From contig NZ_SAYT01000006.1 of the NCBI RefSeq assembly GCF_004296575.1, forward strand, positions 124,001 to 188,000: a DNA stretch of 64,000 nucleotides, read 5' to 3'. The stretch comes from Dyella amyloliquefaciens (GTDB lineage Bacteria; Pseudomonadota; Gammaproteobacteria; Xanthomonadales; Rhodanobacteraceae). The notes beneath the pieces were generated by a model. The model was not told the origin of the DNA. It was given only the letters and a program-made list of their open reading frames with translations, and did no database searches. The position numbers were made by a program, and so were the translations under genes. Shown here in pieces: positions 1 through 64,000 of the stretch (positions within the stretch are counted from its first letter, which is position 1; each line of letters opens with the position of its first letter).

Positions 1-319
1 CTTCGGAGGCGGCGGTGAACACCGCAACCTCAGTGACGCCCACTGCGCGGGCGCGCTCATAGCCCTGTTCGTTCGGCACCAGCACGGGAAAGCTCACGCC
101 CGGCACCTTGCGGATGCCCTGGTAGACCTCCGCCGCATCCGCCATCTGCGGCACCCACTTGGGGCTGACGAAGCTGGTCGCTTCGATCGACTGCAGGCCG
201 GTGCTGGACAGGCGATCGATCAATGCGATCTTCACATCGGTCGGCAGCAGCGTCTTCTCGTTCTGCAGGCCGTCGCGTGCACCGACTTCGACGATGCGTA
301 CGTGGTTGTTCGTGTTCAT
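1..319 (-). CDS. liuE: Hydroxymethylglutaryl-CoA lyase, N-terminal part (cut by window edge)
   Basis: Translating the minus strand from the ATG at 319 gives a frame open to the window edge, about 106 residues. It contains the HMG-CoA lyase N-terminal signature [12 protein letters not shown] followed by the segment around [18 protein letters not shown]. In this TIM-barrel family the Arg-Asp of this signature binds substrate and metal. The enzyme splits HMG-CoA into acetyl-CoA and acetoacetate, the last step of leucine and isovalerate breakdown. It lies 77 bp downstream of the methylcrotonoyl-CoA carboxylase alpha gene on the same strand, so the two are probably co-transcribed. The C-terminal two thirds are outside the window. 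Identity is firm; the completeness of the gene cannot be judged. Confidence 0.93.
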
Positions 320-396
320 GGTCAAAACCTGGCTCGCTGGAGGTACTGGCAGTGTGGAAAATGCGTGGACAGTGCTGCGTTTCGGCCGCCTGAGAT

Positions 397-2394
397 TCAG
401 TCGGCGAAGCGCACGAGCACCGCATCCGCTTCGACGAAATCGCCTTGTGCTGCTCCGATGCTGGCGATGGTGCCGGCGCGTGGCGCCTTCAGGGCCAGCT
501 CCATCTTCATGGCTTCCATCACCAGCAGTTCCTGGCCTTCTTCCACCGCATCACCCGCACTGGCTTTCACCAGCACGATGCGGCCTGGCATGGGGGCCAC
601 GACCTGGTTGCCGCCACCGCTTTCCTTCGATTGCCAGGCGAAGGCGGGGGCGCGCTCGAAGGTGTGGCGATTGCCATCGGCATCATGCACGGTGATGCGC
701 GAGGCATCGACGCGCACGGGAGCGCGCAACGACTCGCCATTGAAACGCGCGCTGAGCGTGGCGTTATCGCGGCGTGCGCCGCGGACCTCGGCGCTGTCCT
801 CGCCATGATGCAGGCGATAGTCGCCAGCGTGGCCGTAGGCTTCGACTTCGTAGCGCTGACCATGCAGCGACAGCGCCACGATGCGCTTGCCGGCGTGGCC
901 GACGCGCCACGCGTCTGCACGTGCCCAGGGTGAGTAGGGATCGGAACCTTGGGTGGATCCCGCAACGACGGCCTGTTCCTCGTCCATCAGAGCGGCGATG
1001 GCCGCGGCAAACAGCACACTGGCATCAGGTGCCGCATCGCCCGCCAGGAACTCCGGCAGATGACGATCGAGGTAGCCGGTATCGATGCGCCCCTCGACCA
1101 CGACGGGGTGACGGGACAAGCGCTCGAGGAAGGCGATATTGGATTTCGGGCCGACGATCTCACTGGCCATCAAGGCGTCGCGCAGACGCTGCAGGGCCTG
1201 CGGACGATCCTGGTCCCACACGATCAGCTTGGCGATCATCGGGTCGTAGAAGATCGTCACGGTGTCGCCTTCGATCACGCCACCGTCGAGGCGCACATGG
1301 CGCGATGGCGTGGGAAGTTGCAGCTTCAACAATTTGCCGGAGCCTGGCAGGAAATTCTGGTCGGGATCCTCGGCGTACAGGCGCACTTCGATGGCGTGGC
1401 CGCGCGCGTGGATCTGGTCCTGCGTCAACGGAAGCGCCTCGCCCGCGGCAATACGCAGCTGCCATTCGACCAGGTCCAGGCCGAGCGTTTCTTCGGTGAC
1501 CGGATGCTCCACCTGCAGGCGCGTATTCATCTCCATGAAGAAGAACTCGCCGTCCTGTCCCACGATGAATTCCACCGTGCCGGCACCGACATAGGCCACC
1601 GCCTGAGCGGCGGCCACGGCGGCGGCGCCCATCGCCGCGCGACGCGCGTCGTCGAGGAAGGGCGAGGGCGTTTCCTCCAGCACCTTCTGGTAGCGACGCT
1701 GCGCCGAGCACTCACGTTCGTTGAGGTGGATGACGTTGCCGTGGCTGTCGCCGAATACCTGGAATTCGATATGACGCGGGTGTTCGACATAGCGCTCGAG
1801 AATGACGCGCGTGTCGCCGAAGGCACTGGCCGCTTCACGCTGTGCCGAGGCCAGCGCATCGGCGAATTCACCTTCGCTGCGCACGATGCGCATGCCTTTG
1901 CCGCCGCCGCCGGAGGCCGCCTTGATCATCAGCGGGAAGCCGGTGCGACGCGCTTGTTCGGCGAGCACGTCGGTCGACTGGTCCTCGCCGTGATACCCCG
2001 GCACCAGCGGCACGTCGTGCTTTTCCATCAGCGCCTTGGCTGCGGCCTTGGAACCCATCGCATCGATGCTCTCCGGGCGCGGGCCGATGAAGGCGATGTC
2101 GGCATCGGTGCAGGCGCGTGCGAACGCGGTGTTTTCCGAAAGGAAGCCGTAACCCGGATGGATGGCCTGCGCGCCGCTCTTGCGCGCCACCTCCAGGATG
2201 GCATCGCCGCGCAGGTAGGACTCGGTGGGACGCGGGCCGCCGATGGGCCATGCTTCGTCCGCCAGGCGCACGTGCTGCGCATTGGCGTCGGCTTCCGAAT
2301 ACACCGCGATGGTGTGGATGCCCAGGCGCCGGCAGGTGCGGATCACGCGGCAGGCGATCTCGCCGCGGTTGGCAATGAGTACGCGCTGGAACAT
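397..2394 (-). CDS. liuD: Methylcrotonoyl-CoA carboxylase, biotin-carrying alpha subunit
   Basis: 665 residues, the usual length for the alpha subunit. The N-terminal biotin carboxylase half starts [20 protein letters not shown] and carries the glycine-rich ATP-grasp loop [12 protein letters not shown] near residue 160 and the [14 protein letters not shown] motif near 290. The C-terminal biotinyl domain has EAMKMELAL, with the biotinylated Lys near 630. It carboxylates biotin with ATP and bicarbonate for 3-methylcrotonyl-CoA carboxylation in leucine catabolism (cytoplasm). Its beta partner is not adjacent but 22.6 kb away at 25001-26608. The context (liuC upstream, HMG-CoA lyase downstream) favours methylcrotonyl-CoA over propionyl- or geranyl-CoA as substrate. 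Confidence 0.95.
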
Positions 2395-2488
2395 GCGGCT
2401 TCCGGGGTCGATGCGAAGCTGTCAAAACTAGCAGATTGCGGTGCCGGAGCCGATGCGCGGCGCAGCATGATCGGAGGGTGACGCTACG

Positions 2489-2616
2489 TGTAGGAGCGCA
2501 CCCAGTGCGCGACCGCGGCGCCTCGTCGACGCCGCCGTGTGTGGTTTTTGCGACGGAGTTCAGGGGGGGCGCGTCACTGCTGCGTAGGCTTTTCGCGCAC
2601 TGGGTGCGCTCCTACA
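2489..2616. repeat. REP-like inverted repeat, copy 1 (128 bp)
   Basis: A 24-bp arm beginning TGTAGGAGCGCACC and ending TGCGCGA at 2489-2512 is repeated in perfect inverted orientation at 2593-2616, separated by an 80-bp spacer. The same arms recur at 35364-35446 and 62064-62146 with shorter spacers. The GTAG head and the internal short palindrome (GCGCAC..GTGCGC) resemble REP/SMAG-type extragenic palindromes of Xanthomonadales and Pseudomonas, which are mobilised by RAYT transposases. No RAYT gene is in this window. The copy begins 22 bp after the stop of the cupin gene and may act as a transcription end or mRNA stabiliser. Confidence 0.85.
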
Positions 2617-2637
2617 TTTGCGGGCGATGGCGGGGCG

Positions 2638-3156
2638 TCATTCGCCTTCCCAGTACCCCACCGTTAGCTCCGCCTTGCTCACGTGGCGGAAACCTTGCGG
2701 CTTGCCGTCGGCACCGGGCGGGTATTCGGCCATGATTCCGAACTTGCCGGTATCGGGGTACTCGCAGATTTCCGGCGATTGCTTGGTGCTGACGGCGAGA
2801 TAGCGCAACTCGGTGTCGCCGGTGTTGATGATCTGGTGCGCCGCCTCCGGGCCGCCGGGCGGGCAGGCGATGACATCACCCGCGCGGATGGCGTGGCGCT
2901 CCTCGCCGATGCGCACTTCGCCGCTGCCTTCGAGGATGAAGAACATTTCCTCGTTCACGCGATGGCAATGCAGGGGGAACGCGCGCTTGCCCGGTGGCAC
3001 GGCGGTGATGTTGTAGCCGAGTTTCTGTGCGCCGATCTGCGCCGAGAAGCGGCCCATGCGCGCTTCATAGCGTTCGGCGGTTTCGCCCGTCGGGCCCATG
3101 CCGGGGGGAAAGCCCTGCAGTTCAACGTCGGCGATGTTCATGATCGGGCGTGGCAT
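2638..3156 (-). CDS. Cupin-domain protein
   Basis: 172 residues from the ATG at 3156, chosen because AAGGA lies 8 bp upstream; an in-frame ATG at 3141 is the alternative, and the frame can be read further upstream without support. A single cupin fold is visible: first motif around FPLHCHRVNEEMFFILEGSG with the metal-binding His and Glu residues, second motif around PPGGPEAAHQIINTGD near residues 110-125. Cupins of this type bind a metal and include isomerases, dioxygenases and sugar-binding proteins; the sequence does not show which. It sits between liuC and liuD on the same strand, with a VOC-family gene upstream, so a metabolic role linked to the acyl-CoA pathway is possible but unproven. 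Confidence 0.8.
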   Translation of the reverse strand: MPRPIMNIADVELQGFPPGMGPTGETAERYEARMGRFSAQIGAQKLGYNITAVPPGKRAFPLHCHRVNEEMFFILEGSGEVRIGEERHAIRAGDVIACPPGGPEAAHQIINTGDTELRYLAVSTKQSPEICEYPDTGKFGIMAEYPPGADGKPQGFRHVSKAELTVGYWEGE

Positions 3157-3247
3157 GGCGGATGTCCTTGGGTCTGATCCCCCAAGTATCCCTCCAGCGC
3201 GCCGGCTTCGCGGGTGCGGGAAGGCATGGGCCTCCCGCAGTGATGGG

Positions 3248-3640
3248 TCATGCCGGTCGATGGCAGACCGCTTCGATGTTGTGGCCGTCGGGATCGAGCA
3301 CGAAGGCGCCGTAGTAATGCTCGTGGTAGTGCGGGCGCAGGCCGGGCGCGCCATTGTCCTTGGCTCCCGCCGCAAGGGCGACACGATGGAACGCATCGAC
3401 GGCGGCGCGGTCAGGGGCCGTGAAGGCGACATGCACGGGGCCCGCCGGGTGACCGTTGTGTGACGTGCCGATCCAGAAGCTTGGCTTGCCATCGGCGCCG
3501 AAGCCCGCGTGATCGCCATCGCCGGTCTGCTCGGACGTCACTTCCATCAGCAGGGTGGCGCCAAGAGGCTCGAGCACCTTGCGGTAGAACTCGCGACTGC
3601 GTTCGAAACCGGAAACATGCAGGCCGACGTGGTCGAGCAT
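3248..3640 (-). CDS. VOC-family protein (glyoxalase/bleomycin-resistance fold)
   Basis: 130 residues. The start MLDHVGLHVSGFERSREFYR is a typical first beta-alpha unit of a vicinal-oxygen-chelate protein. The second half holds PAGPVHVAFTAPDRAAVDAF and ends with VLDPDGHNIEAVCH, containing the conserved Asp-Pro-Asp-Gly-x-x-x-Glu metal-binding end. Length equals a single glyoxalase-like chain, which usually dimerises. The substrate cannot be told. It lies between liuC and the cupin gene on the same strand with gaps of 45 and 91 bp, consistent with one transcript. It could be a methylmalonyl-CoA epimerase-like, lyase or dioxygenase member; none is supported specifically. Confidence 0.85.
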   Translation of the reverse strand: MLDHVGLHVSGFERSREFYRKVLEPLGATLLMEVTSEQTGDGDHAGFGADGKPSFWIGTSHNGHPAGPVHVAFTAPDRAAVDAFHRVALAAGAKDNGAPGLRPHYHEHYYGAFVLDPDGHNIEAVCHRPA

Positions 3641-3685
3641 GGCGTCACTCCTTGTGGACGATCGAAGCGGGAAGCGGGATGCCTG

Positions 3686-4471
3686 TCAGCACCAGCGCGG
3701 CGCGCGCTTGCCAAGGAAGGCGCCGAGGCCTTCCTGACCTTCGTCGGACACGCGCAGTCGCGCGATCAGCGCGGCGTTGTCGCGGTCGATCCGTTCGGCG
3801 TCTTCCTCGGTGGCGCCTGCCATGCGCAGGGCCAGCTGCTTGGCTTCGGCCTGCGCGACCGGGCCGGCCTTGGCGAGCAGGGCGAGGGTGGCGTCAACCG
3901 CTTCATCCAGCTGTTCGGCAGGCACGCAGCGGTGCAGCAGGCCGATCTCCCATGCGGTGGCGGCATCGAACAGCTCGCCGGTGAGGAACAGGCGGCGCGC
4001 GTGGCGCAGGCCGATCGCATGGATCACATAGGGCGAGATGACGGCGGGAACCAAGCCCAGCTTGACCTCGGTAAGACCGAAGCGCGCGCTGTCCACGCCG
4101 ATGGCGATATCGCAGCAGGCGATAAGGCCTACGCCGCCGCCATAGGCCGCGCCGTTGACGCGCGCAACGGTCGGCTTGGGCAGGTACTGCAGCGTGCGCA
4201 TCAGGCTCGCCAAGCGCAGCGAGTCTTCGCGGTTTTCCGTTTCGCCGGCCGAGGCCATGCCGCGCATCCAGTTGAGGTCCGCGCCGGCCGAGAAGCTGGC
4301 GCCTTCGCCGGTGAGCACCACGGCGCGCACGGTGCCGTCCCTGCCTGCGTCGGCCAGCGCATCGGAGAGCTCCGCGATCAGGTTATCGTCGAACGCGTTG
4401 TGCACCTGCGGACGGTTCAGGGTGATACGGCGAACGCCGGCGTGGTCGGCGATAAGAATGTTGTCGGTCAT
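3686..4471 (-). CDS. liuC: Enoyl-CoA hydratase, probable 3-methylglutaconyl-CoA hydratase
   Basis: 261 residues from ATG 4471, preceded by GGAGG 4 bp upstream; an ATG at 4495 adds eight residues but lacks a ribosome site. Crotonase-fold landmarks are the oxyanion-hole segment EGASFSAGADLNWM, the second loop NGAAYGGGVGLIACCDIA and FGLTEVKLGLVPAVISPYV, which holds the catalytic-type Glu. In leucine catabolism the enzyme hydrates 3-methylglutaconyl-CoA to HMG-CoA. Family alone does not fix the substrate; the call rests on its position between carboxylase and lyase genes in liu order. It is followed on the same strand by the VOC and cupin genes before liuD. Confidence 0.88.
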   Translation of the reverse strand: MTDNILIADHAGVRRITLNRPQVHNAFDDNLIAELSDALADAGRDGTVRAVVLTGEGASFSAGADLNWMRGMASAGETENREDSLRLASLMRTLQYLPKPTVARVNGAAYGGGVGLIACCDIAIGVDSARFGLTEVKLGLVPAVISPYVIHAIGLRHARRLFLTGELFDAATAWEIGLLHRCVPAEQLDEAVDATLALLAKAGPVAQAEAKQLALRMAGATEEDAERIDRDNAALIARLRVSDEGQEGLGAFLGKRAPRWC

Positions 4472-4591
4472 GGGGCCTCCATCGGATGACGACATCTTAG
4501 GGCCGAAACACCTCGCGCGTGATCGGCGCGGCCGCCGGCGTGCGACGGCGCGTGATCCGGGCGCCGCAGACGCCGCCAGTGTTGCGCGAGT

Positions 4592-5683
4592 TCAGTCCTT
4601 CGCCGGCAGCACCAGGAATTCAGCCGCTTCCAGCGCCGATCCCTGCCAATGGCCGGGTGCCACATCACGCCACCATGGCTGCACGGCGTCGACACGCGCG
4701 GGTTCGATGGATTCGCCCAGGCGTGGCATCACCAGACCTTCGGGCGCTTTCGCCAGCAATACGTCCGCGGGCTCCGCCCAGGGATGCATGGCGAGGTTGA
4801 AGGTTCCCCAGTGCACCGGCAGCAGCTTGCCGCTGCCGAGCTGTCGCCACGCATCGATGGCATTGTCCGGCCCCAGGTGCACGCTGCCCCAGGAGGGATG
4901 GAACGCGCCCACTTCGATCATCACCAGGTCGAACGGACCCAGCCGCTGTCCGATCTCGGCGAAGTGGGGCGAGAGGCCGGTGTCGCCGCTGAAGAACACG
5001 GCATGCCGCTCACCACGAAGCGCGAAGGACGACCACAGCGTGGCATTGCGGTCACGCAGGCTACGGCCGGAGAAATGGTGCGAGGGTGCGGCGGTGATGG
5101 TCAGCCCGCGTGGCAGCGAAACCTGTTCCCACCAATCGAGTTCGGTGATGCGTTCCGCCGGTACGCCCCAGGCTTCCAGGTGGACGCCGACACCCAGCGA
5201 CGTAATGAAAGGCACGCGCAGCTTCGCCAGCTCGCGGATGCTCGGGTAGTCCAGATGATCGTAGTGGTCGTGCGAGATCAGCACGGCATCGAGTGGTGGC
5301 AGCGCGCTGATATCCACCGGCACGGGCTGGAAGCGCTTGGGTCCGAGGAAGGAGAACGGCGACGCGCGTTCGCCCCACACGGGGTCGGTAAGGATGCGCA
5401 CGCCATCGATTTCCAGCAGCACGGTGGAATGACCGAGCCAGGTGGCGCGCAGGCCGGTTTCCACCGGGCGCGTCCAGCCGTTGCGCGGGTCGAGCGCGGG
5501 CAGCGGTCGTGCCGGCGTGCGTCCCTCGCCACGAAAGACGAAGTCGACCAGCGACGGCTGTTCATCCGTCATGCGCGGGGTGCTGGCGGGGTAGGTGTTG
5601 ACGAAGCCGCCATCGGAGTACTGCGCCGACGACTGCATGCGTTCGAGCCGCAGGCCCGTCGCGTGTCGGGAGAACCAAGCCAT
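4592..5683 (-). CDS. MBL-fold metallohydrolase (NAPE-PLD/UlaG-like)
   Basis: 363 residues. It contains TWLGHSTVLLEIDGVRILTD near 81-100 and the metallo-beta-lactamase metal motif SHDHYDHLD (H138, H140, D142, H143). Later metal ligands fit FSGDTGLSPHF and the His of LLPVHWGTFNL. This arrangement matches the long MBL proteins related to N-acyl-phosphatidylethanolamine phospholipase D and bacterial RomA-like proteins; bacterial substrates are mostly unknown. No signal peptide is obvious. It stands alone between liuC and the divergent feo operon, with a 120-bp gap to liuC. Confidence 0.82.
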   Translation of the reverse strand: MAWFSRHATGLRLERMQSSAQYSDGGFVNTYPASTPRMTDEQPSLVDFVFRGEGRTPARPLPALDPRNGWTRPVETGLRATWLGHSTVLLEIDGVRILTDPVWGERASPFSFLGPKRFQPVPVDISALPPLDAVLISHDHYDHLDYPSIRELAKLRVPFITSLGVGVHLEAWGVPAERITELDWWEQVSLPRGLTITAAPSHHFSGRSLRDRNATLWSSFALRGERHAVFFSGDTGLSPHFAEIGQRLGPFDLVMIEVGAFHPSWGSVHLGPDNAIDAWRQLGSGKLLPVHWGTFNLAMHPWAEPADVLLAKAPEGLVMPRLGESIEPARVDAVQPWWRDVAPGHWQGSALEAAEFLVLPAKD

Positions 5684-5954
5684 GGAAGACCTCTTCGGGT
5701 AGATGGGGAAGTTTTGCCACGGCTCGACCGAAAGAACGGCATCGGATCACGCCATTCGCTGGCGCTGCGGCATGGGGTAGTCCTGCTATCGGGGTGGATG
5801 GGGTCTTTCCCAAGGCGCTGCATGGGTCACCGTGCCGTTCGTTGGGTTGGGCGCCGGTGCGTCGATTTAGGCGCAAGAAGCTGCACGTTTGATGGAATTT
5901 TGGCTAGGGAAACCAGCGGCAACGAACCACGCTGCAGTCGGAGTGAGACTCAGA

Positions 5955-5973
5955 TACAATGCGAACCATTCTT
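5955..5973 (+). promoter_or_regulatory. Putative Fur box upstream of feoA
   Basis: The 19-mer here matches the classical Fur consensus at about 12 of 19 positions, keeping AATG..AA.CATT. It ends 17 bp before the feoA start, a position where ferric Fur would block transcription. The rest of the 307-bp gap from 5684 to 5990 shows no gene. Function is inferred from position and partial match only. Confidence 0.5.
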
Positions 5974-5990
5974 ATTTGAATTGGTGACCA

Positions 5991-6236
5991 GTGCGCCTGT
6001 CCGACCTGCCGAAAGGGGCTACTGCCGTGGTGGACCGAGTGGACGATGCTCATGCTTCCGACCTGATCGCGCAGCGCTTGCGCGACCTGGGGTTCGTGGC
6101 AGGCGAGCCGGTGCGCCTGGTGGCTGTCGGACCCATGGGCGCCGACCCGCTGCTGATTCAGATCGGTTCGACTCGTTTCGCGCTGCGCCGTAACGAAGCG
6201 GCGCGCGTGATGGTGCGCATGGAGACGGCCGCATGA
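5991..6236 (+). CDS. feoA: Ferrous iron transport protein A
   Basis: 81 residues starting with GTG at 5991. The sequence is the small SH3-like FeoA domain: MRLSDLPKGATAVVDRV, then the conserved QRLRDLGFVAGEPVRLV turn and FALRRNEAARVMV at the end. FeoA is a cytoplasmic partner that modulates the FeoB transporter. The stop overlaps the feoB ATG by 4 bp, showing translational coupling. A likely Fur box lies just upstream. Confidence 0.93.
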   Translation: MRLSDLPKGATAVVDRVDDAHASDLIAQRLRDLGFVAGEPVRLVAVGPMGADPLLIQIGSTRFALRRNEAARVMVRMETAA

Positions 6237-8068
6237 GCGCCGACAGCCTGCGCATCGCCTTGGTGGGCAACCCCAATTGCGGCAAGACGGCGCTGTTCAA
6301 CCAGCTCACCGGCGGTCGCCAGAAGGTGGCGAACTACGCCGGCGTCACAGTCGAACGCAAGGAAGGTCGTTTCACCGCGCCTTCGGGCCGCGTGCTGCAG
6401 GTGCTGGATCTGCCGGGCACCTACAGCTTCGACGCCGCCAGCCCGGATGAGCAGATCACCCGCGACGTGCTGGAAGGCAATTACCCGGGCGAATCCGCGC
6501 CGGACCTGATCATCTGCGTGGCCGACGCCACCAACCTGCGCCTGCACCTGCGTTTCGTGCTCGAAGTGAAGCGACTGGGTCGACCCATCGTGCTGGCGCT
6601 GAACATGATGGATGCCGCGCGCCGTCGCGGTGTCGTCATCGATGTCCCCGAACTGTCGCGCCGCCTGGGCATGCCGGTGGTGGAAACGATCGCGGTGAAG
6701 CGCGATGGCGTGAAGGCGTTGATCGCGCGAGTGGATGGCGAGATTCCCGACGCCGCGCCGGCGCAGCCGGATGACCCGGCCAGCCGCGCCGACCTGCACG
6801 CGCAGGTGCGCGAGCTGCTCGCCGCCACGGTGACCATGCCGCGCGCCACTGCCGAGCTCGACGACGCGCTGGACCGCTGGGCGCTGCATCCGGTGTTTGG
6901 CCTGGCGATCCTGTCGGTGGTGATGTTCCTGGTGTTCCAGGCGGTGTACGCCGCCGGCAAGCCGATGACCGACCTGATCGGCGATGGCTTCGGTTGGCTG
7001 GGCGAGCACGCGACTGCGTGGATGCCGGCCGGCCCGCTGCAGAGCCTGATCGTCGATGGCGTGTTCGGTGGCCTCGGCACGGTGATCGGCTTCCTGCCGG
7101 AAATCCTGGTGCTGTTCTTCTTCATTCTCGTGCTGGAGGAGTCGGGCTACCTGCCGCGCGCCGCTTTCCTGCTCGATCGCCTGATGGTGTCGGTGGGTCT
7201 CACCGGGCGCTCGTTCATCCCGCTGTTGTCGAGTTTTGCCTGCGCCATTCCCGGCATCATGGGTACGCGCAGCATCACTGATCCGCGCGACCGGCTCGCC
7301 ACCATCCTGGTTGCGCCGCTGATGACCTGTTCGGCGCGTCTGCCGGTCTATGCGCTCTTGATCGGCGCGTTCATTCCCACGCGCAAGGTGTTCGGCATCT
7401 TCAATATGCAGGGCCTGGTCCTGTTTGCGCTGTATGCCGCCGGCATCGTCGGCGCGATGGCGGTGGCCTGGGTGATGAAGAAGCTCCGCCGCGATCGGAG
7501 TGAGCACGCGCTGCTGATGGAGCTGCCGTCCTACCGCCTGCCCAAGGTGCGCGACGTGGCGATCGGCCTGTGGGAGCGCGGCATGATCTTCCTGAAGCGC
7601 CTCACCGGCATCATCCTGGGGCTGACCATCCTGATGTGGTTCCTCTCCACTTTCCCGGCGCCGCCTCAGGGAGCGACGGGTCCGGCCATCGACTACAGCG
7701 CGGCCGGCTACATCGGTCGCGGCCTGCAGTACATCTTTGCGCCGTTGGGCTTCAACTGGCAGATCTCCGTGTCGCTGATCCCGGCGTTCGCTGCCCGCGA
7801 AACCGCCGTCGCCGCACTGGCCACGGTGTACGCGGTAGGCGGCGAGGGTGCGGGCCTGCAGCAGGCGCTGGCCGCCAACTTCTCGTTGGCCAGCGCGCTG
7901 TCGCTGCTGGTGTGGTTCGCGTTTGCGCCGCAGTGCATGTCGACGCTCGCGGTGATCCGCCGCGAGACCAACAGCTGGCGCAACGTGGGTATCTCGTTCG
8001 GCTACATGTTCGTGGTGGCGTACGTGGCCTCGTTCCTCACCTACCAGATCACGAGCCTGCTGACATGA
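6233..8068 (+). CDS. feoB: Fe(II) transporter FeoB
   Basis: 611 residues, shorter than the roughly 770-residue E. coli protein but usual for Xanthomonadales. The N-terminal G domain shows G1 GNPNCGKTALFNQLTG, G3 DLPGTYSF and G4 NMMD. A short GDI-like linker follows, then the membrane part from about residue 215 with hydrophobic segments and the gate-type motifs FIPLLSSFACAIPGIMGTRS and APLMTCSARLPVYALLIGAF, whose Cys residues are conserved in FeoB. It drives GTP-dependent uptake of ferrous iron across the inner membrane. It overlaps feoA and the next small gene by ATGA junctions. Confidence 0.96.
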   Translation: MSADSLRIALVGNPNCGKTALFNQLTGGRQKVANYAGVTVERKEGRFTAPSGRVLQVLDLPGTYSFDAASPDEQITRDVLEGNYPGESAPDLIICVADATNLRLHLRFVLEVKRLGRPIVLALNMMDAARRRGVVIDVPELSRRLGMPVVETIAVKRDGVKALIARVDGEIPDAAPAQPDDPASRADLHAQVRELLAATVTMPRATAELDDALDRWALHPVFGLAILSVVMFLVFQAVYAAGKPMTDLIGDGFGWLGEHATAWMPAGPLQSLIVDGVFGGLGTVIGFLPEILVLFFFILVLEESGYLPRAAFLLDRLMVSVGLTGRSFIPLLSSFACAIPGIMGTRSITDPRDRLATILVAPLMTCSARLPVYALLIGAFIPTRKVFGIFNMQGLVLFALYAAGIVGAMAVAWVMKKLRRDRSEHALLMELPSYRLPKVRDVAIGLWERGMIFLKRLTGIILGLTILMWFLSTFPAPPQGATGPAIDYSAAGYIGRGLQYIFAPLGFNWQISVSLIPAFAARETAVAALATVYAVGGEGAGLQQALAANFSLASALSLLVWFAFAPQCMSTLAVIRRETNSWRNVGISFGYMFVVAYVASFLTYQITSLLT

Positions 8069-8364
8069 GCACCGGGCTGCTGGTCCAGTACGTGATCATC
8101 GGCATCGTCGTGCTGTGCGGCGCGCTGATCACCTTGCGCAAGCTGGCGCCGCAGGTCACCAACCGCTGGCTGGCGTCGCTGGCGCTGCATCTCGATCGCG
8201 CGGATCGCTCTGCATGGCAGCGATCGCTGGGCCGCCACCTGCAGCCGAAGCAGGCCACCGGCAATTGCAGCGACGGCTGCAGCACCTGCGGTGCCTGCGG
8301 CCCCAAGCCGCCGGCGGCCGCACACGGTGCACAGCCGCTGGAATTCCGCCCGCGCGCCAAATGA
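8065..8364 (+). CDS. Small Cys-rich membrane protein of the feo operon (DUF6587-like, FeoC-position)
   Basis: 99 residues; its ATG overlaps the feoB stop (ATGA). One transmembrane helix is visible at about residues 6-25 (VQYVIIGIVVLCGALITL), followed by a basic amphipathic stretch and a Cys cluster CSDGCSTCGACG (CxxxCxxCxxC spacing) near residues 69-80. The Cys cluster recalls the Fe-S-binding segment of FeoC, but there is no winged-helix FeoC domain. A role in FeoB assembly, iron sensing or delivery at the membrane is an inference from gene order. The Pro/Ala-rich tail appears unstructured. Confidence 0.85.
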   Translation: MSTGLLVQYVIIGIVVLCGALITLRKLAPQVTNRWLASLALHLDRADRSAWQRSLGRHLQPKQATGNCSDGCSTCGACGPKPPAAAHGAQPLEFRPRAK

Positions 8365-8366
8365 TC

Positions 8367-8390
8367 CGCAGGCGCCACGCAGCGCCTGCG
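8367..8390 (+). terminator. Hairpin terminator after the feo operon
   Basis: A perfect 9-bp stem (CGCAGGCGC / GCGCCTGCG) with a 6-nt loop begins 3 bp after the last feo-operon gene. The following bases are only TTCCCC, so the U-tract is weak. It also sits downstream of the convergent SRPBCC gene. Confidence 0.55.
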
Positions 8391-8408
8391 TTCCCCGGCA
8401 GCTAGAGA

Positions 8409-9365
8409 TTAGGCGCTGGTCGCCTGCTCGTAGTGCGCCATATGGCGGCTGAAGATCGGCCAGAACGGTTGGGGCTCGCGGCCCGCCAGGCGATCGGCCA
8501 GCACGTCCAGGTGTGTATGCCAGCCACCGCTGGTGCCGGCGATATCCGTGGGCGGCAGGCGGCTATGGGTAACCACCAGGCGCACCTGGTCACCTTGTGG
8601 CGTCAGCTCAAAACGGACTTCGGAAGGCTGGGCAGGGTTGCCCCAGGTAAAGCCGAGTAGCCGAGGCGGATCGCAGGCGGTGACCTGGTGCTGCGAGGTC
8701 ACGCCATCGGCGTGGTCCTTGAAGCGTTCCGGCGCGGGGACGGGACTGCGTGACAGCTCGATGTGGTGGAAATGCAGCTCGAAATGACTGCCTACACGCA
8801 TCTCCATCGTGCCGCTGGACAGCCATTGGCCCCGCTTCTCCGATTCGGTGAGATATGCCCATACGCGCTCGATGGGGCCGGGAAGCAGGCGTTCGAAACG
8901 GATCGTGTCCGCTGCCAACTGCTGGCGAGGCGGATGGTTGTGCAGGTTCTCGTCAAGATGGCCAAGGATCATGCCCCAGCCCTGCTGCGTGGCGTCGGCC
9001 CAGTCCGGCAGCACGTCCTCATGCGTCAGCACGAGTTCGCAGCCCTTGCCGACCGGCGAGATGTCGAGGGTCACGCGGGTGACGGCGGGGTCGTATTTCG
9101 GTACGGCGAAAGTGAACACGAGGCGCCGTGGGCGATCGATTTCCAGATACTCGCCGACATGCTCCACATCCTCGCCGTCGCGACGGGTGAAGCTGAAACG
9201 TCCGCCCACCCGCGGGTCGATGTCCACGTTGATCATTTCGCCGCTGTCGGTGGCGAACAGCCAGCGTCCCGCCGTGGCGGGATCGAGCCAGGCGTCGAAG
9301 ACGCGCTCGGCGCTGGCGTCGAAGCGTCGGGTGAGGCGTAGGGAACGGAGGGCTGTCGTGTTCAT
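8409..9365 (-). CDS. Two-domain SRPBCC (AHSA1-like) protein
   Basis: 318 residues that look like two START/AHSA1 domains in tandem. Domain 1 is about residues 5-145 (LTRRFDASAERVFDAWLDPA to LDENLHN). Domain 2 is about 155-310 (IRFERLLPGPIERVWAYLTE to LDVLADRLAGREP). AHSA1-like proteins form a hydrophobic cup for small ligands; most members are about 150 residues, so this is a fusion. The gene overlaps the upstream ArsR-family regulator by 4 bp, a common pairing in which the regulator controls the SRPBCC gene. The ligand is unknown. Confidence 0.85.
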   Translation of the reverse strand: MNTTALRSLRLTRRFDASAERVFDAWLDPATAGRWLFATDSGEMINVDIDPRVGGRFSFTRRDGEDVEHVGEYLEIDRPRRLVFTFAVPKYDPAVTRVTLDISPVGKGCELVLTHEDVLPDWADATQQGWGMILGHLDENLHNHPPRQQLAADTIRFERLLPGPIERVWAYLTESEKRGQWLSSGTMEMRVGSHFELHFHHIELSRSPVPAPERFKDHADGVTSQHQVTACDPPRLLGFTWGNPAQPSEVRFELTPQGDQVRLVVTHSRLPPTDIAGTSGGWHTHLDVLADRLAGREPQPFWPIFSRHMAHYEQATSA

Positions 9366-9730
9366 CGCGGCTTACCTTTGCTTGGGGTTGGGGCCTTGGC
9401 GAGATCCTCGGCCTTGAGCAGGGCATCCAGCGCATCGAGCTGGCGATTCCAGAACTGCTCGTAGAAACGCAGCCATTCGTCGGCAGCGGCCAGTGGTGCG
9501 GGATCCAGCCGGCAGACATGCGTCCGCCCCTGGATGACACGCCGCACCAGACCCGCCCGTTCCAGCACCTTCACGTGCTTGGAGGCGGCGGCCAGCGACA
9601 TGTCGAAGGGCGCGGCCAGCTCCCCGATGTTGCGCTCGCCCTCGGCGAGCCGACGCAGCATGGCGCGACGCGTGGGGTCGGTGAGCGCCTGGAATACGGC
9701 GTCGAGCGGGAGGGCTTGAGATTCAACCAT
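9362..9730 (-). CDS. ArsR-family winged-helix repressor
   Basis: 122 residues. The HTH core reads ALTDPTRRAMLRRLAEGERN followed by IGELAAPFDMSLAAASKHVK, with the wing LVRRVIQGRTHVCRLDP; this is a standard ArsR/SmtB fold. No Cys-rich metal site is present, so it belongs with the non-metal ArsR proteins paired with SRPBCC genes. It is translationally coupled to the SRPBCC gene (ATGA). A perfect palindrome covers its own start codon and a second lies 40 bp further upstream, which suggests autorepression. Confidence 0.9.
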   Translation of the reverse strand: MVESQALPLDAVFQALTDPTRRAMLRRLAEGERNIGELAAPFDMSLAAASKHVKVLERAGLVRRVIQGRTHVCRLDPAPLAAADEWLRFYEQFWNRQLDALDALLKAEDLAKAPTPSKGKPR

Positions 9731-9780
9731 AAGGTTGAATATCTACTCGTGCCCGATGAAAGTCAACCATTCGGTTAAAT
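9721..9780. promoter_or_regulatory. Tandem palindromic operators of the ArsR-type regulator
   Basis: Operator 1 (9721-9740) is ATTCAACC-ATAA-GGTTGAAT, a perfect dyad that includes the regulator's ATG. Operator 2 (9761-9780) repeats the pattern as TCAACC-ATTC-GGTTAA. The centres are 40 bp apart, about four helical turns. Operator 2 lies just upstream of the divergent small gene and may control it as well. Binding by the adjacent ArsR protein is inferred from position. Confidence 0.7.
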
Positions 9781-9829
9781 GATGGTGTGGGCGCAGCCGC
9801 TAGAATCCACAGACTTTCAGGAGTACGCG

Positions 9830-10009
9830 ATGCAGCACACGCCCTCGACCGATACCGTGGTGCCCGGCGACACCAGCGAGATCACCGTGCCGCCGACCGC
9901 CATGCGCCATCCGGCGCACAGCGTGGTGGACAACATCGATATCGCCGGTCACGACGAAGTGGATCACGAGTCCGCCTTGCGCGACTCGACCTTGCGCGTA
10001 CCGCGTTGA
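9830..10009 (+). CDS. Hypothetical 59-residue protein
   Basis: 59 residues from the ATG at 9830, chosen because AGGAG lies 7 bp upstream; a longer read-through start at 9779 has no such site. The protein is acidic and polar, with TPSTDTVVPGDTSEITVPPT and DNIDIAGHDEVDHESAL, no signal peptide and no membrane segment. It resembles no family I recognise. TAGAAT at 9801-9806 could be a -10 box. It is divergent from the ArsR regulator, whose second operator precedes it, and convergent with the AgaR-like gene. A likely real but uncharacterised small gene. Confidence 0.6.
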   Translation: MQHTPSTDTVVPGDTSEITVPPTAMRHPAHSVVDNIDIAGHDEVDHESALRDSTLRVPR

Positions 10010-10015
10010 GGGTTG

Positions 10016-10033
10016 GCGGGCCGGGCGGCCCGC
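10016..10033. terminator. Hairpin between convergent genes
   Basis: GCGGGCC and GGCCCGC form a 7-bp stem with a 4-nt loop, in the 27-bp gap between the 59-residue gene and the convergent AgaR-like gene. It could end transcription from both sides; no long T-tract is present. Confidence 0.45.
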
Positions 10034-10036
10034 GCG

Positions 10037-10846
10037 TTACACCAGCTGCGTCTTCACGCCCTTGGCTTCCAGCGCCTGCACGTATTCGGCAGGCGCGGCG
10101 GTATCACTGATCACCAGGTCCAGATCGCTGACCGGCGCGATCACCGACAGGCTGCGCTGGCCGAACTTGCTGGCGTCCAGCACCGCGACGGCCTGGCGCG
10201 AGACGCGGATCATCAGCGCGTTGAGTGAGGCCTCCAGCGGATCGGGCGTGGTCACGCCCACGTCCGGATCCAGCCCATCTACGCCGAGGAACAGGCGATC
10301 CGCGGAAAGGCGGGACAGCGCCTGCTCGGCGTCCGGTCCGGCCAGCGAATAGGACGTCTGGCGTAGCAGGCCGCCCAGCATCATCACGCGCACAGACGGC
10401 AGGCCCGACAGCTCCATCGCGATGTTCAGCGCGTTGGTGATCACCGTGAGCGAGGTCCATTTCTGCTGGCGCAGCTGCCGTGCGATCTCGACCGTGGTGG
10501 AGCCGGAATCCAGGATGATGGTCTCGCCGTCCTGCACCAGCTGCGCCGCAGCCTGGCCGATGCGCCGCTTCTGCGCGTGATGGCGGGTTTCCTTGATGTT
10601 GAGCGGCGTGTCCAGCGCCGTGGGCGCGGCGGGCAGGGCGCCGCCGTGCGAGCGGCTGATCGCGCCCGCGCGGTCCAGTGCCTCGAGGTCGGCGCGGATG
10701 GTGACGGCGGAGATGTCGAACAGCGCCACCAGCTCGTCGACGGTGACGCGGCCCTGCTGGTTCACCATCTCCACGATGCGGCGCCGGCGCTCTTCCACCA
10801 GCAACTTGGGCGGCGGAGGCAGGGCGACCTTGCGTCGTGGGGTCAT
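10037..10846 (-). CDS. agaR: DeoR/AgaR-family transcriptional repressor
   Basis: 269 residues. The N-terminal DeoR winged helix covers about residues 15-75 (RRRRIVEMVNQQGRVTVDEL, then FDISAVTIRADLEALDRAGA and SHGGAL). The C-terminal sugar-phosphate sensor has LDSGSTTVEIARQL, the VITNALNIAMEL segment and FLGVDGLDPDVGVTTPD, typical of DeoRC. This set is characteristic of AgaR, which represses N-acetylgalactosamine use until a sugar phosphate binds. It overlaps the amidohydrolase gene by 4 bp in the minus-strand arm of the amino-sugar island. TTTC-rich sites resembling the E. coli AgaR operator occur at three promoters nearby. Confidence 0.9.
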   Translation of the reverse strand: MTPRRKVALPPPPKLLVEERRRRIVEMVNQQGRVTVDELVALFDISAVTIRADLEALDRAGAISRSHGGALPAAPTALDTPLNIKETRHHAQKRRIGQAAAQLVQDGETIILDSGSTTVEIARQLRQQKWTSLTVITNALNIAMELSGLPSVRVMMLGGLLRQTSYSLAGPDAEQALSRLSADRLFLGVDGLDPDVGVTTPDPLEASLNALMIRVSRQAVAVLDASKFGQRSLSVIAPVSDLDLVISDTAAPAEYVQALEAKGVKTQLV

Positions 10847-12102
10847 GGATCCATTCCTAGGAGTCGGGCGGCGTTGTCGTGGTACAGCTTGCGCAGTATC
10901 TCGCGCGGCAGGCCAACGCCATAGATCGACCAGCGCCCCTGCGGCGGTACGGCGGCAGGAGCGTAATCGAAGTATTCGTCCTCTGTCTCCAGGAAACGGT
11001 AGTAGATCTCGTAGAGCTCATCGCCCAGCAGCTGCTGGGGGACATCGTTGCCATAGGGCGCGGGCACCGCGTCGGTGCCGAACAGGATGCGGTCCTGGTA
11101 GCGCTCGAAGAAGCGGCGCGCCATGCGCGGCTGGCGCCCCAGCTCGCTGATGCGCGCGCTGATGTCCACCTGCACGTTGGGATGGCGATCCATGCAACTT
11201 GCGATGGCGGCGAGGTCTTCGGCCTGGTTGCCGACGTGCATCAACACGAAGGTGGTATTGGGATGGCGAGCGATCACGCGGTCGCGAGCCCGGAGCAGGT
11301 CGCGATGGCTGGGATACTCCGGGCCGTAGAACGACCAGTCCGGATGCTTGGAAAGCTCCTCGTAGCGCTCGTTGGTGCTGTCGCCGGGCAGGAAGAACGC
11401 TTCCGGGTCGGAAGTGTGGATGAACACCGGCATCTTCAGCGCCGCGCAGGTTTCCCACATCGGATCGAAGCGCGCATCGTCCACGCCCACCAGCTCGCCC
11501 TGGTCGATGCCCTCGCGCAGATACAGCCCCAACGTCTTCAGCAGCTTCAGTCCGGCTGCGCCGATGCGATGGGCGTGCTCGATCGCCTCGGCCTGCAGGC
11601 GCGAGTAGTCGGTTTCGGCGAACAGCGCGAACGAAGGCTCCGTCATGGTGCGGAAGCGTCCCGGTGCCACGGCATCGAAGCGCGCGATGGTTTCCTCCAA
11701 CCCGCGGCCGGTGCCACCGGTGAGGTTGACCATGGTGCGGATGCCCTTGCGATCCATCAACGGCAGCAGCTCGGCGGGATCGGCGAAGTAACTCATCGCC
11801 TCGCCCAGCGACACGCCGCTGCGCGTTTCACTCATCCAGCTCAGGTGCGTGTGCACGTCGATCACCGGAAAGGCCGGTTTCTCGATGCGTGTCACCGGCA
11901 CGTGCAGCATGCTGCGCGGCTGGAACTCGCTGAGCTGAAGGTGCTCGCCTTGCGGTGCGGCCGCGGTTTGCAGCGGATTCTTGCTGCTGCCGCCGCCAAG
12001 CATCGGCGGCGCGCAGCAACCGCAGCCGGTGCGCGTGGCAGTGAGGGTGTGGCGGCGCTCGGGGTCGAAGCGCCGCCGGTCGCGTGGGGTCGCGCGCAGC
12101 AT
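10843..12102 (-). CDS. Amidohydrolase-superfamily enzyme (Amidohydro_2/ACMSD-like) of the amino-sugar operon
   Basis: 419 residues from the ATG at 12102, supported by AGGA 8 bp upstream and by lying 15 bp past the aldolase stop; the frame is open further upstream inside the aldolase gene. The metal-binding start is VIDVHTHLSW. Later landmarks are HTSDPEAFF, VLMHVGNQAEDL and ILFGTDAVPAPYG, the order seen in metal-dependent TIM-barrel hydrolases of the PF04909 type rather than NagA/AgaA. A Cys/Gly-rich stretch (GCGCCAPPMLGGG) near residues 26-38 is odd. In this operon the step lacking an obvious enzyme is deacetylation of N-acetylgalactosamine 6-phosphate, so it may fill that role; a lactonase is also possible. 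Confidence 0.8.
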   Translation of the reverse strand: MLRATPRDRRRFDPERRHTLTATRTGCGCCAPPMLGGGSSKNPLQTAAAPQGEHLQLSEFQPRSMLHVPVTRIEKPAFPVIDVHTHLSWMSETRSGVSLGEAMSYFADPAELLPLMDRKGIRTMVNLTGGTGRGLEETIARFDAVAPGRFRTMTEPSFALFAETDYSRLQAEAIEHAHRIGAAGLKLLKTLGLYLREGIDQGELVGVDDARFDPMWETCAALKMPVFIHTSDPEAFFLPGDSTNERYEELSKHPDWSFYGPEYPSHRDLLRARDRVIARHPNTTFVLMHVGNQAEDLAAIASCMDRHPNVQVDISARISELGRQPRMARRFFERYQDRILFGTDAVPAPYGNDVPQQLLGDELYEIYYRFLETEDEYFDYAPAAVPPQGRWSIYGVGLPREILRKLYHDNAARLLGMDP

Positions 12103-12116
12103 CGTCACGTCCTGCG

Positions 12117-13034
12117 TCAGCGCGGGTAGCGCGCCATGATGTCGTGCGCCTGGCGGGTCAGCGCGACCGCCTGGTCGAACGGACGCAGCCACATGTTGCG
12201 GCCGAACATCACGCCGCTGGCGCCGCTCTGCATATAGAACTCCACCTTGCGCAGCACGGCCTCGTCGTCGTCGTTCTTCTCACCGCCGGAGAACAGCACC
12301 ATCGTGCGGCCGGCCGAACGCACCACGCGCGCGCAGCGGGCGCCAGCGTCTTCCTGCAGCTTGTCGTACGGCGCCGGCACGTTGGCCACGCTGTCGTTGG
12401 GCTCGTGCAGCTTCACGATGTCCGCGCCCAGCTCCAGTGCCACGCGTGCCGCGTAATCCTGCGCGAACAGCGTGTTGGTGCCGCCCTTGGCGTTGACTGC
12501 GCTGCCGCGTGGATACGACCACAGCACCAGCGGCATGCCGAAGCGCTCGCAATCCTGGCGCACCTTTTCGAACTGGCGGAACTCGTCGTGCTGGCGCGGC
12601 GAACCCACGTACATGGTGTAGCCCACCGCATCCGCACCCAGGCGCACCGCGTCTTCCACGGACGCAAACAGCGGCGAGGTGGCGTCCGCATCGCTGGGGA
12701 TATTGGTCTTGCCATTGAGCTTGAGGATCAGCGGCACGCGGCCGCAGTACTCGGTCATGTACTTCTCGGCCAGGCCAATGCCCAGCGCGATGGCGGAAAA
12801 GCCGCCGGCCTCCGCGAGCTCGAACTGATAGCTCGGATCAACAGCCGGCGGATGGGGAAAGAAATCGGTCGGACCGTGTTCCAGGCCCTGGTCCAGCGGC
12901 AACACCAGCAACGAGCCGTTGCGCGGGCCGCTGCCGTACAGCAGGCGCCACAGGCGGGTGCGCTTGCCATGCGAGAGGGGCAACGAAGCCAGCTTGCTGG
13001 AGGAAAACGAAGGCGCTTGCAAGTTGTGTTTCAT
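12117..13034 (-). CDS. Class I fructose/tagatose-bisphosphate aldolase (DhnA/FbaB/LsrF-like)
   Basis: 305 residues. Motifs of the archaeal-type class I aldolase are visible: VLPLDQGLEHGPTDFF near 43-58, LILKLNGKTNIPSD near 100, and GADIVKLHEPND near 206, holding the candidate Schiff-base Lys. FSGGEKNDDD and GVMFGRNMW form the phosphate-binding part. In this operon it probably splits tagatose 1,6-bisphosphate into dihydroxyacetone phosphate and glyceraldehyde 3-phosphate, replacing the zinc-dependent class II enzymes of E. coli aga/gat operons. A glycolytic or LsrF-like thiolase role is the alternative. It is the first gene of the minus-strand arm, divergent from the SIS gene across a 58-bp promoter. 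Confidence 0.85.
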   Translation of the reverse strand: MKHNLQAPSFSSSKLASLPLSHGKRTRLWRLLYGSGPRNGSLLVLPLDQGLEHGPTDFFPHPPAVDPSYQFELAEAGGFSAIALGIGLAEKYMTEYCGRVPLILKLNGKTNIPSDADATSPLFASVEDAVRLGADAVGYTMYVGSPRQHDEFRQFEKVRQDCERFGMPLVLWSYPRGSAVNAKGGTNTLFAQDYAARVALELGADIVKLHEPNDSVANVPAPYDKLQEDAGARCARVVRSAGRTMVLFSGGEKNDDDEAVLRKVEFYMQSGASGVMFGRNMWLRPFDQAVALTRQAHDIMARYPR

Positions 13035-13055
13035 TTCGAATACCGTGGTATTGAG

Positions 13056-13090
13056 GTTTCGTTAGATTTCGTTTTACATCATATTTCATC
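13056..13090. promoter_or_regulatory. Putative AgaR operator in the divergent promoter
   Basis: TTTCGTTAGA at 13057 is followed directly by TTTCGTTTTA at 13067, a 10-bp direct repeat, and another TTTC lies at 13084. This resembles the published E. coli AgaR site pattern (TTTC, then TTT and TTTY blocks one helical turn apart). It lies between the aldolase and SIS-domain genes, so one bound repressor could control both arms. Inferred from sequence similarity only. Confidence 0.6.
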
Positions 13091-13092
13091 AG

Positions 13093-14298
13093 ATGACCAT
13101 GCCTGTCAAACACGCCACGAACATTTCGATGCTGGAATCCCTGCAGACCGCCCCTGCTGCCGAACAGCAGCGACTGGGCTATGCGGACACGCTGCGCGAG
13201 ATCCTCCAGCAGCCGGTTACCTGGCGTGACACGGCCGCGCGCCTTGCCGATGCGGGCACGCGCTCGATGCTGAAATCGCTGCTGGCCGCGCAACCCGCGC
13301 ACATCGTGCTGACCGGCTCGGGCAGCTCGGTCTACGTGGGCGAGTGCGTGGCGCCGGTGCTGCAGGCGGCGCTGGGCATTCCTTGCATTGCGATTCCCGC
13401 GGGTACCTTGCTGACTTCGCGCCGCGGCGTATTGCCAGCGGGACGCGGCCTGCTTGTATCGATCGCACGTTCGGGCGACAGCCCGGAGAGCACAGGCGTG
13501 GTCGACCAGGTACTCGCTGCGGAACCCGGTTATGCGCATCTCGCCGTGACCTGCAATGCGCAGGGCAAGCTGGCGACGCGTTACCGCGACGAGCCGCGCA
13601 TGCATGTGCTGCAGCTGGACGAGCGCACCAACGACCGCAGCCTGGTGATGACCAGCAGCTTCACCAACCTGCTGTTGGGTTGCAGTGGCCTCCGCCATGG
13701 CGCATCGAGCGAAGGCGACGCACGCCTGGCGGATGCGGCAGCGGCTGTCGCCGGCCAGGTATTCGCGCGCTACGGCGATGCACTGGCGAATGCCGCGGCG
13801 ACCGACGTACCGGCTGCTGTTTATCTCGGCAGCGGCGCGGCGCTGGGTGCGGCACGCGAATCGGCCCTCAAGATGCTGGAAATGTCCGGCGGCGCCGTAC
13901 GCGTGTTGCCCGAAACCTTCCTCGGCCTGCGCCATGGTCCGATGTCGTGGCTGGACGAGCACTGCCTGGTCGCCGCCTTCCTCTCGGGCGAGCCTGGTGT
14001 ACGCGGTTACGAATACGACCTGCTGCGCGAACTCAATCGCAAGAACCTCGGCGGCACGCGCGTCGTGGTCGGCGAGTCCATTCCCGACGACGTGGTCGGG
14101 CCTCGGGGCATCGCCATCGACCTGCCGGGCCTGTACGCGCTGGAGGAAGCGCAGCAGCAGATGATCCACGTCGTCGTGGGCCAGTTGCTGGCGTTCTTCC
14201 GCTGCCTGGCGCTGCAACAGCGGCCTGATGCGCCCTCGCAGGGCGTGCTCACGCGTGTGGTGGAGTCGTTCGTGATCCACGCGGAGGGCGACGCATGA
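13093..14298 (+). CDS. agaS: AgaS-type SIS-domain sugar isomerase/deaminase
   Basis: 401 residues (ATG 13093; a second ATG at 13099 is equally possible). Two SIS domains are visible. The first, about residues 55-190, has HIVLTGSGSSVYVGECVAP and VSIARSGDSPESTGVVDQ. The second, about 225-370, has [20 protein letters not shown]. AgaS family enzymes convert galactosamine 6-phosphate to tagatose 6-phosphate with release of ammonia. The gene heads the plus-strand arm, overlaps the next PfkB kinase by 4 bp, and is preceded by AgaR-like sites. GlmS-like glucosamine deaminase activity is the alternative. Confidence 0.9.
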   Translation: MTMPVKHATNISMLESLQTAPAAEQQRLGYADTLREILQQPVTWRDTAARLADAGTRSMLKSLLAAQPAHIVLTGSGSSVYVGECVAPVLQAALGIPCIAIPAGTLLTSRRGVLPAGRGLLVSIARSGDSPESTGVVDQVLAAEPGYAHLAVTCNAQGKLATRYRDEPRMHVLQLDERTNDRSLVMTSSFTNLLLGCSGLRHGASSEGDARLADAAAAVAGQVFARYGDALANAAATDVPAAVYLGSGAALGAARESALKMLEMSGGAVRVLPETFLGLRHGPMSWLDEHCLVAAFLSGEPGVRGYEYDLLRELNRKNLGGTRVVVGESIPDDVVGPRGIAIDLPGLYALEEAQQQMIHVVVGQLLAFFRCLALQQRPDAPSQGVLTRVVESFVIHAEGDA

Positions 14299-15221
14299 AA
14301 CCCGTGCTGGTCGCCGGCGAGATCAATGCGGACCTGGTATTTACCGGATGCAACGAACTGCCGGCGTTCGGCCGTGAAGTGCTGGTGGATGGCTTCCGTC
14401 AGGGGCCAGGCAGCTCGTCAATGATCTGCGCGATGGGCATGGCGAAGCTGGGCGACGGCGTGCTGTTCGCCGGTGTCGCGGGGCAGGACAGCTGGGGCGA
14501 TTACTGCGTCGATGCACTGCGCACCGCGGGCATCGATACTCGTGCCGTGCGTCGTGATGCAAGCTTGCGCACGGGCCTGACGGTGGCGTTGTCGGCGGCG
14601 CACGACCGCGCGCTGGTCACCTATCCCGGTGCCATTGCCGCGTTGCGTGAGGAAGACATCAACGATGACCTGCTGAAGCAGGCTGGTCATCTGCACGTTT
14701 CCTCCTACTACCTGCAGCAGGCGCTGCAACCCGGGTTGGGCGCCTTGCTTGTGCGTGCTCGCGTGTGCGGCGTCACCACGTCGCTCGATCCCGGCTTTGA
14801 TCCGGCGCAGAAGTGGGGCAGCGAGTTGCGCGAGCTGCTGCCATTGCTCGATGTCTTCCTGCCGAATGCCTCGGAGGCCTGCGCGATCAGCGGCGCTTCC
14901 ACGCCTCAACAGGCGCTGCGGGCGTTTGCGAACGGCGTGACCCGCACGGTGATCAAGTGCGGCGCCGACGGTGCCATCGCGCTGGACGGCGACGGCCAGG
15001 TGGTGTCGGTGCCGGCGATTCGCGTGGATGCAGTCGACAGCACCGGGGCGGGCGATTCGTTCGATGCCGGCTTCCTGCATGCGTGGCGACGCACCTTGCC
15101 GTTGCGTGAATGCCTGCGCTGGGGCGCCGCATGCGGTGGGCTTTCGACGCGCGGCGTCGGTGGTACGGCGACGCAGGCGGACGAAGCCGATGTACGGCGC
15201 CTGCTGGCGGAACCCGCATGA
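14295..15221 (+). CDS. PfkB-family sugar kinase (candidate N-acetylgalactosamine kinase)
   Basis: 308 residues. Ribokinase-fold landmarks are the N-terminal VLVAGEINADLVF, the substrate-loop FRQGPGSSSMICAMGMAKLG (where ribokinases have a GG-N-A motif), and the C-terminal anion-hole motif DSTGAGDSFDAGFLHAW with catalytic Asp. It is followed with a 4-bp overlap by a second PfkB kinase. Two kinases suit a PTS-free route in which one phosphorylates the free amino sugar and the other tagatose 6-phosphate; this gene is assigned to the first step by elimination, not by a specific motif. Confidence 0.85.
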   Translation: MKPVLVAGEINADLVFTGCNELPAFGREVLVDGFRQGPGSSSMICAMGMAKLGDGVLFAGVAGQDSWGDYCVDALRTAGIDTRAVRRDASLRTGLTVALSAAHDRALVTYPGAIAALREEDINDDLLKQAGHLHVSSYYLQQALQPGLGALLVRARVCGVTTSLDPGFDPAQKWGSELRELLPLLDVFLPNASEACAISGASTPQQALRAFANGVTRTVIKCGADGAIALDGDGQVVSVPAIRVDAVDSTGAGDSFDAGFLHAWRRTLPLRECLRWGAACGGLSTRGVGGTATQADEADVRRLLAEPA

Positions 15222-16150
15222 TCACTGTCGCCGGGTTCAACACTGCGATCGATCATCTGTTCCTGCTCGATGCCTTGGTGCCAGGCACCGTACAGCGCGC
15301 CTCGCGCGCGGAGCTGTATCCCGGCGGCAAAGGCCTGCATGTGGCGCAGACCATTGCGGCGCTGGGCGAGCGCGTGCAGCTGGTGGGGCTCACCGACGCC
15401 GCGCATCGCAACCTGATCACGCGCCGCATGGCGGAGCGCGGCGTGCTGTTCCATGGCGTCGAGATCGATCAACCGCTGCGCACCTGCATTGCGGTGCGCG
15501 AGCGCGAGGGGCGCTTTACCGAGCTGCTCAGCCCGGGCCCGAACGTGCCTGCGGCCACCCGCGAGCAACTGCTGCGAACCTGGTCGCGTTGTGCGGAAGA
15601 GAGCGAACTGCTGGTGATGTCCGGCAGCCTGCCGCGCGGTTTCGATGCGGATACCTATGCACTGATGGTGCGGCAAGCCACAGCGGCTGGCATGCGCTGC
15701 CTGGTCGATGCCAGCGGCGAGGCCCTGCGACAGGCAGCGGATTCCCATGCATGGCTGCTCAAGCCCAATCGTGATGAAGCTTCCGATCTCGCTGGCTGCC
15801 CGGTGCGCACGCTGAGCGATGCGGCCGACGTGGTGCGCGCGCTGCATGCGCAGGGCATCGCGCAACCGGTGGTGACGCTGGGCGCGGAGGGCGCCGTGGG
15901 GTTCGATGGACGTACGGCCTGGCATGCCTCGGTCACCCTGGCGCACAGCACCAACACCGTGGGCTCGGGCGACTGCCTGCTGGCTGGCCTCACCGTTGCC
16001 CTCAAGCGCGGCGAACCGCTGGAAGCGGCGTTGCGCCTTGGCGTGGCTTGTGGCGCAGCGAATGCCATGGATGAAGAAACCGGCTACGTGCGGCGCGAGT
16101 GCGTTGACGCGCTGCTCGGCCAGGTGCGTGTACGAAGGTTGGACGGCTGA
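15218..16150 (+). CDS. LacC/FruK-type sugar-phosphate kinase (candidate tagatose-6-phosphate kinase)
   Basis: 310 residues from the ATG at 15218, which overlaps the preceding stop (ATGA). Typical 1-phosphofructokinase/LacC features are ITVAGFNTAIDHLFLLD at the N-terminus, YPGGKGLHVAQTIAALGERV, LVMSGSLPRGFDAD, WLLKPNRDEA and the C-terminal NTVGSGDCLLAGL with the catalytic Asp. The N-terminal hexose-phosphate-type signature suggests a phosphosugar substrate, so tagatose 6-phosphate to 1,6-bisphosphate is the best fit in this operon. Confidence 0.87.
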   Translation: MITVAGFNTAIDHLFLLDALVPGTVQRASRAELYPGGKGLHVAQTIAALGERVQLVGLTDAAHRNLITRRMAERGVLFHGVEIDQPLRTCIAVREREGRFTELLSPGPNVPAATREQLLRTWSRCAEESELLVMSGSLPRGFDADTYALMVRQATAAGMRCLVDASGEALRQAADSHAWLLKPNRDEASDLAGCPVRTLSDAADVVRALHAQGIAQPVVTLGAEGAVGFDGRTAWHASVTLAHSTNTVGSGDCLLAGLTVALKRGEPLEAALRLGVACGAANAMDEETGYVRRECVDALLGQVRVRRLDG

Positions 16151-16191
16151 CGCAGCCACAGAACAAACACGGCCGCGGGAAGCCGAGGCCT

Positions 16192-18303
16192 ATGAAGTTT
16201 TCTCGTGCTGCGGGGAAGGCAGCAGGCAACGACACAAGCGAGGTGGATGGCATGAACGGAGTGGTTGGGGGAGGCCGCGACAGCGGCATTATGCAGGGCG
16301 GGTACGCTGCAAGGCGCGTACGGAATCTTTCGTCGCGTGCGCGGACGGGGCTCGGCATCGCCGTGGCGTCAGCGCTGCTGGTGGCGGCCGGTACGGTTTC
16401 GGCGGCACCGACCGGTACGAATTTTGGCAACGCATCGATCGACGTGCGCTGGAATCTTGCCGACGGCAAGCTGGCTGACATGGTGGTGAGCGACCGCATC
16501 AACACGCTCGACATCCCGGTCAGCCAACCGTTTGTGCTCACTTATCGCGATGGCCACAAGCTTGATGCCACCCAGCTGAAGCTGCTGTCGGCGCCCAAGG
16601 AAAGCAAGCTCAAGGCAGATCCCAAGGCTTCGCGCGCGGCGGAGCGTGTCCCCGGGCGCGCCATCACCGCGACCTTCGGCGATGCCGATGGCCGCCTGCG
16701 CATCGAATGGCAGTGGGTGCAACGCGAGGGTTCGGACTACCTGCGCGAGATCGTGACGGTCACCGCGCTCAAGCAGGACGAGGACATCGCGCGCGTCGAC
16801 CTGCTGCAGGCCAAGGCCGATAGCACCGAAGTGGTTGGTTCGGTTTCCGGCTCGCCGGTGGTCGCTGGTCCCGACTATTTCGGCTTCGAGCATCCACTTT
16901 CATCCAGCGAGGCGTGGGGCAACCGCGTCAAGCTGTGGATCGAACGCGGCCTGCCGCTGCCCAAGGGGCAGTCGATGACCTACTCGGCGGTTGTGGGTGC
17001 CACGCACGGCAACCAGCTGCGCCGTGACTTCCTCACTTACGTGGAGCGCGAACGCGCGCACCCGTATCGCACCTTCCTTCACTACAACTCCTGGTACGAC
17101 ATCGGCTACTTCACGCCGTATACCGAGGCGCAGGCGCTGGAGCGTATCCATGCGTTCGGCGAGGAGCTGTCGGTCAAGCGCGGCGTGAAGCTCGATTCGT
17201 TCCTGTTCGATGATGGCTGGGACGACCGTAGCGGCGCCTGGAACTTCAGCAAGGACTTCCCGCACGGCTTCGCTCCGCTGCGAGAAGCGGCGGCAAAGTA
17301 CGGCGCGGCGCCGGGCATGTGGCTGTCGCCATGGGGTGGCTATGGCGCGCCGAAGCAGGAGCGCGTGAAGAACGGCCAGGCAAACGGCTACGAGATCATC
17401 GATGGCGGCCTCGCGCTTTCCGGTCCCAAGTACTACCAGCGCTTCCACGACGTGACGCTGGACCTGGTGCGCAACGATGGCGTCAACCAGTTCAAGTTCG
17501 ACGGCACCGGCAACGCGGACAAGGTGTTTCCCGGCAGTCGCTTCAGCAGTGATTTCGACGCGGCCATCGCGCTGATCGACGACCTGCGCAAGGCGCGTCC
17601 CGATCTCTACATCAACCTCACCACCGGTACCCTGGCCTCGCCGTTCTGGCTGCGTTACGCCGATTCGATCTGGCGCGATGGCGAGGACGACTGGCATGCC
17701 GGCGTGGGCACCGAACGCGAACGCTGGATCACCTACCGCGATCGCGAGACCTATCGCAACATCGTGGTGAAGGGGCCGCTGTTCCCGCTCAATTCGCTGA
17801 TGCTCCACGGCATCATCTACGCGAAGGAGAACAAGCGCCTCAACACCGATCCGGGCCACGACTTTGCCAATGAAGTGCACTCGTACTTCGGCACCGGCAC
17901 GCAGTTGCAGGAGCTGTACGTCACCCCGTCGCTGCTGAGCAGCTCGGACTGGGACATGTTGGCGGAGGCAGCGAAGTGGTCGCGCGCCAATGCGCAGGTG
18001 TTGAAGGACACGCATTGGGTCGGCGGCGACCCGGGGCGCCTGGACGTCTATGGCTGGGCCGCGTGGACACCCGCCAAGGCCATCCTCACGCTGCGAAATC
18101 CCAGCGACAAGCAGCAGCTTGCCGTCGTCGACCTGGCCAAGCAGCTTGAGTTGCCGCCGGGTGGGGCGCGCAAGTTCCAGGCGCGTAGCCCGTGGCAGGC
18201 CGATGCGGCGCAGACGTCGCGTGAACTGGATGCGGACCATGCCCAGACCATCGAGCTCGCGCCGTTCCAGGTGCTGACGCTTGAGCTGACGCCGAGCCAC
18301 TGA
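16192..18303 (+). CDS. Secreted clan-D glycoside hydrolase (GH36-like; alpha-galactosidase or alpha-N-acetylgalactosaminidase)
   Basis: 703 residues from ATG 16192. In-frame ATGs at 16252 (GAGGTG upstream) and 16291 are credible, since the signal peptide core GLGIAVASALLVAAGTVSA starts near residue 54 and leaves an unusually long N-region. A beta-sandwich N-terminal domain is followed by the TIM barrel with YNSWYDIGYFTPYTEAQA, DSFLFDDGWDDRSGAWNF, the nucleophile motif FKFDGTG (Asp437) and IWRDGEDDW (acid/base candidate Asp496). A C-terminal beta domain follows. It is last in the AgaS-kinase operon (41-bp gap), which favours a terminal alpha-GalNAc- or alpha-Gal-releasing activity in the periplasm. 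Confidence 0.8.
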   Translation: MKFSRAAGKAAGNDTSEVDGMNGVVGGGRDSGIMQGGYAARRVRNLSSRARTGLGIAVASALLVAAGTVSAAPTGTNFGNASIDVRWNLADGKLADMVVSDRINTLDIPVSQPFVLTYRDGHKLDATQLKLLSAPKESKLKADPKASRAAERVPGRAITATFGDADGRLRIEWQWVQREGSDYLREIVTVTALKQDEDIARVDLLQAKADSTEVVGSVSGSPVVAGPDYFGFEHPLSSSEAWGNRVKLWIERGLPLPKGQSMTYSAVVGATHGNQLRRDFLTYVERERAHPYRTFLHYNSWYDIGYFTPYTEAQALERIHAFGEELSVKRGVKLDSFLFDDGWDDRSGAWNFSKDFPHGFAPLREAAAKYGAAPGMWLSPWGGYGAPKQERVKNGQANGYEIIDGGLALSGPKYYQRFHDVTLDLVRNDGVNQFKFDGTGNADKVFPGSRFSSDFDAAIALIDDLRKARPDLYINLTTGTLASPFWLRYADSIWRDGEDDWHAGVGTERERWITYRDRETYRNIVVKGPLFPLNSLMLHGIIYAKENKRLNTDPGHDFANEVHSYFGTGTQLQELYVTPSLLSSSDWDMLAEAAKWSRANAQVLKDTHWVGGDPGRLDVYGWAAWTPAKAILTLRNPSDKQQLAVVDLAKQLELPPGGARKFQARSPWQADAAQTSRELDADHAQTIELAPFQVLTLELTPSH

Positions 18304-18310
18304 GCTATAA

Positions 18311-18337
18311 GCCCGCCGGCGCGTGGCGCCGGCGGGC
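18311..18337 (+). terminator. Strong GC hairpin after the glycosidase operon
   Basis: A perfect 12-bp stem (GCCCGCCGGCGC / GCGCCGGCGGGC) with a 3-nt loop starts 7 bp after the stop. There is no T-run, but stem strength and position make it a likely operon terminator. Confidence 0.65.
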
Positions 18338-18810
18338 TGCCTCGCAGGTGTGCAAGGTCTGCCTCGATCCATCCGACGCGCGGACGGCGCTGGTGCCTTG
18401 TGATCGCAGCGGGCACTTCTTCGCCAAGCGCGATGCAAGTATCGCGGAGCTCGCACCCAGAACATTGCAGTCGCCGGGCGGCACCTTCGATCCCGCCTGA
18501 CTGCCATCACGTCAGTGATTTAGTAGAGCCGCACAGGTTGCGGCTTTGTTCGCGCGTGAAAGAGGCGCCGATAGCCAACTACGTCTCATGACACAACTGG
18601 CCGGTAGCCAGGTCCACAGCCCGCATAGCGGCGAAACCCTTCAGCGCAATCCGGGGGGGGGCTTGGGCGCTTTGGCTTGGGAAGAAAAGGGCGCGGCTGC
18701 GGCCCCATTCGATCGATGATCATTGGGGCCGCAGTCTTCGGCTCCACCATTCGCTATTGGAACTACGTCGCCGGTCATTAAACCCGGCCAGCATGCAGGG
18801 CGTAAGTGGA
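18338..18810. other. Gene-free spacer with hairpin and G9 run
   Basis: About 470 bp without a credible gene on either strand; frames present are short and of unlikely composition. It holds a run of nine G at 18653-18661 and an imperfect hairpin at 18697-18734 whose 11-bp arms are CTGCGGCCCCA and TGGGGCCGCAG. The hairpin lies between two convergent transcription units and may be a second terminator. Nothing else was seen. Confidence 0.5.
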
Positions 18811-18843
18811 GGCATGCCCGGCGATGGGCTGCTCGGGCATGCC
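18811..18843 (-). terminator. Hairpin terminator of the first TonB receptor gene
   Basis: GGCATGCCCG (18811-18820) and CGGGCATGCC (18834-18843) form a perfect 10-bp stem with a 13-nt loop, starting 18 bp after the receptor stop codon on the minus strand. Confidence 0.6.
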
Positions 18844-18861
18844 TATGTCGTGCCTTGACGA

Positions 18862-21800
18862 TCAGTAGTCGTAGGTGACGCCGAGTCGCACGTAACGCGG
18901 TTGCTGCAACACCATCGGCGTGCCATAGAGCGGGTTCGGCGTGCCACCACTGCTGCCGTTGAAGTCGGCTTGCAGGTTGAGCGGCGCCTGGCCATTGAAC
19001 ACGTTGAAGATGTCCACGCCCAGGGACAACTTGTGGTTGGCGAAAGCCGGGCGGTAGTGAACACCCAGGTCAAGCTGCTTCAGCCAAGGCAGGCGTCCGG
19101 TCGCACCAGGAGGAGAAGGCTCGCCGTTGCACCAGTGGTAGTTGGAGCCATAACCGTCGGGATCGGTCTGTTGCGGCCCGTAATAACCGAGGCAGTACTT
19201 CGGGCCACCTGAGGTCAGGTTGAGGTTGGCCGACACCAGCCACTCAGGCGTAATTGCGTAATAGCCGTAGGCCTTGATCACGTTGGTGTGATCGTTGCCT
19301 TGCGGACCGTTGGCGTAAACCATCAGCTCCGGGAAATCCCAGTCCTCGTTCTGCGTACCGCCGGTGGCGCGGATGTCGGACTGACCCTGTCCCTCGCTGT
19401 TGCCGTAGCTACGAGAGAAGGCGTAGCTGATCTTTCCGTACCATTTGCCGTCGAAAGGATGTTCCAGGAAAGTTTCCAGAGCGTAGTAACGACGCACGGC
19501 ACGCGGGAAGTTGAAGTCGGCGTTGGTCATCGTCACGCTGTGGAAGGCCCCACTCGGGTCCTGCACCGCGAATGTGTTGGCTTCACCAGGGTTGATGTAG
19601 TAGCAGGTGTCGGTGTTGACGTCGGTGATGCCTTCCGAAGCCGACTTATTCACCAATGCCCCGACGTCGCACCAATCGTCGATCACGTGCCGCAGGATGC
19701 GGCGGGTGAGCTTGGCGCCATAGACCCAGTTTTGGCCTGCCGTCTTCTGGAAGCCGAGCATGAACTCGTCCTGGTCTTCGGCCTTGAGACTCGTTGCCGT
19801 CATCGTTCGCGGATCCGGCGTTTGACCGTAGGCGCCATTGGGCGACACCGGCTGCGACATCTGCGTCAGGCCTGTGGGTGTGCCGTCGGCTGCAATGCCA
19901 CTGTAGGTGTAGTACTGCGAGGTGGCTACATAACCGTTGGCGGGATCGCCAGGGGCGATCGGCGAACCGAGGTAGTAACGTCCGGCATTACCGAACACCT
20001 TGAACGTGCTGTCGCCGAACACATCCCAACTGAAGCCCAGACGAGGTGCCCACTGCGGCTTGGTTTGCCGCATATAGGGCACTGCGCTGGCATTGGTATT
20101 GGTGAAATCATCATCACGCAGACCGATGGAGAGCAACAGCCGGTCGTTGACCTGCCAGTTGTCCTCGATGTACTCGGCGTGTTCGGTCGAGAACAGGTTC
20201 CCGCCCTGGTTGAAGATGTACTTATAGGCGTAGTAACCGCCCGCACCATTCGGATAGTTGGCGGTAGGGCCCACACCCAGCGAGGGAACCAGGGGCTGGG
20301 TAGGTGTATTGGTATAGCCGTAGATCCACTGGTAACCGCCTGGCCCCGAGGTCAGCTGATCCTGTTCCCTGGCAGCGGTGCGCAGATTGTCGATGCCCGC
20401 TGTGAGCGTGTGGTCGCCCAAGGTGTAGTTCAGCGCCACGCGCAAGTTGGTAGTTACGAAGTTCTGATCAGGATTGTTGATCGCGGTGACGGTCTGGTTG
20501 TTTGTGATCGGCGTGCCGCCATTCAATGCCGGATTCTGCCGCGTGTAGTCTCCGACGTAAGTCGTGTCCGGATCGTAGGCAGGGTTCTCGATGTAGCTGC
20601 GCGTCTTCATGCTGCCGTACATGGCCGTGAGAGTCAGCTTGTCCGTGATGTAGCTCGTAAACTTCGCCACCCACAGATCACCGCCGTGCTTGGTGTCGTT
20701 GGCGTAAGCTTTGAACCCGTTGTCACTGAGGTTGCTGTAGTCGTAGTTGTAGACCGTGCCGCTTGTGAAGCTCTTCTCGGATGCACCCGTCAGTTCCAGC
20801 AGGTTGCTGTCGGTGATATTCCAGTTCACCTTGGCGTACCACTTGGGGACTGTGTCCTTGTAATGTGAGTCGGTGCCGGACTCGACGCTGTTGACCGAGT
20901 TTCCATTCGTATGGGTCATTTCCGCCGAAGCGAAAAAAAACAGCTTGTCACGGATGATCGGGCCACCCACGTACAAGTCGTAGACAGACGACCAGTTGCT
21001 GTTCTGGTTCCGAGGATCGTACAGGCGGCCGGCTACGGGTGACGGTGGCAGGCCATTTGCGTAGTACGTGCTGTCCTGGCTGGCGACCATCGAAGATGGT
21101 TCGTAGAGGAACTGCCCGCCGAAGTGCCATTCGTTGGTGCCACTCTTGCCGATCATGTTGAGCACGCCACCGTCGCTACGCCCGTACTGTGCGCTGTAGC
21201 CGCCGGTGTACACCTCTTCCTGGTCGATCGATCCGTACGGCAGCGTGATGCCGCCTTGCGCAAGGTTCGGATCGGTAGTGTTGAAGCCGTTGAGGTAGTA
21301 GGCGTTCTCGGTAGACGACGAGCCGCCGAAGCTGATCAGCGACTCGCCCGTCGTACTGGTTGCACCACCGGCGCCGAGATTGGTTGCCGGTGCCAGCAGC
21401 GCCACTGCCTCAGCCGTGTGTTGCATCGGCAGCTTGGCCAGCTGATCCGCGGTGATTACCGTGCGCGAGTCCACCGAGGTCACGTCGATGGATGGTATTG
21501 CGTTCGCCGACACGCTCACACCAGAGAGTTGCTTCGCGTTCGTAATGCTGGCCGGAGCTGCCTCCTGCTCAGTAAAGGAAACGTCTGAACCAATGCCCAC
21601 CTGCAGCAAGACATTCTTGCGCTGCTGGATGACCTGGCCGTTGAGCATCAGACTGACGGTGTACGTACCGATGGGCAGCTGGTTGGCTGCATAACGGCCC
21701 TGGCTGTCGACGCCGACGGTGCGGGTAAGGCCCGAGTCGTTGCTTACCGTGACGCTCTCTCCTGCCTGTACCGGTACGTGGCCGAGGATACTGCTAGTGG

Positions 21801-21888
21801 TGGACTGACCGTGGGCGGTGGTGGCAATCAGCGCGGTGCCGATGACAGTCGCCAGAAGCTTGTGCTTCAACAGATGTTTCTCTTGCAT
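18862..21888 (-). CDS. TonB-dependent receptor, Oar-like with carboxypeptidase-regulatory N-domain
   Basis: 1008 residues. Signal peptide KLLATVIGTALIATTAHG, cleaved near residue 28. A beta-sandwich domain similar to the carboxypeptidase-regulatory/Oar N-domain follows (residues about 30-110, ending NVLLQVGIGSDVSFT). The plug runs about 125-250 (IDVTSVDSRTVITADQLAKL, then NAYYLNGFNTTDPN). The large barrel ends RYVRLGVTYDY with the terminal aromatic residue needed for outer-membrane insertion. It should import an oligosaccharide or glycopeptide with TonB energy. It is a paralogue of the 26998-30045 receptor. It diverges from the GH89 gene and is preceded by TTTC-rich AgaR-like sites. Confidence 0.9.
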   Translation of the reverse strand: MQEKHLLKHKLLATVIGTALIATTAHGQSTTSSILGHVPVQAGESVTVSNDSGLTRTVGVDSQGRYAANQLPIGTYTVSLMLNGQVIQQRKNVLLQVGIGSDVSFTEQEAAPASITNAKQLSGVSVSANAIPSIDVTSVDSRTVITADQLAKLPMQHTAEAVALLAPATNLGAGGATSTTGESLISFGGSSSTENAYYLNGFNTTDPNLAQGGITLPYGSIDQEEVYTGGYSAQYGRSDGGVLNMIGKSGTNEWHFGGQFLYEPSSMVASQDSTYYANGLPPSPVAGRLYDPRNQNSNWSSVYDLYVGGPIIRDKLFFFASAEMTHTNGNSVNSVESGTDSHYKDTVPKWYAKVNWNITDSNLLELTGASEKSFTSGTVYNYDYSNLSDNGFKAYANDTKHGGDLWVAKFTSYITDKLTLTAMYGSMKTRSYIENPAYDPDTTYVGDYTRQNPALNGGTPITNNQTVTAINNPDQNFVTTNLRVALNYTLGDHTLTAGIDNLRTAAREQDQLTSGPGGYQWIYGYTNTPTQPLVPSLGVGPTANYPNGAGGYYAYKYIFNQGGNLFSTEHAEYIEDNWQVNDRLLLSIGLRDDDFTNTNASAVPYMRQTKPQWAPRLGFSWDVFGDSTFKVFGNAGRYYLGSPIAPGDPANGYVATSQYYTYSGIAADGTPTGLTQMSQPVSPNGAYGQTPDPRTMTATSLKAEDQDEFMLGFQKTAGQNWVYGAKLTRRILRHVIDDWCDVGALVNKSASEGITDVNTDTCYYINPGEANTFAVQDPSGAFHSVTMTNADFNFPRAVRRYYALETFLEHPFDGKWYGKISYAFSRSYGNSEGQGQSDIRATGGTQNEDWDFPELMVYANGPQGNDHTNVIKAYGYYAITPEWLVSANLNLTSGGPKYCLGYYGPQQTDPDGYGSNYHWCNGEPSPPGATGRLPWLKQLDLGVHYRPAFANHKLSLGVDIFNVFNGQAPLNLQADFNGSSGGTPNPLYGTPMVLQQPRYVRLGVTYDY

Positions 21889-22065
21889 TGGACCCCTCCC
21901 CAGGGTTCAAGTCGATGGTAAACCTGAAGGTTTCGATTTCTTGCCTTTCCAGAGCGCATATCGCCGCCCTTGGGTCAGCGAAAACGTATCGAACGCGTCT
22001 TTTCTAGCTCATGGGCACGGAATGCGGCGATCCGGCGTGGCTAGGGTTGAATCGCATCATCTTGC

Positions 22066-22132
22066 GAAATATTTCGTTTCGGTACTTTCGTTTTATTACG
22101 TCTTGTCAAGTTTCGCAAGTAGACGAAATTTC
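22066..22132. promoter_or_regulatory. TTTC-rich putative AgaR sites upstream of the TonB receptor
   Basis: TTTCG or its complement recurs at 22065-22069, 22072, 22077, 22086, 22111 and 22124-22128, including the dyads CGAAATATTTCG and CGAAATTTC. The spacing and sequence resemble the sites at 13057 and 26870. They lie about 180-240 bp upstream of the receptor ATG (21888) and 600 bp before the GH89 gene. The 22-bp neighbourhood also includes AT-rich promoter-like sequence. Assignment to AgaR is inferred. Confidence 0.5.
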
Positions 22133-22722
22133 AGGCGGACGGCAATCGGCTGCGCCGCGATGACAGGTATGGATTTGGAACCGTGACGATGTACCCGGGC
22201 TGCGCGCGCAGGATGAAGGTCGGCACGGTCGGCGATGCCGAAGCGTTTCCCCGCAAACCCCGGCTGATTTCATGAGTTGCACCGATTCGAAGCTGGTCTT
22301 TCAGTGCCAATCTCTTGCTCGGGCTGCCGACGATGGCAGTGGGGCCTGTGCAAGCCTTGCCCCAGATCGTGTTGACCGACACATCCCCGCTATACCGCGA
22401 TATGGACCTCGCGTTTTGCAGCTACCACTGATAACCACGAAGGCCTGGCGCGCATTCAGGCATGGATGTGGGTGGGAAGCTCAACGGACACGGGTGGCCA
22501 ACCAGGCGCAGTCCGACCTGTTCATACCAGGGCGCGACCATTGCCTCGAGGTCACAGCAATCCGCGCGATCGTGACAACGACTTTCCGGTCCTGGTGATG
22601 GGGTGGGCCAGGAGGCATCGGGGTGTGCGATATCCAGCCGACGGTCAAGGGAGTGGACCCTACGCGCGAGGTGGTTGATGCTTTCACTCTACGGCGCAAG
22701 CTGAGGCTCTTGGGTAGGTATC
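22133..22722. other. Long intergenic region with possible degraded coding sequence
   Basis: About 590 bp before the GH89 start with no convincing gene. On the minus strand at roughly 22430-22560 one frame reads DLEAMVAPWYEQVGLRLVG, protein-like enough to be the tail of a lost acetyltransferase- or VOC-type gene, but no start or full domain is visible. A second minus-strand frame (22131-22382) has no recognisable family. Treat as non-coding or pseudogene debris. Confidence 0.35.
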
Positions 22723-24939
22723 GTGAACTCCAATTTTGCGCATCGTCATCGCGTTGGGCGCCTGACCCTCTTTATGATCCTGTGCTTGGTCGCCTGCAGC
22801 GCACTTGCGGGATTCGACACGGCGCCGGCGCAGGCCGCCCTGCAGCGATTGCTGCCGCGACACCAGGCGCAGCTCACGCTGGTCGCGCTGGACGGGCAGG
22901 GTGGGGATCGATACGAGATCAGCGGTACGGCCGGGCATATCGTGGTGGCCGGAACCTCGCCGGCGACGCTGCTCGCGGGTGTGGAAACCTATCTTGAGCA
23001 AGTGACTCACACCAGCTTCGGCTGGCCCGGGGACAGCGTGGATCGTTTGCCGGCTACCTTGCCGGCACCAACGTCGTCGATCAGCCGCACGGCGAAGGTG
23101 CCGGACCGTTTTGCGCTCAACGATGTCGATGACGGCTATGCCGATGCTTATCTCGATTGGCATCGTTGGGAGCATAAGCTTGACCTGCTGGCCTTGCACG
23201 GCATCAACGAAGTCTTCATGCCCATCGGCACGGAAGAGGTGTACCGGCGCACCTTTCGCGAGTTCGGCTACGACGATGCGCAGATCCGCGCGTGGATTCC
23301 TGCTGCCGGGCATCAGCCATGGTGGTTGCTGCAGAACATGTCCGCGTTCGGTGGGCCGATGTCGCCGGCGCAGTTCGAACGCCGTACCGAACTTGCCAAG
23401 AAGATCGTGGCCCGCCTGCGCGAGTTGGGCATGACCGCGGTGATGCCCGGCTACTACGGTACCGTGCCTTCAGGTTTCAAGGAGCGCCATGCTGGCGTGA
23501 GCGTGGTGTCGCAAGGCGAGTGGGTGGGATTCAAGCGGCCAGACTGGCTCGATCCGCGCGACCCGATGTATGGCCGCGTCGCCGCGGCCTTCTATCGCCA
23601 TCAGCGCGAGTTGTTCGGCGATAGCACGATGTACAAGATGGACCTGCTCCACGAAGGCGGCAGGGCTGGCGACGTGTCGGTGGGCGAGGCCGCGAGGCAG
23701 GTGATGCAGGCCTTGCAAGCGGCCCATCCGGATGCGCGATGGGTCATCCTCGGCTGGCAGCACAACCCACCCACGGCGGTGATTGATGCCGTGGATGCGC
23801 GGCGGCTATTGATCGTCGATGGTCTTTCCGACCGCTACGACGGGCTGGATCGGGAGCGTGACTGGCACGGTGTGCCGTATGCGTTCGGGGCGATCAGCAA
23901 CTTCGGCGGGCATACGACGCTGGGTGCAAATGCCGGCATCTGGTTGTCGCGCTTCCCGGAGTGGCACGACAAGCAGGGCAGCGCGCTGCGCGGCATTGCC
24001 TACATGCCCGAAGGCAGTGGTACCGACCCGGCTGCCTTTGCGCTGTTCACCGCCCTGGCGTGGCAGGCGTTGCCGGCGGAGCCCGCGCCATGGTTTGTCG
24101 ATTACGCCACCTATCGCTATGGCGGACCCGACGCGCATGCCTCGGCAGCCTGGCGCATGTTGGCGACGACGGCGTACGCGATGCCTTCCAACGATTGGTC
24201 GGAACCACAGGACAGCCTGTTCAATGCGCGTCCCGATCTTGCCGTGCGCACGGCGGCGAGCTGGTCGCCGGAAAGCATGCGTTACGACGCCGGGCGTTTC
24301 GGACACGCCGTCTGCGAGCTGCTGAAGGTCACACCCGCTTTGCGCCACACAAGCGCCTATCACTATGACCTGGTGGACGTGACTCGCCAGGCGCTCGCCA
24401 ACCAGGCGCGCTTGCTGCTGCCTCGTATCGGCGAGGCCTATGCGTCCAAGGACGTCCCGCGTTTCCATGCGCTGGCCACGCAATGGATGGACGACATGGG
24501 CATGCTCGATCGCCTGCTCGCCAGCGAGCCGCATTTTTTGCTGGGCAACTGGCTGTCAAATGCTCGGCGTGCGGCTCGAAGCGACGCGGAAGCCGCCCAG
24601 CTGGAATACGACCAGCGCTCCATCATCACCAGCTGGGGCGATCGCTCCGGCGCCGATCGCGGTGGGCTGCACGACTATGCCAATCGCGAGCTGTCGGGCC
24701 TGGTGAGCGGGTTGTATGCACCACGCTGGCAGCGCTACTTCGACTCCCTGGCGCAAGCCATGGCCAGTGGAAGCCCACCCGCGCCGATCGACTGGTTCGC
24801 CATGGAGCAGGCCTGGGCCCATTCTCGGGACGTGCAGCGGACGACGCCGCAGGGCGATGCGTGGCAGCTTGCGAACGACGTGGCCGCGAAGCTCGAGCTT
24901 TGCCCGCGCAGCGGCCCGTCGGCAGCCGATTTACCCTGA
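22723..24939 (+). CDS. Alpha-N-acetylglucosaminidase, GH89 (NAGLU-like)
   Basis: 738 residues with a GTG start at 22723. The N-terminus LFMILCLVACSALAG is a signal sequence; LVAC could be a lipobox (periplasm-facing lipoprotein) or cleavage may follow ALA. The architecture is that of human NAGLU: a small N-terminal alpha/beta domain (to about 120), a TIM barrel with NDVDDGYADAYLDW, LALHGINEVFMPIG, YKMDLLHEGG (acid/base candidate Glu311) and IAYMPEGSGTDPAAF (nucleophile candidate Glu430), and an alpha-helical C-terminal domain. The family removes terminal alpha-GlcNAc, as in heparan sulfate or alpha-GlcNAc-capped mucin glycans. Flanked by two TonB receptors in the amino-sugar island. Confidence 0.92.
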   Translation: MNSNFAHRHRVGRLTLFMILCLVACSALAGFDTAPAQAALQRLLPRHQAQLTLVALDGQGGDRYEISGTAGHIVVAGTSPATLLAGVETYLEQVTHTSFGWPGDSVDRLPATLPAPTSSISRTAKVPDRFALNDVDDGYADAYLDWHRWEHKLDLLALHGINEVFMPIGTEEVYRRTFREFGYDDAQIRAWIPAAGHQPWWLLQNMSAFGGPMSPAQFERRTELAKKIVARLRELGMTAVMPGYYGTVPSGFKERHAGVSVVSQGEWVGFKRPDWLDPRDPMYGRVAAAFYRHQRELFGDSTMYKMDLLHEGGRAGDVSVGEAARQVMQALQAAHPDARWVILGWQHNPPTAVIDAVDARRLLIVDGLSDRYDGLDRERDWHGVPYAFGAISNFGGHTTLGANAGIWLSRFPEWHDKQGSALRGIAYMPEGSGTDPAAFALFTALAWQALPAEPAPWFVDYATYRYGGPDAHASAAWRMLATTAYAMPSNDWSEPQDSLFNARPDLAVRTAASWSPESMRYDAGRFGHAVCELLKVTPALRHTSAYHYDLVDVTRQALANQARLLLPRIGEAYASKDVPRFHALATQWMDDMGMLDRLLASEPHFLLGNWLSNARRAARSDAEAAQLEYDQRSIITSWGDRSGADRGGLHDYANRELSGLVSGLYAPRWQRYFDSLAQAMASGSPPAPIDWFAMEQAWAHSRDVQRTTPQGDAWQLANDVAAKLELCPRSGPSAADLP

Positions 24940-25000
24940 GAACCGGATGAGGGGTGTGCCCCCCATCGATGCCCTTGCGTGAGCGCGCTGGCCCGTCGGA

Positions 25001-26608
25001 TTACATGCGGAACACGCCGTAGCGCTGCGGTTCGATCGGCGCGTTGAGCGAGGCGGAAATCGCCAGCCCCAGCACGCGACGGGTATCGGCCGGATCGATG
25101 ATGCCGTCGTCCCAAAGGCGCGCGCTCGCGTAATACGGGTGGCCCTGGCGCTCGTACTGCTCGCGGATCGGCGCCTTGAAGGCTTCCTCATCCTCGGTGG
25201 TCCAGGTTTTGCCGCTGGCTTCGATACCGTCGCGACGCACGGTGGCGAGCACTGATGAGGCCTGCTCGCCACCCATCACGCTGATGCGCGAGTTGGGCCA
25301 CATCCACAGGAAGCGAGCGCCATAGGCGCGGCCGCACATGGCGTAATTACCCGCGCCGAAGCTGCCTCCGATCACCACGGTGAACTTCGGCACATGCGAG
25401 CACGCCACGGCGGTCACCATCTTGGCGCCATCCTTCGCGATACCGGCGTTCTCGTACTTCTTGCCGACCATGAAGCCGGTGATGTTCTGCAGGAACACCA
25501 GCGGCACATTGCGCTGGTTGCACAGCTCGATGAAGTGCGCGCCCTTGAGCGCGGACTCGGAGAACAGGATGCCGTTGTTGGCGATGATGCCCACGGGATA
25601 ACCGTGGATATGCGCGAAGCCGCATACCAGCGTCTTGCCGTAGCGCGCCTTGAATTCGTGGAACTCCGAGCCGTCGACGATGCGCGCGATCACTTCGCGG
25701 ATGTCGAACGGGCGACGCGTGTCCTGGGGAATCACGCCGTACAGCTCCTCGGCGGGGTACAGCGGCTCGCTCGGCGTCTTGAGCGCGAGCGGCATCGGCT
25801 TGTTGCGGTTGAGGCTGGCGACGATATCGCGCGCAATGGACAGCGCGTGCGCATCGTTCTCGGCGAAATGATCGGCTACGCCCGAGACGGACGTATGCAC
25901 GTCTGCACCGCCCAGTGCCTCGGCGTTCACCACCTCGCCGGTGGCGGCCTTCACCAGTGGCGGACCACCCAGGAAGATGGTGCCCTGTTCGCGCACGATG
26001 ATGGTCTCGTCGCTCATCGCCGGCACGTAGGCGCCGCCAGCCGTGCACGAACCCATCACCACAGCGATCTGCGGAATGCCCAGGCCCGACATGCGCGCCT
26101 GGTTGTAGAAGATGCGGCCGAAGTGCTCCTTGTCCGGGAACACTTCGTCCTGCAACGGCAGGAAGGCGCCGCCGGAATCGACCAGGTAGACGCACGGCAG
26201 CCGGTTCTCCAGCGCCACTTCCTGCGCACGCAGGTGCTTCTTCACCGTGATCGGGAAATAGGTCCCACCTTTGACCGTGGCGTCGTTGGCGACCACCACC
26301 ACCTCGGTGCCGTTCACGCGGCCGATGCCGGTGATGATGCCGGCGGCGGGCGCCGCGTCGTCGTACATGCCATGGGCAGCCAGCGGCGACAGCTCGAGGA
26401 ACGGCGAGCCGGGGTCGAGCAGGGCGCGGATGCGCTCTCGTGGCAGCAGCTTGCCGCGGGCAGTGTGCTTGTCGCGGGCCTTCTCGCCGCCGCCCTCGGC
26501 GCTGCGCGAGAGCTCGCGATGCAGGTCGTCCACCAGTCCGCGCAGTTGCGCGCTGCTGGCCTGAAAGTCCGGGGAGCGGGAGTCGATCTGCGAGACAAGG
26601 ACACTCAT
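25001..26608 (-). CDS. liuB: Methylcrotonoyl-CoA carboxylase beta (carboxyltransferase) subunit
   Basis: 535 residues from ATG 26608, the normal length for MCC beta; the open frame extends to 26788 without support. Carboxyltransferase N- and C-domains are visible. [20 protein letters not shown] and [20 protein letters not shown] are typical of methylcrotonyl- rather than propionyl-CoA carboxylases, as is [17 protein letters not shown] near 385. [16 protein letters not shown] forms the second oxyanion site. It transfers the carboxyl group from biotin on LiuD to 3-methylcrotonyl-CoA. It lies in liu order but separated by thousands of bases from liuA, liuC and liuD. Confidence 0.95.
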
Positions 26609-26869
26609 GGGCTGACGCTGCCGTTCGAATGAAGCAGTTGATGATAACGGTACGGGCCGGTGGGCTAAATCGGCGGCGCAGCATCGACGGCGTGGCGGGA
26701 CGTCTGGTCGTGCAACGCGACCGGCTGGGGTGCGATGTCTAGCGGATGTCTTGTCACTAGGCGAATGACTTGAAAGCGATAGGGCCATGTCTGGCGCTTA
26801 TGTGTGTTTCCAAGCGGTTGCCATGCCAGCCCTGCACCTTTACGTGATGGCGGTCACACCATCATGATC

Positions 26870-26918
26870 TTTCGTTTTCTTTTGTTGACCGTAAGTTTTC
26901 ATTTCTTTTAATTTCGAA
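26870..26918. promoter_or_regulatory. Putative AgaR operators upstream of the second TonB receptor
   Basis: TTTCGTTTTCTTTTGTT at 26870 closely follows the E. coli AgaR pattern. A second cluster has TTTC at 26897, 26902 and 26912, the last two 10 bp apart. The sites lie 80-130 bp upstream of the receptor ATG in the 389-bp gap divergent from liuB. The remainder of that gap, 26609-26869, shows no gene. Binding is inferred. Confidence 0.6.
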
Positions 26919-26997
26919 TGACACGCCTTTGGGGGTGGCGTGCCGTGTCGCGAAAGTCGCGGCGAAAAAATCCATTGAAGTAAAGGAGTTGAAGCAT

Positions 26998-29900
26998 ATG
27001 GCTTTACAACCTCCTCGACGTCGGCTGGCGTTGCGCCCGACGTCACTGGCCCTGGCCATCGGCATGGCCGCCAGCGGCCTCGTTCATGCCCAATCGACCA
27101 CCGGCACCATCTTCGGCACGACTCCGACAGGGACCGGCGACGCCGTGCACGTGCAGAGCACCGGCTCTGGTCTGTCCCGCGATGCATCGATCGACGAGCG
27201 TGGCCGCTTCACCATTGGCGAACTGCCGATCGGCGCCTACACGGTCACCCTGTTGCGCAATGGCAAGGTCGTCGACACGCGTAGCAACGTGCAGCTTCGC
27301 GTGGGAACCAGCACCCAGGTCGTGTTCAACCCGTCGGCGACGGCCAGCACGCAGGAGGCCCAGAACCTCTCCGGAGTGAACGTCGTCGCCAGTTCGCTGC
27401 CGGCGATCGACGTGACCAGCGTCGACTCGCGCACCGTGGTCACAGCGACCCAGCTCGCCAAGCTGCCGGTGGAGCGCAGCGCCGAATCGATTGCCCTCCT
27501 TGCGCCTGGCACGGTGCAGGGCAACCCATCGTTCGGCGGCGTGGCTTTCAGTGGTTCGTCTGTGGCGGAGAACGCGTATTACATCAACGGATTCGACACG
27601 AGCAATCCGCTGACCAACCTGGGCGGCACCCAACTGCCCTATGGCGCGATCGACCAGCAGGAAATCATCGCCGGTGGCTACGGGCCGCAATACGGCCGAT
27701 CCGATGGCGGCGTGATCAGCCAGGTCGGCAAACGCGGCACCAATGAATGGCATTTCGGCGCGCAAGTGCAGTGGATTCCACGCTCCACCAAGGCCGATCC
27801 GGCAGATATCTATTACGTCAACGGCAGGCGCAAGGGCCAGCTGTACGACTACAACAAGCAGGACAACAGCTGGGACGACGTGGTCAGCGGTTATTTCGGC
27901 GGCCCGCTGATCAAGGACAAGCTGTTCGTGTTTGCCGCTTATGAGTTCGAGCGCAAGCAGGGCAGCAGCGTGGGCAACGTCAGCAGCCCGTACGAGACGC
28001 AATACCGCTATGACTACCCGCGCTGGTACACCAAGCTCGACTGGAACATCACCGATAGCAACATCCTCGAGTTCACCGGTATCTCCAGCAAGACCTCCTA
28101 TGCCGCCACCCAGTACGACTACGACTACTCCAGTTTCACTGCGGGTGGTTTCCACGCCGTTTCGTCGCCCACCAAGGACACCAGCGACATCGGCATCGTC
28201 AAGTACACCAGCTACATCACCGACGATCTCACGCTGAGCGCTTTGTACGGCAAGATGCACCAGATCAACCAGACCCTGTATCCGGACTACGACCCGGACC
28301 AGGTCTACATCTCGGGGATCACGGCGCAGAACCCGGCCATCGTCGGCGGGAGCCCGGTCAAGAGTCCGCAGCCATTCGGCTACATCAAGGCGGACGACGC
28401 CGGCAACCGTACCAGCAACCTGCGCCTCGACCTCACCTATCACCTCGGTGACCACACGCTCAGCGCGGGCATCGACAACCAGACCGCGCGGGCGAAGGAC
28501 CAGGGTTCGCACGTGTCCGGGCCGGACGGCGGCTACTGGTGGATCTACCACGACAATTCGAACGACCCGAACGCGCCGCTCGATCCCTCCAACGGCGTGC
28601 CGTCGCCAGTGAATTACCCGGGAGGGGAAACGGGCTATTCGGTGAGCCGCTATGTGTACTCGGCGCTGGCCTCGGCGCGCACTGTGCAGCAGGCCCAGTA
28701 CGTCGAGGACGCTTGGCAGGTGAGCGATCGCCTGCTGCTGAAACTCGGCGTGCGCAACGAGCAGTTCACCAATTACAACTCCGACGGCAAGGCCTACATC
28801 CGCCAGACCAAGGCGCAGTGGGCGCCCCGGCTAGGTTTCAGCTGGGACGTGAATGGCGACGCCAGTTTCAAGGTGTTCGGCAATGCAGGCCGCTACTACC
28901 TTGCACTGCCGAACCAGGTGGCGATCCGCGCTGCGGGCGGCAGCATCTATACCAACGAGTGGTACACCTACACCGGTATCGACCCGGCCACCGGCGTACC
29001 TACCGGTCTCACTGCGTTGCCTCCCTACCATCCGGTATCGCCGGACGGCGAACTGGGCACGGCACCGGACCCCGCCACGGTGACGGCCAGGAACATCAAG
29101 TCCGAGTACCAGGACGAGTTCATCCTGGGCTTCCAGAAGCAGCTCAACCCGCAGTGGTATTACGGCATGAAGGGCGTCGTGCGCCGAATGCGCAATGCCA
29201 TCGACGACGTTTGCGATACGGACCCCATCCTTGCCGCCGCGCAGGCCCAGGGCATCAACCTGGATGATCTGCAGCCACTGAAGGGCTGCCGGCTGTTCAA
29301 TCCCGGCCGCGCCAACGATTTCACCTTGCTCATGAACGACGGCGGTCGCAGGACGGTCACCGTGAGCAATGCCGACTTCGGCTTCCCCGCGCTCAAACGT
29401 GACTACGTCGGCCTCGAGTTCATCCTGGAGCACCCGTTCGACGGCAAGTGGTACGGGTCGTTCAATTACACCTACTCGCACAGCTACGGCAACACCGAAG
29501 GCCCGGTGCGTTCGGATGTGCGCCAGTCGGACATCTCGGCGACCACCTCGTGGGATAACCCGGCCCTGATGGTCTATTCCAATGGTAGCCAGGCCAACGA
29601 TCAGCGCCATCACGTCAAGTTCAACGGCTACTACCAGCTCGCGGACGAATGGATGGTCGGCGCAACCGCTGACATCGCTTCCGGGTACCCCCGCAACTGC
29701 CTGGGCGCATACGGCGGTCCCGGGACGCCGGCCGACGAACGCGACCCGGCCGCCTACGGTGATTCCGCCTACTACTTCTGCAACAGCGTACCTGAGCCAC
29801 CGGGCAGGGCAGGGCGCACGCCCTGGACATACCAGCTGTCCACCAACCTGGAATACCGGCCGACATGGGCCGACAAGAAGCTGGCCTTCAATGTCTACGT

Positions 29901-30045
29901 GTTCAACCTGCTCAACCAGCAGAAGCCCATCCAGTACGACTACGGATACGGCAGCACCAATGACCAGCCCACCGACAGTTATGGCCGTGTGGTCTATCGC
30001 CAGACACCTCGCTACGTGAGGCTGGCAGTGTCGTACGACTTCTGA
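26998..30045 (+). CDS. TonB-dependent receptor, Oar-like with carboxypeptidase-regulatory N-domain
   Basis: 1015 residues from ATG 26998, supported by AAAGGAG 9 bp upstream; a longer frame from 26929 lacks this. Signal peptide ALAIGMAASGLVHA. The beta-sandwich N-domain (about 35-115) is followed by the plug with IDVTSVDSRTVVTATQLAKL and NAYYINGFDTSNPLTN, and a long barrel ending RYVRLAVSYDF. The plug segment is nearly the same as in the 18862-21888 receptor, showing a duplication. It probably takes up a product of the GH89/clan-D glycosidases. It is followed by a strong terminator and preceded by AgaR-like sites. Confidence 0.92.
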   Translation: MALQPPRRRLALRPTSLALAIGMAASGLVHAQSTTGTIFGTTPTGTGDAVHVQSTGSGLSRDASIDERGRFTIGELPIGAYTVTLLRNGKVVDTRSNVQLRVGTSTQVVFNPSATASTQEAQNLSGVNVVASSLPAIDVTSVDSRTVVTATQLAKLPVERSAESIALLAPGTVQGNPSFGGVAFSGSSVAENAYYINGFDTSNPLTNLGGTQLPYGAIDQQEIIAGGYGPQYGRSDGGVISQVGKRGTNEWHFGAQVQWIPRSTKADPADIYYVNGRRKGQLYDYNKQDNSWDDVVSGYFGGPLIKDKLFVFAAYEFERKQGSSVGNVSSPYETQYRYDYPRWYTKLDWNITDSNILEFTGISSKTSYAATQYDYDYSSFTAGGFHAVSSPTKDTSDIGIVKYTSYITDDLTLSALYGKMHQINQTLYPDYDPDQVYISGITAQNPAIVGGSPVKSPQPFGYIKADDAGNRTSNLRLDLTYHLGDHTLSAGIDNQTARAKDQGSHVSGPDGGYWWIYHDNSNDPNAPLDPSNGVPSPVNYPGGETGYSVSRYVYSALASARTVQQAQYVEDAWQVSDRLLLKLGVRNEQFTNYNSDGKAYIRQTKAQWAPRLGFSWDVNGDASFKVFGNAGRYYLALPNQVAIRAAGGSIYTNEWYTYTGIDPATGVPTGLTALPPYHPVSPDGELGTAPDPATVTARNIKSEYQDEFILGFQKQLNPQWYYGMKGVVRRMRNAIDDVCDTDPILAAAQAQGINLDDLQPLKGCRLFNPGRANDFTLLMNDGGRRTVTVSNADFGFPALKRDYVGLEFILEHPFDGKWYGSFNYTYSHSYGNTEGPVRSDVRQSDISATTSWDNPALMVYSNGSQANDQRHHVKFNGYYQLADEWMVGATADIASGYPRNCLGAYGGPGTPADERDPAAYGDSAYYFCNSVPEPPGRAGRTPWTYQLSTNLEYRPTWADKKLAFNVYVFNLLNQQKPIQYDYGYGSTNDQPTDSYGRVVYRQTPRYVRLAVSYDF

Positions 30046-30082
30046 CTGCGGCACGCGATCGCGCCCGAATCGTCTCCCCCTT

Positions 30083-30111
30083 GCCGCAGCGGAACCGCTG
30101 CGGCTTTTTTT
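30083..30111 (+). terminator. Intrinsic terminator of the second TonB receptor
   Basis: GCCGCAGC and GCTGCGGC form a stem around GGAACC, followed at once by seven T. A classical rho-independent terminator 38 bp after the stop. Confidence 0.9.
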
Positions 30112-30136
30112 CTACGCGTGTCGCCGCGGTAGGCAC

Positions 30137-30170
30137 AAAAAAAACCGGCCGCACGAGGCGGCCGGTTTTT
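30137..30170. terminator. Bidirectional intrinsic terminator
   Basis: A-run, then ACCGGCCGC / GCGGCCGGT stem with loop ACGAG, then five T. It lies between the convergent receptor and lipoprotein genes and fits the end of the minus-strand lipoprotein gene 18 bp away. Confidence 0.85.
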
Positions 30171-30188
30171 CAGAAGTACACGAGGTAC

Positions 30189-30461
30189 TTAGTGACCAGC
30201 GGTCGTGGCCGGAGCCGGAGCCGCAGCGGTCGAAGCCGGAGCCGGAGCCGGCTGTTCGGCCGGGGCAGCAGCCGTCGAAGCCGGGGCAGCAGCCGGAGCA
30301 GCAGCCGGAGCTTCGGCAGCAGCCTTCTGAGCCTGGTCAGCGGACTGCTGAGCCTGGTCAGCCGACTTCTGGGCGTCCTGCGCGGAATCCTGCGCGCCGT
30401 TGCTGCAAGCCGCCAGCAGCGCGACGAGCGCAGAGGCGAGAAGGGTACGCGTGAACTTCAT
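30189..30461 (-). CDS. Small Ala/Pro-rich lipoprotein
   Basis: 90 residues from ATG 30461 (AGGAG 7 bp upstream). The signal peptide ends in the lipobox LLAACS, so the mature chain starts at Cys19 and is lipid-anchored. A heptad-like segment (DSAQDAQKSADQAQQSADQA) follows, resembling the coiled coil of Lpp-type proteins, then a low-complexity Ala/Pro/Thr tail ending PATTAGH. No catalytic domain. A structural role in the envelope is possible but not shown. Confidence 0.8.
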   Translation of the reverse strand: MKFTRTLLASALVALLAACSNGAQDSAQDAQKSADQAQQSADQAQKAAAEAPAAAPAAAPASTAAAPAEQPAPAPASTAAAPAPATTAGH

Positions 30462-30575
30462 GGTGAATCTCCTTTGCCGTGGAATGCCGTTTGGCGGGCG
30501 TATTAATAACGCTTTCGCGGAAAATGCGCCACATCTTTGTGTAAAGAAGGGAAAACAGGTTAACCCCGCTTTCAT

Positions 30576-30599
30576 CGACGCCCGGAGGTCCGGGCGTCG
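30576..30599 (-). terminator. Hairpin after the acetyltransferase gene
   Basis: Perfect 10-bp stem CGACGCCCGG / CCGGGCGTCG with a 4-nt loop, 9 bp past the acetyl-CoA acetyltransferase stop. No U-tract follows. Confidence 0.55.
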
Positions 30600-30608
30600 T
30601 TATAGCCT

Positions 30609-31793
30609 TTAATCAAGCAGTTCCACGGCAATGGCCGTAGCCTCGCCGCCGCCGATGCAGAGCGATGCCACGCCGCGCTTGAGACCGCGGGTCTTCAGCG
30701 CATTGAGCAGGGTGACCACCAGGCGGGCGCCGCTTGCGCCGATGGGGTGGCCCAGGGCGCAGGCGCCGCCATTGACGTTGATCTTGTCGCGCGGGATCTC
30801 CAGCTCGCGCATGGCGGCCATGGCCACCACCGCGAAGGCTTCGTTGACCTCGAACAGGTCCACGTCAGCCACCTTCCAGCCGGCCTTGTCGAGCACCTTG
30901 TGCAGTGCACCGACCGGGGCCGTGGTGAACCACTCGGGCTCCTGCGAATGGGTGGCATGCGCCACGACGCGGGCCAACGGCTTGAGGCCGCGTGCCTTGG
31001 CATCGTCGGCGGACAGCAGCACGACGGCAGCGGCGCCATCGGAGATGCTCGAGGAGCTGGCCGCCGTGATGGTGCCGTTCTCCTTGCGGAAGGCCGGCTT
31101 GAGGGTCGGGATCTTGCTGACGTCGGAGCGGCCCGGCTGCTCGTCGGTGTCGATCTTCACTTCGCCCTTGCGGCTCGCCACGGTGACCGGGACGATTTCG
31201 TCGGCAAAGGCGCCAGCCTGCTGCGCGGCCTTGGCACGCTCCACCGACTCGATGGAGTAGGCGTCCTGCTCTTCGCGGGTGAAGTGGTACTTGTCGGCGC
31301 ACTGCTCGCCGAACACGCCCATGGCCTTGCCGTCGTAGGGGCTGGTGAGGCCGTCCCACGCCATGTGATCGACCAGGGTGCCGTCGCCGTAGCGGATGCC
31401 GGTGCGGGCGTTGACCATGTGCGGTGCGTTGGTCATCGACTCCATGCCGCCGGCCACGACGATCGCCGCCGAACCGGCCTTGATCAGGTCATGGCCCAGC
31501 ATGATGGCCTTCATGCCCGAGCCGCACACCTTGTTGATGGTCGTGCAACCTGCGGCAACCGGCAGGCCGGCGCCCAGCGATGCCTGGCGCGCGGGTGCCT
31601 GGCCGAGGTTGGCCGGCAGCACGCAGCCCATGATCACTTCGGTGACATCGGCTGGCGCCAGACCCGACTGTTCCAGCGCAGCACGGATGGCGGTGGCACC
31701 CAGCGTAGGGGTGGGAACGCCGGTGAACTGGCCGAGGAAGGAGCCGATGGCCGTGCGCTTGGCACCGACGATGACGACGCTGACATCCGACAT
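30609..31793 (-). CDS. Acetyl-CoA C-acetyltransferase (thiolase)
   Basis: 394 residues from ATG 31793 (GGAG 6 bp upstream); the frame is open far upstream but without a domain. Thiolase landmarks are INKVCGSGMKAIML with nucleophile Cys90, the GGMESMTNAPHM segment, EVNEAFAVVAMAAM, GGACALGHPIGASGARL with the catalytic His near 350, and SLCIGGGEATA near the end. It condenses or cleaves acetoacetyl-CoA in the cytoplasm. Being among the liu genes, it probably handles the acetoacetate branch of leucine breakdown (after CoA activation). Gene names such as phaA or atoB cannot be told apart from sequence. Confidence 0.93.
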   Translation of the reverse strand: MSDVSVVIVGAKRTAIGSFLGQFTGVPTPTLGATAIRAALEQSGLAPADVTEVIMGCVLPANLGQAPARQASLGAGLPVAAGCTTINKVCGSGMKAIMLGHDLIKAGSAAIVVAGGMESMTNAPHMVNARTGIRYGDGTLVDHMAWDGLTSPYDGKAMGVFGEQCADKYHFTREEQDAYSIESVERAKAAQQAGAFADEIVPVTVASRKGEVKIDTDEQPGRSDVSKIPTLKPAFRKENGTITAASSSSISDGAAAVVLLSADDAKARGLKPLARVVAHATHSQEPEWFTTAPVGALHKVLDKAGWKVADVDLFEVNEAFAVVAMAAMRELEIPRDKINVNGGACALGHPIGASGARLVVTLLNALKTRGLKRGVASLCIGGGEATAIAVELLD

Positions 31794-31998
31794 GGAAATC
31801 TCCGCAAGTACTTGATGGGGCTGAAAGTGCCCAAGGGATAGCCGTGGAATTATCGCAGTCCGTGGCTGACCGGGGCAAACCGGGCCGGAATGCGGCAACC
31901 GTGGGATTCTTGCGCCAATTAGTTGCGTTTTCGTTGTGCCACCATTGCCTCCATCGTGCGTTGCATGGGGCAGGGGGCACGTGATGGGGTGGGCTGCC

Positions 31999-34818
31999 AT
32001 GAAGACGGGCTTGCGAGAGCTGCCATATCGCCATACGGCGTTGTTGATGGGACTGACGCTGGCGCTGAGCGCCTGCGGCGGGGGCGGTGGAAACGGCAAT
32101 ACCAAGGCATCGCAGCCTGCTCCGTCGCCACCCGTCACGCCGCCGTCATCGTCATCGGTCGCGCAGCCGCCGATCGACGCCCAGCTCGCCCTCACCAATA
32201 CCTATGCGGCCCACTCCGCGGGCTACAACGGTGCGGGCGTCACCATCGGAATCGTCGATACCGGCGTGATGGCGACGCATCCTGCGCTTGCCGGGCGCGT
32301 GGTCAAGGAGCTCGTCTACGTCGACCCCAGCACCAACAACGTCAATGTGGACGATGTGAATGGCCATGGCACCTACGTGGCCGAGATTGCTGCGGGTACG
32401 CCGTTCGGGCAGTTTGCCGGCGGCATTGCGCCAGGGTCGAACATCGTCTCCGCGCGCATCGTCGATGACAACGCGCCCGACGACAACGGCTCCACCGCAC
32501 CGGCGCCGGTGACTTCGGCGGATGCGATCCCGCTGGGCCAGGTCAACGCCGACCTGATCAGCAACGGCGTGAAGGTGATGAACAATTCGTGGGGCGGCAT
32601 CAGCTGGAGCTCCAGCGATACGGCCACCACGCAGAGCTTCCACGACGCCTATGCTCCTTTCATCAACACATGGGGCGGGCTGGTCGTCTTCGCGGCAGGC
32701 AACGATTCGCAGGCCAATCCCAGCACCATCGCCTCGCTGCCATCGCTGGCGCCCGACCTGGAGAAGGGTTGGCTTACCGTGGTGGCGGTGGACAGCAACA
32801 ATCCTTCGCAGCTCGCGAGCTATTCCAACAAATGCGGTGTGGCCATGAACTACTGTCTGGCCGCACCAGGCAATGTGATCGTCAGTGGCAAGGGTGATAC
32901 CAGCACGTCCAATGAGACCTACTGGATCGTCGATGGCACCTCATTGGCGGCGCCGCAGGTATCCGGCGCGGCGGCACTGGTTTGGCAGGCCTATCCCTAT
33001 TTCACCAACGATCTGGTGCGGCAGACCTTGCTGGGCACGGCCGATCCCATGGGCGGCTCGCAGCCCAATACCACCTTCGGTTACGGCGAGCTGGACGTGG
33101 GAAGGGCGGTGAATGGCCCGGCGCAATTTAACTGGGGCGACGTCACCGTCAGTTTCAGCGGGAGCTCCAGCTGGAACAACGCCATTTCAGGCGCCGGCGG
33201 ACTGATCAAGCAGGGCACCGGTACGCTCACGCTTACCCAGCCCTCCACCTACACGGGGCTGACCCAGGTGCAGGGCGGCATGCTGGTGGCCCAGTCGCTT
33301 GCCTCCAACGTGAGCATCGGCGCACTGGGTGTATTGAGCAGCACGCCGACGATTTCAGGCTCAGTCACCAATGCTGGCGTCCTGGCCGTTGGCAGCACGG
33401 ATGTCGCCGTGGGCGGCAATTATGTGCAGCAAGGCAATGGCCGCCTGGCGATCGCGCTCGGTTCGGCGTTGCGGGTGACCGGCACGGCCAGCCTGACCGG
33501 CGGCGACGTTTACGTGACCGGTATGAAGCAGGGTTACCAGGTGAGTTCGCATACGGACGTGCTGACGGCGAACGCTGGACTCACGGGCACGTTCTCGGCG
33601 CTCGACGTGGCGACGGGCGTGCTGCTCACCGCCACGCTCAACTACGACCCCAACGATGCGTGGTTGAACGTGAGCCAGGTGCAGGCGACCAATGTGACCG
33701 GCATGACCTACACGCCAGCCTCGTATGGCGCGGCCCAGCGCGTGGATGCGGCCTTCAGCCAGATCAACACCCAGGTGGCGCAGGGCGGCGCGAGTGCCAG
33801 TCCTACCGCGACATCGTTTGCCCAGGGCGCGGCCAGCCTGCAGCAGACTGCAACGGCCGCCGCGTTGCAGAGCTCACTGTCCAGCCTGTCGGGGCAATTG
33901 CATGCCGCCAGCGCAGCGATGACGTTCGAGGCGATGGATGCGGGCACACGCGCCCTGTCGGACCGTTTCGATCAGCTCACCGATGTGACGCATGCGGGTG
34001 GATGGACACAGGCGCTGGACGGTTACGGCAGCCTCAGCCGCAGCGGTTACGACAGCGTGGGTTATGACCTCAGTGGCTGGGTCGTCGGTCAGGACCGCCG
34101 ATTGGGAAGCAATGGTGTCTTCGGCTTTGCCGTGGAGCAAAGCCAGAACCTCGGTCGCCTGGATGAATTTGCCGATCAGGGCACCAGCCGGGCCGTCGAA
34201 GGCATGCTCTATGGCGGGCTGATGCAGAACCAGTGGTATGCGATGGGGCGGCTGGGCGTCGGCACTTATCGCGAGGATATGCGTCGGCATATCGAACTGG
34301 GCAGCGACGTGCAGAACGTCGCCAGCAACACCAACGGGAGTTACGACCTGGCCTACGGCGAGGGTGGCTACCGCTTCACGCTCGGCGCCCTGCATGTGAC
34401 GCCTTACGTCGATCTCCAGTACGCCAACATCCGCACCGACGGCTTCAATGAAGTCGGTGGCGATGGCTTTGGCCTCAAGGCTGGTTCGCAGACCATCGAG
34501 CGCTGGCAGGGCGGCGCGGGGCTGCGCGCGGGACGCGACTGGTCGCTGGCCGGCGGTGGCCAGCTCAGCCTGCAGGCCCATCTGCTCTGGCAGAACGCCT
34601 TCAGCATGCGCGGTGCCATACCGGATGCCAGCTTCGCCGTGCTCAACCAGTGGGCGCCGGTGGGTGGCATCGGCCTCTCCCGCTATGGCGGCGATGCCGG
34701 CATGAGCCTGGATTGGCTGATGTCCCCACGCTCACGCCTGTCGCTAGGTTTCGACCAGTACGTGGCCCAGTACGACCGGGGGCGCATGGAGACGTTGAGC
34801 TACCGCTTGTCGTTCTGA
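31999..34818 (+). CDS. Subtilisin-type serine protease autotransporter with lipobox
   Basis: About 939 residues from ATG 31999; ATG 31984 adds five and the frame opens at 31936. The N-terminus LLMGLTLALSAC followed by five Gly is a lipobox, so the passenger may be lipid-anchored as in NalP or SphB1. The S8 domain has Asp87 (GIVDTGV), His123 (NGHGTYVAE) and Ser315 (DGTSLAAPQVSGAA). An autotransporter-associated strand repeat (LIKQGTGTLTLTQPSTYTGL) near 405 links to the C-terminal beta-barrel from about 660, ending LSYRLSF with terminal Phe. A surface protease that may cut itself or other surface proteins. It is divergent from the thiolase gene. Confidence 0.92.
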   Translation: MKTGLRELPYRHTALLMGLTLALSACGGGGGNGNTKASQPAPSPPVTPPSSSSVAQPPIDAQLALTNTYAAHSAGYNGAGVTIGIVDTGVMATHPALAGRVVKELVYVDPSTNNVNVDDVNGHGTYVAEIAAGTPFGQFAGGIAPGSNIVSARIVDDNAPDDNGSTAPAPVTSADAIPLGQVNADLISNGVKVMNNSWGGISWSSSDTATTQSFHDAYAPFINTWGGLVVFAAGNDSQANPSTIASLPSLAPDLEKGWLTVVAVDSNNPSQLASYSNKCGVAMNYCLAAPGNVIVSGKGDTSTSNETYWIVDGTSLAAPQVSGAAALVWQAYPYFTNDLVRQTLLGTADPMGGSQPNTTFGYGELDVGRAVNGPAQFNWGDVTVSFSGSSSWNNAISGAGGLIKQGTGTLTLTQPSTYTGLTQVQGGMLVAQSLASNVSIGALGVLSSTPTISGSVTNAGVLAVGSTDVAVGGNYVQQGNGRLAIALGSALRVTGTASLTGGDVYVTGMKQGYQVSSHTDVLTANAGLTGTFSALDVATGVLLTATLNYDPNDAWLNVSQVQATNVTGMTYTPASYGAAQRVDAAFSQINTQVAQGGASASPTATSFAQGAASLQQTATAAALQSSLSSLSGQLHAASAAMTFEAMDAGTRALSDRFDQLTDVTHAGGWTQALDGYGSLSRSGYDSVGYDLSGWVVGQDRRLGSNGVFGFAVEQSQNLGRLDEFADQGTSRAVEGMLYGGLMQNQWYAMGRLGVGTYREDMRRHIELGSDVQNVASNTNGSYDLAYGEGGYRFTLGALHVTPYVDLQYANIRTDGFNEVGGDGFGLKAGSQTIERWQGGAGLRAGRDWSLAGGGQLSLQAHLLWQNAFSMRGAIPDASFAVLNQWAPVGGIGLSRYGGDAGMSLDWLMSPRSRLSLGFDQYVAQYDRGRMETLSYRLSF

Positions 34819-34869
34819 CGAACGAACCTGCTTTCCGGACAGGAATCCAGTGCTTTTGGCTCTCGGCTT

Positions 34870-35165
34870 CATGATTTGACGCTGCCGTCAGGGTGCGGCT
34901 TACGACTGCAGGAAGTCCCCGTGGGATGCATCGGGCGTTTCGCTTTCCTGCCGGCGACGCGAAGCTGGTCCCTGTGGGGAGCTCGAGTCACTTTTCCTTT
35001 GCTGGCCCCCGCACGCGCTCTTTGCGTGCGAACGGCGAGGCGTTCGCACGCGGGGAGGCGCCATGGATGGCGCCGGATTTGAAGAGCGAGGAAGGGCGAA
35101 TGCCCGGAGTCAAAGTCCCCCGGGATTAGCTTCGCGTCAAAAGTAACCCAACGATGATGGCCTGA
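34870..35165. other. Structured non-coding region with perfect inverted repeats
   Basis: No gene in 34819-35454. An 11-bp perfect inverted repeat, GCGTGCGAACG / CGTTCGCACGC with a 6-nt loop, lies at 35024-35051. It is followed by GGCGCCAT / ATGGCGCC at 35057-35074. Further on the text resembles the halves of an interspersed repeat (AGTCACTTTTCC near 34986 and CAAAAGTAACCCA near 35138). This could be a decayed repeat element or a structured RNA; no family is recognised. Confidence 0.4.
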
Positions 35166-35298
35166 AGAGCCGGCAGGGTTCTGCAGGGAAAAGCTCTCAA
35201 GGTTTCGGAGCTCGGATTACGACTGCCTTCGCCTAAAGACAGCTGCTACACCGCAACGCGTCGATCTGCCGAGGACTTAAAACGGAGCCCGCTTCACT

Positions 35299-35334
35299 CC
35301 CTCTCCCCCTTGGGGAGAGGGCTAGGGTGAGGGG
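35299..35334. repeat. CCCTCTCC-type short inverted repeat
   Basis: CCCTCTCCCCC / GGGGAGAGGG form a near-perfect hairpin followed by CTAGGGTGAGGGG. This motif is, from general knowledge, a widely scattered intergenic palindrome in Xanthomonadales and other proteobacteria. Only one copy was seen here. It lies 30 bp before a REP-like element. Confidence 0.6.
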
Positions 35335-35363
35335 CGGCTGCTCGCGACAGCCTCGCCTACTTC

Positions 35364-35446
35364 TGTAGGAGCGCACCCAGTGCGCGAAAAGCCAACGGAG
35401 CGAAGACGCCGGAAGGCTACGATCGCGCACTGGGTGCGCTCCTACA
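35364..35446. repeat. REP-like inverted repeat, copy 2 (83 bp)
   Basis: Same arms as at 2489-2616: TGTAGGAGCGCACC... at 35364 and its inverted copy ending at 35446, with a spacer of about 35 bp. It begins 8 bp after the liuA stop codon on the minus strand, so it lies in the liuA 3-prime untranslated region. Confidence 0.85.
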
Positions 35447-35454
35447 GGGCTATA

Positions 35455-36612
35455 TCAGGCCTTGCCGTGGAACAGCTCGCGCCCGATCAGCATGCGACGG
35501 ATTTCGTTGGTGCCGGCACCGATCTCATAGAGCTTGGCGTCGCGCAGCAGGCGACCTGCCGGGAACTCGTTGATGTAGCCGTTGCCGCCCAGCGCCTGGA
35601 TGGCTTCAAGCGCGACCTTCACCGCGTTCTGCGAGGCGTTGAGCAGGCAGGCCGCGGGATCGATGCGCGACTTCACGTTGCTGTCGAACTGCTGGGCCAC
35701 CATGTACGCGAAACCGCGTGACGACTGCAGCGCGGTGTACATGTCGGCCACCTTGCCCTGCATCAGGCCGAAGGTGCCGATGGGTGCGTTGAACTGCTTG
35801 CGCTCGCGCACGTAGGGCAGGGTGATGTCCATCGCCGCCTGCATGATGCCGATCGGGCCACCCGACAGCACGAGGCGCTCGGTGTCCAGGCCGCTCATCA
35901 GCACGCGCACGCCTTCGTTCACTTCGCCGACGATGTTCTCGGCGGGAATCTCGCAATCTTCGAACACCAGCTCACAGGTGTTGGATCCACGCATGCCGAG
36001 CTTGTCGAGCTTCTGCGCAGTGCTGAAGCCCTTCATGCCCTTCTCGATGATGAAGGCGGTCATGCAGCGGCTGCCGGCGGCGCGCGGTGCGGTGCGCATG
36101 TAGACCAGCAGCACGTCGGCGTCGGGACCGTTGGTGATCCACATCTTCGAGCCGTTGGCGACCCACACGTCGCCCTTCTTCTCCGCCTTGCAGCTCATCG
36201 AGCCGACCACGTCGGAACCGGCGCCCGGCTCGCTCATCGCCAACGCGCCGACGAATTCGCCCGAGCACAGCTTGGGGATGTACTTGCGGCGCTGTGCTTC
36301 GTTGCCGTTGTGGAAGATGTTCTGCACGCACAGGTTCGAATGCGCGCCATAGGAAAGGCCGACCGAACCGGACGCGCGCGAGATTTCCTCCATCGCCACC
36401 ATGTGGGCGAGGAAGCCCATGCCGGTGCCGCCGTATTCCTCGGGAATGGTGACGCCGAGCAGGCCCATCTCACCGAACTTGCGCCACAGGTCGGCGGGAA
36501 ACTGGTTTTCCCGGTCGATGTGATCGGCGCGCGGCGCGATCTCCTTTTCGGCGAATGCATGAACGCTCTCGCGCAGCAGATCGACTTCTTCACCCAGCGG
36601 GAACGGACGCAT
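35455..36612 (-). CDS. liuA: Isovaleryl-CoA dehydrogenase
   Basis: 385 residues from ATG 36612 with GGAG 9 bp upstream; an in-frame TTG at 36633 has no ribosome site. Acyl-CoA dehydrogenase landmarks are [33 protein letters not shown] near 131-147, the FAD-site [17 protein letters not shown] and [19 protein letters not shown] at the end. The catalytic Glu of isovaleryl-CoA dehydrogenases lies in the [14 protein letters not shown] segment, present here, which separates it from straight-chain dehydrogenases. It oxidises isovaleryl-CoA to 3-methylcrotonyl-CoA, passing electrons to ETF. It is the first liu gene in transcription order; no MerR-type LiuR gene is beside it. Confidence 0.95.
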
Positions 36613-36731
36613 GCCAACCAACTCCGGATCCAATCAAGAGGTAAATGGTAGCGCGCCGCCTGTGACAGGCCGTTGCGCGACGCACAACAACCCGTGGTTG
36701 CCGCGCCTGCGAAAACCAGGATTCTGGCCTT

Positions 36732-38885
36732 TCAATTCAATGAATTGGCGAGCCCGGCAAGGCGGTCGCGCTGGGTCATGATCTGGCTCAGCTGCCCGAT
36801 TACCAGTCGCGCCGCTTCGTCGTCGCTACAGGAATCGAGGGCGTGGGCGGTGGCGACGTCATCGGTCGTGGCCGCCGTCTGCAGGCCACCCGCGAGCGCG
36901 TCGGCGAGCTGCTCGAGTGCACGGACGGCACGTGCGCCGTCCTGCGCGATGGCCTCGCGGGCGGGAGCCACCAGGATCGCCTGGCGATTGGCCCCCAGCG
37001 CGGAGAGCTGCCCCAGCATCGTGTGCGCGGCGGCCAGGAAGCGCAGCAGCGTCTCGCTGCCGCGCTGGTGTTGCCCGGGCTCACGCAGCATGTTCGCCAA
37101 CAGGTTGCTCAGCGTCGCGTTCGCGTTGTGTGCATCGCGCCGTGCGATCCGGTAATCGAGATCGTCGCGGCGATCGCTCGCGTACTGCGAAAGGATATGG
37201 GTCAGGTAGCGCGCATCGGATCGCACCGTTTCAGCCAGCACGTCATGCAGGCGCCGGCCCTGCCAATCGGGTAGAACGAGTCGCATGGCGAGGGCGGCAA
37301 TGGCGGTGCCGATCAGCGTGTCAAGCAGGCGCGGCCACATCACTTCGTAGCCGTTGCCGACCTGGTTGAAGCACAGCACCACGAACAAGGTGATGGCCGC
37401 GGTGGCCGTGGGATACCGGCGCAGGCGAGCCGCGAAGAACACCACGCCGGAAGCGACGATCAAGGGCATCTGCCAGAAGCCGAACGGCACCAGGCGCAGC
37501 GTGGCCCAGCCCAGCACCAGGCCAGCCACCGTGCCGATCACGCGCTGGACCAGGCGTCGCGCCGTGGCGCCGTAGCTCGGTTGGCACACCAGCAGGGTGG
37601 TGAGCAGGATCCAGTAGCCATGGCGCGGATGCACCAGGTGCAGCACCACGTAACCCACCAGCAGAGCCACAGACAGGCGCACCGCGTGGCGGAACCGGAA
37701 CGACCGCGGTGTGAGCTGCAGGCGCACGCGCTCCCACGCCTCGCCCAGCGATTGCGGCCCCGGATTCTGCAGTAGCCCTTCCTGTTCCGTGGAGGGCATG
37801 CCCACCGGCGTCGCACCCTCGAGCTGGCGGTGGACCGTGGTGATGTTGTTCACCAGTGCCTGCAATGAACGCAGCAGGTGCGCGGCAGGCGGGTGCGTCT
37901 GCTTTTGCAGCGCATCGACGGCACCCTGCAGGTCTTCCAGCGCGGCCCGTGCGGCGATGTCCACGGGCGGCTTGCTCAGCAGGCGCAGCGTATCGGCTCG
38001 TTGTCGACAGAGATGGGCTTCCAGGCGCAGGGCGTGCTCGCAGCGGAACAGCACGTCACTGTGGAACAGTGCTTCCGCAAGCTCATCGTACGGATAGTGG
38101 GACGAGCTGACGCGTTCGTGGACATCCTGCGCCATGAAATACAGTCGCAGTCGCGCGGCGCTGCTGCCACGGGGACGTCGCGAGCCGATGCGATCGATCA
38201 GCATCAGGCGCGTGTCGTTGAGCGCCTCGACGACGCGCTCGTTGCGCATGGCCAGCGCGAGTTGCAAGGCTTCGCGATCCACGCCATGCACAGGTGTGAA
38301 CAATGCGGCCCTGCCTTCCAGTACGTCGGCCATGGCGTCGAACACGCGCGCCAGCGTCAGTCTTACCGCCTGTTGCGGGGCCAGCACGCTCCACAGAAGC
38401 GAGAGCACGCCGTACCACGCGGCACCGGCGAGCAGCAGCAAGGGTTGGTGCCAGGGATGGAGCGAGGTGCTGCCCAACGCATCCGCACCGATCATGGTGT
38501 AGACGGCCAGCAACAAGGTCGAACCGGCGATGGTGGCGTAGCGCTCGCTGATCGCGCCCAGCATCACCAGCACGAAGGTGGAGACCAGCAGGCCCAGGGC
38601 GAATAGTGCCGGGTAGGCAAACAGCCATTGCACGGCGAAGGAGGACACGGCGAAGCAGGCCAGGGTAAGCACCAGGGTGCTCAGTCGGCTGCGCCAGTGG
38701 TCTTCGGTTTCGGCCAGTGCGCAGGCGATCACGCCGAGCAGCACGGACACCACCGCATCGATACGTCCGCTGCCGTAGCACCAGGCAACCGCGCCGCCCA
38801 GCGCGAGCAGTACCCGCAGGCATTCGGCAAATCGGTCGGAGCCGCGCAGGCGGCGCCACCGCAGGACGAGAGTCGAAGGCTTCAC
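36732..38885 (-). CDS. FUSC/YccS-like inner-membrane protein
   Basis: 717 residues. The N-terminal membrane block (about residues 24-180) has several hydrophobic helices, such as ALGLLVSTFVLVMLGAIS. A soluble helical middle (190-385) follows, then a second membrane block (about 395-525) beginning HAVRLSVALLVGYVVLHLVH, and a helical cytoplasmic tail rich in His, Ala and Leu. This double layout matches the YccS/YhfK and FUSC families, related to aromatic acid efflux proteins (AaeB). Substrate is unknown. It stands between liuA and the aryl polyene operon on the same strand. Confidence 0.85.
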   Translation of the reverse strand: MKPSTLVLRWRRLRGSDRFAECLRVLLALGGAVAWCYGSGRIDAVVSVLLGVIACALAETEDHWRSRLSTLVLTLACFAVSSFAVQWLFAYPALFALGLLVSTFVLVMLGAISERYATIAGSTLLLAVYTMIGADALGSTSLHPWHQPLLLLAGAAWYGVLSLLWSVLAPQQAVRLTLARVFDAMADVLEGRAALFTPVHGVDREALQLALAMRNERVVEALNDTRLMLIDRIGSRRPRGSSAARLRLYFMAQDVHERVSSSHYPYDELAEALFHSDVLFRCEHALRLEAHLCRQRADTLRLLSKPPVDIAARAALEDLQGAVDALQKQTHPPAAHLLRSLQALVNNITTVHRQLEGATPVGMPSTEQEGLLQNPGPQSLGEAWERVRLQLTPRSFRFRHAVRLSVALLVGYVVLHLVHPRHGYWILLTTLLVCQPSYGATARRLVQRVIGTVAGLVLGWATLRLVPFGFWQMPLIVASGVVFFAARLRRYPTATAAITLFVVLCFNQVGNGYEVMWPRLLDTLIGTAIAALAMRLVLPDWQGRRLHDVLAETVRSDARYLTHILSQYASDRRDDLDYRIARRDAHNANATLSNLLANMLREPGQHQRGSETLLRFLAAAHTMLGQLSALGANRQAILVAPAREAIAQDGARAVRALEQLADALAGGLQTAATTDDVATAHALDSCSDDEAARLVIGQLSQIMTQRDRLAGLANSLN

Positions 38886-38937
38886 TGGACCAGCATACGA
38901 TGATGCGGTGCATCATGCCCAGCAATGCATAGCAAAA

Positions 38938-38957
38938 CGCCGGCGAGGGGGCCGGCG
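38938..38957 (-). terminator. Intrinsic terminator at the end of the aryl polyene transcript
   Basis: CGCCGGC / GCCGGCG stem with a 6-nt loop; on the minus strand it is followed by TTTT. It lies 36 bp past the stop of the small periplasmic-protein gene and may end the whole pigment transcription unit. Confidence 0.65.
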
Positions 38958-38992
38958 CTTCGGGGTGCCCGTCGAGCGGCAATGCCTGCGGT

Positions 38993-39436
38993 TTACTGCA
39001 CCTTGGCCAGCTTGGCCTTCAGCTGCACGCCGGACATCAGGAAGCCGACGTGGCACTCGTAGTTGCCCGGATCGCTGTACACCACGTCGTTGTAGTTGCT
39101 GACGATGTCCACCACCGCGTTGGCGCCGGCGGCCTTGGCATCATCTTGCAGGGCGATCAGCGCCGATTGCAGCACCCAGTCGCAGGTGGTCTGGTCTTTC
39201 TTGCCGAAGGCATTGGTCTTGCGGTTGGTGGTGGCGTTGTCGTTCACCACGGTAACCGTGCCGTCCGGCGCGTTGCCTGCCAGGTAGAACTTGATGTTGG
39301 GATCGAGTCGACCAGCCTTCTGCGCCTCGGCCACCACCTGTGCGAACGGCAGATGGATGATCTTGTCGGCGGCCATGCTGATGGCGGGCGCGGCGAACAG
39401 GACCAGTGTGGTGAAGCTGAGCGAAATCACTTTCAT
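38993..39436 (-). CDS. Small secreted protein with weak YbjQ-like similarity
   Basis: 147 residues from ATG 39436 with AAGGAG 9 bp upstream (a longer frame to 39514 is unsupported). Signal peptide VISLSFTTLVLFAAPAISMA. The mature part has AAGANAVVDIVSNYNDVVYS and ends HVGFLMSGVQLKAKLAKVQ, recalling the YbjQ-like heavy-metal-binding fold; proteins of this kind are sometimes mislabelled excinuclease subunit. Two Cys (TTCDWV, YECHVG) could form a disulfide. It follows the aryl polyene genes by 71 bp; whether it belongs to the pigment pathway is not known. Confidence 0.72.
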   Translation of the reverse strand: MKVISLSFTTLVLFAAPAISMAADKIIHLPFAQVVAEAQKAGRLDPNIKFYLAGNAPDGTVTVVNDNATTNRKTNAFGKKDQTTCDWVLQSALIALQDDAKAAGANAVVDIVSNYNDVVYSDPGNYECHVGFLMSGVQLKAKLAKVQ

Positions 39437-39507
39437 CGTTTGATTCTCCTTGGATGGACGAGTGTCGTTGGATCGGTATCGGCCGCGATGTCGCGTTCCG
39501 AAGCAGC

Positions 39508-40236
39508 TCAGCACAGTCCGCCGTTCACCGACAGCACCTGGCGGGTGACGTAACCGGCTTCGGGACTCATCAGGTACTGCACAGCGGCGGCCACTTCATC
39601 GGGCGTGCCCATGCGCTGCATCGGGATCATGGCGAGGATCTCCTCCAGCGGCAGCTCGGCGTCGAGCATGTCAGTGTCAATCAGACCCGGTGCGACGCAA
39701 TTGACGGTGATGCGACGCTTGGCCAGTTCGACGGCCAGCGCCTTGGCCGCACCGATCACACCTGCTTTCGAAGCGCTGTAATTGACCTGTCCACGGTTGC
39801 CGATCAGGCCGGAGACCGAGGTAATGCAGACGATGCGTCCTGGTGCACGGCGCCGGATCATCGGCATGATCAGCGGATGCAGCACGTTGTAGAAGCCATC
39901 GAGGTTGGTGCGCAGCACCTGGTCCCAATCCTCGTCGGTCAGTGCGGGGAAGGCGCCGTCGCGGGTCAGGCCGGCGTTGCACACGACGCCGTAATACGCG
40001 CCATGCGTGGCAACGTCGGCTTCCAGCGCCGCAAGGCAGGCAGCGCGGTCTGCGATATCAAACTGCAGGATGCGTGCCTGGCGTCCCAGCGACTGGATGG
40101 TTTCCCGTGCGGCCTGTGCCTCATCGAGTCGCGATCGGCAATGCAGCACGAGATCGTAGCCGGCGGCGGCCAGGCGCAACGCGATGGCGCGGCCGATGCC
40201 GCGACTGGAGCCAGTGACCAGGATGGTCTCGGACAT
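39508..40236 (-). CDS. 3-oxoacyl-ACP reductase of the aryl polyene pathway (ApeQ-like, FabG family)
   Basis: 242 residues, a classical short-chain dehydrogenase. The NADP-binding start ILVTGSSRGIGRAIALRLAA, VVCNAGLTRDGAF, the catalytic Ser and YSASK (RGQVNYSASKAGVIGAAKAL) and CVAPGLIDTDM are all present. It reduces the beta-keto group of each polyene extension on the ACP. It is the last core gene of the operon; 11 bp separate it from the dehydratase gene. Generic fatty-acid FabG is the alternative, but context decides. Confidence 0.92.
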   Translation of the reverse strand: MSETILVTGSSRGIGRAIALRLAAAGYDLVLHCRSRLDEAQAARETIQSLGRQARILQFDIADRAACLAALEADVATHGAYYGVVCNAGLTRDGAFPALTDEDWDQVLRTNLDGFYNVLHPLIMPMIRRRAPGRIVCITSVSGLIGNRGQVNYSASKAGVIGAAKALAVELAKRRITVNCVAPGLIDTDMLDAELPLEEILAMIPMQRMGTPDEVAAAVQYLMSPEAGYVTRQVLSVNGGLC

Positions 40237-40247
40237 GACGGGTATTC

Positions 40248-40694
40248 CTAAGCGAGTGACGCGAGAAAGTTAGCCGGATCCGAGGGGCTGAAGACAGTGA
40301 GCCGGGCCTCGGCCCGCACGGCCCCCGCGTCGATGCGGCAGCTGAATGCACCCATGCCATCCTCGTCGTGAAAGGTGCGCTTCGCCTCGATGCGCAGTTC
40401 GCTGCCGGAGCGGAACGCCTCGGCGTTGCAGTCATACATGCGCGAGCCGAGCAGGAAGCCCAGGCGTACAGGCTGCCCCATGTCGCGCGCGTGGCAGCCC
40501 GACCATGCGGCGATGGCCTGCGCCATCAGCTCGATGCCTGCCCACGAAGGCAAGTGTCCGTCAGCATCGGTGAATGGGTGGTTTGGCGCGATCCTCCGCA
40601 GGCACACGATGCTTTCGGCGTCATAGTGGTCGATGCGGTCGAGCAGAATCATGTCGCCGGCGTGGGGCAGCACTTCGGCGATCGGCCGGAGCAT
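40248..40694 (-). CDS. Hotdog-fold 3-hydroxyacyl-ACP dehydratase-like protein (ApeP-like)
   Basis: 148 residues from ATG 40694, which overlaps the ketosynthase stop by one base; a longer upstream frame runs inside the ketosynthase gene. The pattern IAEVLPHAGDMILLDRIDHY near the start, NHPFTDADGHLPSWAGIELM (residues about 38-57) and the central hotdog helix AQAIAAWSGCH match FabA/FabZ-related ApeP proteins. It probably dehydrates the 3-hydroxyacyl intermediate to extend the conjugated chain. Immediately followed by the ketoreductase gene. Confidence 0.87.
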   Translation of the reverse strand: MLRPIAEVLPHAGDMILLDRIDHYDAESIVCLRRIAPNHPFTDADGHLPSWAGIELMAQAIAAWSGCHARDMGQPVRLGFLLGSRMYDCNAEAFRSGSELRIEAKRTFHDEDGMGAFSCRIDAGAVRAEARLTVFSPSDPANFLASLA

Positions 40695-41881
40695 CACGTC
40701 GCGTCCCCCAGGATGAGGGTGGCGTTGTTGCCGCCAAAGGCAAATGAGTTGCTCATCAGGTGACGACCGCCCCTCGCCAATCGCGGCCCATGGGTCACCA
40801 GGTCGAGGGAGGGCAGCGTCGGATCGGGCTGGCCGTCCCACACATGGGGCGGCAGGCGTCGATGGCTGCCAGCATCGGCCAGGCTGAGCCAGCAAAAGGC
40901 CGCTTCGAGCGCACCGGCCGCACCGAGCGTGTGGCCGGTGAGTGATTTGGTCGAGGAGCAGGGCACGCCATGCGGAAACACCGCGTCGACGGCGAGGGCT
41001 TCCATCGCGTCGTTATGCTCGGTCGCGGTGCCGTGCAGGTTGAGGTAGTCGATCTGCGAAGCCTCGAGACCGGCGTCGGCCAGTGCGGCGCGCATGGCTG
41101 CCTGTGCGCCCAGCCCCCGCGGGTCGGGCGAGGACATATGGTGCGCGTCGGAGCTGGCGCCGCCGCCGAACAACTGCACGGGGCCGTGTTCGCGCGTCAT
41201 CAGGAACAAGGCGGCCGCCTCGCCGATGTTGATGCCATCGCGGTGCTGCGAGAACGGGTTGCAGCGTGTGCCGTCCATTGCTTCCAGCGCATGGAAGCCG
41301 TTGATCGGCAGGCCACACAAGGTGTCGGCGCCGCCGCACAGCACGGCATCGCACACGCCCATCCGCAGCAGCCGTCGCGCGCTGAGCAAGGCGCGTGCGC
41401 TCGACGTGCAGGCGGTGGAGATGCCGTAGCAGGGGCCGGCCAGATCCAACCATTCGGCGAGGAAAGCGGCCGGTGCGCCCAGCTCCTGGTGAGCGTAGCG
41501 ATAGTCCGCCGGCCATGCGCCATCACGCCGATAGTCGCCGATGCCCCGGGTGGCTTCATCGATGCCGGTGGTGCTGGTGCCGATGATCACGCCCACGCGT
41601 GCGTGGCCGAAGCGTGCTATCGCGGCGCGGATATCCGATTCGATTTCCAGCGCGGCTGCCAGCAGCAGGCGGTTGTTGCGATTGTCCCGCGTTGACGCCA
41701 GTGCAGCCGGCACCGGCGGCAGCGCGGCGCGTGCAGCACCCATCGGCGCCTCGCGACCCGGTATCCAGCCGGACACAGGCCGGATGCCCTCGTCCGATCC
41801 CCCGAACAAGGCTTCAGCGACGGCGGCTTTGCCTGCGCCGAGTGCGCACACCACGCCCAGTGCGTTGAGATAGCTGTTCAT
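40694..41881 (-). CDS. Beta-ketoacyl-ACP synthase, aryl polyene type (ApeO-like)
   Basis: 395 residues. Cys-His-His triad complete: GISTACTSSARALLSARRLL (Cys near 160), LNLHGTATEHND (first His) and KSLTGHTLGAAGAL (second His). The C-terminal FAFGGNNATLIL is the usual ketosynthase end. It overlaps the methyltransferase gene by 4 bp. Of the three ketosynthases here it is the most FabF-like in its active-site text and probably performs condensations in polyene elongation. Confidence 0.9.
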   Translation of the reverse strand: MNSYLNALGVVCALGAGKAAVAEALFGGSDEGIRPVSGWIPGREAPMGAARAALPPVPAALASTRDNRNNRLLLAAALEIESDIRAAIARFGHARVGVIIGTSTTGIDEATRGIGDYRRDGAWPADYRYAHQELGAPAAFLAEWLDLAGPCYGISTACTSSARALLSARRLLRMGVCDAVLCGGADTLCGLPINGFHALEAMDGTRCNPFSQHRDGINIGEAAALFLMTREHGPVQLFGGGASSDAHHMSSPDPRGLGAQAAMRAALADAGLEASQIDYLNLHGTATEHNDAMEALAVDAVFPHGVPCSSTKSLTGHTLGAAGALEAAFCWLSLADAGSHRRLPPHVWDGQPDPTLPSLDLVTHGPRLARGGRHLMSNSFAFGGNNATLILGDAT

Positions 41882-42600
41882 GTGGCGTCGAGCGGCTTCA
41901 GTGCTACCACGTTCACCAGGGTTTCCTCACGGATGCCGGGCGGTGGCGGCGCGCGCAGGCCCCAGCGTTCGAGCAGGCCGAAGTCGCTCGATCGACTCCA
42001 CCACAGATAGGGTAGCGAGACCCGCTCCGCTTCAAAGCGGAAGCCGCGGTCGCGCAGCATCGCGACGTATTCGTCGGCGCTCTTTTGAACGTGCATAGGG
42101 TGACGGAAGAACCAGCGGATCACCCAGGTATCGATATAGGCCTTGGTGGACTCGGCGAACAGCAGCAGGCCACCGGGTTTCAACACGCGCCAGAATTCGT
42201 CGAGTGCACGTTCCTGTTCCACCAAGTGATGGAAGGTCTGGTGACAGAAAACCATGTCCACGCTGTGGTCCGGCAGCGCGATCCGCGCGCAGTCACCCGC
42301 GATCAGTTCGACCGGAATGTCTTCGCGTGCGGCTTCGGCGCGCGACAGCTCGATGCTGTGCGGATCAGCATCGAGGCCGATCAGCCGGGCCGGCTGGAAG
42401 GCATCGCGAAGCAGGCGGAATGACCGACCCTGGCCACAGCCCACGTCGAGCAGGCTGGCGACAGGAGCAGGTGGCTCGCCGATCATCCGCTTGAGGTCCT
42501 TGATGGCGACGCGCAGCACATGGTGCTGCCACGTGTGCGTGCGCAGGAAGCGAAAGCCAATGCGGGTTTCGGGAACGTAGGTGGCGCTCGCGTAGGTCAT
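41878..42600 (-). CDS. SAM-dependent methyltransferase
   Basis: 240 residues. Class I Rossmann features are SLLDVGCGQGRSFRLLRDAF (SAM-binding glycine loop), LIGLDADPHSIELSRAEA, DMVFCHQTFHHLVEQERALD and LKPGGLLLFAES. Overlaps its neighbours by 4 bp on each side. In aryl polyene clusters a methyltransferase often decorates the aryl head group (methyl or methoxy substituents), which is the likely job; the exact atom cannot be read from sequence. Confidence 0.9.
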   Translation of the reverse strand: MTYASATYVPETRIGFRFLRTHTWQHHVLRVAIKDLKRMIGEPPAPVASLLDVGCGQGRSFRLLRDAFQPARLIGLDADPHSIELSRAEAAREDIPVELIAGDCARIALPDHSVDMVFCHQTFHHLVEQERALDEFWRVLKPGGLLLFAESTKAYIDTWVIRWFFRHPMHVQKSADEYVAMLRDRGFRFEAERVSLPYLWWSRSSDFGLLERWGLRAPPPPGIREETLVNVVALKPLDAT

Positions 42601-43070
42601 GCGTGATCAGCGGCAAGGTGAATGGGAAGGGAGGATGGTGCGTCCTGCGCTGGCAGGTGACGCTCGACCGCATCGATGAAGACCTGCGGAGACACCAGCT
42701 GCATTTCGCCCTGCAGATTGACGGCAACCTGGATCGTGCTGGCACGGGTAAGGCGCTCGCCGGTAGCCGCGTCGCAGATCAGGTAGTGAACCTTGAGCCG
42801 GTTGCGCCACTCGACCAGCTCGGCCCTGACCGTGATGCGCTGCCCGAAGCGCGCGGGGCCGGCGTAGCGCAGCTGCACGTCGATGATGGGCCAGACCCAG
42901 CCGGCGGCCTTCATCTGCGTGTAGTTGTGGCCGATGGCGTCGAGCAGGGCGCAGCGCGCCACCTCGAGATACTTCACGTAGTGGCCGTGCCAGACCACGT
43001 CCATGGAATCGACATCGAAGAACGGCACCAGGACCTCGGTGTCGACGCGCAGTACGCCTTTAGCGCGCAT
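42597..43070 (-). CDS. 4HBT-like acyl thioesterase (ApeK-like)
   Basis: 157 residues. The hotdog signature VPFFDVDSMDVVWHGHYVKYL fits the 4-hydroxybenzoyl-CoA thioesterase active site (YxDxD...VxxHxxYxxYxE), with the Asp in place. The rest (YAGPARFGQRITVRAELVEW, RLTRASTIQVAV) matches YbgC/ApeK proteins. It may release the polyene from ACP or edit stalled chains. It overlaps the methyltransferase and upstream acyltransferase genes. Confidence 0.87.
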   Translation of the reverse strand: MRAKGVLRVDTEVLVPFFDVDSMDVVWHGHYVKYLEVARCALLDAIGHNYTQMKAAGWVWPIIDVQLRYAGPARFGQRITVRAELVEWRNRLKVHYLICDAATGERLTRASTIQVAVNLQGEMQLVSPQVFIDAVERHLPAQDAPSSLPIHLAADHA

Positions 43071-44028
43071 GTTCGGTCTCCGTCATTGGTGCCCGCCAGT
43101 AGGGGTAGAAGTTGAACCACTGCTGCGGCGCCTGCAGGCAACGCTGCGCAAGGCGGTCGGCATAGCCCTGGGCCCAGCGCTGGATGGTGGCGTCGCGCTG
43201 GCCTCGTGCCCAGGTCTGTTCATCGATATAGGGTTCCAGGTGAATGGTGTAGCGGCCGCTCACCTTGAGGCAGAAAATCAGGTTCACCGGGCAGCGCAGC
43301 AGACCGGCCATCAGCCATGGCCCTTGCGGCAGCGGCGCGGTATGGCCGAGGAAATCGACCTCGACGCAACGACCGCCATGCAGCGGTACGCGGTCGCCGG
43401 CAATGGCCAGCCATTCGCCGCGCTCGATGCGTTGTGAGAGGTCCATCATCAGTGCGGTATCGAGCTCGCTCACCTGGATCAGGCGCATGCGTTGCTCACC
43501 GGCCTCGCCCAGCAAGCGGTTGTAGTGACCCACGTGATGCGTGTGCACCAGCACGTTGAGCGGCACCTGATCGCCCAGTTCCGCCATCGCGCGGCAGACG
43601 TCGAGATTGCCCAGATGCGTGCACACCAGAATCTGGCCGCGACCGTTGCCGCGGCTTTGCAGCAGGCGCGAGCGCACGTCGGCCGGGTCGTCCAGGCTCA
43701 CGTGATCGAGCTTGAGCTTGCCGTTCCACACATCGAGGCGGTCGAGCAGGCACTCGGCGAACGCCATGAACTGGCCGAACACGCTGCGATGCCGTGGTTG
43801 CAGCTCGGGGCGTCCACTCCAGCCGGAGAGGCGGGTCTGGTATTGCCGGATGCTGTAGCGCCCGCGTCGGTCCGATACGTAGAAATAGAACACGATCACG
43901 TAGAGCAACGGTGCCAGCACGCGGCGCCCGAGACGCCGTGCGATCAGCGCCGTGAACTTCATCAGGATGAAGCTGCCGCGCTCCTTGCGACCGGCCCAGT
44001 GGCGTTCGTTGGCGGCGGACTCACTCAT
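43060..44028 (-). CDS. LpxL/HtrB-like acyltransferase of the aryl polyene cluster
   Basis: 322 residues from ATG 44028, which overlaps the hotdog gene end by 8 bp; an upstream read-through to 44082 is not supported. An N-terminal hydrophobic segment (RVLAPLLYVIVFYFYVSD) anchors it to the inner membrane. The acyltransferase motif ILVCTHLGNLDVCRAMAELG holds the HxxxxD-type pair, and GDRVPLHGGRCVEVDFLG plus PQGPWLMAGLLRCPVNLIF are shared with lipid A acyltransferases. It probably moves the finished aryl polyene chain onto a lipid or glycerol carrier. Confidence 0.85.
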   Translation of the reverse strand: MSESAANERHWAGRKERGSFILMKFTALIARRLGRRVLAPLLYVIVFYFYVSDRRGRYSIRQYQTRLSGWSGRPELQPRHRSVFGQFMAFAECLLDRLDVWNGKLKLDHVSLDDPADVRSRLLQSRGNGRGQILVCTHLGNLDVCRAMAELGDQVPLNVLVHTHHVGHYNRLLGEAGEQRMRLIQVSELDTALMMDLSQRIERGEWLAIAGDRVPLHGGRCVEVDFLGHTAPLPQGPWLMAGLLRCPVNLIFCLKVSGRYTIHLEPYIDEQTWARGQRDATIQRWAQGYADRLAQRCLQAPQQWFNFYPYWRAPMTETEHAR

Positions 44029-44620
44029 CGGCGCGCGTCCACTGCAGCCGACCCGAGGAATACTCCACTTCGTTGCGAGCATAGTGAAAATGCATGCGCG
44101 CCTGGGCCGCGTCGCGGCGCAAGCTCAGCTGCACTTCGTCGCCGGGGCGCAGCGGTCGCTGGAACTTCAGCATTTCCACACGGCGACAGGTGGTCGGCGT
44201 ACCGAAGCGCTCGGCGCTGCGGGCCAGCACCCAGGCGAGTTGCAAGACGCCGGGAACGATCGGCAGCTGGGGGAAGTGGGTGTCAAACTGCTGCAGGTCC
44301 ACGGGAATGCGCAGCGACAGCGTCGCGCCATCGCCATCCACCTGTTCGCCGAGCAGCTCGGCTTCGGTGGGGCGGGGCTGTGCAAGAAGGGTGGCTGCCC
44401 AATCCGATTCGGACTGAAGAGGCCAGGCATCGACCAGCCGCCATGTCTCCGGTACGTTCAATCCGTGCGTCGGCAGCGTTTTGTCCACCGCCTGCAAGAA
44501 GGCACGGCGGCCCAGCCGGCGCAGCGCGGAAAGGCCCTCAGGAGTAGGCAGCAGGATTGCCCCTGCCAAAGCCCATCGCACCTGCGCGACCCATGGATGA
44601 TCGGGCAGTACTTGCTTCAT
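44021..44620 (-). CDS. Hotdog dehydratase with N-terminal remnant of an acyl-ACP synthetase
   Basis: 199 residues from ATG 44620. Residues about 100-199 form a hotdog domain (VDLQQFDTHFPQLPIVPGVL, LKFQRPLRPGDEVQLSL), like the ApeI dehydratase. Residues about 15-85 (LPTPEGLSALRRLGRRAFLQ, then LNVPETWRLVDAWPLQ) resemble the C-terminal subdomain of the AMP-binding synthetase that activates the aromatic starter in aryl polyene clusters. The catalytic Lys that normally follows this segment is absent (QSESDW instead), and no AMP-binding domain precedes it. It looks like a deletion remnant fused in frame to the dehydratase. Confidence is high for the hotdog, moderate for the remnant. Confidence 0.8.
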   Translation of the reverse strand: MKQVLPDHPWVAQVRWALAGAILLPTPEGLSALRRLGRRAFLQAVDKTLPTHGLNVPETWRLVDAWPLQSESDWAATLLAQPRPTEAELLGEQVDGDGATLSLRIPVDLQQFDTHFPQLPIVPGVLQLAWVLARSAERFGTPTTCRRVEMLKFQRPLRPGDEVQLSLRRDAAQARMHFHYARNEVEYSSGRLQWTRADE

Positions 44621-44637
44621 GGCGGCATCGGATCCGC

Positions 44638-45183
44638 TCACGCCGTCGCCCGCAGGCGCTGGCGGAGCAGCCATTCGCCGCCGAACAAGGTGCCCATGAT
44701 GAAGTAGACGATGAGGCCGTTGTAGAGCGTCCACCAACTCAATGGCGCCCACAGCGTGAGCACGGCCGATGTGAACACGTTGAACACGAAGAAGCCGACC
44801 CACACCCAGGTCACCGTTCGTGTGTAGGGAATGGCGGCGTCCGGCAGATCGGGTTCGCGCAGGCGCGCGATACGTTCGACGATCGGTGGTCCGAAGTGCA
44901 GGCTGAAGGCGAACACGAACAGCAGCAACAGGCTGATCAGCGATGGATACCAGCGCAGCAGCATGGCCTCGCCACTGAAGGCGAGCATGACGCAATAAGC
45001 CAGTGCAGCGCCCACCATCCATCGGCCGCCCGGTTGCTTCAGCAGCCCCGGTGCGCGGATCAGCCACACCGCGCCGAGAATCAGCGCGAACACCGGCGTG
45101 TCGACATGTTCCATGCCGAAGTACACCAGGAAGGGGTACAGCAGCCCGACGACCGGCAGCAGGATGGATATCAGCTTGCGCAT
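44638..45183 (-). CDS. COG4648-type inner-membrane protein of the aryl polyene cluster
   Basis: 181 residues, about five or six hydrophobic helices: LISILLPVVGLLYPFLVYF, FALILGAVWLI, MVGAALAYCVMLAFSG, LISLLLLFVFAFSLHFG, VWVGFFVFNVFTSAVLTL, LIVYFIMGTLFGGEWLL. Such proteins are constant members of aryl polyene clusters, with unknown role, possibly in handing intermediates to membrane acyltransferases. The start overlaps the ACP gene by 13 bp; it is followed by the truncated-synthetase/hotdog gene after 17 bp. Confidence 0.85.
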   Translation of the reverse strand: MRKLISILLPVVGLLYPFLVYFGMEHVDTPVFALILGAVWLIRAPGLLKQPGGRWMVGAALAYCVMLAFSGEAMLLRWYPSLISLLLLFVFAFSLHFGPPIVERIARLREPDLPDAAIPYTRTVTWVWVGFFVFNVFTSAVLTLWAPLSWWTLYNGLIVYFIMGTLFGGEWLLRQRLRATA

Positions 45184-45440
45184 GCGGCCCGCTGTGCTTC
45201 GACAAACGAGGCCAGGCTCGCCACGTTGGCGAAATGCTGGCGCGCATCGCGCGAGTCGGAGGCAATCTGGATGTCGAAGCGCTTCTGCAGCGCCAGCGCG
45301 AGTTCCAGGGCGTCGATCGAATCCAGTCCCAGTCCTTCACCGAACAATGGCATGTTGGGCGTGATGTCGCTGACCTCGATGTCCTCAAGGCTGAGCGTGT
45401 CGATGATCAGTTGGGCGATATCTCTTTGAAGGTCGTTCAC
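45171..45440 (-). CDS. Acyl carrier protein (ApeE/ApeF-like)
   Basis: 89 residues with a GTG start at 45440, overlapping the upstream acyltransferase stop (GTGA). The phosphopantetheine site is GEGLGLDSIDALELALAL, Ser near residue 41. Helices II-IV of a standard ACP follow. It carries growing aryl polyene chains; a second ACP gene opens the operon at 53213-53482. The start was chosen by homology of the N-terminal helix and by the coupling. Confidence 0.9.
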   Translation of the reverse strand: MNDLQRDIAQLIIDTLSLEDIEVSDITPNMPLFGEGLGLDSIDALELALALQKRFDIQIASDSRDARQHFANVASLASFVEAQRAACAS

Positions 45441-46231
45441 GGCGATGCGAGCTCTTTGAGGTAGAGGGTGTGCAGATGCTGGTTGAGCCGGCGCGATGCA
45501 ATTGGCAGCGGCGTATCGGCGTTGAAGGCGGCCGGATCGATGTCCGTACCCACGCGCAGGCACACGTGGAAGCGGCGATGCGGAATGCTGTACCAGGGCT
45601 CCGCCTTGGTCAGCGTGGTCGGCTCGACCGAGATGAAGACCGGGGTGATCGTCTGTGCGCCGCGCAGCGCGATGGCCGCGGCACCCCGGTGAAACACGGG
45701 AGCCTGTCCCGGCGTCGTGCGCGTGCCTTCGGGGAACACGATCAGCGTCTGGCCTTCGCGCAAGACGTCGGCGGCATGCTCGAGGGTTTCCGTGCTGCCA
45801 TCGTTGGCGATGTATTCGGCCCGGCTGATCGGACCGCGCATGCACGGATTTCGCCACAGGCTCTGCTTCACCACGCAGTTGGCATCGCGAATCTGCGAGA
45901 CCAGGAACACCACATCGATCAACGAGGGATGGTTGGCGATGACCATCTGACCCGGCTGACCAAGGCGCTCGGCGCCGATCACTTCGAAGGTGAGTACGCC
46001 CGTGCGGTACATGAACTGCACGTGCAGGTGAAACGCCCGACTGATGGCAGCGCGCATGCGGCGACGACGTGTCAGGCGGGAGCCCGGCAGCAGCCACAGC
46101 AACGGGAACACCAGAATGTACAAGAGCACGCCGCCCACGCCGAACAGCGCAAAGCTCATGGCCGTGGCGAGCAGGCGCCACAGGTAGAAATGGTCGCGAC
46201 GCAGGCTCAAGGGTTCCGCTGCCAGATCCAT
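45437..46231 (-). CDS. PlsC-like lysophospholipid acyltransferase
   Basis: 264 residues from ATG 46231 (GGAAG 8 bp upstream; ATG 46246 is an alternative). An N-terminal membrane helix pair (LLATAMSFALFGVGGVLLYI) is followed by the PlsC motifs MVIANHPSLIDVVFLVSQ (an HxxxxD-type site, His and Asp present), ISRAEYIANDG and LIVFPEGTRTTPGQ. It overlaps the chain-length-factor gene by 25 bp. In aryl polyene clusters a PlsC-like enzyme is thought to build the lipid anchor to which the polyene is attached. Confidence 0.87.
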   Translation of the reverse strand: MDLAAEPLSLRRDHFYLWRLLATAMSFALFGVGGVLLYILVFPLLWLLPGSRLTRRRRMRAAISRAFHLHVQFMYRTGVLTFEVIGAERLGQPGQMVIANHPSLIDVVFLVSQIRDANCVVKQSLWRNPCMRGPISRAEYIANDGSTETLEHAADVLREGQTLIVFPEGTRTTPGQAPVFHRGAAAIALRGAQTITPVFISVEPTTLTKAEPWYSIPHRRFHVCLRVGTDIDPAAFNADTPLPIASRRLNQHLHTLYLKELASP

Positions 46232-46947
46232 TGACGTGTCTTCCATGTGTGCATGAGGGAGGCGGCTGGCCTGTGCAACGCACGCACGAAGTCGAGCGCG
46301 AACGGCCAGTCGGTGTGGTCTGCTTGCGTGGTGCGGCCACTGAGTTGCAGTTGCCAGTGCGACGCGGCTCCGGCATCGGGGCGCGAGGCGCCCACGCGCA
46401 AAGCCACTGCGTAGGTGAACGGCACATCGTCGATCCAGTCGGCGTAGGCCTCGGGTGGGCGCTCTTCCGTCATCACCACGATCACGGCGGGTGCACCCTG
46501 GTCGATGAGCGTGGCCGCTTCGAGCATGGCGTGCTCGAAGGTGTCGGCCTCTCCGGCGATCGCGGTGGATTCGCCACGCTGGCCGCGCAGAATCGACCAC
46601 TGCCCGGCGATCGCGTTATGCACTGAAAGTCCGAACTGCGTGGGTGACAACGGCTGGCGATCGGCAACGTCGCCAAGGATGGCGTACGTGCGCGTGGTCT
46701 CGCCGTGGCGTGAAGCGAATACCAGTGGCAGCTGTTCGTCGTCGCCGCACAGCGGCCATGCGACATGCAGCGCGATGCGTGCCATGCGGCTCAGGCGGCG
46801 ACGTTGCATCGCGGGCAGGAAACTGCAGTCCGGTTGCTCGCCCTGCTCGGCGGGCGCCCACGGCGCATTGGCCCAGGCCTGCCATGCTTCGGCACTTTCC
46901 AGGCCCGGCGCCCAGGCGCGCCAGTCGGCGATGCGCAGGTCGATCAT
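46207..46947 (-). CDS. Beta-ketoacyl synthase-like chain length factor (inactive)
   Basis: 246 residues from ATG 46947 (GGAG 8 bp upstream). It corresponds only to the N-terminal half of a ketosynthase (Ketoacyl-synt_2 type). FGLSVHNAIAGQWSILRGQR and the segment ESTAIAGEADTFEHAMLEAA align with the nucleophile region, but the position of the active Cys holds Ala. It therefore cannot condense and probably pairs with one of the neighbouring ketosynthases as a chain length factor. Overlaps the ketosynthase gene by 4 bp. Confidence 0.85.
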   Translation of the reverse strand: MIDLRIADWRAWAPGLESAEAWQAWANAPWAPAEQGEQPDCSFLPAMQRRRLSRMARIALHVAWPLCGDDEQLPLVFASRHGETTRTYAILGDVADRQPLSPTQFGLSVHNAIAGQWSILRGQRGESTAIAGEADTFEHAMLEAATLIDQGAPAVIVVMTEERPPEAYADWIDDVPFTYAVALRVGASRPDAGAASHWQLQLSGRTTQADHTDWPFALDFVRALHRPAASLMHTWKTRQWIWQRNP

Positions 46948-48200
46948 GCGTGGTCTCCCGTCATCCGACGAAACATCAGGGAGGCGCAGCTGCCGCCGAA
47001 GCCGAAGCTGTTGGACAGCGCGCAGTCGATCTGGCGTTTGGTCGTCGAGGTCAGCAGCGGCGTTGCCTCGAACATCGCATCGGGGCTGACGATGTCGGTG
47101 CCCGCCGCGAAGCCGTGCTGCATCATCAGCAGGCAGGCAATGGCGTCGAGTGCTCCCGCTGCTGCCGGTGCGTGTCCGATCAGTCCCTTGATCGATGAAA
47201 GCGCTGGTGCGTCGGTGCCGCGCTCGCGAAAGACCGTCTCGATCGCTTCCCACTCGGCCAGGTCGCCGAGCGGAGTGGAGCAGGCATGGGTGTTGATGTA
47301 GTCGGGCAGCGTGCCGCCTTCATCGAGCGCCTGGCGCATTGCATCGGCGATGCCGGCGGGACCTGGGCCCACCATGCTCGTCGCGTCGGTGCTGGCGCCG
47401 TAGCCGCACACTTCAGCAAGTATGGTCGCGCCACGTGCGCGGGCATGTTCGAGTGATTCGAGTACCAGCACGCCAGCGCCGGCGGCGAGCACGATGCCAT
47501 CGCGTTCTGCGTCATACGGGCGCGATGCCCGTTCCGGTTGCGCATTGCTGTTGACCGACAGCGCGCCCATTGCGTCGAACCACAGCGCGGTCGTGTCGTG
47601 CAGTTCCTCGCTACCGCCGCAAATGACCTTCTGCAGCTTGCCTAGCTGGATCAGCTCCAGGGCCTGGCCGATCGCATGCGCGCCGCTGGTGCACGCGGAG
47701 GTGATCACCATGCTGCGACCGCCGACGCCGAAGGCATGAGCGAGGCCCGCCGATACCGAGCTGCTCATGCCACGCGTGACGATGTACGGTGACAGCCGCG
47801 CAATGCCACGCGAGGCGAAGCTCTCTAGCGCCGCCTGATGCTCACTCAGCGCCGCACCGCCGCCGATGACCAGGCCACAAGTGGGCGAAGCCAACTGGCC
47901 CGGCGTGAGTCCGGACTGGGCAATCGCCTCGCGCGCGGCCTGCCATGCATACCAGGCGGTTACGGGCAGGAAGCGGCGCAGCTTGCGTGGCGGCTCTTCC
48001 AGCAAACGCTGCTCGACGGCACCGCCGACCTGGCAACGCATGCCCAGCGCTTCCAGCTGCGGCAGGTGGCGTACACCACTGCGGCCGCTGCGAAGCGCAC
48101 CGAGCAGGGGCTCGGTGCCGACCCCCACGCACGACACTGCACCCATGCCGGTCACGACGACCCGGGGCAGCGAAGCGCGAGGCGCGGCGACGGCGTTCAT
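46944..48200 (-). CDS. Beta-ketoacyl-ACP synthase (aryl polyene, second of three)
   Basis: 418 residues. Start RVVVTGMGAVSCVGVGTEPL. The triad is present: ITSACTSGAHAIGQALELIQ (Cys near 174), INTHACSTPLGD (first His, but with Ala-Cys where HGTSTP is usual) and IKGLIGHAPAAAGAL (second His, in a motif that departs from GHTLGAAGA). These substitutions suggest a specialised partner, possibly the active subunit pairing with the short chain-length-factor protein next to it. Overlaps both neighbours by 4 bp. Confidence 0.9.
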   Translation of the reverse strand: MNAVAAPRASLPRVVVTGMGAVSCVGVGTEPLLGALRSGRSGVRHLPQLEALGMRCQVGGAVEQRLLEEPPRKLRRFLPVTAWYAWQAAREAIAQSGLTPGQLASPTCGLVIGGGAALSEHQAALESFASRGIARLSPYIVTRGMSSSVSAGLAHAFGVGGRSMVITSACTSGAHAIGQALELIQLGKLQKVICGGSEELHDTTALWFDAMGALSVNSNAQPERASRPYDAERDGIVLAAGAGVLVLESLEHARARGATILAEVCGYGASTDATSMVGPGPAGIADAMRQALDEGGTLPDYINTHACSTPLGDLAEWEAIETVFRERGTDAPALSSIKGLIGHAPAAAGALDAIACLLMMQHGFAAGTDIVSPDAMFEATPLLTSTTKRQIDCALSNSFGFGGSCASLMFRRMTGDHA

Positions 48201-49423
48201 GCGTCAATGGCCTTGAAGATCAGCGAGGTATTGATGCCGCCGAAGGCGAAGTTGTTGTTCATCACGTAGCGCGCGTCGATGCGGCGGCCTTCGCCGACGA
48301 TGTAGTCGAGCGGCGCGCACTCGGGATCGGGGTTCTCGAGGTTGAGCGTGGGGGCGAACCAGCCCTCTCGCATCATCTCGACCGTCCACCACGATTCCAG
48401 TGCGCCACAGGCTCCCAGCGTGTGGCCCACGTAACCCTTCATCGAGCTGATCGGCGTGGCGGTGCCCAGCACCGAAGCGGTGGCATGGCTTTCCGCCACG
48501 TCGCCGCGATCGGTGGCGGTGCCGTGTGCGCTGATGTAGTCGATCGCAGCGGGTTCGAGGCCGGCGTCGTCGAGTGCCATGCGCATCGCGACGGCCATCG
48601 TCTCGCGGGTGGGCTGGGTGATGTGGCTGCCGTCGGAGTTGCAGCCAAAGCCCACTACCTCGGCGTACATGCGTGCACCGCGTGCGCGGGCATGTTCGTA
48701 TTCCTCCAGCACCAGCGTGGTCGCGCCTTCTCCGACCACCAGGCCGTCGCGTGCACGGTCGAACGGGCGCGGAGTCAGTGCCGGCTCATCGTTGCGCGTA
48801 CTGGTGGCGAACAAGGTATCGAACACCGCGGCTCCCGGGCCGGAGAGCTCCTCCGCACCGCCGCACAGCATCAGGGCCTGCTTGCCCTGCTGGATCGCCT
48901 CGTAGCCGAAGCCAATCGCCTGGCTGCCAGATGTGCACGCACTGGACGTAGGGATGATGCGCCCCTTCAGGCCGAAGAACACGCCGACGTTCACCGCCGT
49001 GGTGTGCGCCATCATCTGGATGTAGCTGGTGGCGGTGACACCCTGCATCGAGCCGGTGTCGAGCATGTGGCCCATCACGCGGACAGGCTCCACGCTGCCG
49101 CCCGAGGAGCCGTAGGCGACGCCCATGCGTCCATCGCTCACCGATGCGTCACCAAGCAGGCCTGCATCGGCCAATGCACGCTCGCTGGCGGCCACGGCCA
49201 GTTGCGCCACGCGGCCCATCGAGCGCAAGTGGCGCCGAGGCCACGGCGGTGTCGCGAAGTCGTCGACGGGACAGCCAAGCCGTCCGTTCAGTGCATCGAA
49301 GTAGTCCCATTCGGGCATGCGTCGCACTGCGTTGCGGTATTGCCGCAGGCGCGCGGCGATGCTGGCCCAGTCGTGACCCAGCGGAGTGATGCCGCCGATG
49401 CCAGTGATGACGACGCGCTTCAT
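48197..49423 (-). CDS. Beta-ketoacyl-ACP synthase (aryl polyene, third of three)
   Basis: 408 residues from ATG 49423. The start MKRVVITGIGGITPLGHDW is typical. Triad intact: PTSSACTSGSQAIGFGYEAI (Cys near 168), ISAHGTATDRGD (first His), MKGYVGHTLGACGAL (second His). The end NNNFAFGGINTSLIF is standard. The start codon overlaps the stop of a 12-codon reading frame that itself overlaps the exporter stop, so translation may be coupled through it. Probably an ApeR-like condensing enzyme. Confidence 0.92.
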   Translation of the reverse strand: MKRVVITGIGGITPLGHDWASIAARLRQYRNAVRRMPEWDYFDALNGRLGCPVDDFATPPWPRRHLRSMGRVAQLAVAASERALADAGLLGDASVSDGRMGVAYGSSGGSVEPVRVMGHMLDTGSMQGVTATSYIQMMAHTTAVNVGVFFGLKGRIIPTSSACTSGSQAIGFGYEAIQQGKQALMLCGGAEELSGPGAAVFDTLFATSTRNDEPALTPRPFDRARDGLVVGEGATTLVLEEYEHARARGARMYAEVVGFGCNSDGSHITQPTRETMAVAMRMALDDAGLEPAAIDYISAHGTATDRGDVAESHATASVLGTATPISSMKGYVGHTLGACGALESWWTVEMMREGWFAPTLNLENPDPECAPLDYIVGEGRRIDARYVMNNNFAFGGINTSLIFKAIDA

Positions 49424-49458
49424 CGGTGCGCGCCCTGCGAGAGGAAGGTGTCGTTCAT
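49420..49458 (-). other. 12-codon mini reading frame bridging two operon genes
   Basis: ATG at 49458 overlaps the exporter stop as ATGA, and the frame (MNDTFLSQGAHR) ends in a TGA overlapping the ketosynthase ATG as ATGA. It thus tiles exactly the 31-bp gap. It has no good ribosome site of its own. It may be a coupling device or the decayed start of a lost gene; a functional peptide is not claimed. Confidence 0.35.
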
Positions 49459-51815
49459 GGTGATGGCTCGGAAGCGGGCAGACTGGCCGGCGCCAGCAGC
49501 GCGGTGATGCCAATGCCCAGCAACAGGGTGATACCGAAATGCTGCAGCGCTGGCATGGTGCTCAGGCCCAGCAGTCCGAAGGAAAGCAGCGCGGTAACGG
49601 CTGAAAGCAGCACGCTCGCATAGCTGGCACCTGGGAGGTGCCCGGTGTGCGGTTCGCCCTCCCGCATGAATACGGCGTAGTTGGCGCCCACGCCCAGCAC
49701 CAGCATCAGCGCCATCCAGTGGAACAGCGTAAGCGGTTGGCCGGCATAGCCGAGGGCGGCCACGGCAAGTCCGATACCGAGCAGCGGCGGTGCAAGCACG
49801 CGTGGCGCGGCGCGTCCGTAGCGCCAGGTGAAGACCGCGCCGACGAGCGCGAGTGCAGCCAACAGCCACAGGCTGGCGTACTGGCGGTAGCGCCCGAACA
49901 ACGCCGACACGCTGGCCGGTTTGTCGACGAGGCTTACGTCCTGCAAGCCGTCGGCGGCCGCGCGCAGCACGGCGACATCGTCCTGGCCTTGCGGCAGCAC
50001 GAGCGAGGCATAGCTATGGTCGCCCTGATTCATCCATAGGTAACGAAAGGGAATGGATAAGGGCATCGACAGCCACGCGTCGATCTTGAGCACGTCGCCA
50101 GGCCATCCCGCAAGGTAGGCGTTAGCCACGGACGCCTTGATGCCCGCCTGCACCAGGGTTGCTTCCATCGATGCACCCGATGCGAACCAGGGGGCCAGGG
50201 CGGCCTGGTTGGCGCGTTGCCGTTGTGCCGACGGCACCATCCCGGCCACCCCCGTCCAACCACCGAGTTGTCGCTGGTCCACCAGCGACTGCAGTCGCTG
50301 CTCGAGTGCTTCCTCCCGCTGCAGGGTCAGCTCGGGGGTGGTGCCGGTGACCAGATAGAACTGGCTGCCGTTGCCGAGACCGGTGATCGCGCGGATACGT
50401 GCCTCCTGCTGCGCCAGCGCAGCGGGCGGAGCGATCAGCAGATGGATGTCATCGTCATGGCCCACGCGCCACCAGCCAGGAGCCGCTATGGCCAGCAGCA
50501 ATGCCAGCACCGCCAGGCCAAGGCGTCCGTGCGCCAGCCGCATCACATGCTGTTGCCAGCCGCGTGCGAGCTTCACAAGCTGGGGCGACAGCGACCTGCG
50601 CGCGGGTGCTGCGGAGAGCACGGGCAACAGCCAGAAAACGCTGAGGCAGGACACCGTCATGCCCACCATGGCAAAGCAAGCCATCTGGCGCAGGGCTGGG
50701 AAGGGCACCAGGCCAAGCAGCGCATAGCCCAGCAGCGAAGTGCCCAGCGCCAGCAGCAGCGCCGGGCGAACCTGCTGCACGCCTCGCTGCGGTTGCCACG
50801 TCGCCCCCGCATTGGCGCGCGCACACAGGTACTGGATCGAATAGTCCACCGCTTCGCCAAGCAGGGCCGCGCCGAACACCAGGGTAAGCAGGTGGATCTG
50901 GCCGAACAGCAGCAGGGTTGCCACCAGCGCGCTGACGATACCCACCGCCGTGGACAGGAAAGCCACCAGCAATGGCCGTGGCGAGCGGAAGGTCCACAGC
51001 AGCAGCAGTGCGATGCCCAGCGTCGAGGTCAGGCCCACCACGTGCATGTCGCGCTCGGCGCCGGCACGCGCGGCGGCCGCGTAGAACACCGCGCCTGTCC
51101 GCAGCAGCTGCGAGCCGGGATGATCGCGACTTGCCTCGTGCCACGCGCGGTCGAGCGCACCGAGGGCGTCGCGTTGCACGCCATCGTCATACGAGGAGCC
51201 GCGCAGCGACGCGATCACCATCACATAGGTGAGACCGTCCTGGTGGGCGGTGAGCAGATCGTCCTCCGGCACCAGCGGTGAACGGCTCCACGGTTGCTGG
51301 TCCAGCCAGTGCTGCAGCCAGCCGAACGGATCGTCCTGCAAGCGGGTGCCGATGCCGGCGATGAACGGTTCGTTGAGGCGCCGGGCCAGTGCCTGGGCGG
51401 GATCATAGGCCGGCTGTGTCAGCGCGGTGCGGTCGGCGGCGCTGAGCAAGCTGAAGCGATAGGGCAGGTAAGGTGCAACGAACTGGTCGAGATCGAAGGG
51501 CGGCAGTTCCGCGGTTACCGCGTCGAACGCGTGCTCGCGGGATAATGCCTTGCCCAGTTCGCGAGCGGATGCCTTCGCCGCGTCGTCATCGGCGTTGGCG
51601 ACCACCAGCACCATGCGATCGCCATTGGCGTGCGCCAGTCGGTCCACCGCGGCCTCGGCAAGCGGGTGGCGCTCGGTGGCGGGCAACATCGCGAGCAGGT
51701 CGGTCTGGATGGGCACGGAGTGGTTGCCGAACAGCAGCCAGAGTCCCAACACGACCGTACTCAGGGCAAAGACCCCGAACAGTCCTGCTCGAAGATGCAG
51801 GCCACGCATGCTCAT
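49455..51815 (-). CDS. MMPL/RND-superfamily exporter of the aryl polyene pathway (ApeM-like)
   Basis: 786 residues from ATG 51815 (overlapping the LolA-like stop). Two repeats are visible, each with a periplasmic loop and about five to six membrane helices. The first block has LTSTLGIALLLLWTFRSPRP and FGAALLGEAVDYSIQYLCAR; the second has GIGLAVAALGYAGQPLTLFH, LVLGVGANYAVFM and ALLSFGLLGLSTMPAL. The central GEAVDYSIQYL and GVGANYAVFM motifs are the proton-relay-like helices of MMPL proteins. It probably moves the lipid-linked polyene out of the inner membrane toward the LolA-like carrier. Confidence 0.92.
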   Translation of the reverse strand: MSMRGLHLRAGLFGVFALSTVVLGLWLLFGNHSVPIQTDLLAMLPATERHPLAEAAVDRLAHANGDRMVLVVANADDDAAKASARELGKALSREHAFDAVTAELPPFDLDQFVAPYLPYRFSLLSAADRTALTQPAYDPAQALARRLNEPFIAGIGTRLQDDPFGWLQHWLDQQPWSRSPLVPEDDLLTAHQDGLTYVMVIASLRGSSYDDGVQRDALGALDRAWHEASRDHPGSQLLRTGAVFYAAAARAGAERDMHVVGLTSTLGIALLLLWTFRSPRPLLVAFLSTAVGIVSALVATLLLFGQIHLLTLVFGAALLGEAVDYSIQYLCARANAGATWQPQRGVQQVRPALLLALGTSLLGYALLGLVPFPALRQMACFAMVGMTVSCLSVFWLLPVLSAAPARRSLSPQLVKLARGWQQHVMRLAHGRLGLAVLALLLAIAAPGWWRVGHDDDIHLLIAPPAALAQQEARIRAITGLGNGSQFYLVTGTTPELTLQREEALEQRLQSLVDQRQLGGWTGVAGMVPSAQRQRANQAALAPWFASGASMEATLVQAGIKASVANAYLAGWPGDVLKIDAWLSMPLSIPFRYLWMNQGDHSYASLVLPQGQDDVAVLRAAADGLQDVSLVDKPASVSALFGRYRQYASLWLLAALALVGAVFTWRYGRAAPRVLAPPLLGIGLAVAALGYAGQPLTLFHWMALMLVLGVGANYAVFMREGEPHTGHLPGASYASVLLSAVTALLSFGLLGLSTMPALQHFGITLLLGIGITALLAPASLPASEPSP

Positions 51816-52420
51816 GGCACGCCGAGGGCACGTGCTTCGAGTGCGCTCAAGGTGCCGGCATCGCGCGTACCGCTGAAACGGATCTGCGTGCGCTCGCCGC
51901 CTTGCATCTCTACGTCGATGCCTTGCAAGAACTCGTTGCCGCTCAGCTCGATGGCACTGAGCACGCGAGCCATGCGCTGCTGTCGCGGCGTGAAGCGCAG
52001 GCTCCACTGGGAGGTGCTGCCGCGCGCTTCCACATCGAACTGCCGCAGCGCCTCTTCCGGCTGGCCTGCCAGCATGGACTGCAGCATTTGCGATACCTGG
52101 GCCACCCCGCGATCACCGTTGCGAACTACCTGCAAATGCCCATGGTCGTCGATGCGGGCAGTGCGCGTGCCGGTCAGCGCCAGCGTCTCGCGATAGGGCT
52201 GGGTGACCTGCCACAACATGCCATTGCCACTGACGAACAGCAGCTGTCCCTGGCTCAGCTGCGGCTGGGCCAGCGCCGGATTCTCACGGCTCTGCGTGAA
52301 GTCCGCGCGCACGCGTGGATGGGCGGCCAGCTCGGCGAGCACCTGCCGGAGCAGGTCGGTCTCCTGCGCGTGCAGGCCGGAGGCAAGCACGGAGAGCACG
52401 GCGACGATCAGCCAGCGCAT
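51812..52420 (-). CDS. LolA-like periplasmic carrier protein (ApeL-like)
   Basis: 202 residues from ATG 52420 (AGGAAGG just upstream). Signal peptide WLIVAVLSVLASGLHA. The mature protein matches the LolA-related domain of aryl polyene clusters: VRADFTQSRENPALAQPQLS, GQLLFVSGNGMLWQVTQPYR near 58-77 and IELSGNEFLQGIDVEMQGG. LolA carries lipoproteins between membranes; this relative likely carries the polyene lipid to the outer membrane. Overlaps the exporter start by 4 bp and the glycosyltransferase end by 13 bp. Confidence 0.88.
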   Translation of the reverse strand: MRWLIVAVLSVLASGLHAQETDLLRQVLAELAAHPRVRADFTQSRENPALAQPQLSQGQLLFVSGNGMLWQVTQPYRETLALTGTRTARIDDHGHLQVVRNGDRGVAQVSQMLQSMLAGQPEEALRQFDVEARGSTSQWSLRFTPRQQRMARVLSAIELSGNEFLQGIDVEMQGGERTQIRFSGTRDAGTLSALEARALGVP

Positions 52421-53196
52421 GCGACCTTCCTGCGGCGAAGTCGGCGCCACAGCAGGCGCGGCGCGCGCGGCAACATGCCGATCAGCAGGCGCGTGTGCAT
52501 CGCCGAGATGCGCACGTTGTCGCCCCACATGCGGAAATGGGAGAGGCCATTCTCCGGATAGATCACTCGTGTGGGTAGATTGCGCACGGGCACGCCGCGC
52601 CACACCATCCGCACCGCGGCCTCGGTATCGAAGTCCATGCGCGCGGGAAACGGCTTGCGCGCCAGTTCGGCACAGGTCGGCGCCAGTGGGTACAGGCGAA
52701 AGCCACACATGGAGTCATGGATCTCCATCGACAGCGTCTCGATCCATACGAAGAAGTGAGTGATGTAGCGACCATAGAGGCGACCGCGTGGCACGCTGTC
52801 GTCATAGATCGGGCGACCGCAAACCATCGCGTGCGGATGGGTGGCAGCTTCGGCGAGGAAGCGCGGCACGTCGTTGATATCGTGCTGGCCGTCGGCGTCG
52901 ATCTGCAGCGCATGGGTGTACCCAAGCTCTCGCGCCGCCAACATACCCGCGCTGAGCGCGCGGCCCTTGCCCTGGTTGTGTGGCAGGCGCAGCAGTTGTA
53001 CCTGCGATTGTTCGTGCGCGATGGCATCGAGCACGGCGCGCGTCGCATCGTTGCTGCCATCATCCACGATCACCACCGGCAGGCCATGCGCGCGCAAGCC
53101 ATCCACGGTGCGGGCGATCGTGTCCTTGTGGTTGTAGATCGGGATCAGCGCGCAAGGCGCGAAGACGCCGCTCTCCCTCGTGGCGCTCGGCATCAT
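52408..53196 (-). CDS. Family 2 glycosyltransferase
   Basis: 262 residues. The GT-A fold of GT2 is clear: CALIPIYNHKDTIARTVDGL, VVIVDDGSNDATRAVL, the DXD-like ALQIDADGQHDINDVPRFLA near 93-112 and SMCGFRLYPL. The C-terminal basic end (LLWRRLRRRKVACAG) may touch the membrane. In several aryl polyene clusters a GT2 domain is fused to an acyltransferase (ApeJ); here it stands alone. It may add a sugar to the lipid anchor. It follows the first ACP gene by 16 bp. Confidence 0.88.
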   Translation of the reverse strand: MMPSATRESGVFAPCALIPIYNHKDTIARTVDGLRAHGLPVVIVDDGSNDATRAVLDAIAHEQSQVQLLRLPHNQGKGRALSAGMLAARELGYTHALQIDADGQHDINDVPRFLAEAATHPHAMVCGRPIYDDSVPRGRLYGRYITHFFVWIETLSMEIHDSMCGFRLYPLAPTCAELARKPFPARMDFDTEAAVRMVWRGVPVRNLPTRVIYPENGLSHFRMWGDNVRISAMHTRLLIGMLPRAPRLLWRRLRRRKVACAG

Positions 53197-53212
53197 GCCG
53201 GTGGCCGCCGCG

Positions 53213-53482
53213 TCAGCGGAGGAGCAGCGTCTGTACGGTCGCGACCACGTCGCCTACCGTGCGCACGCTTTTGAAGTCTTCAGGCTTGATGCGCATCCCG
53301 GTCATGTCCTGCACCTGGATGGCGAGGTCGACGGCATCAATGCTGTCCAGTTCGAGGTCGGTGAACAGGTGCGCGTCGGGCTTGACCCGCGTCGGCTCGA
53401 TCTCGAAGGTCTCGTGCAGCATGTCCTTCAGGCGGGAGAGGATGTCCTCGTCGCTGATGCCGCTGGCCAAGATGGTGCTCAT
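53213..53482 (-). CDS. Acyl carrier protein, first gene of the aryl polyene operon
   Basis: 89 residues from ATG 53482, preceded by GGATCAGGGA. The phosphopantetheine site is FTDLELDSIDAVDLAIQV, Ser near residue 44. It is acidic and all-helical like other ACPs. It is the promoter-proximal gene of a minus-strand operon that runs to at least 39508 with overlaps or short gaps throughout. Two ACPs per cluster is the rule in aryl polyene loci; division of labour between them is unknown. Confidence 0.9.
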   Translation of the reverse strand: MSTILASGISDEDILSRLKDMLHETFEIEPTRVKPDAHLFTDLELDSIDAVDLAIQVQDMTGMRIKPEDFKSVRTVGDVVATVQTLLLR

Positions 53483-53639
53483 AAATCCCTGATCCTGCTC
53501 GTTGCACAGGTCGTTGCGAATCGCATGTTCTTGCGATACAAGGACCTTGGAACTTACCGTGGCCAGTCCACTGTGCGTAAAGGCACAGGAACTCACGCCG
53601 GCTGCACGCCGCGAGGCCGTGGCTGGAGCGTTCCCTTGA

Positions 53640-53740
53640 TTGTGATGCGCCGGCAAAGCCGGCCCCCTTGGTGCCACCAATTGCTTTTGTAGGCAATGCC
53701 TTACAGTGGGCAAAAGGTGAGGGTCGCAGTGTAACAGAAG
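53640..53740 (-). promoter_or_regulatory. Candidate promoter and operator of the aryl polyene operon
   Basis: On the minus strand TGTTACACT (53728-53736) fits an extended -10 box, about 245 bp before the first ACP start. Just downstream lies the perfect dyad TTGGTG-C-CACCAA (53668-53680), then the hairpin GCCGGC-AAA-GCCGGC (53649-53663). The dyad is well placed for a repressor and the hairpin for leader-level control. The remaining 53483-53800 stretch contains no gene. All assignments here are by inspection only. Confidence 0.4.
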
Positions 53741-53800
53741 CCCCCGTCGGCAACGAGCCGACTTTTCGGTACGTAGGGAGGCACCGTGGCTTATTGCGGA

Positions 53801-53835
53801 AAAAGCGAAGCCGCCAGCCAAGGCCAGCGGCTTCG
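53801..53835 (-). terminator. Intrinsic terminator of the amino acid dehydrogenase
   Basis: CGAAGCCGC / GCGGCTTCG, 9-bp stem, followed on the minus strand by CTTTTTCC. Lies 36 bp after the dehydrogenase stop and separates it from the pigment operon. Confidence 0.8.
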
Positions 53836-53870
53836 TCGTACCCGATGGGCGGGGCGCCCGTGGGAAGCGC

Positions 53871-54974
53871 TTACTGGCCGCGCATGCGACCGGCGAAGCG
53901 CGGGCCGTTGTTGCCCATGGTCGGCAGCTTGATCTTGCCGATGGCCTCGATACGCTCCTCGGCCAGACGGTCGGCTGCCTTGTAGGTCGGCACGCCTTCG
54001 GTCTTGGAGATTTCGAAGATGCGGCCCAGGTTGTAGTAGATGGTGCGCATCATGCGCATCGCACGCTCGCGGTTGTAGCCGTCGATTTCCAGCGAGACGT
54101 TCATCACGCCGCCGGCGTTGACGGCATAGTCCGGGGCATACAGCACGCCGCGACGGGTCAGCTCGTCACCGATGGCGTCGGTGGCCAGCTGGTTGTTGGC
54201 GGCGCCGCAGATGATCTTCGCCTTGATGCGGTCGATGGTCTGCTCGTTGACCGTGCCACCCAGCGCGCACGGCGAGTACACGTCGGCGTCGACGTCGTAG
54301 ATCTCGTCCAGGCCCACGGCTTCGCAGCCCAGCTCGTCGACGCAGCGCTGCACGGCATCCTTGTTGATGTCGGTGACGAACACCTTGGCGCCCTGCTCGC
54401 GCAGCAGCTTGATGAACTCGCTGCCCACGTGGCCGCAACCCTGCACGGCGTAGCTGTACTTGCCCACGTCTTCGTTGCCGTGCTTGAACTGCAGCGCGGC
54501 CATCAGGCCCTGCAGCGTGCCGAACGCGGTGAACGGCGACGGGTCGCCCGAACCACCATGCACCTGGTGCACGCCGGTCACGTATTCGGTTTCACGGAAC
54601 ACGTATTCCATGTCGTTGACGTCGATGCCGACGTCTTCAGCCGTGATGTAACGGCCGTTGAGCGAGTTGACGAAGCGGCCGAACGCGCGGAACAGCGCCT
54701 CGGACTTGTCCTTGCTCGGATCGCCAATGATCACCGCCTTGCCACCGCCCAGGTTCAGGCCGGCCACGGCGTTCTTGTAGGTCATGCCGCGCGACAGGCG
54801 AAGCACGTCGTTCACCGCGTCCTGCTCGCTCTTGTACGGCCACATGCGCAGGCCGCCGAGTGCCGGACCCAGCACCGTGTTGTGGATCGCGATGATGGCC
54901 TTCAGGCCGGCATCCTTGTTGTGGCAGAAGACGACTTCTTCGTGACCCGTCTTGGCGATGGTTTCGAAAATCAT
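53871..54974 (-). CDS. Leucine/valine-type Glu/Leu/Phe/Val dehydrogenase
   Basis: 367 residues from ATG 54974; the frame opens further upstream (55085) but the homologous start is MIFETIAKTGHEEVVFCHNK. Landmarks are GLRMWPYKSEQDAVNDVLRL, the catalytic-Lys segment MTYKNAVAGLNLGGGKAVII, and the NAD-binding turn VQGCGHVGSEFIKLLREQGA near residue 178. The length and GGLRMW and GCGHVG motifs place it with leucine/valine dehydrogenases rather than glutamate dehydrogenase (about 450). It deaminates branched-chain amino acids to 2-keto acids and so could supply the liu pathway in this region. Expressed from its own promoter region. Confidence 0.88.
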   Translation of the reverse strand: MIFETIAKTGHEEVVFCHNKDAGLKAIIAIHNTVLGPALGGLRMWPYKSEQDAVNDVLRLSRGMTYKNAVAGLNLGGGKAVIIGDPSKDKSEALFRAFGRFVNSLNGRYITAEDVGIDVNDMEYVFRETEYVTGVHQVHGGSGDPSPFTAFGTLQGLMAALQFKHGNEDVGKYSYAVQGCGHVGSEFIKLLREQGAKVFVTDINKDAVQRCVDELGCEAVGLDEIYDVDADVYSPCALGGTVNEQTIDRIKAKIICGAANNQLATDAIGDELTRRGVLYAPDYAVNAGGVMNVSLEIDGYNRERAMRMMRTIYYNLGRIFEISKTEGVPTYKAADRLAEERIEAIGKIKLPTMGNNGPRFAGRMRGQ

Positions 54975-55087
54975 TGGAACGCAAACTCCACGATTGGCGG
55001 TGCCGGGGGATGGCGCCGCAGGAATGGAGGCGGGGTTCGATCCAGTGCGGCCCCGCCGGGGTACTAACAAAAGCCTTAAAGTCAAAA

Positions 55088-55106
55088 CCCCGACCAGTGG
55101 TCGGGG
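55088..55106. promoter_or_regulatory. Perfect dyad upstream of the amino acid dehydrogenase
   Basis: CCCCGACCA-G-TGGTCGGGG, 9-bp arms around one base, about 115 bp upstream of the dehydrogenase ATG. Position and symmetry fit an operator; a leader hairpin is the alternative. The flanks (AAGCCTTAAAG, TTTAGTTCGC) are AT-rich and promoter-like. The rest of the 332-bp gap holds no gene. Confidence 0.4.
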
Positions 55107-55218
55107 CGATGAATTTAGTTCGCTAGTTTAGTACGTCCCCGGCGGAACGGTTGCTGCGACGCCGCAAGTCGCTGGCGTACGGGGAAAAATTCCCATCGGC
55201 ACCGCCGGCCCGGCGATG

Positions 55219-55237
55219 CCGGGGGCGTTACCCCCGG
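55219..55237 (-). terminator. Hairpin after the GH127 gene
   Basis: CCGGGGG / CCCCCGG with loop CGTTA, 69 bp past the GH127 stop. Strong stem without T-run; a possible terminator. Confidence 0.4.
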
Positions 55238-55306
55238 TCGGGTATAGCGGTCAGCGGGGTCGCAGGTTGCTACGCCAACCTGGCTACGTGTCGGCGATTG
55301 GCCGAC

Positions 55307-57268
55307 TCAGCTGCTGCCAGTCGGGTCGGATTCGTTCTGCCAGTAGACGGCGTAACGCTCCCCGTGCACCTGGTTGAGCGGCACGACCGCAAGCTTGCCG
55401 TCGTGCGTCTGCGCTTCGAAACGCAGTTCCTTCGCGGACTGCACGCGCAACCAGGACATCTCCTCCGGCTTGTCCATCACCACGCGCGGTGACGGCCAGG
55501 GCTTGGGCTCCGGCTTGGGGGCCGCGTCATAGCCGCAATACTGCATGTCGTGGGTCAGGCCCTTGTCGCCCAGTCGCGCGGCGAGCACCAGCGGACCGTA
55601 CAGCGCGGCGTGCAGGCCATCGTCGCCGGGCAGGGCCTCGTGGGTGAGGCGCATGGGCAGGTCCATCTCGATGCGATCGCCATCGCGCCACTCGCGCTTG
55701 ATCGTCAGGTAGCTGCCCGGCGAGGCAAATACATCCAACGCTGTACCGTTGAGGCGCACGCGTGCGCCCGGTGCTATCCAGGATGGCACGCGGAGATTCA
55801 GTGCGAACGTGGATGGCGCGGCCAGGGACAGCTGGAACCGCGTCAACGGCTCGCGGGGGAACGCGGTTTCCTGGCGGAAGCGCAGCTTCTGCTCGGGCCA
55901 GTTGAGTTCGGACGGGATGAACAGGTTGACGTAGAGATCGTTGCCTTCGCGGAAATAGATGCTGTCGTTGAAACGGGCAAACTCTTCCGCGCCGCTGCCC
56001 GTGCAGCACCAGAAGGAATCGGTAGGCGTGTTGTAGAACTTCGCCGCACCGGGCTGCAGCGGGTAGTAGTACAGCTTCATGCCGTCGCCGTCCTGGGTAC
56101 CCAGGCGCGCGTTGTAGAGCGTGCGCTCGTAGTAGTCGAACGCGCGAGGGTCGCCATTCCACGCATATATGTGGCGCGTCAGCTTCATCAGGTTGTACGC
56201 CACGCAGCACTCGGCGCTGTACAGGCCCAGCTGGTCCTTGAGATCGCCGGGTGCGGTTTTCCAGAACTCGTCGTTACTCGAGCCGCCGGTGGCGTAGTTG
56301 CGGTTGCGAGTGACGGTTTCCCAGAAGAATTCGGCGATGTGCCGGTAGCGCGGCTCACCGGTAAGTTCGTAGCGCCGCGCCGCGCCGATCACCTTGGGGA
56401 TCTGCGTGTTGCTGTGCAGGCCTTGCAGTTCATCGCGATGGGCGGCGAGCGGGTCGAACAGCGAAACCTGGTCGAAGCGGTGCGCGGCCCCCTGGTAGCG
56501 ATCGTTGCCGGTGATCGCATACAGCTCGAGCATGGCGTCGTTCATCCCGCCGTACTCGGTCTTCAGAATGTGTGCCATCTCCGCGTCGGAAAAACCGTTG
56601 AGCCAGCGTACCGTCCAGTTGCCGATGCCGATGGCGACCTGCAGCGCCTGCTTGTTGCCGGTGTGCACGTACATGTCGAGCATGCCGGCAAGGATCTTGT
56701 GGATGGTGTAGAACGGCGCCCACACTTTCTGGCCGCTGCTCAGCCGGTCGAAGAAACTCTCCGGGAACGCACTCAGGTAACCATTCGGTTGCTGGCAGGC
56801 GGCGAGTGCCGCCACCAGTTCGTCGCCGCGCTGCTTGAGCGTGGTATCGCCCACCGTGGCGTAGGCCAGCGCAGCAGCGGAAAGATAGTGGCCGCCGCTG
56901 AAGTGCCCGCGCAGCTCGCAGTCGGGCTTCTCCCATCCACCCAGCGGTTTCGCGCTGGAATGGATTCCCGCCTGCACGCGAAAGCTATGCGCCAGTCGAT
57001 CCACCGGCAGGCTGTGCAGGTAGTTCTGGTTGATGGCCGCCGCACGGGAGAAGTCGCTATCCAGGAGGCGGACCTGGCCAAGCCCAAAGGGCTGCATGCG
57101 ATACACGGGCTGCTCGCGTATGGCGTTGGCCGCCGCCGCATCGGCCGGCGTGAGCGTATCGGCGACGTCGGGTGCCAGGCTGAATGCACGAGGCACCACC
57201 GCCAGTGATGCCAGCGCTGCGCCGGCCTGCTTGAGAAATCGCCTGCGATGTTCACGATCGTCTTGCAT
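55307..57268 (-). CDS. GH127 beta-L-arabinofuranosidase with Tat-like signal
   Basis: 653 residues from ATG 57268; ATG 57295 lacks a ribosome site. The N-terminus DREHRRRFLKQAGAALASLA is a twin-arginine-type signal, so the folded enzyme may be exported by Tat. The catalytic (alpha/alpha)6 domain has GGHYLSAAALAY, TEYGGMNDAML and LHSNTQIPKVIGAARRYELT. The Zn/nucleophile segments GLYSAECCVAYNLMKLTRHI and SFWCCTGSGAEEFARF match the Cys/Glu ligand pattern of HypBA1, where a Zn-bound Cys is the nucleophile. C-terminal beta domains follow. The family removes beta-L-Araf from hydroxyproline-linked arabinans. Beside a GH27 gene on the same strand. Confidence 0.9.
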   Translation of the reverse strand: MQDDREHRRRFLKQAGAALASLAVVPRAFSLAPDVADTLTPADAAAANAIREQPVYRMQPFGLGQVRLLDSDFSRAAAINQNYLHSLPVDRLAHSFRVQAGIHSSAKPLGGWEKPDCELRGHFSGGHYLSAAALAYATVGDTTLKQRGDELVAALAACQQPNGYLSAFPESFFDRLSSGQKVWAPFYTIHKILAGMLDMYVHTGNKQALQVAIGIGNWTVRWLNGFSDAEMAHILKTEYGGMNDAMLELYAITGNDRYQGAAHRFDQVSLFDPLAAHRDELQGLHSNTQIPKVIGAARRYELTGEPRYRHIAEFFWETVTRNRNYATGGSSNDEFWKTAPGDLKDQLGLYSAECCVAYNLMKLTRHIYAWNGDPRAFDYYERTLYNARLGTQDGDGMKLYYYPLQPGAAKFYNTPTDSFWCCTGSGAEEFARFNDSIYFREGNDLYVNLFIPSELNWPEQKLRFRQETAFPREPLTRFQLSLAAPSTFALNLRVPSWIAPGARVRLNGTALDVFASPGSYLTIKREWRDGDRIEMDLPMRLTHEALPGDDGLHAALYGPLVLAARLGDKGLTHDMQYCGYDAAPKPEPKPWPSPRVVMDKPEEMSWLRVQSAKELRFEAQTHDGKLAVVPLNQVHGERYAVYWQNESDPTGSS

Positions 57269-57431
57269 GACTTTCCCCGTGCCATGGCTGGTCATCGCGG
57301 ATGGATGACTTTGTTGGAGCGTTGCTTGCGTACGATTCCATCGTGGCTTCAGGCGGCCACATCGTCTTGTGTCATTCGAAGGGACGATGTGCGGAAACCC
57401 GCATAGCCGCGCAAGTCCAGATGCTGAGACC

Positions 57432-58637
57432 TCAGTGCGGTGTATCCAGTCGGACCAGCAACACATCGTGGCGGGCCAACGCAATGGCCTGCTTATCCGA
57501 AAGCGAAATGGGCGTGCCACTCCACAGGTCCTTGCCTTGCTGGCTGCCATGCAGTCCGAGCTTCGCCAGGTTCAGGCGGAATGGATGGGTATCGGCGTAA
57601 CGGGCGCTGCCCACGTTGAAAATGGCGATCGCCATCGCGCCGTTCTGGAGCGGGCGCGTCCACACCTCCACCTCACCCTCGGCATAGGCCCGGGTCGCCT
57701 GCTTGCCCAACGGGTCCTGGTCGATGGCGATGACGTCGCGATTGCCCAGGATGTTCTTGACCTCTACCGGCATGTGCGCAAGGTCATTGCCGGCGAGCAG
57801 CGGTGCCGCCAGCATGGCCCACCAGCTGAAGTGCGCCCGATTCTCGGCAGCGGTCAGCTTGCCGTTGCCGACCTCAAGCATGTCCGGGTCGTTCCAGTGG
57901 CCGGGGCCGGCATAGCTGGCCAACCCGGCCTGCTGCGAGGCGATCGCATAGATGCGATCCCATTCGGGCGTGATGTCGCCGGTGGTTCGCCAGAGGTTGC
58001 CGTCGACCTTGGCGCCGGGAGCCCACTCCCACACCGCATCCCAGCCGTACTGGCACAGGGAATAGACGATCGGCCGGCCCGTGGCCGCGAGGGCGGCGTG
58101 CATGCGTTCGTAGGCGTCGACCATCAGGCGCATCTGTTGCGCGGGATCGTTGGGCGCCTTGGCCTTCATCTGGTCTTCGATGAAGCTGCACAAGTCGTAC
58201 TTGAGATAGTCCACGCCCCACTCGGCGTAGGTCTTTGCATCTTGCGCCTCGTGTCCCAGCGATCCGGCGAAGCCGGCACAGGTCTTGGGGCCCGGCGAGG
58301 TGTAGATGCCGAGTTTCAGGCCTTTCGAATGGACATAGTCGGCCAGCGCCTTCATGTCGGGGAAGCGCTCATTGGCGTGGATCACACCCTTGGCGTCCCG
58401 TTGGCCCTGCCAGCCATCGTCGATGTTGACGTACACATAGCCGGCGTCGCGCATGCCCGTGCTCACCAGGGCATCGGCCGCTGCACGTACATCGGCATCG
58501 GTGACTTTCTCGGCGAAGAAATTCCAGCTGTTCCAGCCCATGGGCGGCGTGGCCGCCACGGGAGCGGCGAGTGCGTTGCCGCACGCCGAACCCAGCACCA
58601 TGGTCAACGCGAACAGAACACTACGGGACAATCGCAT
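57432..58637 (-). CDS. GH27 alpha-galactosidase, secreted
   Basis: 401 residues. Signal peptide VLFALTMVLGSACGNALA. The GH27 barrel shows TPPMGWNSWNFFAEKVTDAD, YVYVNIDDGWQ, the nucleophile motif VDYLKYDLC (Asp148), the acid/base motif NLWRTTGDI (Asp221) and GPGHWNDPDMLEVGN. A short C-terminal beta domain follows. The length fits simple GH27 enzymes without binding modules. It hydrolyses terminal alpha-galactose in the periplasm or outside. Same strand as GH127 (163-bp gap) and the permease (35-bp gap upstream), so co-regulation is likely. Confidence 0.93.
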   Translation of the reverse strand: MRLSRSVLFALTMVLGSACGNALAAPVAATPPMGWNSWNFFAEKVTDADVRAAADALVSTGMRDAGYVYVNIDDGWQGQRDAKGVIHANERFPDMKALADYVHSKGLKLGIYTSPGPKTCAGFAGSLGHEAQDAKTYAEWGVDYLKYDLCSFIEDQMKAKAPNDPAQQMRLMVDAYERMHAALAATGRPIVYSLCQYGWDAVWEWAPGAKVDGNLWRTTGDITPEWDRIYAIASQQAGLASYAGPGHWNDPDMLEVGNGKLTAAENRAHFSWWAMLAAPLLAGNDLAHMPVEVKNILGNRDVIAIDQDPLGKQATRAYAEGEVEVWTRPLQNGAMAIAIFNVGSARYADTHPFRLNLAKLGLHGSQQGKDLWSGTPISLSDKQAIALARHDVLLVRLDTPH

Positions 58638-58672
58638 GGTTCACCTCGTTGTCAGGAGAGCGGTGCGTAACG

Positions 58673-60082
58673 TCAAGCCGCGTTTGCGGTTGCGCGACTA
58701 TGGTGCCGGCCGTAGCTGAGATACAGCACGCAACCCAGCAGCAGCCAGATGGCAAAGCGCACATACGTGATGATGGGCAGGCCCCAGATCAGCCAGCACG
58801 AGAAGCCTACGCCGATGATCGGGACCAGTGGCACCAGCGGCGTGCGGAACGGGCGATGGAGCTCCGGCTGGCGCCAGCGCAACACGGCCACGGCCGTGCA
58901 GATCACGATGAAGGCGCCGAGCACGCCGATGTTCACCAGCTTGGCCAGCTCGTCCAGCGGAAACAGGCCGGCGGCGACGGTGGTCACGCCACCCAGCAGC
59001 AGGGTGGAACGATGCGGCGTGCGCCAGCGCGGATGCACGGCGGCAAACCACGACGGCAGCAGGCCATCGCGACCGAGGCTGAAGCCGATGCGCGCCCCGG
59101 CCATCAGGTTGGCGAAGATCACGCTGGTGATGCCACACACGGACGCCAGAGAGATCACCACCATCGTCCACGGCATGCCGATGCGGATGAAGGCATTCGC
59201 CACCGGCGCGGCGTTGTCGAGCGTGGTATAGGGCACGATGCCGGTGAGCACGAGGCAGATGGCGATGTAGAGCACCATCGCAATGCCCAGCGACAACAGC
59301 ACGGCACGTGGCAGGTCGCGCTGCGGATTGCGCGATTCCTCTGCCGCGGTGGTGAGCATGTCGTAACCGAACACGGCGAAGAACACGACGGCTGCACCCG
59401 TGACCACGCCATGCATGCCGAACGGCATGAACGGATGCCAGCGTTCGGGCTTCACGTAGGCAGCGCCGGCGATCACGATCAGCGCGGCGCCGGCGATCTT
59501 GATCGACACGATCAGCGTGTTGAAGCGCGCCCCCCATTCCATGCGCACGGCGAGCAGGGCGGTGATGACCACGGAGATGGCGATGGCAGGCAGGTTCACC
59601 ACGCAGCCCGGGGCACTGCCCCAGGCGCCTTGTGCCCATACCGGCAGGGGTATGCCGGCGGCATTGAGCAGTGCCTGCATGTACCCCGACCAGCCCACCG
59701 CGACGACGGCGGCAATCAGTGCGTACTCGAGCAGGAGATCCCAGCCGATGATCCAGCCGGCGAACTCGCCCAGCACGGCATAGCCGTAGGTGTACGCGCT
59801 GCCCGAGACGGGAATGAGTCCGGCGAACTCGGCGTAACACAGGGCCGCGGCGGCGCTGGCAATGCCAGCGATGATAAAGGACAACAGCACGGCCGGCCCG
59901 GCCTGCGTGGCCGCCACGGTGCCGGTGAGTACGAAGATGCCCACGCCGATGATGCCGCCAAGGCCGATCGCCGTCAGTTGCCACAGGCCCAGCACGCGAC
60001 GCAGGCCGCTGCCGCCCCTCGCGGCCTCGCCCTGCAATGCCTCCACCGGCTTGCGCCGAAGCATGTCGTTGATCAGGCCCAT
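58673..60082 (-). CDS. APC-family amino acid permease
   Basis: 469 residues, about 12 hydrophobic helices. Typical start RVLGLWQLTAIGLGGIIGVG with the glycine-rich first helix of amino acid/polyamine transporters, then SFIIAGIASAAAALCYAEFA and YTYGYAVLGEFAGWIIGWDL. FFAVFGYDMLTTAAEESRNP is the conserved helix VI-VII region of cationic-amino-acid-type (CAT/YfnA) carriers. It probably imports amino acids with a cation. It is next to glycosidases and peptidases that would release amino acids, including possibly hydroxyproline, from a glycoprotein; substrate is inferred only. Confidence 0.9.
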   Translation of the reverse strand: MGLINDMLRRKPVEALQGEAARGGSGLRRVLGLWQLTAIGLGGIIGVGIFVLTGTVAATQAGPAVLLSFIIAGIASAAAALCYAEFAGLIPVSGSAYTYGYAVLGEFAGWIIGWDLLLEYALIAAVVAVGWSGYMQALLNAAGIPLPVWAQGAWGSAPGCVVNLPAIAISVVITALLAVRMEWGARFNTLIVSIKIAGAALIVIAGAAYVKPERWHPFMPFGMHGVVTGAAVVFFAVFGYDMLTTAAEESRNPQRDLPRAVLLSLGIAMVLYIAICLVLTGIVPYTTLDNAAPVANAFIRIGMPWTMVVISLASVCGITSVIFANLMAGARIGFSLGRDGLLPSWFAAVHPRWRTPHRSTLLLGGVTTVAAGLFPLDELAKLVNIGVLGAFIVICTAVAVLRWRQPELHRPFRTPLVPLVPIIGVGFSCWLIWGLPIITYVRFAIWLLLGCVLYLSYGRHHSRATANAA

Positions 60083-60144
60083 CCGCTACTCCCCGTGTCG
60101 CGTGTTGTGTTTATTGTCTGAACTACGTCAGTCCCCTCCACGTT

Positions 60145-60221
60145 GTCATCCCGGCGGAAGCCGGGATCCAGTGACTTGGCCTCCGCGAGAGGCGCTGGAT
60201 TCCGGCTTCCGCCGGAATGAC
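60145..60221. repeat. GTCATCCCGG-type inverted repeat (77 bp)
   Basis: Two outward 27-bp copies: GTCATCCCGGCGGAAGCC at 60145 and its inverted near-copy ending GGAATGAC at 60221. Each half has its own CCGG(C)..GCCGG hairpin. This is, from general knowledge, a widely scattered intergenic palindrome of proteobacterial genomes. It sits in the 202-bp gap between the DUF885 stop and the permease start. Confidence 0.75.
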
Positions 60222-60284
60222 GATGTGGTGCAAGGGTGGGTCAAGTCGTCCTTGGCGTATCGCTCCGTTGGTTAGGTATTGCCG

Positions 60285-62039
60285 TTACTTCGCGGCGTAC
60301 GGCGACTTGCCGCCATCCGCGATGAACTTGTCCACTTGCTGCTGCAGCACCGGCAGCGGCACCGAGCCGAGCGAGAGTACGGTGTCGTGGAAGGCGCGCA
60401 GGTCGAAATGCTCGCCCAGTGCCTTCTCCGCCTTTGCGCGCGCATCGACGATAGCAAGCTCGCCCAGGTAGTACGACAGTGCCTGGCCCGGCCACGCAAT
60501 GTAGCGGTCGACCTCCGTCTCAATCTCGTGCTCGCTCAGCGCGGTGTTGTCGCGCATGAACGCCTGCGCCTGCTCGCGCGTCCAGCCCTTGTGGTGGATG
60601 CCGGTGTCGACTACCAGACGGGCGGCGCGCCACATCTGGTAACTCAGGTAGCCGAAGCGGTCGTACGGCGTGTCGTACATGTCCATCTCCACGCCCAGGC
60701 GCTCGGAATACAGCGCCCAGCCTTCGCCATAGGCGGAGATGTAGGTGTAACGACGGAAGTCCGGCAGGCCTTCATGCTCGGCCGCCAGCGGCATCTGGAA
60801 GGCGTGGCCTGGTGCCGATTCGTGCAGCGTCAATGCGGTCAGCGAGTACAGCGGGCGCGAGGGCAGGTCATAGGTGTTGACCAGGTAGACGCCCGGGCCG
60901 CCGCGGCCACCGGTATAGAACGGCGCAAGGTCCGCGGGCACCGGCTCGATGGCGAAGCGCTGCCGCGGCAGGCGGCCGATGTAGTTGCCGACCTTGCCGT
61001 CCACGCGCTTGGCGATCCACGCGGCATCCTTCAACAGCTCGTCGGCGGTCTTGGGGTAGAACTTCGGATCGGTGCGCAGGTAGTGCAGGAATTCGGGGAA
61101 ACTGCCCTTGAAGCCACTGTCCCGGATGGTTTCGTCCATCTCCTTGCGGATGCGCGCCACTTCCTTCAGACCCAGCTCGTGGATCGCGTCGGGCGTCATG
61201 TCGAGCGTGGTGTACTCGCGGATCTGCGACTGATAGAACGCCTTGCCGCCCGGCAGCGATTCGGCGGCGAGCGTGGTGCGCGCCTGCTTCATGTAGGTGT
61301 TGCGCATGAAGTCGAGCAGCTTGGCGTAGGCGGGAATCACCGATTGCTGGATCGCCTCGCGCCCCTGCACACGCAACTGCGCCTGCACGTCGGCGGGAAT
61401 CGTGGCCGGCATCTTGCGGAACGGGGTGTAGAACAGGTTGTCGTCGCCCTTGGCGTTCACCACATCGGCGATCGACTGGTCGCGTCCGGTCAGCGTCACC
61501 CGCGGCACGCTGAAGCCCCGGGCCAGGCCGGCCTGCATGTTGGCCGTCTGCTCGCCGAAATAGCGCGGTAAGTCCTGCAGCTGGTGGATGTAGTGGCGGT
61601 AATCCTCGGCGGTGCGCAGCGTGCGGCGCGCGGTGAAGCCCAGGTTGGTCCAGAACGCGGTATCGCTGTTGAACGGCATCTCCCAGGTATGGAAATGCTG
61701 GTCGGCCAGCAGGGTCTCGATCTGGTTGCGATAAACCGCGTAATTGGCCGGGTCGTCGCCTTTCAGCTGGTTCGGCGAGATCGCGTCGAGCTGCTTGAGC
61801 ACATCGGCCCAGTACTTCTCGCGCGTCGCCTGCGTGGCGGCGTCGACCTTCGGCAGGTGGTCGGCGAGCTTGCTGTCGTTGCTGTCCTCGTCATCCGCGC
61901 CCTTGAACTGTGCTTGGCGCCAGGCCCACTCCTTGGTGTAGATCTCATGGAAGCGGGCGGTGGCATCGTCGTCGGCACGCGTCGGCAACGAGGTGGCGAG
62001 GCAGAGCGTGCAGGCAAGGGCGAGGAGGAGAGGCTTCAT
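60285..62039 (-). CDS. DUF885 family putative zinc metallopeptidase, secreted
   Basis: 584 residues from ATG 62039; an upstream ATG at 62093 is inside a REP element. Signal peptide LLLALACTLCLATSLPTRA. The mature chain is largely helical, and the zinc motif is LTLHESAPGHAFQMPLAAE (HExxxGH) near residues 408-418. WALYSERLGVEMDMYDTPYD supplies a further Glu ligand candidate and the tail has AWPGQALSYYLGELAI, a DUF885 signature. The family contains dipeptide/oligopeptide-hydrolysing carboxypeptidase-like enzymes. Placement beside an Xaa-Pro peptidase and a permease fits peptide use. Confidence 0.88.
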   Translation of the reverse strand: MKPLLLALACTLCLATSLPTRADDDATARFHEIYTKEWAWRQAQFKGADDEDSNDSKLADHLPKVDAATQATREKYWADVLKQLDAISPNQLKGDDPANYAVYRNQIETLLADQHFHTWEMPFNSDTAFWTNLGFTARRTLRTAEDYRHYIHQLQDLPRYFGEQTANMQAGLARGFSVPRVTLTGRDQSIADVVNAKGDDNLFYTPFRKMPATIPADVQAQLRVQGREAIQQSVIPAYAKLLDFMRNTYMKQARTTLAAESLPGGKAFYQSQIREYTTLDMTPDAIHELGLKEVARIRKEMDETIRDSGFKGSFPEFLHYLRTDPKFYPKTADELLKDAAWIAKRVDGKVGNYIGRLPRQRFAIEPVPADLAPFYTGGRGGPGVYLVNTYDLPSRPLYSLTALTLHESAPGHAFQMPLAAEHEGLPDFRRYTYISAYGEGWALYSERLGVEMDMYDTPYDRFGYLSYQMWRAARLVVDTGIHHKGWTREQAQAFMRDNTALSEHEIETEVDRYIAWPGQALSYYLGELAIVDARAKAEKALGEHFDLRAFHDTVLSLGSVPLPVLQQQVDKFIADGGKSPYAAK

Positions 62040-62063
62040 GTCGCTGTCCTTCGTGGGGATTTC

Positions 62064-62146
62064 TGTAGGAGCGCACCCAGTGCGCGACCGCAACGTTTCG
62101 GCGTCTCCGCTTCGTCGGGTTTTCGCACACTGGGTGCGCTCCTACA
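62064..62146. repeat. REP-like inverted repeat, copy 3 (83 bp)
   Basis: Arms as at 2489 and 35364, starting TGTAGGAGCGCACC at 62064; the second arm ends CTCCTACA at 62146 with one mismatch (TTCGCACAC). It begins 14 bp after the Xaa-Pro peptidase stop (minus strand) and ends 25 bp before the DUF885 ATG. Confidence 0.85.
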
Positions 62147-62160
62147 GGGATAGGTAGGCA

Positions 62161-63369
62161 TCACGCAAACGGCTGATCGATCGCGGGCGACGGCGGCGTG
62201 AACCAGGCGGCGCCGTCCTCGGTGACGTAGAAGTGGTCTTCCAGTCGTACGCCGAAACGGTCGGGCACCACGATCATCGGCTCGTTGCTGGCGCACATGC
62301 CGGGGTCGAGCAGCGTCTGGTTGCCGCGTACGAGGTAAGGCGTCTCGTGGATGTTCATGCCGCAGCCGTGACCGGTGCGATGAGGAATGCCAGGCAGCCG
62401 ATAGTCGGGGCCGAGCCCGGCCTTCTCGACCACCTTGCGTGCCGCCGCATCCACCGCTTCGCAGGTCACGCCCGGACGCACGGCATCGAATGCAGCCTGC
62501 TGCGCGGCCTGCTCGAGTTCCCAGATGCGCGCCTGATCGGCGCTGGGCTGGCCGAAGATGTAGGTGCGCGTGATGTCGGAGTGGTACCCCTGCACGGTGC
62601 AGCCCGTATCGATCAGTACGAGCTCGCCGGGCTGCAGGTACTGCTCACCTGGCACGCCGTGCGGATACGCCGTGGCCTGTCCGAACTGCACGATGCAGAA
62701 AGTGGAGCCATTGTCTGCGCCCATCGCGCGATGGGCCTCATCGATGAAGCGCACGAGTTCGCCACGGCTGATGCCTTCGCGCATGAGACCGGCAGCGAGA
62801 CGATGCACCTGCAGCGTCATCGCGGTGGCCTGCTTCATCAGCGCAAGTTCGGCGGACGACTTGCAGATACGGCAGCCGTCGATGATCGCGCTCGCTTCCT
62901 TCAGTGGCTTGCCACCGAGCACCGTGCGCAGACGTTCGGCGACCACATAGGGCGCCGCCGGATCGAGCGCGAGGCTCCCGGCGCCGCGTTCGCGCAGCGC
63001 ATCAGCCACCAGCTGCTGTGGATCTTCGTGCTCCTCCCATAGGCGTACTTCGGCGGGAATCAGCAGTACGGCTTCCAGCGAGCCCATTTCGAATGCAGGG
63101 CAGACCACGATGGGAGCGCCGCGCTGCGTCACCAGCAAGCCGACCAGGCGTTCGCTCGCACCCCAGGCGACGCCGCTGAAATAGCGCAGCGAGGTGCCGG
63201 CGGTAACCAGCAGTGCATCCACGCCTTGTTCGCGCATCAGGCGACGCGCCTGGTCGAGGCGCTGCTGGTATTCGTCGGCACCGATGGCCGCTGCTGGTGC
63301 AGACCACGGGGCGAGCGAAGCGCGCGCCGTGACGATATCGAGGCCGCCAATCGGGCTGGCTGTGCTCAT
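62161..63369 (-). CDS. M24-family Xaa-Pro aminopeptidase/dipeptidase
   Basis: 402 residues from ATG 63369, overlapping the upstream dehydrogenase stop (ATGA). The N-terminal creatinase-like domain (LMREQGVDALLVTAGTSLRY, YFSGVAWGASER) precedes the pita-bread domain, with metal ligands in VLIDTGCTVQGYHSDITRTY (two Asp), IPHRTGHGCGMNIHETPYL (His), CASNEPMIVVPD (Glu) and RLEDHFYVTEDG (Glu). It cleaves the bond before proline or hydroxyproline in short peptides. No signal peptide, so cytoplasmic. Coupled to a ketoglutarate-semialdehyde-type dehydrogenase gene, which points to proline/hydroxyproline use. Confidence 0.9.
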   Translation of the reverse strand: MSTASPIGGLDIVTARASLAPWSAPAAAIGADEYQQRLDQARRLMREQGVDALLVTAGTSLRYFSGVAWGASERLVGLLVTQRGAPIVVCPAFEMGSLEAVLLIPAEVRLWEEHEDPQQLVADALRERGAGSLALDPAAPYVVAERLRTVLGGKPLKEASAIIDGCRICKSSAELALMKQATAMTLQVHRLAAGLMREGISRGELVRFIDEAHRAMGADNGSTFCIVQFGQATAYPHGVPGEQYLQPGELVLIDTGCTVQGYHSDITRTYIFGQPSADQARIWELEQAAQQAAFDAVRPGVTCEAVDAAARKVVEKAGLGPDYRLPGIPHRTGHGCGMNIHETPYLVRGNQTLLDPGMCASNEPMIVVPDRFGVRLEDHFYVTEDGAAWFTPPSPAIDQPFA

Positions 63370-64000
63370 GCGCCGGCTCCGTGCCCGAGATCGTCTGCCG
63401 ACCACACGCCGTCGATGCAGCGGGCGAGGCCTCCCGGATTGCGATCGCGCAATTCGGAGGGCAGCTGATGCTCGGGTACGTTGTCGTAGCAATGCAGGGC
63501 GGTGAAGCGAGTGATCGCGGCCGGCATGCCCACGGCCGTGAAGCCCGGATGGCCGGTGCTGGGATACGGGCCGCCGTGGTTCATGGCCGGGCTCACTGCC
63601 ACGCCAGTCGGCATGCGATTGCCGATCAGGCGGCCAACACGCGGACGCAATGCATGAGCGACCTTTGCCCAGGTGTCGTCGTCGCTACCGTCGTTGGCGG
63701 TGTAGAGGGTGCCGGTGAGGTTGCCTTCGAACGCCGACGCGACCTGCGCCATCTGCTCGACATCCTTCACGCGCACCAGCAGGCTGACCGGGCCGAACGC
63801 CTCGGTCTGCAACGCCTTCGGCTCGCGCAGGAAGTGTTCCGCGTCGACGCTGAGCAGGGTGGGCGCGTAGCGATAGCCCGGCGAGCCGGCCTGGCCGCCG
63901 GCCAGCATTTCCGCACCCGCCTTGCGCAGCGTGGCGACGCTGCTCTGCAGGTGATCGAGCACGCCGCGCGAGAACAGCACGCCGGGTGCAGCTGCGGCGA
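63366..64000 (-). CDS. Aldehyde dehydrogenase (2-oxoglutarate semialdehyde type), C-terminal part
   Basis: About 211 residues; the frame is open to the window edge, so the start and the catalytic Cys lie outside. Visible aldehyde dehydrogenase features are REPKALQTEAFGPVSLLVRV (the family's E-x-FGP segment), SAFEGNLTGTLYTAN and a C-terminal NRMPTGVAVSPAMNHGGPYP, where the last six residues are characteristic of the NADP+ 2,5-dioxovalerate (ketoglutarate semialdehyde) dehydrogenases. These oxidise 2-oxoglutarate semialdehyde, the last step of hydroxyproline, arabinose and glucarate pathways. The overlap with the M24 peptidase gene favours hydroxyproline. Confidence 0.88.
   Translation of the reverse strand, partial: AAAAPGVLFSRGVLDHLQSSVATLRKAGAEMLAGGQAGSPGYRYAPTLLSVDAEHFLREPKALQTEAFGPVSLLVRVKDVEQMAQVASAFEGNLTGTLYTANDGSDDDTWAKVAHALRPRVGRLIGNRMPTGVAVSPAMNHGGPYPSTGHPGFTAVGMPAAITRFTALHCYDNVPEHQLPSELRDRNPGGLARCIDGVWSADDLGHGAGA

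Follow-up and report, generated by a model that had tools for sequence, protein, structure and literature searches.

A candidate locus for the use of arabinosylated hydroxyproline peptides in Dyella amyloliquefaciens and its relatives

Here we describe a run of six genes at one end of a 64,000-nucleotide stretch of the Dyella amyloliquefaciens genome (the window), which is probably the distal half of a single locus for the utilization of peptides with arabinosylated hydroxyproline (Hyp); extensin is the best candidate for the substrate. The basis of this reading is gene content, gene order, sequence motifs, and the linkage of a glycosidase to Hyp genes within the family. The component kinds are each known, and no publication that we found describes the full gene set as one locus; among the literature matches listed, in which subscription papers and preprints are thinly covered, none describes a GH146 or GH127 enzyme and Hyp catabolism in one locus. 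Plant walls contain Hyp as part of glycoproteins. Many soil bacteria burn free Hyp, and its release from arabinosylated protein is, as far as we found, little described. If the reading is true, the locus links the breakdown of Hyp glycoproteins to the use of Hyp in the soil genera Dyella, Luteibacter, and Rhodanobacter, and it offers a candidate for a new family of glycosidases.

All six genes named in a first-pass annotation are present, on the minus strand and arranged as it stated, each with a Pfam match above cut-off. From the window edge inward they encode the C-terminal part of a 2-oxoglutarate-semialdehyde-type dehydrogenase (63366..64000, running past the edge; PF00171), an M24 peptidase of the prolidase or Xaa-Pro type (62161..63369; PF00557 and PF01321), a DUF885 protein (60285..62039; PF05960, 522.7 bits against a cut-off of 32.4), an APC-family amino acid permease (58673..60082; PF13520), an alpha-galactosidase-like GH27 glycosidase (57432..58637; PF16499 and PF17801), and a GH146-like beta-L-arabinofuranosidase (55307..57268; PF07944 and PF20736). 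The ATGA overlap it reported is also present, with positions 63366-63369 shared between the start of the M24 gene and the stop of the dehydrogenase gene. A terminator-like hairpin found by scanning 3′ of the GH146-like gene (55087..55107, minus strand) possibly marks the end of the unit, but it is a weak end signal, because the region holds 3 terminator-like sites where shuffles lead one to expect 4.8.

The run occupies a single strand, yet it is not one tight operon throughout. Between the M24 and DUF885 genes lies a REP-like palindromic repeat of about 85 bp (62063..62148, assigned to neither strand), recognized by its tens of further copies elsewhere in the genome and also occupying the same gap in two relatives (L040, L041), while the gap between the DUF885 and permease genes holds a sequence that matches its own reverse complement (60138..60228, likewise without strand). 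Because both gaps hold palindromes, a single transcript is not assured, and the same palindromes lend something to the notion that unrelated genes merely share a strand here. We consider such chance neighbourhood very improbable: it is disfavoured by conserved linkage, gene order being kept across six genus groups of the family, and by pairwise protein distances of the GH146-like enzyme that correlate with those of DUF885 or the Hyp enzymes (r 0.68-0.82, Mantel p 0.001), a correlation that shared ancestry alone would also give.

The first-pass annotation had predicted that an epimerase, an oxidase, and a DHDPS-like deaminase for Hyp would follow beyond position 64000, and had named glucarate or arabinose-oxidation neighbours as the case that would speak against it. 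The predicted genes stand directly past 64000 on the same strand, and the neighbours are Hyp genes instead: a 4-Hyp epimerase, a DAO-type oxidase, a 2Fe-2S protein, a second FAD protein, the DHDPS-like deaminase, and the semialdehyde dehydrogenase, with a divergent PAS-AraC regulator adjoining. The contiguous domains (PF01266, Fer2_4, Pyr_redox_2, PF00701, PF00171) are assignments at family level, and at that level a D-Hyp oxidising enzyme, a DHDPS-like deaminase, and a semialdehyde dehydrogenase stand in line as in a Hyp cluster. The epimerase scores above the cut-off of one NCBIfam equivalog, PRK13970 (452.4 against 442), and below that of a second model, HdxProlEpimProt (415.6 against 450), and carries both cysteine motifs, MCGHGT and PCGTGT; the DHDPS-like protein carries YNNP and VKESS, and for all four motifs we assume their usual roles. 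Beyond the window edge the dehydrogenase is complete at 531 residues (L010:367-1962). It reaches no NCBIfam equivalog cut-off among the best 25 matches listed, so its substrate is assigned from the adjoining Hyp genes, and neither the two FAD proteins nor the DHDPS-like protein reach one among the matches listed. A part for the dehydrogenase in glucarate or arabinose oxidation was rejected because Hyp genes surround it. The published 4-Hyp catabolic clusters, in the portions of the papers available to us, share the epimerase, D-Hyp oxidation, the DHDPS-like deaminase, and the semialdehyde dehydrogenase (hyp genes and HypR regulons, PMC5343134; neighbourhood networks of proline racemases, PMC4113996); they differ in having no glycosidase members in those portions and in being governed, according to the part of PMC5343134 available, by a GntR-type HypR where the window locus has a PAS-AraC protein.

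The label GH127, under which the arabinosidase had been annotated, had to be given up. In a ranking of PDB sequences the PF07944 protein is nearer to GH146 structures, first among them 5opj (E 2.8e-104), which we take to be BT0349, than to the GH127 enzyme HypBA1 (3wkw, E 3.1e-08), and on that ranking a HypBA1-type GH127 identity was rejected. The assignment to GH146 follows from the PDB ranking together with the Zn-Cys3-Glu and acid/base residues. Five residues, E332, E351, C353, C419, and C420, are invariant across 22 aligned rows, and by this alignment, with the zinc ligands as given in the available part of PMC10850190, the putative enzyme holds its catalytic and zinc residues. It also bears a Tat-type signal, recognized by eye. 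The same source, as far as available, reports two GH146 enzymes, XeHypBA1 and Bll4HypBA1, as active on Araf-beta-Hyp, and one characterised member that acts on AGP and arabinan. With BT0349 and Bll3HypBA1 the window enzyme shares the family, the Zn-Cys3-Glu site, and the Trp of a WxPxY motif, which we infer from the alignment to be W162 of BT0349; these two differ in being described on RG-I or arabinan oligosaccharides and on beta-1,3-arabinofuranosides, respectively (PMC10850190, in part). Against a role on Ara-Hyp stands the fact that the nearest solved chain, 5opj/BT0349, is the one described for pectic arabinan, and identity to an XeHypBA1-like protein is only 37%.

The GH27 protein has a Sec-type signal (by eye) and the motifs YLKYD, WNDPDM, and IDDGW, which presumably include the catalytic Asp residues. 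Its nearest solved chains are the alpha-galactosidases 6f4c (305 bits) and 1uas (296 bits); the beta-L-arabinopyranosidase Abp scores 102 bits and chain 3a21, which we take to be a beta-L-arabinopyranosidase, 196 bits. Domain, Asp motifs, and nearest solved chains agree on an alpha-galactosidase-like enzyme, which may have beta-L-arabinopyranosidase activity as well. Only 7 of the 24 fetched loci with a glycosidase contain a GH27 gene, while 72 of 197 family genomes have a GH27 match somewhere, and the enzyme's presumed action on Ser-galactose is the weakest step of the proposal. In a less likely alternative, the same unit would serve another plant substrate than structural extensin (AGPs, arabinosylated signalling peptides, or Hyp-rich lectins), the GH146-like enzyme trimming any beta-arabinofuranose and the GH27 enzyme taking off alpha-galactose or beta-L-arabinopyranose caps. 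GH146 activity on AGP, the existence of GH27 beta-L-arabinopyranosidases (PMC4598101, in the part available), and the 196 bits of 3a21 fit such a unit, as does the lack of GH43 among the locus genes scanned, the genome's four GH43 matches all being on other contigs; a beta-galactosidase or galactanase, however, is also missing among the locus genes scanned, and the GH27 protein is nearest to alpha-galactosidases. With no GH43 there and GH121 outside the scan, the locus has nothing known to cut Ara3- or Ara4-Hyp back to Ara-Hyp.

The DUF885 protein carries an HESAPGH motif and, as judged by eye, a Sec-type signal; it is a predicted periplasmic peptidase, the peptidase function being attributed to its family; NCBIfam at E 0.001 gave no name for it or for the GH27 protein, and among the literature matches listed the word DUF885 was met in one slime-mould genome paper. 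The M24 peptidase carries DTG, DITR, GHG, HETP, and LED, which we take to be metal ligands, reaches no NCBIfam cut-off, and is predicted to be cytosolic since no export signal is visible by eye. For the permease the nearest NCBIfam model is BcaP, at 556.6 bits under the cut-off of 690. In the proposed utilization locus, the Tat-exported GH146-like enzyme would remove beta-L-arabinofuranose from Hyp in the periplasm, where the GH27 enzyme would take off alpha-galactose and the DUF885 protein would shorten the peptide. The permease would then bring in Hyp or small Hyp peptides, and the M24 peptidase would split Xaa-Hyp or Xaa-Pro in the cytosol. Hyp would be converted to D-Hyp by the epimerase and oxidized by the FAD and 2Fe-2S proteins, after which the DHDPS-like enzyme would deaminate the product and 2-oxoglutarate semialdehyde would become 2-oxoglutarate, with the divergent PAS-AraC protein probably sensing the substrate.

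Much of the case lies in the family, sampled as 197 genomes in which GH146-like and epimerase matches were counted at E 1e-100. A GH146-like match is present in 24 of them, 23 being close (at least 61% identity), and 22 of these 23 close homologues lie in or beside a Hyp locus. Close GH146 genes occur in 22 of 69 genomes with an epimerase against 1 of 128 without (Fisher p 1.3e-10, phylogeny ignored). The one close homologue whose genome lacks an epimerase match (G093) stands among sugar genes, and in another genome (G006) an epimerase and the GH146-like gene lie about 7 kb apart on opposite strands, the other pathway genes not being seen in the fetched stretch. The association of the glycosidase with the Hyp locus, held across several genera, supports one unit as far as genome comparison goes. 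Among 36 Hyp loci fetched in the family, the window counted, 24 carry one or more glycosidases and 12 carry none; M24 was matched in only 30. In three congeners (L064-L066) the glycosidase is absent and the permease abuts the next gene, and therefore the genes of the sugar module come and go together. The 12 loci that have DUF885 and no glycosidase would suit a linkage through ecology only, with the Hyp and peptidase genes serving collagen-like or general proline-rich peptides and the glycosidases serving pectic arabinan and raffinose sugars, as would GH146-like genes elsewhere in the order that keep company with apparent arabinose genes (L203, L204). We think this unlikely, given the 22 of 23 close homologues in or beside a Hyp locus and the joint appearance and loss across the 36 loci of the sugar genes and a TonB receptor, which share one end of the locus.

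That receptor accompanies 21 of the 24 glycosidase-bearing Hyp loci and none of the 12 others in the fetched stretches; the window locus has no TonB-dependent receptor match, though one was expected from its relatives. In another family of the order (L198), a 791-residue GH146 protein that matches XeHypBA1 in length and in its 43-residue signal, and that we take to be the Xanthomonas enzyme, adjoins a related receptor, 62% identical to the one in a Dyella Hyp locus. This identity is not far above paralogue level, because the best receptor match in the window genome itself, elsewhere in the genome, is 56%. The HypBA1/HypBA2/HypAA systems of X. euvesicatoria and B. longum likewise use a GH146 enzyme to free Hyp-linked arabinose, with GH121 and GH43 partners; in the available text of PMC6085000 they accomplish sugar removal only, with no Hyp catabolism joined, whereas in the window locus the glycosidase shares one run with peptidases and the Hyp pathway, and there is no GH43 among the genes scanned. 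The proposal made for Latescibacteria (PMC4454575, in the part available) also assigns GH127 to extensin arabinose with peptidases present, and differs as a genome-level inventory with no linked locus or Hyp pathway.

Outside the family the link between glycosidase and Hyp genes is weak. A GH146-like match is found in 55 of 348 genomes of the order, and none of the 11 stretches scanned around these other genes holds Hyp core genes; in Acidobacteriota, Hyp genes are nearby in only 4 of 63 GH146 loci. Arabinose genes seem, from N-terminal letters read by eye, to be the neighbours in L203 and L204.

In relatives the sugar module is often joined by an unclassified Tat-exported protein of about 785 residues, for which the window genome has no match. 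Apart from a weak Tat signal, the protein family matches nothing in Pfam; in NCBIfam it has only Tat-type leader matches, and PDB sequences gave no hit at E 1. A structure model of low confidence (mean pLDDT 57.6, pTM 0.60) gave a Foldseek ranking of AoRhaA, HypBA1, ExoMA2, Bll3HypBA1, GH78, BT_1003, and GH116, the top 11 hits having E 1e-05 to 1e-03, a query-length TM-score of about 0.24-0.30, and an rmsd of 8.5-18 Å. As these superpositions are weak, the ranking suggests the six-hairpin class and nothing narrower, and the protein may be a new glycosidase. More tentatively, and with less likelihood than its opposite, the relatives would carry a new six-hairpin glycosidase family that performs the missing step on beta-arabino-oligosaccharide-Hyp in a modular locus dedicated to whole Hyp-rich glycoproteins, their sugars and peptide as well as the Hyp. 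That this family is tied to Hyp genes everywhere was rejected, Acidobacteriota showing otherwise. It is present in 21 of 250 genomes of the Acidobacteriota class, and 22 stretches were scanned: L235, L236, and 20 others that represent 19 of the 21 genomes, with two stretches for G588 and none for G446 or G697. At least two Hyp genes occur in 2 of the 22 (L235, L240) and a GH127/GH146-type match is nearby in 6; L128, which comes from G446, adds one stretch with both Hyp genes and a GH127/GH146-type match.

The 19 kb that follow the window edge at base 64000 were taken and searched with Pfam and NCBIfam, and they carry the hydroxyproline (Hyp) genes whose presence there the first-pass annotation had proposed as a check, with a set running from epimerase to dehydrogenase. 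Going outward from the window, all on one strand and abutting or overlapping one another, come genes for an aldehyde dehydrogenase (531 aa), a DHDPS-like protein (301 aa), a Pyr_redox_2 FAD protein (428 aa), a 2Fe-2S protein (81 aa), a DAO oxidase (370 aa) and, last, a member of the proline racemase family taken as the 4-hydroxyproline epimerase; a divergent gene for a PAS and AraC regulator follows. Of two NCBIfam models for that epimerase, the protein passes PRK13970 (452.4 against a cut-off of 442) and lies below the cut-off of HdxProlEpimProt (415.6 against 450). Among the NCBIfam matches listed, the dehydrogenase and FAD proteins meet no equivalog cut-off, and their substrates therefore rest on gene context. 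About 3 kb past the regulator, a large fused methylmalonyl-CoA-mutase-type protein (B12-binding, MeaB, mutase) is encoded at L010:10162-13629, L010 being the stretch beyond the edge.

The source genome comprises 4.83 Mb in 17 contigs, the window being bases 124001-188000 of contig 14; among the sequences searched, its nearest named relatives belong to Dyella. Pfam places all six genes of the candidate locus (minus strand, 55307-64000) where they had been claimed, and the proposed ATGA coupling holds, with the first codon of M24 overlapping the stop codon of the dehydrogenase gene at 63366-63369. The permease and GH27 genes are 35 bases apart, while the M24-DUF885 gap (about 120 bases) and the DUF885-permease gap (about 200 bases) each contain a palindrome. 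The palindrome in the M24-DUF885 gap, a REP-like repeat of about 85 bp at 62063-62148, has tens of copies across the genome, some in small arrays, and a terminator-like hairpin lies 3' of the glycosidase gene at 55107-55087, such sites being no commoner than in shuffled sequences.

That glycosidase, a PF07944 protein first labelled GH127, is GH146-like instead: its nearest solved chain is 5opj at 353 bits, followed by the bifidobacterial chains 8k7y and 8k7x, whereas HypBA1 (GH127) reaches only about 36 bits. We take 5opj to be BT0349, a GH146 structure; 8k7y is the GH146 enzyme Bll3HypBA1. Excerpts of PMC10850190 name BT0349 as a GH146 structure, give the Zn-Glu-Cys3 residues of Bll3HypBA1 as E723, C725, C804 and C805, and report Araf-beta-Hyp as the main substrate hydrolysed by XeHypBA1 (GH146) and activity of Bll4HypBA1 (GH146) on Araf-Hyp of hydroxyproline-rich glycoprotein backbones. 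Given these two activities, GH146 suits the chemistry originally proposed, in which sugars are removed from extensin before peptide cutting, import and Hyp oxidation, at least as well as GH127. By alignment, E351, C353, C419 and C420 of the window protein match the metal site, and they are invariant across 22 aligned GH146-like rows, as is E332, the presumed acid/base glutamate. The protein is 90% identical to its counterpart in Dyella sp. EPa41, 89% to that of G153, a genome of the same genus, and 37% to a 791-aa GH146 in L198, a stretch from another family of the order. The latter enzyme shares with XeHypBA1 its reported length and 43-residue signal, from which we infer that L198 carries the XeHypBA1 orthologue. 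At L198:11703-16484 its gene adjoins that of a TonB receptor 62% identical to the receptor of a Dyella Hyp locus; paralogues of this receptor in the window genome reach 56% identity. The GH27 protein has alpha-galactosidase features; its proposed action on serine-linked galactose is less likely than not, and it may alternatively be a beta-L-arabinopyranosidase.

Across 197 Rhodanobacteraceae genomes, matches were found in 24 for the GH146-like protein (E 1e-100; one of them, in G053, of a distant, 39% type), 72 for GH27 (E 1e-60), 165 for DUF885 (E 1e-150) and 69 for the epimerase (E 1e-100). Close GH146 homologues stand in or beside a Hyp locus in 22 of 23 cases, including G006, where the epimerase gene is about 7 kb away on the opposite strand and the remaining pathway was not seen within the fetched stretch, and G187, where the epimerase gene is on a second contig and the other Hyp genes stand beside the GH146-like gene. 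In the exception, G093, a genome without an epimerase match, the neighbours of the GH146-like gene are those for an IlvD-type dehydratase, a pair of GH27-like proteins and a sugar transporter, an arrangement seen in stretches L055 and L096. Counted by genome, GH146 occurs in 22 of 69 with the epimerase and 1 of 128 without (Fisher p 1.3e-10, uncorrected for shared ancestry), and its distances correlate with those of DUF885 or the Hyp enzymes (r 0.68-0.82, similarly uncorrected). In one genome (G113, stretch L060) the epimerase and GH146 genes each match as two pieces in different frames, through either sequencing error or decay.

Forty stretches were fetched from family genomes; excluding L055, L062 and L077-L079, which are not Hyp loci, and adding the window locus gives 36. 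They were picked by a Hyp-type DUF885 or GH146-like gene and represent only part of the 69 genomes with an epimerase match, so that the presence of DUF885 in 36/36 is partly by choice. At least one glycosidase is found in 24 of them (22 GH146-like, 15 with a Tat-exported protein of about 785 aa, 7 GH27, window counted), and 12 have none of the three. A matching TonB-dependent receptor stands at the locus end in 21 of the 24 glycosidase-bearing loci (all except the window, L041 and L058) and, within the fetched stretches, in 0 of the 12 others. M24 is matched in 30/36 (not in L051, L052, L057, L058, L061 or L073), and a different APC protein takes the permease's place in 12/36, which suggests that import is kept rather than one particular permease. 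In three congeneric loci (L064, L065, L066) a Glu/Leu/Phe/Val-type dehydrogenase gene follows the permease by at most about 330 bases, and the same gene stands after the GH146-like gene in the window; a sugar module has therefore been inserted or lost there. A short GH146 remnant is visible at L067:2646-2891 (48% over about 82 residues), in a locus that still carries genes for the 785-aa protein and the TonB receptor.

The 785-aa protein occurs in 15/197 family genomes (E 1e-30), in all 15 inside Hyp loci, near the permease/GH146 end (L088:7339-9708, L086:7377-9734, L087:7426-9792 and others); the window genome has no match at that threshold. Beyond a twin-arginine type leader it matched nothing in Pfam or NCBIfam, nor did any PDB chain match it by sequence. 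The AlphaFold2 model, built on 11 sequences, is weak (pLDDT 57.6, pTM 0.60), and the structures that resemble it most are six-hairpin glycosidases, HypBA1 and Bll3HypBA1 among them, at TM-scores of only about 0.24-0.30. The protein is placed as a candidate new glycosidase family, perhaps acting on beta-arabino-oligosaccharides, a guess that its fold class and genomic neighbours prompt. In Acidobacteriota the family is present in 21/250 genomes; Hyp genes are seldom close by there (2 of 22 stretches, plus L128), and 6 of the 22 have a GH127/GH146-type match.

Outside the family, a wider contig scan for GH146-like genes returned, among the best 80 of 101 loci, 16 from Rhodanobacteraceae, 1 from Nevskia and 63 from Acidobacteriota. 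Fifteen of the 16 lie in a Hyp locus, largely in the genomes already sampled, several being recognised solely by the dehydrogenase/M24/DUF885 end in the available flank; the single Nevskia locus has no Hyp locus. At least 4 of the 63 Acidobacteriota loci (L104, L118, L128, L142) show Hyp core genes in the flank, at least two in each, a lower bound because many contigs are short; even so, the association in this group is clearly no more than occasional. L142 also has a GH27 gene, placed between its Hyp genes and its GH146-like gene. Within the order, 55/348 genomes have a GH146-like match, and around its other GH146-like types 0 of 11 scanned stretches held Hyp core genes.

Taken from its sequence, the locus probably serves the use of arabinosylated Hyp glycopeptides, with the case for extensin as main natural substrate about evenly balanced. 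Its peptidases find a parallel in a Xanthomonas cluster, which, in an excerpt of PMC6085000, has a broken prolyl-oligopeptidase gene alongside. In a literature search covering few subscription papers or preprints, we found no paper joining GH146/GH127-type glycosidases and Hyp catabolism in one locus. Elsewhere in the window, a minus-strand run at 40600-53800 encodes three ketosynthases, a thioesterase, a lipid-A-type acyltransferase, an MMPL exporter, a family 2 glycosyltransferase and, by eye, an acyl carrier protein; to us it looks like an aryl-polyene-type pigment cluster.
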